Below, piece after piece: positions 1 to 24,335 of a DNA stretch of 24,335 bases. Location of the stretch: positions 1 to 24,335 of the IMG/VR virus record IMGVR_UViG_3300046703_000335. One strand, given 5' to 3'. The notes under the pieces are model-generated. The model was not told the DNA's origin. It saw nothing but the letters and a program-made list of their open reading frames with translations, and ran no database searches. Source of the stretch: a virus. Numbering within the stretch: position 1 is the stretch's first letter; the number at the start of each line of letters is the position of its first letter. The position numbers and the translations under genes were made by a program.

Positions 1-89
1 GTACCAGAAGTAGCTATAGCTACGAATATCCCATTACCATAGCACACTGAACTCCAGCTATTATCCGCTGCTGAAGTTCTTGAAGTCCA
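1..89 (-). repeat. Start of propeller block 3 (cut by edge)
   Basis: A third array opens at the Trp codon at 89 with the same signature (SSVCYGNGIFVAIA) and runs off the window. Its preceding linker, with VISNGRTW and GNVGIGVTGP, matches those before blocks 1 and 2. Confidence 0.7.
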
Positions 90-3000
90 AGTTCTCCCAT
101 TGGAAATGACTTGATCAGCTGATATTGTATCTTGTACATCAAGAGCAGTGACAGGACCAGTTACTCCGATACCTACGTTACCATTATCAAGTATTGATAC
201 TTTAGGGGCACCAGTTGAATCAGCTACTTGGAGAGCCATTCCAAGACCTGTACCAGAACCATGAACATCGAGACGTGCAGAAGGACTTATTCCTGTCACG
301 CCAAGACCTATACCTACATCACCAGAAAAAATAGTCGGTCCATTATACTTATTGTTTGTAGGAGGTGTGTAAGTAAGAGCCTTACCGTTGGTCATTACCC
401 TATTACCTGTACCAGTTTGTGCTATAGCTACAAAAAGACCATTTCCATAACAAACGGAGTACCAGTTATTATCCGCTGCACTGGTTTGAATAGCCCAGTT
501 GATTCCATCTGATGAGGTCATCACCCTGTTACCTACCCCACTTTGAGCTACAGTAACAAACAATCCGTTTCCATAACAAACCGAAACCCATTGATTATCC
601 GCTGCACTGGTTCTAACTGTCCAATTGATTCCATTTGGACTGGTCATTACCCTATTATTCGTACCCGAAGCCGCTACAGCAACAAATAATCCGTTTCCAT
701 AACAGATGCCATACCAGTTGTTATCCACTGCACTGGTTTGAATAGTCCAGTTGATACCATCGGAAGAGGTCATCACTCTATTACCAGTACCACTATAGGC
801 TATAGCAACAAATAATCCGTTTCCATAGCACACTCCAAACCAGTTGTTATCCGCTGCACTGGTTCTAATTGTCCAATTGATTCCATTTGGACTGGTCATT
901 ACCCTGTTACCCGTACCACTATAGGCTACAGCAACAAATAATCCGTTTCCATAACAGATGCCATACCAGTTATTATCCGCTGCACTGGTTTGAATAGTCC
1001 AGTTGATACCATCGGAAGAGGTCATCACTCTGTTCCCAGTACCACTACTTGCTACGGCTACGAATAAGCCATTACCATAACAAACGGAGTACCAATTATT
1101 ATCCGCTGCACTGGTTTGAATAGCCCAGTTGATTCCATCTGATGAGGTCATCACCCTGTTACCTGTTCCTGTACCTGCTACGGCTACGAATAAGCCATTA
1201 CCATAGCAGACACTATACCATTGGTTATCAACAGCAGAAGTTCTTGTGGTCCAGGTTCTTCCACTGGATATGACTTGATCAGCAGATATTGTACCTAATA
1301 CATCAAGAGCATAATTAGGACCGGTTACTCCGATACCTACGTTACCATTATCAAAGATAGACAACTTAGCAGAGCCATTTGAATCCGCTACTTGAAAAGC
1401 CATCCCTGTAGCTGTTCCGGAACCATGCACATCTAATCTGGCAGATGGACCGGTTGTACCAATACCTACATCACCAGTACTTTTAATACGTGCAGCAATT
1501 CTACTACCACCTGGATGAACAACACTAATCTGCATACCTACTCTGGGGTACACACTCCAAGATTCATTTCCTATATCAGTTTCGCATATGCTCTGTATAG
1601 ATGCTTCTCTGGTTTCTATACGTAACGCCAGTTTAGTACCAGCTTGATTGTTCGCAGTAGGAGCTCCTATAGTGCTTAGTGCTAATACAGGAGGAGTAGT
1701 GGTTACATCATAAAGGTGTAACTTACTAAGTGGACCGGTTACTCCGATGCCTACATTTCCATTATCAAGTATTGATACTTTAGGGGCACCAGTTGAATCA
1801 GCTATTTGGAGAGCCATTCCAAGACCTGTACCAGAACCATGAACATCGAGACGTGCAGAAGGGCTTATCCCTGTCACGCCAAGACCTACACCAATGTCAC
1901 CAGTAAAGATAGTAATACCATTATATTGATTGTTTGACGATGGACCATCGTTCAAGGCCTTACCGCTGGTCATCACTCGATTACCAGTACCTGTAACTGC
2001 TATTACTACAAAAAGCCCATTATTATAGCATATGCCACGCCAGTTATTATCTGCTGCGGAAGTTTGAATAGCCCAGTTAATACCATCTGGACTGGTCATC
2101 ACTCGATTACCAATACCAGTAAATGCCACAGCTACAAAAAGCCCATTGCCATAACACAATGAAATCCAGCTATTATCTGCTGCTGAATTTCTTAAAGTCC
2201 AATTAAATCCATCTGGACTGGTCATCACTCGATCACCAGTGCCTGAAGTGGCTACTGCTACAAGAAGTCCGTTGCCATAGCATACTGAACGCCACTCATT
2301 ATCCGCAGCACTGGATCTTGCGGTCCAGGAGATTCCATCTGGACTGGTCATCACTCGATTACCAGTACCTGAATAAGCTACCGAAACAAACAAACCATTA
2401 CCATAGCATACTGAACGCCATAGATTATTTTGGATATTACTTCCCATATTCCAAATAATTCCATCTGAACTGGTCATCACTGCATTACTTGTACCGGAAG
2501 GCGCTATTGCCACGAATAAACCGTTACCATAACACACAGATATCCAACCAAGATCTATATTAGCGGTTTGAGATGTCCAAATAATACCATTTGGACTGAT
2601 CATCACTCTATTACCAACCCCGCTACTTGCTACTGCTACAAACAACCCATTACCATAACATACGGAATTCCACATATTATCCGCTGCACTGGATCTAAGA
2701 GTCCAGTTGATACCATCAGGAGAGGTCATCACCCTATTTCCAGTACCTGTATCTGATATTGCTACGAATAAACCATTACCATAACACACGCTATACCAAT
2801 CATTATCCGCAGCACTGGTTTGGATCGTCCAGGTTCTACCGCTGGAAATGACCTGATCAGCAGATATAGTGCCCAGTACGTCAAGAGCACTAACAGGACC
2901 AGTTACTCCAATACCTACATTTCCATTTAATGTTGATATAGGGCTAATACCTAAAGTCTGAATTCCTGTATATGACGGTATAAAATCAGCGATTCCTGCC

Positions 3001-3476
3001 CCAATGACCGCAGCACCCTTAATACCTATGTACCGATATCCGGAAATTTTAAATGGCTTAGTAAATGCTCCTGTAGATGCACTAAATGTTAAGATACCCG
3101 TCTGATAGTCAAATATCCAGTTTGAAATGTCCGTAGGGAAAATTTCGGTATTATTATTATCATACAAATGTACTTTGTATAAATCCCCATATTTATCACT
3201 AATCCAATCTTTCAATCTATTACCACCTGAATAGGCATAATAGCATTGTTGACTCGCTACTGAGGTATCTTCCGTTAATGTGAATAAAGTATACTGTGAG
3301 GCCACTCCAGCAGCTACTGCTACCGCTGGATCAGATGAGATATTCTCAACCCAAATCTCACTATTATGGACATTAACAGTGTTGTCTCCGAATTCTTCAT
3401 AGAATCCTTTAGAACTTGAAGTAGCCCTTTTATTTATTAATGTTTTAAAAGATTTATCCTCTTTAGACCAAGCCAC
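1..3476 (-). CDS. Giant beta-propeller repeat fibre protein (C-terminus beyond window)
   Basis: The minus-strand frame starts at a GTG at 3476 and stays in phase with the coding repeats down to base 1, giving about 1158 residues with no stop seen; the C-terminus is outside the window. I chose GTG because GGGAGG lies 5 bases upstream and no ATG follows nearby. The N-terminal ~180 residues are not repetitive. Then come two complete blocks of seven 42-residue units with the core W.SVCYGNGLFVAVA, G-T-G-N-R-V-M-T-S and an Asp-box-like SPDGINW, and a third block begins at base 89. Linkers carry GNVGIGVTGP...ALDVLG motifs typical of phage and bacterial fibre proteins. Seven tandem Trp/Asp-box-like units suggest seven-bladed beta-propellers (inference). 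It is probably a tail-fibre or appendage protein exposed on the virion. It is the last gene visible in the leftward fibre module. Confidence 0.85.
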   Translation of the reverse strand, partial: MAWSKEDKSFKTLINKRATSSSKGFYEEFGDNTVNVHNSEIWVENISSDPAVAVAAGVASQYTLFTLTEDTSVASQQCYYAYSGGNRLKDWISDKYGDLYKVHLYDNNNTEIFPTDISNWIFDYQTGILTFSASTGAFTKPFKISGYRYIGIKGAAVIGAGIADFIPSYTGIQTLGISPISTLNGNVGIGVTGPVSALDVLGTISADQVISSGRTWTIQTSAADNDWYSVCYGNGLFVAISDTGTGNRVMTSPDGINWTLRSSAADNMWNSVCYGNGLFVAVASSGVGNRVMISPNGIIWTSQTANIDLGWISVCYGNGLFVAIAPSGTSNAVMTSSDGIIWNMGSNIQNNLWRSVCYGNGLFVSVAYSGTGNRVMTSPDGISWTARSSAADNEWRSVCYGNGLLVAVATSGTGDRVMTSPDGFNWTLRNSAADNSWISLCYGNGLFVAVAFTGIGNRVMTSPDGINWAIQTSAADNNWRGICYNNGLFVVIAVTGTGNRVMTSGKALNDGPSSNNQYNGITIFTGDIGVGLGVTGISPSARLDVHGSGTGLGMALQIADSTGAPKVSILDNGNVGIGVTGPLSKLHLYDVTTTPPVLALSTIGAPTANNQAGTKLALRIETREASIQSICETDIGNESWSVYPRVGMQISVVHPGGSRIAARIKSTGDVGIGTTGPSARLDVHGSGTATGMAFQVADSNGSAKLSIFDNGNVGIGVTGPNYALDVLGTISADQVISSGRTWTTRTSAVDNQWYSVCYGNGLFVAVAGTGTGNRVMTSSDGINWAIQTSAADNNWYSVCYGNGLFVAVASSGTGNRVMTSSDGINWTIQTSAADNNWYGICYGNGLFVAVAYSGTGNRVMTSPNGINWTIRTSAADNNWFGVCYGNGLFVAIAYSGTGNRVMTSSDGINWTIQTSAVDNNWYGICYGNGLFVAVAASGTNNRVMTSPNGINWTVRTSAADNQWVSVCYGNGLFVTVAQSGVGNRVMTSSDGINWAIQTSAADNNWYSVCYGNGLFVAIAQTGTGNRVMTNGKALTYTPPTNNKYNGPTIFSGDVGIGLGVTGISPSARLDVHGSGTGLGMALQVADSTGAPKVSILDNGNVGIGVTGPVTALDVQDTISADQVISNGRTWTSRTSAADNSWSSVCYGNGIFVAIATSG
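372..1253 (-). repeat. Propeller block 2: seven 126-bp units
   Basis: A second array of exactly seven 42-codon units, beginning 1578 bp downstream of the same point in block 1 and ending with the same kind of truncated unit (VMTNGKAL). Units here are more alike than in block 1, alternating between TSSDGIN and TSPNGIN versions, which suggests recent unit duplication. Confidence 0.85.
1735..1890 (-). repeat. Long direct repeat of linker (second copy 157-312)
   Basis: This linker stretch recurs at about 157-312, offset by 1578 bp. Between 1759 and about 1862 the two copies differ at a single base by eye (the c/t at 223 versus 1801). It encodes the SARLDVHGSGTGLGMALQ segment. The near-identity marks a recent module duplication or gene conversion inside the fibre gene. 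Confidence 0.8.
1950..2831 (-). repeat. Propeller block 1: seven 126-bp units
   Basis: Seven tandem units of 126 bp (42 codons), each starting at a Trp codon and holding YGNGLFV and VMTSPDG-like strings. Recognition strings such as gtcatc recur exactly 126 bp apart (2095, 2221, 2347, 2473). Units 3 and 4 are the most diverged (TANIDLGW, SNIQNNLW). The seventh ends in VMTSGKAL instead of continuing to a further unit. Confidence 0.85.
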
Positions 3477-3481
3477 GACAA

Positions 3482-3487
3482 CCTCCC
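3482..3487 (-). promoter_or_regulatory. Shine-Dalgarno site setting a GTG start
   Basis: GGGAGG on the minus strand, 5 bases before the GTG at 3476. It fixes the non-ATG start of the propeller protein, since no in-frame ATG is found close by. Confidence 0.7.
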
Positions 3488-3569
3488 AATATTAAGATCC
3501 TTAAATAACCATTATTGATACTTTACTTGCCGAAATATTCTTTAAAATAACCCTAATAAAAACAACAGG

Positions 3570-5630
3570 CTATAACCCAACAATTACCATTTGAGAAGCT
3601 TTAGCAGCTGATGAGTTTCTTAATGTAACTTTAATAAATACCACACCATTCGAGTTAGTGGAAGTAGCTGTCCCGAAAGTAAGGGATAGTATACCTCCAC
3701 TACAACTACCATCATTTCGACAACCATTACCATCCCCAAAACTTCTGCCACAATCTAACCACACTGTTTCACTTGGTAACCTTACTTCAATATTCAAATT
3801 TCCACTACCCACAGCAGAAATATTTGTATAGAGTATACCGGTAAAAGTTATACGCATACTTGAATGTGCTACTCCAATATTTGAAGCCCAAACAATCACC
3901 TGATCTCCCGAAAAAGCGCTATAATCTGTACTAACCCCTTGTGCAGGTAAATAACCAGTTGTGTAATTTATTAAAGGATAATACCATGTTGAATTATACA
4001 GCTGTCCATTACCGTTTGTAAGTGCATCTGAGCTAACCCAATCACCCGTAGGATCACTATAGCCTACAGGAATAAGTGAAAAATCATTTGAAAGCTTCCA
4101 ACGATACTCTTCATCAAACATGGTTATGGTACCATTACTACTATAACCAACAGAATATGTATTTAGTAATCTATTCTGAGAGATTGATGTAGAAGAAGCA
4201 GTAGCACCATTAGGTTTAGTACCTGTTACAGTTAATCGAGAGTCTATACTGTATACATTTGATAAACTTATGGTAATCAAAGGGCTAAAAGCATAGGAGT
4301 CATTATATGCAAAAGTGGCTCCTGCAATTGCAATATTAGTTGAATTAATTCCAGACATAACATAAGAAATAGGATTTGTTGGACGGATTGCTTTATTTGC
4401 AATATTAGTTATAGTACTTGAGGAATCAAATGTATCCCCCGTTCCATAGTATCTAATTCCTGAAAGATATCGAGAACTTGATAAAGTATTCTGGGTCACA
4501 GTTGGCGTTGTCACTCCAGGTGTAGCATTGACATTATCATACCAAAAAAGTGAATCAGATGTCAGTTGATTCACTGTAGCGGTTTGATACCTCATAGCAT
4601 GTCTTTTAAAACCCTCTGATGTCTGAGTGTAATTAATCTGTGCATTAGCTTTTCGCCATATTGTATTATAAATTACTATCGAAGTGATCTGTATATTACC
4701 CGTTATACCTACCCCAGATAAGATACTCCGAAAAGAATCGTCAACACCATCTAAGACATGATAAACTGTGCCTTCATCACCACCAAATGTTGACCCACAT
4801 TTAAATGTTGTTGTTGGGTTTGCATTAGATAGGTTATAAGTATTATCAATAACATAATCTGTAACTGTATTCCCTGCAACTACGCCATTCTGGTACCATT
4901 CTGCAGTAAGACCTGTAGGTAATATTGCTGAATACTTAGTTGTACTACTCAGAACTAAAGAGCTAGTTAAGACTCCTGGTGGAGTGGGAGCTATAGCTAA
5001 TAAAATTTCGTTCACATCATCGAGACCATTAGTAACAAGCGTACTAGCTTCCCAAGGAAATATACCATCTGAAAAAGAACCATCAGTGGGTAATCCCATA
5101 GGCAACTGATTACCAAAATAGATACCAACGCCACCAGTTACACCCTGAAATCCTGTTAGCCCTTGAAATCCAGTGACACCCCCAGAACCTCCTGACCCGC
5201 CTGTAGAACCCATAGAGCCATCAGTACTTACACCAACACTTCGCCATATATCATTAGTATAATCATATCCCTGAATTTGTACAGAGTTAAGCATGCTAAC
5301 TTGATCAGCTAATGAAGGTATGTATCTTGTTTCTCCAGGATTAGCAGCATCCTCTAATCCATTAACCAATACACCCTTTAATCTTAAATAGAAGTCACTG
5401 TCATTAGTAAGACCTATAACTTCTCTTTTAAATTTATAAAAAACTGATCTATTACTATAAGTAGCATCCGGGGAATTTAAAATGTATGAAACTACTAATG
5501 TTTCACCAAACATAGTAGGATCAGAAGACCAATACAAGTTAATAGCAGGATATAAAGTAGTAGGATCAAAATCCCAAAATATTTTTATCTCTGAATCATT
5601 ATAAGATATCTGAATCGATGGTGCTGCCAT
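3570..5630 (-). CDS. Fn3-like/collagen-linker virion structural protein
   Basis: 686 residues. The ATG is preceded by AAGGAG seven bases upstream. Residues 1-105 look like a fibronectin type III-like beta domain (paired Trp/Tyr strands, FYLRLKGVLVNG). About 118-137 is a short motif, GYDYTNDIWRSVGV. Residues 140-170 are a Gly-rich, partly collagen-like linker ([16 protein letters not shown]). The remaining ~500 residues are Thr/Ser-rich and beta-predicted, with GLDDVNEILLAIAPTPPG at about 202-219 and a small Cys cluster (LDCGRSF, GCRNDGSC) near residue 640. There is no signal peptide or membrane segment. It is probably a virion appendage or base component whose N-terminal domain may dock to the particle (inference). 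It sits directly upstream of the propeller fibre gene, separated by 93 bases. The exact role is unknown. Confidence 0.75.
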   Translation of the reverse strand: MAAPSIQISYNDSEIKIFWDFDPTTLYPAINLYWSSDPTMFGETLVVSYILNSPDATYSNRSVFYKFKREVIGLTNDSDFYLRLKGVLVNGLEDAANPGETRYIPSLADQVSMLNSVQIQGYDYTNDIWRSVGVSTDGSMGSTGGSGGSGGVTGFQGLTGFQGVTGGVGIYFGNQLPMGLPTDGSFSDGIFPWEASTLVTNGLDDVNEILLAIAPTPPGVLTSSLVLSSTTKYSAILPTGLTAEWYQNGVVAGNTVTDYVIDNTYNLSNANPTTTFKCGSTFGGDEGTVYHVLDGVDDSFRSILSGVGITGNIQITSIVIYNTIWRKANAQINYTQTSEGFKRHAMRYQTATVNQLTSDSLFWYDNVNATPGVTTPTVTQNTLSSSRYLSGIRYYGTGDTFDSSSTITNIANKAIRPTNPISYVMSGINSTNIAIAGATFAYNDSYAFSPLITISLSNVYSIDSRLTVTGTKPNGATASSTSISQNRLLNTYSVGYSSNGTITMFDEEYRWKLSNDFSLIPVGYSDPTGDWVSSDALTNGNGQLYNSTWYYPLINYTTGYLPAQGVSTDYSAFSGDQVIVWASNIGVAHSSMRITFTGILYTNISAVGSGNLNIEVRLPSETVWLDCGRSFGDGNGCRNDGSCSGGILSLTFGTATSTNSNGVVFIKVTLRNSSAAKASQMVIVGL

Positions 5631-5677
5631 TATAGAACTCCTTTTTCAAGGATAAAAAAATTAGCAGATTATTATTA

Positions 5678-7315
5678 TTAAGATCTATAAGACTCTAAAA
5701 TCTTATTACAAACATCCTCTACCGAAGGTAGATATTGATCCCAATCACCATCTTTAGTCTCTGCAGTAGCGCCACCCTCTAACCAAGTTGTAGGACGCTG
5801 ATCACAATCATCTAAGGTTAGTTTCTTGTACAAACTTACTGCTTTATGATAGTTACTTATTTTTCCATCAGGACATCTTCTAAAAGGTAGAATATGATCT
5901 GGATGCTTACATGTAGGTATTACAAATATCCAGTTATCAAAAGCTCCAGCTATATGTATTGGGGCAGAATCATTAGAGAGGAGCACTGGGGATCTTGAAA
6001 TTGCAGCGATAAGAGTTCCGATCGTAGTTCGATCTATAAGATTTATAGAATTAGCTGGAAGATCTAATTGAAAAGATCCCCTATTACTATGATCATCTGT
6101 TCCTATTAAACATACCGGGATCTCTTTTGATATCTTATCAACTACCTCTTGCCACCATTCAATAGGAAAAGTCTTCGAAGCCCAGTGTCGCCCTGGATGT
6201 ATCATAACTGCCTTTTTAAGATCAAAACCATTAAGAACATTGTCTAACTCTAAGTTATCTTCTTCCGTTATATCTAATTTTATTATCTTATCTGATAAAG
6301 GAAGTATTCTCTGCAGAGATGCTATAGAGCAGTAGTCTACAGTATGGCACATAAGATTTGAGACAACTGAATAAGTTACAGTTGTAGGATCAGGAAAAGT
6401 TTTCATTTCGTAAAAAGGAATATGTTCCGATGGAATGAATTCCTTATGCTCATATATGTCAAAATGATCTAAGTGGTTAAATAAACGGGGCCAATGTGTG
6501 GTAACTATAATGTCTGCTGTATCCTTGTAGATTTTATTTATAAATCGTAAGGTAGGTTCAGCACAAATTTGATCCCCCATACCCCCAGAGACTACCAAGG
6601 CTATTTTCCTTTTGTACCTATATCCTGGGCTATTTTCTTTCCACTTTTTCAAATCTCCTTGTACAATTTCTAATATTTCCCCTGGCTTAGTAAAATAATG
6701 ATACCCTGCATAGTGTATAATGTATGAAGCGTAGCGTATTTCCCCACTAAAGTCTAAACAAGTCATTCTATTAAAATGATATGAAAGATCGAACATTAAT
6801 GAAGAATCTTCTTTTGTCCTATAAGATTCCTCTAAGGATATCTTAAGATTAAGATATCCTTGTTCATAAAAATTTGAAAATTCTATTTCAGGTTTTTTAA
6901 AGTATCTTCTATGACATTTACTTATAACTAATACCCCAGTATTATAGTACTTACCATTCCATACTATCTTAGAAGGATCTATACCATATGCTTTAGCAGT
7001 TTCTATAAGAGAATATTCTCTTTGCACAAATTTTGCTTCATTAAAAGCCCCGAGCTGATTGTACGGGACTATTTCAAAAAGATCAGGACAATCTTCCCGT
7101 ACAATTAAATCTGTATCTAAGTAAATGACTCTATCATAACTATTTAAAATATTATATATTGCAAATTTTTCCCAATGAGGAGTAGTCTTACAGTCATTTA
7201 AGACAATAAAGTCTGCACCGATTCGCTCTGCATAATTCTTTAAAGTAGGGTGGGTGAAATTTGCAAGGTCTGAAAATTCCTCTCCTATACAGATGGTAAC
7301 TATTGCTTTTTTCAT
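5678..7315 (-). CDS. Two-domain glycosyltransferase (GT8-like + GT9-like)
   Basis: 545 residues. The N-terminal half (about 1-230) resembles GT-A enzymes of the GT8 type: an AIVTICIGEEF opening strand, a DTD metal/nucleotide-sugar motif at 67-69 in VIYLDTDLIV, YYNTGVLVI at 123-131, and a late His motif HYAGYHYFTKP from 201. The C-terminal half (about 236-500) resembles the GT9 heptosyltransferase family: ALVVSGGMGDQI at 239-250, MIHPGRHWASK at 371-381, and the nucleotide-sugar-binding NDSAPIHIAGAF at 448-459. Two complete transferase domains in one chain suggest sequential addition of two sugars (inference). A weak AAGGA lies 10 bases before the ATG. It is notable that the gene sits between two structural genes, not in the sugar cluster at the right. 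That placement suggests the substrate may be a neighbouring fibre, but the acceptor is unproven. Confidence 0.85.
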   Translation of the reverse strand: MKKAIVTICIGEEFSDLANFTHPTLKNYAERIGADFIVLNDCKTTPHWEKFAIYNILNSYDRVIYLDTDLIVREDCPDLFEIVPYNQLGAFNEAKFVQREYSLIETAKAYGIDPSKIVWNGKYYNTGVLVISKCHRRYFKKPEIEFSNFYEQGYLNLKISLEESYRTKEDSSLMFDLSYHFNRMTCLDFSGEIRYASYIIHYAGYHYFTKPGEILEIVQGDLKKWKENSPGYRYKRKIALVVSGGMGDQICAEPTLRFINKIYKDTADIIVTTHWPRLFNHLDHFDIYEHKEFIPSEHIPFYEMKTFPDPTTVTYSVVSNLMCHTVDYCSIASLQRILPLSDKIIKLDITEEDNLELDNVLNGFDLKKAVMIHPGRHWASKTFPIEWWQEVVDKISKEIPVCLIGTDDHSNRGSFQLDLPANSINLIDRTTIGTLIAAISRSPVLLSNDSAPIHIAGAFDNWIFVIPTCKHPDHILPFRRCPDGKISNYHKAVSLYKKLTLDDCDQRPTTWLEGGATAETKDGDWDQYLPSVEDVCNKILESYRS

Positions 7316-7350
7316 ATATTATTTCCTTTTATATTATGTAGATATATATT

Positions 7351-10300
7351 TTATAATACACGTTCAATAACAGCATTTTGAATCAAAAGAATATTAGTTG
7401 CACTAGCCGTTTGCCATTGAGCGGTTATCTTTACTATTGGAGATACACTAGTAGTATCAACTACAGATGTAGCATCCCCACCCTGATATGCCTTTGTTTC
7501 TGCAGTATCTGAGGTATGTACTTGAAAAATCCCTGTTGATATATATGTTCCATTAGAACCTGTTGACCGTACTGTTGCGATGCCATAGAATTCCATAAAT
7601 GTCTGACTTATAGCTGTACCACTCGATGCTAATAAAATAGATTGACCAGCATTAGCTCCTATATACATCTTAAATGTTAAGGTACCTGAAGTAGCTTGAC
7701 TCTGAAGGGTACCAAAAAAATAAAATTTAAAAGTTGAACCAACAAACAAAGAACCCTGAGGTAAAGTGTATGTTAGAATAGTAGTTTCAGCGTCAGTATT
7801 TGAGACACTTATTTGCGTAGAAGCTGCGGTAATCCCAGAACTAACTCCCTGTATGCCTGTTAAACCAATTAATCCTGTCATGCCTTGAGAGCCGGTAACT
7901 CCTTGGGAACCTGTTAAGCCAATTAATCCGGTAGCTCCTTGAAAACCCACTAAACCGGTTAAGCCTTGAGAGCCAGTCTGACCGACTAACCCAGTTATAC
8001 CTTGAGACCCAGTTTCTCCTTGATCTCCTTGGTTACCATCAAGACCATCTATACCTTGTAAGCCGGTAGCTCCTTGAGTACCTGTCAACCCAATTAATCC
8101 AGTAGTACCTTGTATTCCCTGAAATCCAGTTTCACCAATAACTGAAAGGCCCGTGATACCTTGTGATCCCGTAATTCCTGTTATTGAAAGACCAGTGGCT
8201 CCCTGGGCACCAGTTTCACCCTTTACACCGGTAACACCAGAAAGACCTGTCAAACCCTGATGACCGGTTTCTCCCTGATCACCTTGACTACCATCTATAC
8301 CTTGTAAACCTGTAGTGCCTTGAGTACCCGTTAACCCAATTAAACCTGTAGTGCCTTGTATTCCTTGAGTACCAGTTATTCCCTGAGATCCAGTTTCCCC
8401 TATGACTGAAAAGCCTGTGATACCCTGAATACCTGTTTCACCCGTGATAGATAAACCTGTGATACCCTGAGTACCTGTTTCACCCTTCACACCTGTAACA
8501 CCGGAAAGACCTGTTAGTCCTATTAATCCTGTTTCTCCCTGTATTCCTTGAGATCCAGTAACTCCTTGTATCCCCTGAGCACCAGTTAGTCCTATTTTTC
8601 CAGTTTCTCCAACAATGGAAAGACCTGTAATTCCTTGAGAGCCTGTATTTCCAACTATACCAGTTTCTCCTATAATAGAAATACCGGTTGTTCCATGAGA
8701 GCCCGTCTGACCAATTACTCCGGTTATGCCTTGGAATCCTGTTTCTCCAACAATGGAAAGACCTGTAATTCCTTGGAACCCCATAATACCCTGAGAGCCC
8801 GTCTCACCTTGAGCCCCTGTTAATCCTATTATTCCTGAGGCACCTTGAATACCCGTTTCACCAACTATTGACAGTCCTGTGATACCTTGAGAACCGATTG
8901 TTCCTAAACCTGTTATTCCCTGGGCACCTGTAGCTCCTTGAAAACCTGTTTCACCTATAATAGAGAGACCTGTGATACCTTGAGTACCTGTCTCTCCTAT
9001 AACTCCGGTTGTTCCCTGAACACCTGTCCCACCAACCACAGATATGCCCGTTAAACCTTGAGTGCCTGTCTGACCGATTAACCCGGTTATACCTTGATCT
9101 CCTTGGTTACCATCAAGACCATCTATACCTTGTAAGCCTGTAGCTCCTTGAGTACCCGTCAACCCAATTAAACCAGTAGTGCCTTGTATTCCTTGAATAC
9201 CTGTTTCTCCCTGAGATCCAGTTTCTCCTATGACGGAAAGGCCCGTTACACCCTGATGACCGGTTATTCCCTGGAATCCTGTCTGACCAACTATTCCGGT
9301 TATTCCTTGAAACCCGGTTTCACCAATAACGGAAAGGCCTGTGATACCTTGTGACCCAGTTATTGAGAGACCTATGACTCCTTGAATACCGGTTTCACCC
9401 GTGATAGATAAACCTTGAATACCGGTTTCACCCTTCACACCTGTAACACCATAAAAACCGGTCAAGCCCTGATGACCGGTTTCTCCCTGATCACCTTGGT
9501 TACCATCAAGACCATCTATACCCTGTAAGCCTGTGGCTCCTTGAGTACCCGTCAACCCAATTAAACCAGTAGTACCTTGTATTCCTTGAGTACCTGTGAT
9601 ACCCTGAAATCCAGTTTCACCAATAACTGAAAGGCCTGTGATACCTTGGAATCCTGTCTGACCAACTATCCCGGTTATTCCTTGAAACCCAGTTTCACCA
9701 ATAACTGAAAGGCCCGTAATACCTTGTGACCCAGTTATTCCAGTTATTGAAAGACCTGTGGCTCCCTGGACACCGGTTTCACCCGTGATAGATAAACCTT
9801 GAATACCGGTTTCACCTTTCACACCTGTAACACCAGAAAGACCTGTTACTCCTATTAAGCCTGTTACTCCTTGAACTCCAGTTTCACTCTGTATACCTGT
9901 AATACCAATTACAGATGCACCGGTATAACCTTGAATACCGGTCAAGCCCTGAGAACCAGTTTCTCCAATAGCAGTTGCGGTACCAGGAATACCAGTGATT
10001 CCTTGAGAACCTGTATATCCAATCAGCCCTTGGATTCCCGTTTCTCCAACTACTGAATAACCTGTTATTCCCTGAGATCCCTGAGATCCCTGAGGTCCAA
10101 TTTCTCCAGATACCCCTGTATCTCCCTGAAAACCCATTGAGCCTTGAAGACCGGTATCTCCCTGTATGCCAATTTGACCCTGACAACCTGTAGGACCCGG
10201 TAAACCTGTATCTCCTTGAGGGCCACCAAATGCTCCAGTTATACCTACTAAGCCGGTCACCCCAACAATGGATAAACCTGTTTGACCCTGAGAACCTGTA

Positions 10301-10605
10301 TCTCCCTGACAACCTGTATCTCCCTGAGGACCTGTAGGGCCTGGTAATCCTGTATCTCCCTGAGGACCACCAAATGCTCCAGTTATACCAACTAAGCCGG
10401 TCACCCCAACAATGGATAAACCTGTTTGACCCTGACAACCCGTATCTCCCTGACAACCTGTATCTCCCTGATAACCTGTAGGGCCTGGTAATCCTGTATC
10501 TCCCTGAATACCCACAGAACCCTGTATCCCTTGAATACCTTGAGGTCCTTTTATTGATATATTAAGAAATTTATTACTAACAATACGTTCGTCTATATAT
10601 GGCAT
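7351..10605 (-). CDS. Giant collagen-like fibre protein (1084 aa)
   Basis: The start ATG has AGAGG five bases upstream. A short head (1-18) is followed by about 900 residues of G-X-Y repeat (19-923), overwhelmingly of the GIT, GET, GVT, GIQ and GLT type, so Thr fills the Y position. Proline is scarce except near the N-terminus (GLPGPTG). At least 20 regular breaks of the form GLSIVGETG or GLSVIGETG, with four residues between glycines, punctuate the helix. Residues 924-1084 form a non-repetitive C-terminal beta-rich domain (FKFYFFGTL, VKITAQWQ) ending IQNAVIERVL, a plausible trimerising or receptor-binding knob. Collagen-like proteins are common in phage tail fibres; a role as a long trimeric fibre is inferred. 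The Thr-rich G-X-T pattern is like that glycosylated in spore protein BclA. Shadow frames open through the repeat are artefacts. Confidence 0.88.
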   Translation of the reverse strand: MPYIDERIVSNKFLNISIKGPQGIQGIQGSVGIQGDTGLPGPTGYQGDTGCQGDTGCQGQTGLSIVGVTGLVGITGAFGGPQGDTGLPGPTGPQGDTGCQGDTGSQGQTGLSIVGVTGLVGITGAFGGPQGDTGLPGPTGCQGQIGIQGDTGLQGSMGFQGDTGVSGEIGPQGSQGSQGITGYSVVGETGIQGLIGYTGSQGITGIPGTATAIGETGSQGLTGIQGYTGASVIGITGIQSETGVQGVTGLIGVTGLSGVTGVKGETGIQGLSITGETGVQGATGLSITGITGSQGITGLSVIGETGFQGITGIVGQTGFQGITGLSVIGETGFQGITGTQGIQGTTGLIGLTGTQGATGLQGIDGLDGNQGDQGETGHQGLTGFYGVTGVKGETGIQGLSITGETGIQGVIGLSITGSQGITGLSVIGETGFQGITGIVGQTGFQGITGHQGVTGLSVIGETGSQGETGIQGIQGTTGLIGLTGTQGATGLQGIDGLDGNQGDQGITGLIGQTGTQGLTGISVVGGTGVQGTTGVIGETGTQGITGLSIIGETGFQGATGAQGITGLGTIGSQGITGLSIVGETGIQGASGIIGLTGAQGETGSQGIMGFQGITGLSIVGETGFQGITGVIGQTGSHGTTGISIIGETGIVGNTGSQGITGLSIVGETGKIGLTGAQGIQGVTGSQGIQGETGLIGLTGLSGVTGVKGETGTQGITGLSITGETGIQGITGFSVIGETGSQGITGTQGIQGTTGLIGLTGTQGTTGLQGIDGSQGDQGETGHQGLTGLSGVTGVKGETGAQGATGLSITGITGSQGITGLSVIGETGFQGIQGTTGLIGLTGTQGATGLQGIDGLDGNQGDQGETGSQGITGLVGQTGSQGLTGLVGFQGATGLIGLTGSQGVTGSQGMTGLIGLTGIQGVSSGITAASTQISVSNTDAETTILTYTLPQGSLFVGSTFKFYFFGTLQSQATSGTLTFKMYIGANAGQSILLASSGTAISQTFMEFYGIATVRSTGSNGTYISTGIFQVHTSDTAETKAYQGGDATSVVDTTSVSPIVKITAQWQTASATNILLIQNAVIERVL
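7837..10551 (-). repeat. Collagen-like coding repeat array
   Basis: A 9-bp-based (G-X-Y) array with larger duplications inside it. A block encoding GLIGLTGTQGATGLQG plus GIDGLDGNQGDQG occurs around 8020-8110, 9090-9190 and 9480-9580. A version lacking GLDGN lies near 8270-8350. The [17 protein letters not shown] segment near 10,150-10,400 is also duplicated. The nested pattern points to repeated unequal exchange. Confidence 0.85.
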
Positions 10606-10616
10606 TTTTACCTCTT

Positions 10617-11402
10617 TTATAAATAACTTGCGGATGCTATTTTATTAACAAAGGAATTTACAACAGTTTTAATATCATTATCTGAAGCAAGTCCACCTAA
10701 AGATTGAATAGTAGAGCTCATAGCTACCAAACTTGTCATAGATAACGTGAATGCATCAGGGTTTAGTAGAGCATTTGCAGCCCACTGTTGTCGTTCTGTA
10801 TCATTCAAATAGCGTACAGCACCATTAGCAGAAGTGGTGTAAGAATAAGTTAAATTTTGACTCAGAGTAAGAGTATTTCCAGCAATTTCAAATATTGTAG
10901 CTTCTTCATAATGGTTATCATCTTGAATAATTACTACTTTACCTATCCAAAATAAAAAACCTGAAGTAACAACAACAATTTTTTGTCCTGAATTAGCATT
11001 TGATGTTAAAAGAGTTTCTGGGATAGACTCATTTAAGATATCCTGAGCTGAAAATGCAACAGCAGCCTGGACTCTTCCTCTCATAGACTCAGAAATATAC
11101 ATTTTATGAACATTTGCAAGAGTTCCAGTGCCAGTAATATCAGCATTAACAGCATTGATAAGTTCATCATCTGCATAGTATGCTGCTTCACCAATTTGAG
11201 CTTCATTGTAAACTATGAAATTAATATATTTATTTTTTAATACTGGTTTTTTACTCACTTCAGATAGTCCAGTTTCATAAACTATAATACTATATGTCCG
11301 TATAGTACTCGGAACATGCTCATCTGATGAAGTAGCCTCGAGAGGAGTTCCAACTATTGTATAAAAGGCTGTAATTTCCGCTATTATCTCACTTTTAAGC
11401 AT
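10617..11402 (-). CDS. Uncharacterised virion-associated protein (261 aa)
   Basis: I do not recognise this protein family with confidence. The ATG at 11402 follows AAGGA at 8 bases. Residues 1-135 are mixed alpha/beta. Residues 137-198 form a beta-rich patch with alternating hydrophobics (IVVVTSGFLFWIGKVVIIQD, then IAGNTLTLSQNLTYSYTT), resembling small beta-barrel modules seen in phage structural proteins. The C-terminus (205-261) is helical. There is no signal peptide and no membrane span. It lies between the RCC1-like gene and the 1084-residue collagen-like gene with a gap of only 11 bases to the latter, so it is likely co-transcribed and may be an adaptor or a minor virion component (inference). 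Confidence 0.6.
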   Translation of the reverse strand: MLKSEIIAEITAFYTIVGTPLEATSSDEHVPSTIRTYSIIVYETGLSEVSKKPVLKNKYINFIVYNEAQIGEAAYYADDELINAVNADITGTGTLANVHKMYISESMRGRVQAAVAFSAQDILNESIPETLLTSNANSGQKIVVVTSGFLFWIGKVVIIQDDNHYEEATIFEIAGNTLTLSQNLTYSYTTSANGAVRYLNDTERQQWAANALLNPDAFTLSMTSLVAMSSTIQSLGGLASDNDIKTVVNSFVNKIASASYL

Positions 11403-11416
11403 AATATTTTTCCTTC

Positions 11417-11466
11417 ATTTTAGGTGTTTAATGATGAATTTATTTTAGGTGTTTAATGACGAATTT
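11417..11466 (-). repeat. 25-bp tandem duplication across a stop codon
   Basis: Two copies (11417-11441 and 11442-11466) differ at one base (t/c in aatgatg versus aatgacg). The upstream copy encodes the last residues NSSLNT and the TAA of the RCC1-like gene. The second copy lies after the stop, in the intergenic gap. Confidence 0.85.
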
Positions 11467-12677
11467 ACTTTCCAAGAATTACCTTGCTTCTGATATATAT
11501 TTATAACTCTTTTCCAAGTACCACCAATATTTACAAAATAAGCTGGCCATCTATACCAAGTATTTGCAACATTTACAGGTATTCTATTTGTACCTGAACC
11601 CATATGGAGAAAAGAATGTGCTCCTACTACCTGAACTGGAGAGGAATATGATACAGCATCATTATGCCCAAGACGACCATTTGCATTGGATCCCCATGCC
11701 CATACTGAACCATCTGCTTTTAATGCCATGGAAAAATTATTGCCTATATTAAATTCTAAAAAACTATGATTTCCCACTACTGCTACTGGGGATGAACTGT
11801 CAGTTCTTGTATTATCTCCTAATTGACCAAAAGCATTAACTCCCCATAGCCATAATGAACCATTTTCTTTTAAACCTCCACAAGCACCAGATAACTGATT
11901 ATCTGTAAGCCCCGCAGATATGTATATAAAAGAATGTGAACCTATTACAGCTACAGGAGATGATTTATTTGTCGTTGTCCCATCACCTAATTGTCCATTA
12001 GCATTATGTCCCCAGGACCATGCCGATCCATCTATCTTTAATCCAATAGAGAGACCATTTGTAAAGCCTCCTGCTGCTACTTGACAAAAAGAATGGTTTC
12101 CTATTAATGCTACAGGAGATGATTTGTCTATTGTTGTATTATCACCTAATTGTCCAGAGTTATTATTCCCCCAAGACCATCCTATTCCATCAGATTTTAA
12201 AGCAATGACGTGTGTTGCTGCAGCATGTATCTTAGTGAAAGAATGATTACCCACTACCTGAACTGGAGAGGAATATGGTAATACTGTATTATTACCTATT
12301 TGCCCTTTACTATTATCTCCCCATCCCCAAATAGACCCATTATCTTTTAATCCAAATTCATTATTAGAAGTTGTACAAGCTAATATAAAGTTATGATTAC
12401 CCACTACCTGAACTGGGGAAGATTTATTAACTAATGTATTGTCCCCTAATTGTCCAGAGGCATTATTCCCCCAAGACCATAACTGACCATTTGATTTAAG
12501 CCCGATACTTGAGCTATCAGATCCAGAGAGTAACATAAAAGAGTGATTACCAACTACTTGTACTGGAGAGGATCTATCAGTAATAGTATTGTCCCCTAAA
12601 CTACCTACGCTATTATCTCCCCACATCCAGCATTGCCCATTTAGTTTAAAAGAAAAACCTTGGCTGTTACAAGACAT
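11445..12677 (-). CDS. RCC1-repeat beta-propeller protein
   Basis: 410 residues, with AAAGGA seven bases before the ATG. It has seven RCC1-type units of about 50 residues between residues ~17 and 366, each with a W.WG.N..GQLGDNT core followed by SSPVQVVGNHSF. Seven RCC1 units make one closed seven-bladed beta-propeller in the known family. The C-terminal ~45 residues leave the pattern (TWYRWPAYFVNIGG, then TWKRVINIYQKQGNSWK), a Trp-rich tail like those ending phage minor structural proteins. In eukaryotes RCC1 is a Ran exchange factor; here a binding or scaffold role on a virion appendage is more likely (inference). The gene sits between the 1262-residue collagen-like gene (11 bases upstream) and the 261-residue gene. 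Confidence 0.87.
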   Translation of the reverse strand: MSCNSQGFSFKLNGQCWMWGDNSVGSLGDNTITDRSSPVQVVGNHSFMLLSGSDSSSIGLKSNGQLWSWGNNASGQLGDNTLVNKSSPVQVVGNHNFILACTTSNNEFGLKDNGSIWGWGDNSKGQIGNNTVLPYSSPVQVVGNHSFTKIHAAATHVIALKSDGIGWSWGNNNSGQLGDNTTIDKSSPVALIGNHSFCQVAAGGFTNGLSIGLKIDGSAWSWGHNANGQLGDGTTTNKSSPVAVIGSHSFIYISAGLTDNQLSGACGGLKENGSLWLWGVNAFGQLGDNTRTDSSSPVAVVGNHSFLEFNIGNNFSMALKADGSVWAWGSNANGRLGHNDAVSYSSPVQVVGAHSFLHMGSGTNRIPVNVANTWYRWPAYFVNIGGTWKRVINIYQKQGNSWKVNSSLNT

Positions 12678-12688
12678 AATTAATTCCT

Positions 12689-15600
12689 TTAAGCAATATA
12701 TTGGATATAAATGGCATTATCTGGGTATCCCGCAGGATTTGGAGGAGCACTTGTGCCTGAGGATACATTCAAACCAACTATCCCAGTTACTCCTTGAAAT
12801 CCGGTTTCTCCCTGAGGACCACCAAATGCTCCTGTAGGACCTACAGGACCAGTACTTCCTGGGGGACCACCAAATGCTCCGGTTATACCTACTAAACCTG
12901 TTACACCTACTAACCCTGTCACACCAATGATGGATAAACCTGTTTGTCCCTGAGAACCTGTAGTTCCTTGTATACCTGTAGTTCCTTGTATACCTGTAGT
13001 TCCTTGAATACCAGTTACTCCTTGAACACCCAAAATAATAAGAGTAGTTTCTACATAGGCTGCACGAGTAGTCCCCTGATAAGTCCAATTTATATTTCTA
13101 AGATTAGTAGCGCTATTAAACCCTAAAACTCTAATCACAATTCGATCGGTACTAAGAATAGATATATCATTCACAATTGTATATCTAATCGTATAACTCG
13201 TGTCTATTGCGGTAAGTCCAGGAGTAGCATCTGTTGTAAATAATACAGTATATGTACCACTAACTGATTTAGTACATACTTCATATTTAACCGTACAAGA
13301 AACATTTGTTGCAGAAAACGTCCCAAAAAACGACCATATACCTGCTGATATTGTTGTTTGTCCTGGATATCCTGATACAGTAATATAACTATTAATTGGA
13401 ATTCCATTTGGATCAGCATTTGTAATAGCTGTTAAAGTCTCAGTTGTTTCACTGCCTGTTGCAGGTACTCTATTTAGCTTATCGCATCGTACAGAGAGAA
13501 TTGCAGTAGAAGAAGTATTTTCTTGAGTTAAAGTACTTGTTACTGCTAGAGTAATCGTTGTTGCTGTAACAGATCTTATTTCTACAGTTTTATTATTGCT
13601 TGTTGTCCCAGTAATTGTAATTTTACAACGGGCACTCCAACCATCTGTTATAAAGCTTCCAGCACCATTTCTCACTATTGTTGCAGGTACAGCATTATTA
13701 AAAGTAAAGGTATCACTAACGGATGCATTAGATACAGGAGTTGTTTCTGTACTTATAGTACTATCAAAATAGAGTCTTTGACCGGTGACTGCTCCTTGAA
13801 GGCCTTGAATACCAGTTGACCCAATTAATCCGGTGACTCCTTGAACTCCGGTGACTCCTTGAGATCCAGTTAACCCGATTAGTCCAGTGACTCCCTGAAA
13901 TCCGGTGGGACCAATTAATCCGGTGACTCCTTGAGATCCAGTCAAACCAATTAGTCCAGTTAATCCTTGAGATCCAGTTAACCCTATTAAGCCCGTGACT
14001 CCTTGAAATCCGGTGGGACCAATTAATCCGGTGACTCCTTGAGATCCAGTCAAACCAATTAGACCAGTTAATCCTTGGGAGCCAGTTAACCCGATTAGTC
14101 CGGTGACTCCCTGAAATCCTGTGGGGCCTATTAATCCGGTGATTCCTTGAGACCCAGTTAACCCAATTAATCCAGTCTCTCCTTGAGATCCAGTTAACCC
14201 AATTAATCCGGTAGTTCCTTGAGATCCAGTTAACCCAATTAATCCGGTAGTTCCTTGAGATCCAGTCAAGCCTATTAATCCGATGTCTCCTTGAGATCCA
14301 GTCAAGCCAATTAATCCGGTGTCTCCTTGAGATCCAGTCAAGCCAATTAATCCGGTGATTCCTTGAAATCCGGTGTCTCCTTGAGATCCAGTTAACCCAA
14401 TTAGACCAGTGACTCCTTGAGATCCGGTTTCACCTTGAAACCCAGTCAAACCAATTAGTCCAGTGACTCCTTGAGACCCAGTTTCTCCTTGAGATCCAGT
14501 CAATCCTATTAAGCCAGTGACTCCTTGAAATCCGGTGGGACCTATTAATCCAGTGATTCCTTGAGACCCAGTAAGTCCTATTAATCCAGTGTCTCCTTGA
14601 GATCCAGTGTCTCCTATAAGTCCTGTGGAACCTATTTGACCAGTAGGGCCCATTCCAACTGTCACTCCATGCTCAATGCAACTTGAACAGATACCCATAG
14701 ATGATACATCGGGAGAACCAATAAGTTTTTCTATTATTAAGTGGAGATAATCATTACCTATTACATTATTTTTATTAATAGTAAAGTCGAATTCAGAAAA
14801 ATCATATTGAGCAGGAGAAACAAAAGTTTTAGTTACTATAGAGGTATAGTATGGTGCCAAGATACCAACATTGGTATCCTTGTTAAATCCTTTATAAGAC
14901 AATCTTAGTGAAAGCTGAGCCCCCGCCGAAAGGGGCGTGTTAAGAATAGCACCAATTTTTAAGTTTATATCCCCAGCGCCATTCCATTCAATAGGCATAA
15001 CAATTGTAGAATCTATTTTTTCAGAATCAATACTATTAAATTTTAATACGGGGATATCTCCAAAGACATCAGAATCCACATTAAAAGTTCTCCAGGATTC
15101 CATGGGTAGAATTTTAACAAATGTTTCAAAAGAAGCTAAACCAGGTCCAGTAGCGCCTATTAGACCATTTATGCCTGTAGACCCCCGTAACCCTGTAATA
15201 CCCTGTGCTCCTGTTGCCCCTTTAGGACCACCAAATGCCCCGGTCACCCCTATAATACCAATACCTGTAGTGCCCTGTGCTCCTGTAGAGCCATAAGCCC
15301 CTTCCAGAACAATTGAAGACAAATCACCACTTAATATCTGAGTCTGTCTACCTACGGAATCTGTTTTCCAATATGCCTTGATATTGTGCGTACCAACAGG
15401 TAAATCTGAGGTTACTTGATATAAGATTTCAGATCTTTCTCGATTATCAGAAAGATATTCTGAAAAGAATGGACCTGTTTCTCCATCTGATTGCAAGAGA
15501 TAGCTAACTGTCTGAGACCCTACCGAGATATTTTTATATCTGAGAGACAAAAGTGATAATATTTTACCTGATTGAGTAAGAGTTATTGAGGTACTTAATC

Positions 15601-16477
15601 CTGTTATAGGTAAATAACTGAGGAATTCAATACCGGTAGGAGATAATCCGGTAAATCCTAATACACGCTCTACGAGCATATTATCCATGATTATCTGGGG
15701 ACCTGTAATTCCTTGTGCTCCTGTAAATCCTTGTGCTCCTGTAAATCCGATAGGGCCTATAAGACCGGTATCTCCCTGAGGACCACCGAAAGCTCCAGTT
15801 ATACCTACTAATCCTGTTACTCCTACTAACCCTGTTACACCAAGGATGGATAAGCCTGTCTGCCCCTGCCAGCCTGTAGGACCAGGTAATCCGGTATCTC
15901 CCTGAGGACCACCAAATGCTCCTGTAGGACCTACAGGACCAGTGCTTCCTGGAGGACCACCGAATGCCCCGGTTACTCCAATTAAACCGGTCACACCTCT
16001 TAACCCAGTTGTACCAAGGATGGATAAACCTGTTTGTCCCTGAGAACCTGTAGTTCCTTGAGGACCCCCAAAGGCTCCTGTAGCACCAGGTAAGCCTATT
16101 CCACCTGTAAGACCAATGAGACCTGTTTCTCCCTGTACTCCCGTTAAACCTGCATCTTTACTTATTCCTGTGACTGAGTCATTTACATAAGATACCAGAG
16201 ATTCTATAGCACCTTGAACGTTAGTTGAACCAGCACCTGTTACGGGGGAGAAACCTACATTGATAGCAGACAAACTATAGATATATGTGGCAAGATTATT
16301 AACTGCGCCAGTTAGACCTGATATATTCCCTTCAAGGATGTTTATCGCTCCAGTGAGACCAGCAATGTTATAATTGGCATTAGTGAGCCCCGCTTCTAAA
16401 TTATAGATATCCCCTTGCATACCAGTTATTTCATTTTGGAGCTCCTGGGAGAGCCATCTTTTAGTTATACGACTCAT
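12689..16477 (-). CDS. Giant multidomain collagen-like fibre protein (1262 aa)
   Basis: The ATG has AAGGA six bases upstream, overlapping the end of the endonuclease gene. Residues 1-105 are a helical, Leu/Ile-zippered head ([29 protein letters not shown]). Collagen-like stretches lie at about 110-260, 395-445, 608-895 and 1150-1240. They alternate with globular beta domains at about 261-394, 446-607 and 896-1149. The chain ends [23 protein letters not shown] split by a Gly-rich hinge. A CSSC pair at 597-600 stands just before the longest collagen run. The third globular domain seems to hold an inserted small beta module at about 920-997 ([18 protein letters not shown]). A long, trimeric virion fibre is the likely role (inference). 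The start and full length are well supported. Confidence 0.87.
13793..14656 (-). repeat. 36-bp collagen repeat with 108-bp higher-order unit
   Basis: The unit [10 protein letters not shown](V/D/T)T, 12 codons long, is tandemly repeated. A 36-codon super-unit containing [12 protein letters not shown] repeats 108 bp apart (tccggtgggacc at 13901 and again at 14009). The low divergence implies recent slippage or unequal exchange. Confidence 0.85.
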
Positions 16478-16486
16478 TTTTGTTCC

Positions 16487-17569
16487 TTATTTAAGACAAT
16501 CATATAAAATCTTATTAACTTGATCTTTACCTAAATAGTATGGTATCCTAATAAGATTTATCTTATTATTAATACAGTATACGTCTTTTATTTTATCCCG
16601 TATTTTACACTCAATAAAGTTTGAAAACTTTTTGTGAGCATAAGGGCTGAACTGGAAGTGGTACGCTCCATCAAACTCTATGCAGGTATTCTTCTCAGGT
16701 ATAAAAAAATCAAATCTTAGTCGTATCTTATACTTACAACCAGGAAATGATTTATTTTTAATCGGGTTGTATCCCATCTCTTGAAAAATCGTGTCTAAAA
16801 GTTTCTCTCCTCTACTACCAGTACATTTAGGGCATCCAGAACCTGAAAGATGTAAATGAGGTGTTATATTGAAATTCCCATGCTTTTTACATGTTAATAT
16901 TACTTCCTTGTCTCCCCTTATATACGAAACATTAGCATATGAATACCTACTCCTATGAATCTCTATTGCTTTTTCTATAAATGTTTGGGTATTATAGCGG
17001 TACCCTGAGCATATTAAGCAAGCCTCGTCAGAATAGTATAAGTTGTTAGGAATTATCTCAAAGGGGCCGTGCTTACCACATACTAATGTTACTCTTGTAT
17101 ATTTATTTATGTAGTTAACCTGACTACAGCCATATTTATCCCCGAATTTTGATCTAACTCGTTTAATAAATTCAAAATTGTCCAGATGATAAGACTTTGA
17201 ACACTTAGCACAACCGCAACCCGATAGATGTGACTGTGCTAACTGATTGAAGAGTCCATGCTCAAAGCAGATTATATCTATTGGGTAATTTACCCCACAA
17301 AACGAGTCTTCTACATATATATACTTTCCGTTATGTATCTTATCAGCCTTAGTTACAAATTCTTTAAAAGTCAATTCCTTGCCTGAGCAATAATTACAAC
17401 CATAACCATATAGATGGCTCTTTGCATTTTTAAAGAAGACACCATGTTCTTTACAAATTATCTTTATCGGTTGACGGCTATCCTTATATAAGGTCTCAGA
17501 ATAATCATACTTATCCCCATGGACAGTTTTAGCCTTATTGAGATATTCTTGAGTAGTTAGCTTCTTCAT
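16487..17569 (-). CDS. Zinc-repeat endonuclease, EDxHD/VSR-like (putative homing nuclease)
   Basis: 360 residues. Four tandem ~50-residue units carry H-G-D-K-Y-D-Y-S-like starts, then C-K-E-H-G and a closing GC..C. The likely zinc ligands of the first unit are C39, H42 or H52, C58 and C61. Unit 3 has lost the middle His and Gly but keeps C184 and C187. Residues 253-360 form a nuclease domain with E255, LRFDFFI (D287), CIEFDGAYH (E298, D300, H304) and RDK at 324-326. This pattern is typical of PD-(D/E)XK nucleases of the EDxHD/VSR-like type found as free-standing homing endonucleases in phages (family knowledge). The ATG overlaps the previous stop as ATGA and uses a GAGG inside that gene. It lies between virion genes, a usual setting for such nucleases. 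The target site is unknown. Confidence 0.8.
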   Translation of the reverse strand: MKKLTTQEYLNKAKTVHGDKYDYSETLYKDSRQPIKIICKEHGVFFKNAKSHLYGYGCNYCSGKELTFKEFVTKADKIHNGKYIYVEDSFCGVNYPIDIICFEHGLFNQLAQSHLSGCGCAKCSKSYHLDNFEFIKRVRSKFGDKYGCSQVNYINKYTRVTLVCGKHGPFEIIPNNLYYSDEACLICSGYRYNTQTFIEKAIEIHRSRYSYANVSYIRGDKEVILTCKKHGNFNITPHLHLSGSGCPKCTGSRGEKLLDTIFQEMGYNPIKNKSFPGCKYKIRLRFDFFIPEKNTCIEFDGAYHFQFSPYAHKKFSNFIECKIRDKIKDVYCINNKINLIRIPYYLGKDQVNKILYDCLK

Positions 17570-17814
17570 AGCCCCTCACCAATCAGGGTATATGTGAAGT
17601 TATGGATTGTATTTACACTAATAGTTGAAAGAAGTCTGTTATTTCCCCATGACACGCTAATATTTTCACTCATACTATGTTTATTTGCCAAAAGAGAAGA
17701 ATGGTGAATTGCTGATTTAGCAATATCTGGTATAGAACAGCTGATAGACTGATAGAACTTGTCAGTTATATTAAAATTTTTGAAGTAAATTTCAGATCGA
17801 TTTAGTGTATTCAA
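17566..17814 (-). CDS. Small uncharacterised protein (82 aa, TTG start)
   Basis: I do not recognise this protein. The start is taken as TTG at 17814 because AAGGA stands five bases upstream. A downstream ATG (codon 48) would remove over half the protein. It has no membrane segment and no clear motif, and is rich in Ser, Asn and Ile. Its TGA overlaps the endonuclease ATG by four bases, so the two are probably translated together. It could be a small structural protein or a fragment of a gene disturbed by arrival of the nuclease. Confidence 0.5.
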   Translation of the reverse strand: MNTLNRSEIYFKNFNITDKFYQSISCSIPDIAKSAIHHSSLLANKHSMSENISVSWGNNRLLSTISVNTIHNFTYTLIGEGL

Positions 17815-17928
17815 TACTGTCCTTCACTTAAATATGAGTTTAAAAAACTATATATAATTGAAGAATAGTATTAAGAGTTTATTATTCAGTTAGAGGAAAT
17901 TTTGAAGAGAAATCATTACAAAAAATTT
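17815..17928 (-). other. Longest intergenic gap; possible promoter region
   Basis: This 114-bp, strongly AT-rich gap is the longest gene-free stretch in the window. The minus strand holds TTAATACTATTC and then TATATATAG about 10 bases further on, which could act as a -10-like element. There is no matching -35 and no GC-rich terminator hairpin. It is a candidate site for the start of transcription of the fibre module, nothing more. Confidence 0.25.
17820..17824 (-). promoter_or_regulatory. Shine-Dalgarno site setting a TTG start
   Basis: AAGGA on the minus strand, five bases before the TTG at 17814. It is the main support for that start. Confidence 0.5.
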
Positions 17929-18411
17929 CTATGATAGATAAGTATTAAGCTCATATGTTGTTTTCGGTACCCCATCCATCTTAAAGATATTCAGGACTAA
18001 TTGACTATTTTTCACTTTTTTATCCCCCATAGCCAATTCAAGATTTATTCGAGCGGTTTCACCCTCTGAGAGAGCACCTGTAAAAGTGCCTACCCATGTC
18101 TCACCCCCAGTGATAGGTGTCAATCCTGTTTTTTCTAAAGCAGCAATAACAACCTGGGTTATATCAGACAAAGAGCTATAGTAGTTTTGCTTTCCTATTG
18201 CATTTCTATAGGCACTTCTCTCTTTTTGAGTAATGTTTACTTCGCTATTAAGAGGAATAGTCTGACCACTTCCAAGAGGATTTAAATTAGCGCCTGCAGT
18301 CTTACCCAGAGCATCACTTACTTCATCTATTTCACGAGCTTCTTTTAGTAGATTCATAGATTCTAATTTATCAGCGATATTATCAAGCATTTTAGAAATT
18401 TTGGTATACAT
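17929..18411 (-). CDS. Phage protein with amphipathic helical N-terminus (160 aa)
   Basis: AAGGAG lies seven bases before the ATG, one of the best ribosome sites in the window. Residues 1-36 form an amphipathic helix (MLDNIADKLESMNLLKEARE, IDEVSDALG). N-termini of this kind recur in proteins of uncultured phages (recalled, not searched). Residues 60-105 are helical; 105-160 are beta-like (TWVGTFTGALSEGETARINL). There are no Cys and no membrane segment. It sits between the sugar cassette and the fibre module. The function is unknown; it might be a virion or internal scaffold component (inference). Confidence 0.6.
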   Translation of the reverse strand: MYTKISKMLDNIADKLESMNLLKEAREIDEVSDALGKTAGANLNPLGSGQTIPLNSEVNITQKERSAYRNAIGKQNYYSSLSDITQVVIAALEKTGLTPITGGETWVGTFTGALSEGETARINLELAMGDKKVKNSQLVLNIFKMDGVPKTTYELNTYLS

Positions 18412-18446
18412 GGCTATTCTCCTTTATAGATATAACATATATGAGC

Positions 18447-18463
18447 TAATTAAAAGATTATTA
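18447..18463 (-). repeat. 17-nt intergenic motif, copy 1
   Basis: TAATAATCTTTTAATTA on the minus strand, starting within the fcl stop codon. It matches copy 2 at 19430-19446 at 16 of 17 positions. It may be a transcription signal shared by adjacent genes; the role is not known. Confidence 0.35.
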
Positions 18464-19399
18464 TCGAGATATCGAAAATCTTGAAAGAAAATCGTAATAA
18501 GAGAATCTTATACCATCTTTTAGATCAGTCATAGACTTCCACCCCAATGAATGTATCTTGGAGGAATCGATAAGTTTTCGTGGGGTACCATCAAGTTTAG
18601 TAGGATCAGTAGTTATTTTACCTTGATACCCAACTACTTCTTTAATAACATCAGCAAGATCACGTATTCGTATTTCAATACCTGATCCAACATTAATGGT
18701 TTTATTTTCATTATAATTTTCCATCAGAAATAGACAAGCATCTGCCAGATCATCAACATAAAGAAACTCTCTTAATGGGTTTCCAGTTCCCCAGATCATC
18801 ACTTCCGGTGAATTATTGATCTTAGCGTCATGAATCCTCTTAAGAAGTGCTGGAAGAACATGAGAGTTCTCCGGATGATATGAATCTCCTACTCCGTAAA
18901 GATTAGTAGGCATACAACTTATGAAGTTAGTCCCATATTGTCGATTATAACTTTCACACATTATTATCCCAGCTATTTTTGCAAGAGCATAGGGAGCATT
19001 AGTAGGTTCAAGTTGTCCAGACATAAGACTATCTTCCTGGATCGGCTGAGGAGCATATTTTGGAAAAATACAGGAGCTACCTAAAAGCAATAGCTTTTTC
19101 ACAGCATTCTGGTATGAAGCTTCTATTATGTTATTCTGAATTTGAAGATTAATGTAAATAAATTCTGCTGGATAGGTATTATTTGCGTGAATACCGCCGA
19201 CTTTAGCTGCAGCTAAAAAAACATATTCCGGATTTGTTTTTTCGAAGAATTTAAAGGTAGAGTTCTGATTAGTAAGATCGAGTTCCTGATGGGTAGCAGT
19301 TATAACGTTCTCAAAGCCTTCAGTTTTAAGTCTTCTAACGATAGCTGAACCAACAAGGCCCGTATGACCTGCGACATAGATCTTATCTTTGATATTCAT
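18461..19399 (-). CDS. fcl: GDP-L-fucose synthase
   Basis: 312 residues, the usual length for the family. It is a short-chain dehydrogenase-type epimerase/reductase that turns GDP-4-keto-6-deoxy-mannose into GDP-L-fucose with NADPH in the cytosol. The Rossmann motif is AGHTGLVGS at 10-18. The catalytic set matches that of E. coli GMER with an offset of one: S108, C110, Y137, K141 (YALAK) and H180. AAAKVGGI at 63-70 and [15 protein letters not shown] are also family signatures. No GDP-mannose 4,6-dehydratase (gmd), which makes its substrate, is in the window, so that step must come from elsewhere in the phage or from the host. A hairpin overlaps its ribosome site. It supplies an activated sugar to the nearby glycosyltransferases (inference). 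Confidence 0.93.
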
Positions 19400-19403
19400 A
19401 TGA

Positions 19404-19431
19404 TATAATTCCTCCTATAGAAGGAATTATA
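19404..19431 (-). promoter_or_regulatory. Inverted repeat overlapping fcl ribosome site
   Basis: Ten-base arms (TATAATTCCT and AGGAATTATA in the transcript) with an eight-base loop. The ribosome site GGAGG straddles the loop end and the 3' arm, 11 bases before the ATG, so a folded hairpin would partly hide it. The stem has only three GC pairs, so it would be weak and might respond to temperature or ribosome traffic (inference). There is no U-tract, so a terminator is unlikely. Confidence 0.4.
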
Positions 19432-19446
19432 ATCAAAAGATTATTA
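19430..19446 (-). repeat. 17-nt intergenic motif, copy 2
   Basis: TAATAATCTTTTGATTA on the minus strand, three bases after the FkbM-like stop. It is the partner of 18447-18463. Its end overlaps the outer base pairs of the hairpin before fcl. Confidence 0.35.
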
Positions 19447-19448
19447 CA

Positions 19449-20126
19449 TTACGTTTTATAGATATCGTTACGTATAAATTCTGCATCTGACCATATCCAC
19501 TTTTCTGGCAACTGCTCATGTTCACAAGAAAACCCCAATAAATCCATATACTTTTTCATCTCAGGAAATAAAGATTGACCAGTATAAGTTTCTTGCCCCC
19601 ATATCTCGGTATGTATGATTTTAACATCTGACAAATTTCTACCGAGACTTCTCAAGGCAGAAAGTTCAGCACCCTGCAAATCCATCCATATTATATCAGG
19701 ATTAGGGATCTTAAAAGTCTCCTGCACATCAATAAGTCTCATACATGGTATCTCAATTTCATCCTGAACATATGTTTCATGTGGGTACGTCCCATTAGAA
19801 ACAAATATAGAGGATGCCTTTGGATTTCCGTCAGCCCATGAAGTTAGTGTTTTCTTTTGATTAATGGGATGGAATTTAACTAACCCAGTATGGTCATTTA
19901 TACATATTGGGATGAAAGTTATTCTTGGTTTATTTACTATGTTTTTTGCGCAATCATGAATACACGCTGGATTTGCTTCAAAAGAATATATCTGGGCATT
20001 AGTAAAATAATCAGCAAGTGCAATAGATTCTGTACAATCACCCGCCCCAACATCATATATGACTTTTATTGTATCCTTATCTAACCATTTACTTACCTTA
20101 GTTAAAAAAGCACTCGTTATTGACAT
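19449..20126 (-). CDS. FkbM-family methyltransferase
   Basis: 225 residues. The SAM-binding motif is VIYDVGAGDCTES at 22-34, with the acidic end of strand 2 at E50 (IYSFEANP). The FkbM signature IIWMDLQGAELSALRSLG lies at 145-162, followed by IHTEIW. FkbM-type enzymes (Methyltransf_21) O-methylate sugars or polyketide hydroxyls; next to fcl and glycosyltransferases a sugar target is the natural guess. The ATG shares a base with the TAA of the preceding small reading frame (TAATG). A GGGG within that frame may serve as its ribosome site. Confidence 0.85.
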   Translation of the reverse strand: MSITSAFLTKVSKWLDKDTIKVIYDVGAGDCTESIALADYFTNAQIYSFEANPACIHDCAKNIVNKPRITFIPICINDHTGLVKFHPINQKKTLTSWADGNPKASSIFVSNGTYPHETYVQDEIEIPCMRLIDVQETFKIPNPDIIWMDLQGAELSALRSLGRNLSDVKIIHTEIWGQETYTGQSLFPEMKKYMDLLGFSCEHEQLPEKWIWSDAEFIRNDIYKT

Positions 20127-20200
20127 TATGCTTTACCCCATTTAATAGATGAACATATTCTGTTTAAATTTTCTTCTACATTAGTTATATCGTTACCCAT
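20126..20200 (-). CDS. Possible 24-residue peptide coupled to FkbM gene
   Basis: ATG at 20200, TAA at 20126-20128, encoding MGNDITNVEENLNRICSSIK plus WGKA. It begins six bases after the stop of the methyltransferase gene and its stop overlaps the FkbM ATG as TAATG. An AAGG lies about ten bases upstream. It fills the only gap in this part of the cassette and may be a coupling leader or a small protein, but chance cannot be ruled out at this length. Confidence 0.35.
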   Translation of the reverse strand: MGNDITNVEENLNRICSSIKWGKA

Positions 20201-20205
20201 GCCTA

Positions 20206-20799
20206 TTAGCCTTTTTTAAAAAGTGTCTGTCTTCCTGTGAATACAATCTTATACCCTTCTTTTAAAGCCTCTTTAGCCACTAATCTACCCTTACCTCCCG
20301 GGGAATCAATCGCCATAATAAGCTCATTGTTGAAAAACTCTACATCCGTATCATCAATTAGTATTAAGCAATTAGGATTCATAATTTTTTTTGAGCAATG
20401 GTATGCTTCCAAATGCTTTTCAGGACTCTCTGGTAAATCTACATCCCAAGCATCTAAGTATAAAAGATCTATTTTTTTAGTATAGCTCTTTATATACTCT
20501 ATACCATCCTGACATGTGGCTGTGCAGGTATTAATCGAAAACTTTTTTAAGATTTCTCTTGATATATTAGTCACATTCTCACTTATATCAACAGTGTCTA
20601 ACTCGAATCCTGAATTAGCAAATAACGCTGTACTATGCCCATCGTTACAACATATATGACTATAGTCCTCTATATTATGATTTATAGGTTGTCTTGATGA
20701 ACCAATTTCTAATACCCTATTACCCCCAAGACTCTTAACTATGCTTATCGCTTCTTGGATATACTTATAGGGCCTATCCCTTTTGCTCTGATCTACCAT
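20206..20799 (-). CDS. Class I SAM-dependent methyltransferase (197 aa)
   Basis: A Rossmann-type methyltransferase fold is seen from RVLEIGSSRQ (28-37, motif I), LDTVDIS (67-73, acidic end of strand 2), KIDLLYLDAWDVD (109-121) and NCLILIDDTD (143-152). The YLDAWD and LIDD pair is typical of Methyltransf_24-like enzymes that modify sugars. The protein at 22192-22908 has the same order of motifs (DLLYIDTGDM, LVLIDD), so the two are probably paralogues. The ribosome site is weak (AAGG nine bases upstream). The substrate is unknown; context suggests a glycan. Confidence 0.75.
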   Translation of the reverse strand: MVDQSKRDRPYKYIQEAISIVKSLGGNRVLEIGSSRQPINHNIEDYSHICCNDGHSTALFANSGFELDTVDISENVTNISREILKKFSINTCTATCQDGIEYIKSYTKKIDLLYLDAWDVDLPESPEKHLEAYHCSKKIMNPNCLILIDDTDVEFFNNELIMAIDSPGGKGRLVAKEALKEGYKIVFTGRQTLFKKG

Positions 20800-20824
20800 T
20801 ATAATCTACCTTAATTAAATTTAT

Positions 20825-21016
20825 TTACCAAATAGTATTATTTACACACCAGGAATGAAGGGTAATTACATCATAATCTAAACTTTTTGAATTATTTATA
20901 ATTCCCTCTATCTCTTCATTTGTATAAACAGTGTCTAGGGGGTTTTCTTGAGGTTTGCCTCTAATTACTGTTTTTAGTTCCTTAAAGGCATAAAAACCAG
21001 GATGAAACTTATGCAT
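20825..21016 (-). CDS. C-terminal fragment of frameshifted glycosyltransferase
   Basis: 63 residues from ATG 21016 (MHKFHPGFYAFKELKTVIRG...). Read one base back from the gene before it, across a run of five G at 21020-21024, it continues that protein as EIYGG-YMHKFHPGFY. This matches how DUF6492-like proteins run on after their E-P-E-x-Y-G motif. It has no ribosome site of its own. It is therefore better read as the rest of that gene than as a separate protein. Confidence 0.6.
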   Translation of the reverse strand: MHKFHPGFYAFKELKTVIRGKPQENPLDTVYTNEEIEGIINNSKSLDYDVITLHSWCVNNTIW

Positions 21017-21594
21017 GTACCCCCATAAATTTCTGGTTCAGCAGGGTAGCATGTACTATCTATTACTTCTTGAGATTTTTTTATAAAGGATTCCACAGTA
21101 TAACCATGACTTTCCAACATTTCATTTATCATAGATTTACTGAAGAAGTTCATGTCTGCTACGAAAGAGTGCTCAAAAACCCTCCCAAACCCAAGCATTT
21201 TTTCTTGAAAGTTAAAATACTGTACATGATTGTGGGGAACAGAAGAATACCATATAGGTTTGTTCTCTTCCGTAAAAAAAGGAAGAGTTCTATTAACTAT
21301 GTTATCCGTATCTATTGTAACATAAAAATCATTTTTAGATACTTTCTGAAATAACTTAAGAAACTGCTGGTATATCCAACTTGGTCGATGTTTCCATAAA
21401 AGGGGGTTAACATCTAAGATATCCTTATCTAAGTAATAATGAATAGTATCATCTTGTACCCCTAAATCAATTTTAGTTGGAGTACATATGTAAATATTTT
21501 CATACCCAGGTACATTATCCTTAATAGCTCTTAGGGTATAGGGTAATTTTATATAATCTTTTTTTGCACAGCACAAGAAGATATCAAAAGTCAT
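20974..21594 (-). CDS. DUF6492-like glycosyltransferase, frameshifted near its C-terminus
   Basis: 206 residues as read. FDIFLCCAKKDY opens a GT-A-type fold, the DxD motif is DTDN in FYVTIDTDNIVNR at about 90-102, and EPEIYGG lies at 186-192. This order matches DUF6492-type putative glycosyltransferases. After residue 192 the frame turns into a short unrelated tail (TCISFILVFMPLRN). The expected continuation is in the -1 frame at 20825-21019, giving about 256 residues when joined. The start has GGAGG five bases upstream and overlaps the previous gene by 11 bases. The break could be a real mutation, a G-run sequencing error, phase variation or programmed -1 slippage; the sequence alone cannot decide. 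Confidence 0.75.
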   Translation of the reverse strand: MTFDIFLCCAKKDYIKLPYTLRAIKDNVPGYENIYICTPTKIDLGVQDDTIHYYLDKDILDVNPLLWKHRPSWIYQQFLKLFQKVSKNDFYVTIDTDNIVNRTLPFFTEENKPIWYSSVPHNHVQYFNFQEKMLGFGRVFEHSFVADMNFFSKSMINEMLESHGYTVESFIKKSQEVIDSTCYPAEPEIYGGTCISFILVFMPLRN

Positions 21595-22192
21595 TAAGAC
21601 CTCCAGAAATTAAATTGGTACCATTCTTTACCCAAAAAGTTGTACCTAAGTAGTCTTCCATAAATGTTATCTTAGTATAATTAGGAGGGACGACAATTCT
21701 ATCCCAACCATACATATTAGGAGATACATTAGTATCATGAGCAGCAATAATGTTAACTTTATTAAATAGCATGTTTACCATATCCGCTCTTAAATGGATT
21801 CCATAATCAACAAAAGCCAAATCATATGGTTCATAGTTTAAAGCCTTTTCTAAAATTAGCTGCAATTCCTTTGTATAGAGTGTCAAGTCACCCTGTACAC
21901 CTTTTTGACACATTTGATCTACTTTTATGAGTTCTTCAGAGCAAATAAAAGGCACTTGCACCCATTTTCCATTACTTTTTTCATTCTTGTACATAGAAGA
22001 ACACTTATCAAGCCATTCTTTGTGGTACGGATAAGCAATAACTTCTACAGAGCATACAAAATCGGAATTATCCAGAAAAAAACGAGTACCATCCCCTTCA
22101 CCAAATTCGAGTACTTTTTTAATATGATACCTGGCAAATAGTTCAATAAAACTTGGTATGTAACTCTGTGCATTAATAAAATCAAAAGCCAT
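21584..22192 (-). CDS. SAM-dependent methyltransferase-like protein (202 aa)
   Basis: KKVLEFGEGDGTRFFL at 25-40 is a SAM-binding glycine loop. SVEVIAYPYH at 48-57 supplies an acidic residue after strand 2, DLAFVDYGIHLRAD at 124-137 matches motif IV, and IIAAHDTN at 148-155 follows as strand 5. The remainder is less typical, so a non-methyltransferase SAM-fold role is possible. AGGAGG lies five bases before the ATG, inside the end of the preceding gene, and stop and start share a base (TAATG), so translation is coupled. It is the third methyltransferase-like protein of the cassette. Confidence 0.65.
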   Translation of the reverse strand: MAFDFINAQSYIPSFIELFARYHIKKVLEFGEGDGTRFFLDNSDFVCSVEVIAYPYHKEWLDKCSSMYKNEKSNGKWVQVPFICSEELIKVDQMCQKGVQGDLTLYTKELQLILEKALNYEPYDLAFVDYGIHLRADMVNMLFNKVNIIAAHDTNVSPNMYGWDRIVVPPNYTKITFMEDYLGTTFWVKNGTNLISGGLNDF

Positions 22193-22908
22193 TATAGCCT
22201 CCTTAACAATACTTGGTATTCATCGCATAATATAACAAAATTATTTTTTTGCAAATATGGCAGTGAGTATTTAGCTTTTCCTAACAAGCTCTCCTCAGCT
22301 GACAAAATGATTGGAGCTGGATTTCTTACATCATCAATTAGAACTAATCCTCCAATTGATATAATGTTACTATCAACTATTGCCTGAGCTTCTTTTAATT
22401 GATGCTGAGCAGTCTGTTCAATAGGGGTCATATCCCCAGTATCTATATATAATAAATCTATTTTTTTATGATATCTTGATTCAAATGTTTTTATGAAATT
22501 TACGGAATCTTCTACATGATAGGTAATTTTATTGGATAGGTGCCCTGTTACTACTTTAGATCTATTTATATGTGCTTCAGAAATATCAACAGTGTATACA
22601 GATACTCCGGAGTCAATAAACTCTTCCGCAGCAACTAAGGAAAATAAGCCCGCCCCCCAGTCCCAGTCTTCACATTTTTTAGGATTCCAATATATAGGAT
22701 CATCGCTATTGCATCCAGCTATTCCCCCGTGAACAAAACTCCTAATAGTCCCTAATTCTACAATTGTAGCCCCATTTATTGCTTTGAATAATTCAAATGC
22801 TTTTTTAAAAGTATGATATCTAAAGAGTGGGACTCTCCCAAAAAAACTTTTAAAGTCATAGCAAGAGGAGAGATTCTCATCCATAATATCTTTGTATACT
22901 TCAATCAT
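22192..22908 (-). CDS. Class I SAM-dependent methyltransferase (238 aa)
   Basis: I chose the ATG at 22908 over one at 22953 because AGAGGG lies six bases before it and it cuts the overlap with the preceding gene from 53 to 8 bases. The key parts are ATIVELGTIRSF at 47-58 (motif I), VYTVDIS at 104-110, KKIDLLYIDTGDM at 148-160 and GGLVLIDDVRNP at 186-197. It shares motif order with the protein at 20206-20799, and Methyltransf_24-like folding is likely. An insertion between motif I and strand 2 holds a Trp/Cys/Asp-rich patch (CEDWDWGAG). The acceptor is not known; a sugar of the same glycan is the reasonable guess. Confidence 0.75.
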   Translation of the reverse strand: MIEVYKDIMDENLSSCYDFKSFFGRVPLFRYHTFKKAFELFKAINGATIVELGTIRSFVHGGIAGCNSDDPIYWNPKKCEDWDWGAGLFSLVAAEEFIDSGVSVYTVDISEAHINRSKVVTGHLSNKITYHVEDSVNFIKTFESRYHKKIDLLYIDTGDMTPIEQTAQHQLKEAQAIVDSNIISIGGLVLIDDVRNPAPIILSAEESLLGKAKYSLPYLQKNNFVILCDEYQVLLRRL

Positions 22909-23875
22909 TTTGGACCCTCTCAGATATATTAAAAATTTTACTCCATTTTTCAAGCTGTACTATTTGATGCTTTTTACTGACAACTTCTAAATTTTTCTTT
23001 ATCTCTTCGTAATTTATATTTTTTACTTTCTTGGAGAGATCCTCCCATGAATTGAAGTAGACAAAAACATCCCTAAATTCCTCACAGTACCATTCTGAAT
23101 AACTTAGGTTAGCTACTTGAAAAGGAGGGGACCAAAAAAAGTTACCAGTACGGGACAGCTCTATTAGAAAATCACTTGAAGGGATAAAATATGGGATACC
23201 TAAGTTTATACCCTCAAATAACGCTAAGTTAGACCACGCATATGGAATGTGAATAACTCCTTTAAAATCCTGTAAATCTAAGGGACCACTATATCTTCCT
23301 GTGTAACATGGAATGCCCATGGATAAGCATTTATGAGGCAAGTTCATATAGATAGTGTCATTATGGTAAGGGGGTATAAAAAAACTTGATTTCTTATCCA
23401 CTGTTGTAGGGATACTTGTCAATAGCTCTTTTTGTGTAATACCCGATATAGGCTTTATAGTAAAGTCACTTAAATTTACCCCTCTTTGTCTTGCGTACAA
23501 GTACTCAAAAGGAGTATATGAAATTAACTTTACTTTTTCGCTATTAATGCTATTATTCCATAACGAAAAATATTCGGAATCCGGGAAACCATCTCTATTA
23601 GGATAATCAAACCTATTGCATATCCAGACAAGTAACTTACCTGAGTAGTTATTCTGGAGAAATATCCTTGATAGGGGTGCAGTGTCTGATGTTATAATAG
23701 TATCAAAAGTATTGAAATATTCTTTATGCTTTTCCCATATTGTTGCGGCGCTATCATGCGTGATAAGGTAATCCCAATCAGCCTGCATAACACTAACATC
23801 CAAGCCTAACAATTTGGCTACATTATTTATATCTCCTATGCAACCCTTATGGTAGCTAACATGTAGTATTTTCAT
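22901..23875 (-). CDS. GT-B-like glycosyltransferase (324 aa)
   Basis: The protein opens MKILHVSYHKGCIGD, a typical first strand and loop of GT-B enzymes. The C-terminal half has VIHIPYAWSNLALFEGINLG followed by IPYFIPS, which fits the donor-binding region of GT-B transferases with its conserved Glu (LFEG) and the following strand. Residues 80-130 and 160-200 have no motif that I can place in a numbered family. It is probably a soluble enzyme; no membrane helix or signal peptide is seen. The ATG overlaps the previous stop by four bases (ATGA) and a GGAG lies eight bases upstream. Together with the other transferases it indicates a multi-sugar glycan. Confidence 0.65.
   Translation of the reverse strand: MKILHVSYHKGCIGDINNVAKLLGLDVSVMQADWDYLITHDSAATIWEKHKEYFNTFDTIITSDTAPLSRIFLQNNYSGKLLVWICNRFDYPNRDGFPDSEYFSLWNNSINSEKVKLISYTPFEYLYARQRGVNLSDFTIKPISGITQKELLTSIPTTVDKKSSFFIPPYHNDTIYMNLPHKCLSMGIPCYTGRYSGPLDLQDFKGVIHIPYAWSNLALFEGINLGIPYFIPSSDFLIELSRTGNFFWSPPFQVANLSYSEWYCEEFRDVFVYFNSWEDLSKKVKNINYEEIKKNLEVVSKKHQIVQLEKWSKIFNISERVQND
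22915..22920 (-). promoter_or_regulatory. Shine-Dalgarno site deciding a downstream start
   Basis: AGAGGG on the minus strand, six bases before the ATG at 22908. It supports this start over the ATG at 22953, which lacks a comparable site. Confidence 0.65.
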
Positions 23876-24335
23876 CTAAATAGCTCCAGAATGCTGTTTA
23901 TTCTATTTATATAAGTGTGCTTATCTTTTACTAATTTCATTAGCTCAATAGCTTTTTTAGGAGAAGCACCTTCTTTTGCTTTACAATATAGAGTGTATGT
24001 ATTTTCATCATAGATAAGGCATTCATTAAATACCCTATTTACCGCTTTTGAATTAGTTATCCCTGTGTGCCCATAGCTAATATTCTTAAATATCCTGCAA
24101 GGTATGTAGCCCATCTCTACCTGAGGTATGCTACAAAGTTGAGGAGCGTATATTGATTCTTTTATTAGTTCAACATGTTGATCATTAGTTATAAAATTAG
24201 CGTGCCTCTTTAAATACCCAATATCCGTACCAGGTGTATATCCTCCATAAGCATGCACCTCTATTCCATCACTCCGGCACCCCTCAGAAAATCCTATAAG
24301 CTGGCTTCTTACATCATTGTACCCCCCATCAAGTA
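23872..24335 (-). CDS. C-terminal part of unknown protein, possibly glycosyltransferase-related (5' end beyond window)
   Basis: The minus-strand frame is open from the right edge, reading LDGGYNDVRSQLIGFSEG and onward, so the GTG at 24258 is very likely internal and the true start is outside. About 154 residues are visible. VHAYGGYTPGTDIGYLKRH and QVEMGYIPCRIFKNISYG with TNS after it look like the donor-binding end of a GT-B-type enzyme, but I cannot place it in a family. The last 45 residues are helical (KKAIELMKLVKDKHTYINRI). Its TGA overlaps the next gene as ATGA. It belongs to the same operon. Confidence 0.6.
   Translation of the reverse strand, partial: LDGGYNDVRSQLIGFSEGCRSDGIEVHAYGGYTPGTDIGYLKRHANFITNDQHVELIKESIYAPQLCSIPQVEMGYIPCRIFKNISYGHTGITNSKAVNRVFNECLIYDENTYTLYCKAKEGASPKKAIELMKLVKDKHTYINRINSILELFR

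Follow-up and report, generated by a model that had tools for sequence, protein, structure and literature searches.

The window analysed here, a stretch of 24,335 bases, is the start of a linear viral record of 210,408 bases (G000:C1:1-24335). At its left edge lies a gene for a predicted tail fibre protein that reads on the minus strand towards the contig end and is cut there (Table 1). Two exact patterns of 36-40 bases from this gene matched no overlapping viral contig, and the opposite end of the 210,408-base record holds no continuation of it, so the number of propeller blocks in the window phage is given as three or more. The linkers of the protein match the tail fibre family phrog_9942 and the gene lies in the tail region, where the genes at 7351-10605 and 12689-16477 encode collagen-like tail fibre proteins. 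The record also holds contractile tail sheath, Baseplate_J and gp5-like genes, and the nearest relatives of the sheath are from an uncultured phage of 485 kb and from Tunturiibacter phage Tunturi_5; the three tail genes and the large-phage relatives of the sheath point to a jumbo myophage. Searches with Terminase (PF03237) and Gp23 gave no match, and the Gp23 control was equally empty.

Table 1 The fibre gene, its parts and its upstream neighbour (window positions)
Feature	Position	Strand	Details
Fibre gene	3476..3	minus	1158 codons present; GTG start at 3476-3474; C-terminus past the contig end (open at contig base 1)
Shine-Dalgarno GGGAGGT	3487-3481	minus	4 nt ahead of the fibre-gene GTG; graded good
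N-terminal domain	3003..3476	minus	Residues 1-158; common to phage proteins with other C-terminal parts
Linker 1	2847..2951	minus	LNGNVGIGVTGPVSALDVLGTISADQVI; repeat as in linkers 2 and 3
Propeller 1	1965..2846	minus	Seven 42-residue units, residues 211-504; 28 predicted strands in 216-504
Linker 2	1269..1964	minus	GNVGIG(V/T)TGP..(A/K)L(D/H)V repeats; phrog_9942 tail fibre protein, E=1e-11
Propeller 2	387..1268	minus	Seven 42-residue units, residues 737-1030; 28 predicted strands in 743-1031
Linker 3	105..386	minus	Repeat type of linkers 1 and 2; phrog_9942, E=3e-5; 76% identity to part of linker 2
Third block, first 34 residues	3..104	minus	SNGRTWTSRTSAADNSWSSVCYGNGIFVAIATSG; cut by the contig end; unit HMM 60.5 bits
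Upstream gene	3570..5630	minus	686 aa, phrog_8578; the nine-propeller gene is directly preceded by its counterpart, 62.6% identical over 514 aa

Several other genes lie close to the fibre genes. The protein encoded at 11445-12677 (minus strand, 410 aa) contains seven RCC1 stretches and belongs to a second, unrelated propeller class, and an HNH homing-endonuclease-like gene at 16487-17569 (minus strand) adjoins the fibre genes. A glycosyltransferase, a nucleotide-sugar epimerase, an FkbM methyltransferase and similar proteins are encoded at 5678-7315 and 18461-21594 (minus strand); a role in modifying glycans of the fibre or of the surface is possible. Elsewhere in the record, the gene directly next to Baseplate_J encodes a protein of 1,469 aa that has a Ycf48-like PSII_BNR propeller (L209:7119-11525, minus strand; G000:C1:111054-115460). 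A Terminase-like protein (L214:3-2336, minus strand) and another head-region protein (L213:4013-6874, minus strand) are split by LAGLIDADG/intein domains.

The fibre ORF contains 15 CY(G/N)NG cores, seven in nt 2846-1965, seven in nt 1268-387 and one at nt 104-3. Within both complete blocks the spacing of the cores is exactly 42 residues, and each block consists of 7 × 42 codons with zero insertions. This bears out what had been proposed from the letters alone (hereafter the sequence-only reading), namely two complete blocks, each with exactly seven units of 42 residues, and a third block starting at the edge; the blocks were there delimited as 372-1253 and 1950-2831, which are the same 882-nt blocks in a phase shifted by 15 nt. 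Tandem Repeats Finder independently returned a period of 126 bp, with 6.6 copies at 390-1220 and 3.6 and 2.6 copies at 1966-2832. The exact spacing, together with the unit counts of relatives described below, excludes a chance origin of the units. The mean blade-to-blade identity of block 1 is 64% and that of block 2 is 79%, both above the 60% that marks highly repetitive propellers, although the survey that uses this value worked with medians. A two-blade amplification in block 2, suggested by a 252-bp Tandem Repeats Finder period, was rejected (lag-2 permutation, p = 0.39).

The conserved residues of the unit are Gly, Trp, Met, Ser and other scaffold residues. The Asp-box-like motif noticed in the sequence-only reading is present in a short form, with 12 matches to [ST]x[DN]GxxW, which is one residue shorter than the strict Asp-box (S/T)x(D/N)xGx(T/S)(W/F/Y); the strict form had zero matches, and therefore the protein is not filed as an Asp-box (BNR) propeller. 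The cut-off of DUF6242 (PF19755), 29 bits, was passed by the window protein (35.8 bits) and by the nine-propeller counterpart described below (81.2 bits). Each block opens with a special first unit (SSGRTWT or SNGRTWT), and the last unit of both complete blocks is truncated after NRVMT(S/N)GKAL, which confirms the shared truncated ending seen earlier.

To see what fold these units adopt, we modelled block 2 alone with AlphaFold2 using 13 relatives and obtained 28 strands (7 × 4) with a pLDDT of 92.2 and a pTM of 0.90. In the model a strand at the N-terminus of the block (E6-9), contributed by the special first unit, is built into a sheet. This arrangement would account for both irregular units, as in a velcro closure the N-terminal strand supplies the strand that the truncated last unit is missing and so completes the last blade. 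In a full-length model of the single chain, both blocks again formed domains of 28 strands in which most residues had a pLDDT above 90, whereas the linkers had pLDDT below 50, and the linkers and N-terminus were placed without confidence (whole-chain pTM 0.41). Among the matches listed to solved folds, the seven-bladed Ycf48 gave the top TM-score, up to 0.72, in a full-length alignment (2xbg and 5ojp; 13-16% identity); a PDB sequence search with the fibre protein gave no match. Judged from the models, closure of the blocks as rings is supported by the strand pairing, the pTM and the full-length match to the ring-shaped Ycf48. Thus the predicted fold and the bead architecture of the window protein are well supported, in agreement with the earlier proposal of seven-bladed propellers strung like beads.

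The N-terminal domain is 69, 54, 48 and 45% identical to those of L067, L174, L175 and L176, respectively, and it also matches Atu_ph07-type jumbo phages and phrog_9417 (E=3e-6). In L174, L175, L176 and L202 it precedes C-terminal parts of quite different kinds. Attachment domains whose tips can be exchanged show this pattern, suggesting that the N-terminal domain is probably the attachment end. The closest viral structure match is a propeller (62% identity, TM 0.95) in the phage protein A0A6J7WX40 of BFVD, named an intramolecular chaperone auto-processing domain protein, and a relative in Caulobacter phage KSC is annotated as a tail fibre. Peptidase_S74 had no match in the record, in which the fibre gene is without its C-terminus, or in the counterpart. 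Matches to the fibre propeller also include baseplate wedge proteins of S-CAM9.

Loci L067 and L027 share 4,800 identical bases and together give one ORF of 4,452 residues in a phage contig of 210,938 bases; the same ORF is likewise open in two further assemblies (three in all). The 69% identity of its N-terminal domain, together with the similarity of the gene upstream (Table 1), identifies this ORF as the positional counterpart of the window gene, and it shows how a complete gene of this type can look. From the N-terminal domain onwards, it encodes four propellers, about 1,200 residues that are mostly collagen-like GXY (Pfam Collagen, E=6.5e-143), five propellers and a C-terminus of about 60 residues. 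There are nine blocks, with seven units in every one. The collagen-like shaft suggests that the counterpart is a homotrimer, which would display 27 propellers per fibre, and by way of this shaft the window protein is probably a trimer as well. The GIGVTGP linkers that had been taken to join the propellers are restricted to the window protein and some relatives; the counterpart has other linkers.

To ask how general the number seven is, a unit HMM was run on about 160 ORFs of fetched viral and bacterial loci. Of the 212 complete blocks in related ORFs, 172 consist of seven units, 11 of 14, nine of six, one of eight and one of nine; the remainder are shorter pieces, some of which are a seven split by one weak unit. 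As an offset for a search that favours matches to the seven-unit query, one multiple-of-7 block was dropped per locus, and 47 blocks of seven, three of 14 and none of 8-13 units were left. Clean blocks of strong units do occur, though rarely, with six (L038, L047, L050, L055 and L086), eight (L104) and nine units (L041), in a kind of sequence whose near-identical units are liable to be miscounted in assemblies. The sevenfold count that had been called strict therefore holds in the window and in all nine blocks of the counterpart, but for the family the word slightly overstates the case; seven units is a family property, as a closed ring requires, and not an absolute rule. We take the 14-unit blocks as putative fusions of two sevens rather than fourteen-bladed rings.

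Chains of propellers are also found elsewhere in the family. At least two seven-unit equivalents are present in 36 of the 162 related ORFs, alongside proteins with a single propeller, and tandem propellers such as those of GH74 are known (PMC2716378), so a chain in one polypeptide, initially called unusual, is not unique to this gene. In L009, a contig of 246,901 bases, three consecutive ORFs carry 3, 4 and 4 seven-unit equivalents, with some 14-unit blocks that have no linker. Contigs assigned to bacteria (L095-L173; Bacteroidota, Patescibacteria, Actinomycetota and many other phyla) carry the same propellers, several of their proteins having two or three; the fold is thus not phage-specific, and its diversification may serve other ends. 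The same propeller is found in a collagen-repeat protein of the giant virus Hokovirus HKV1 (BFVD A0A1V0SF56; 52% identity, TM 0.94).

Across 1,523 aligned units, the entropy at unit positions 16, 18 and 32 is 3.6, 3.7 and 3.8 bits, respectively, whereas most other columns are strongly conserved. For closely similar blade pairs, pN/pS at these three positions was about 1.7-1.8 when the mean synonymous rate is taken as reference, and the bootstrap intervals lay above 1.5; the value was obtained by simple counting over pairs that are not independent and that mostly compare blades of one protein. Because many pairs lie within one protein, part of this signal may reflect a division of labour between blades instead of an arms race. 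The overall pN/pS was 0.34 and that of position 33 was near 1.1; outside positions 16, 18 and 32 the unit is under purifying selection. A similar pattern was seen in viral and genome loci.

In the predicted fold, position 16 precedes strand A, position 18 is the second residue of strand A and position 32 follows strand B. This placement, which derives from the strand order and not from measured coordinates, would bring the three together near the central channel, on a single face. The loops of this face vary more than the loops of the opposite one (p = 0.003). The triplets at the three positions are all different in the complete units of the window (14 of 14), and 42 of 43 are different in the counterpart. 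Diversification by a retroelement was considered and rejected: RVT_1 (reverse transcriptase) had no match in the three phage records searched, and the variable sites carry E, Q and M, residues of a kind that the AAY template of such systems does not yield.

We consider it likely that the window gene encodes a fibre of a jumbo myophage, probably trimeric, along which diversifying propellers for receptor or glycan binding are strung. In such a fibre, the N-terminal attachment domain would be followed by separate velcro-closed seven-bladed propellers on GNVGIG-type fibre linkers, and the three fast-evolving residues of each blade would lie on one face, at its D-A and B-C loops. With seven blades, each propeller would then expose as many as 21 variable positions in a ring. 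These faces may bind host surface molecules, most likely glycans, and the many weak sites would add up to a strong multivalent adhesion, making the protein an adhesin of the virion; blade turnover combined with selection at the three sites would change its specificity. More tentatively, the whole may be viewed as a modular recognition array, in which a rigid scaffold is copied along the chain, a three-residue code per blade is under diversifying selection and each trimer offers a repertoire of binding faces (nine per chain in the counterpart), with specificity changed by blade turnover and with no reverse-transcriptase gene found in the searched records.

An unlikely alternative in our estimation is that the propellers serve chiefly as structural spacers or as stiff beads by which the fibre is lengthened, with specificity residing in the missing C-terminal tip and the variable residues drifting freely. 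The missing C-terminus of the window protein, the alternation of propellers with a collagen shaft in the counterpart and the high conservation of most blade positions would all suit such spacers. However, freely drifting residues would equal synonymous sites, whereas positions 16, 18 and 32 outpace them; moreover, the counterpart stops about 60 residues past its last propeller and has no further large tip, and family members with a single propeller exist.

The blades are near-identical and show no unique conserved catalytic set, the strict Asp-box is absent and no glycosidase family was matched in Pfam; we therefore regard it as improbable that the propellers are enzymes, glycosidases or related, which would make the string a polysaccharide-degrading array, even though the Asp-box-like motif and the Ycf48/BNR-like fold recall Asp-box sialidases and the Asp-box propeller of the phage K1F endosialidase sits on a trimeric stem (PMC2716378, PMC4901313). 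Many relatives are found in bacterial contigs and may be secreted or cell-surface binders, and the window protein could similarly be made during infection and act off the virion. That is highly improbable, given the tail-fibre gene block, the fibre-type linkers, the N-terminal domain common to phage proteins and the collagen shaft of the counterpart. The string of receptor- or glycan-binding propellers on a tail fibre thus remains our preferred reading, and it makes testable the presence of many binding faces on one phage fibre, diversified with no obvious mutator. A very widespread but unnamed sequence of many viral and bacterial contigs, SPDGITWT...NNWxSVCYGNGLFVAVA, also gains a fold and a likely role from this reading.

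The component parts of this architecture are known: repetitive, phage receptor-binding, tandem, collagen-shaft and diversifying propellers have each been described. The receptor-binding protein Gp45 of phage phi11 is a homotrimer with one five-bladed propeller per chain (PMC4901313). It is like the window protein, for which the role is deduced, in being a host-recognition protein of a phage with a propeller in each chain whose N-terminal strand closes the last blade, and unlike it in having a coiled-coil stem and no propeller chain (PMC4901313). The phage protein A0A6J7WX40, compared here by its database name only, has the same propeller. Ycf48 and other Asp-box propellers (2xbg, 5ojp) share the seven blades, but the window protein is without the strict Asp-box and its blades are regular and near-identical (PMC2716378). 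GH74 has two seven-bladed propellers per chain and so shares the tandem trait, but it is an enzyme and forms no fibre (PMC2716378). Fibres of contractile injection systems combine beta-propeller lectins with collagen-like shafts (PMC12923769).

In the highly repetitive beta-propellers surveyed by Pereira and Lupas, blades that are more than 60% identical were amplified from one blade, with peaks at 7 and 14 blades in the WD40 class (PMC9218822). The sections of that survey considered here place these peaks in WD40 proteins, leave phages unmentioned and describe no bead chain with a collagen shaft (PMC9218822). A literature search of partial coverage found no experimental work on relatives and no description of a phage fibre with a propeller chain; phage adhesin propellers in the cited literature come one per chain, whereas the counterpart strings nine of the same fold. 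The most interesting part, in our opinion, is the three-residue variable code of each blade. In the WD repeats of the Podospora HNWD/het-e/het-d genes, four diversifying residues per repeat lie on the interaction face (PMC1805685). Those propellers belong to the unrelated WD40 family and act as fungal self/non-self receptors, but like the fibre propellers they combine a conserved repetitive scaffold with a few fast residues per blade, on a face that interacts in the fungus (PMC1805685) and presumably does so here. A propeller string with three fast residues per blade would thus resemble the fungal WD-repeat recognition genes, on the fibre of a virus.
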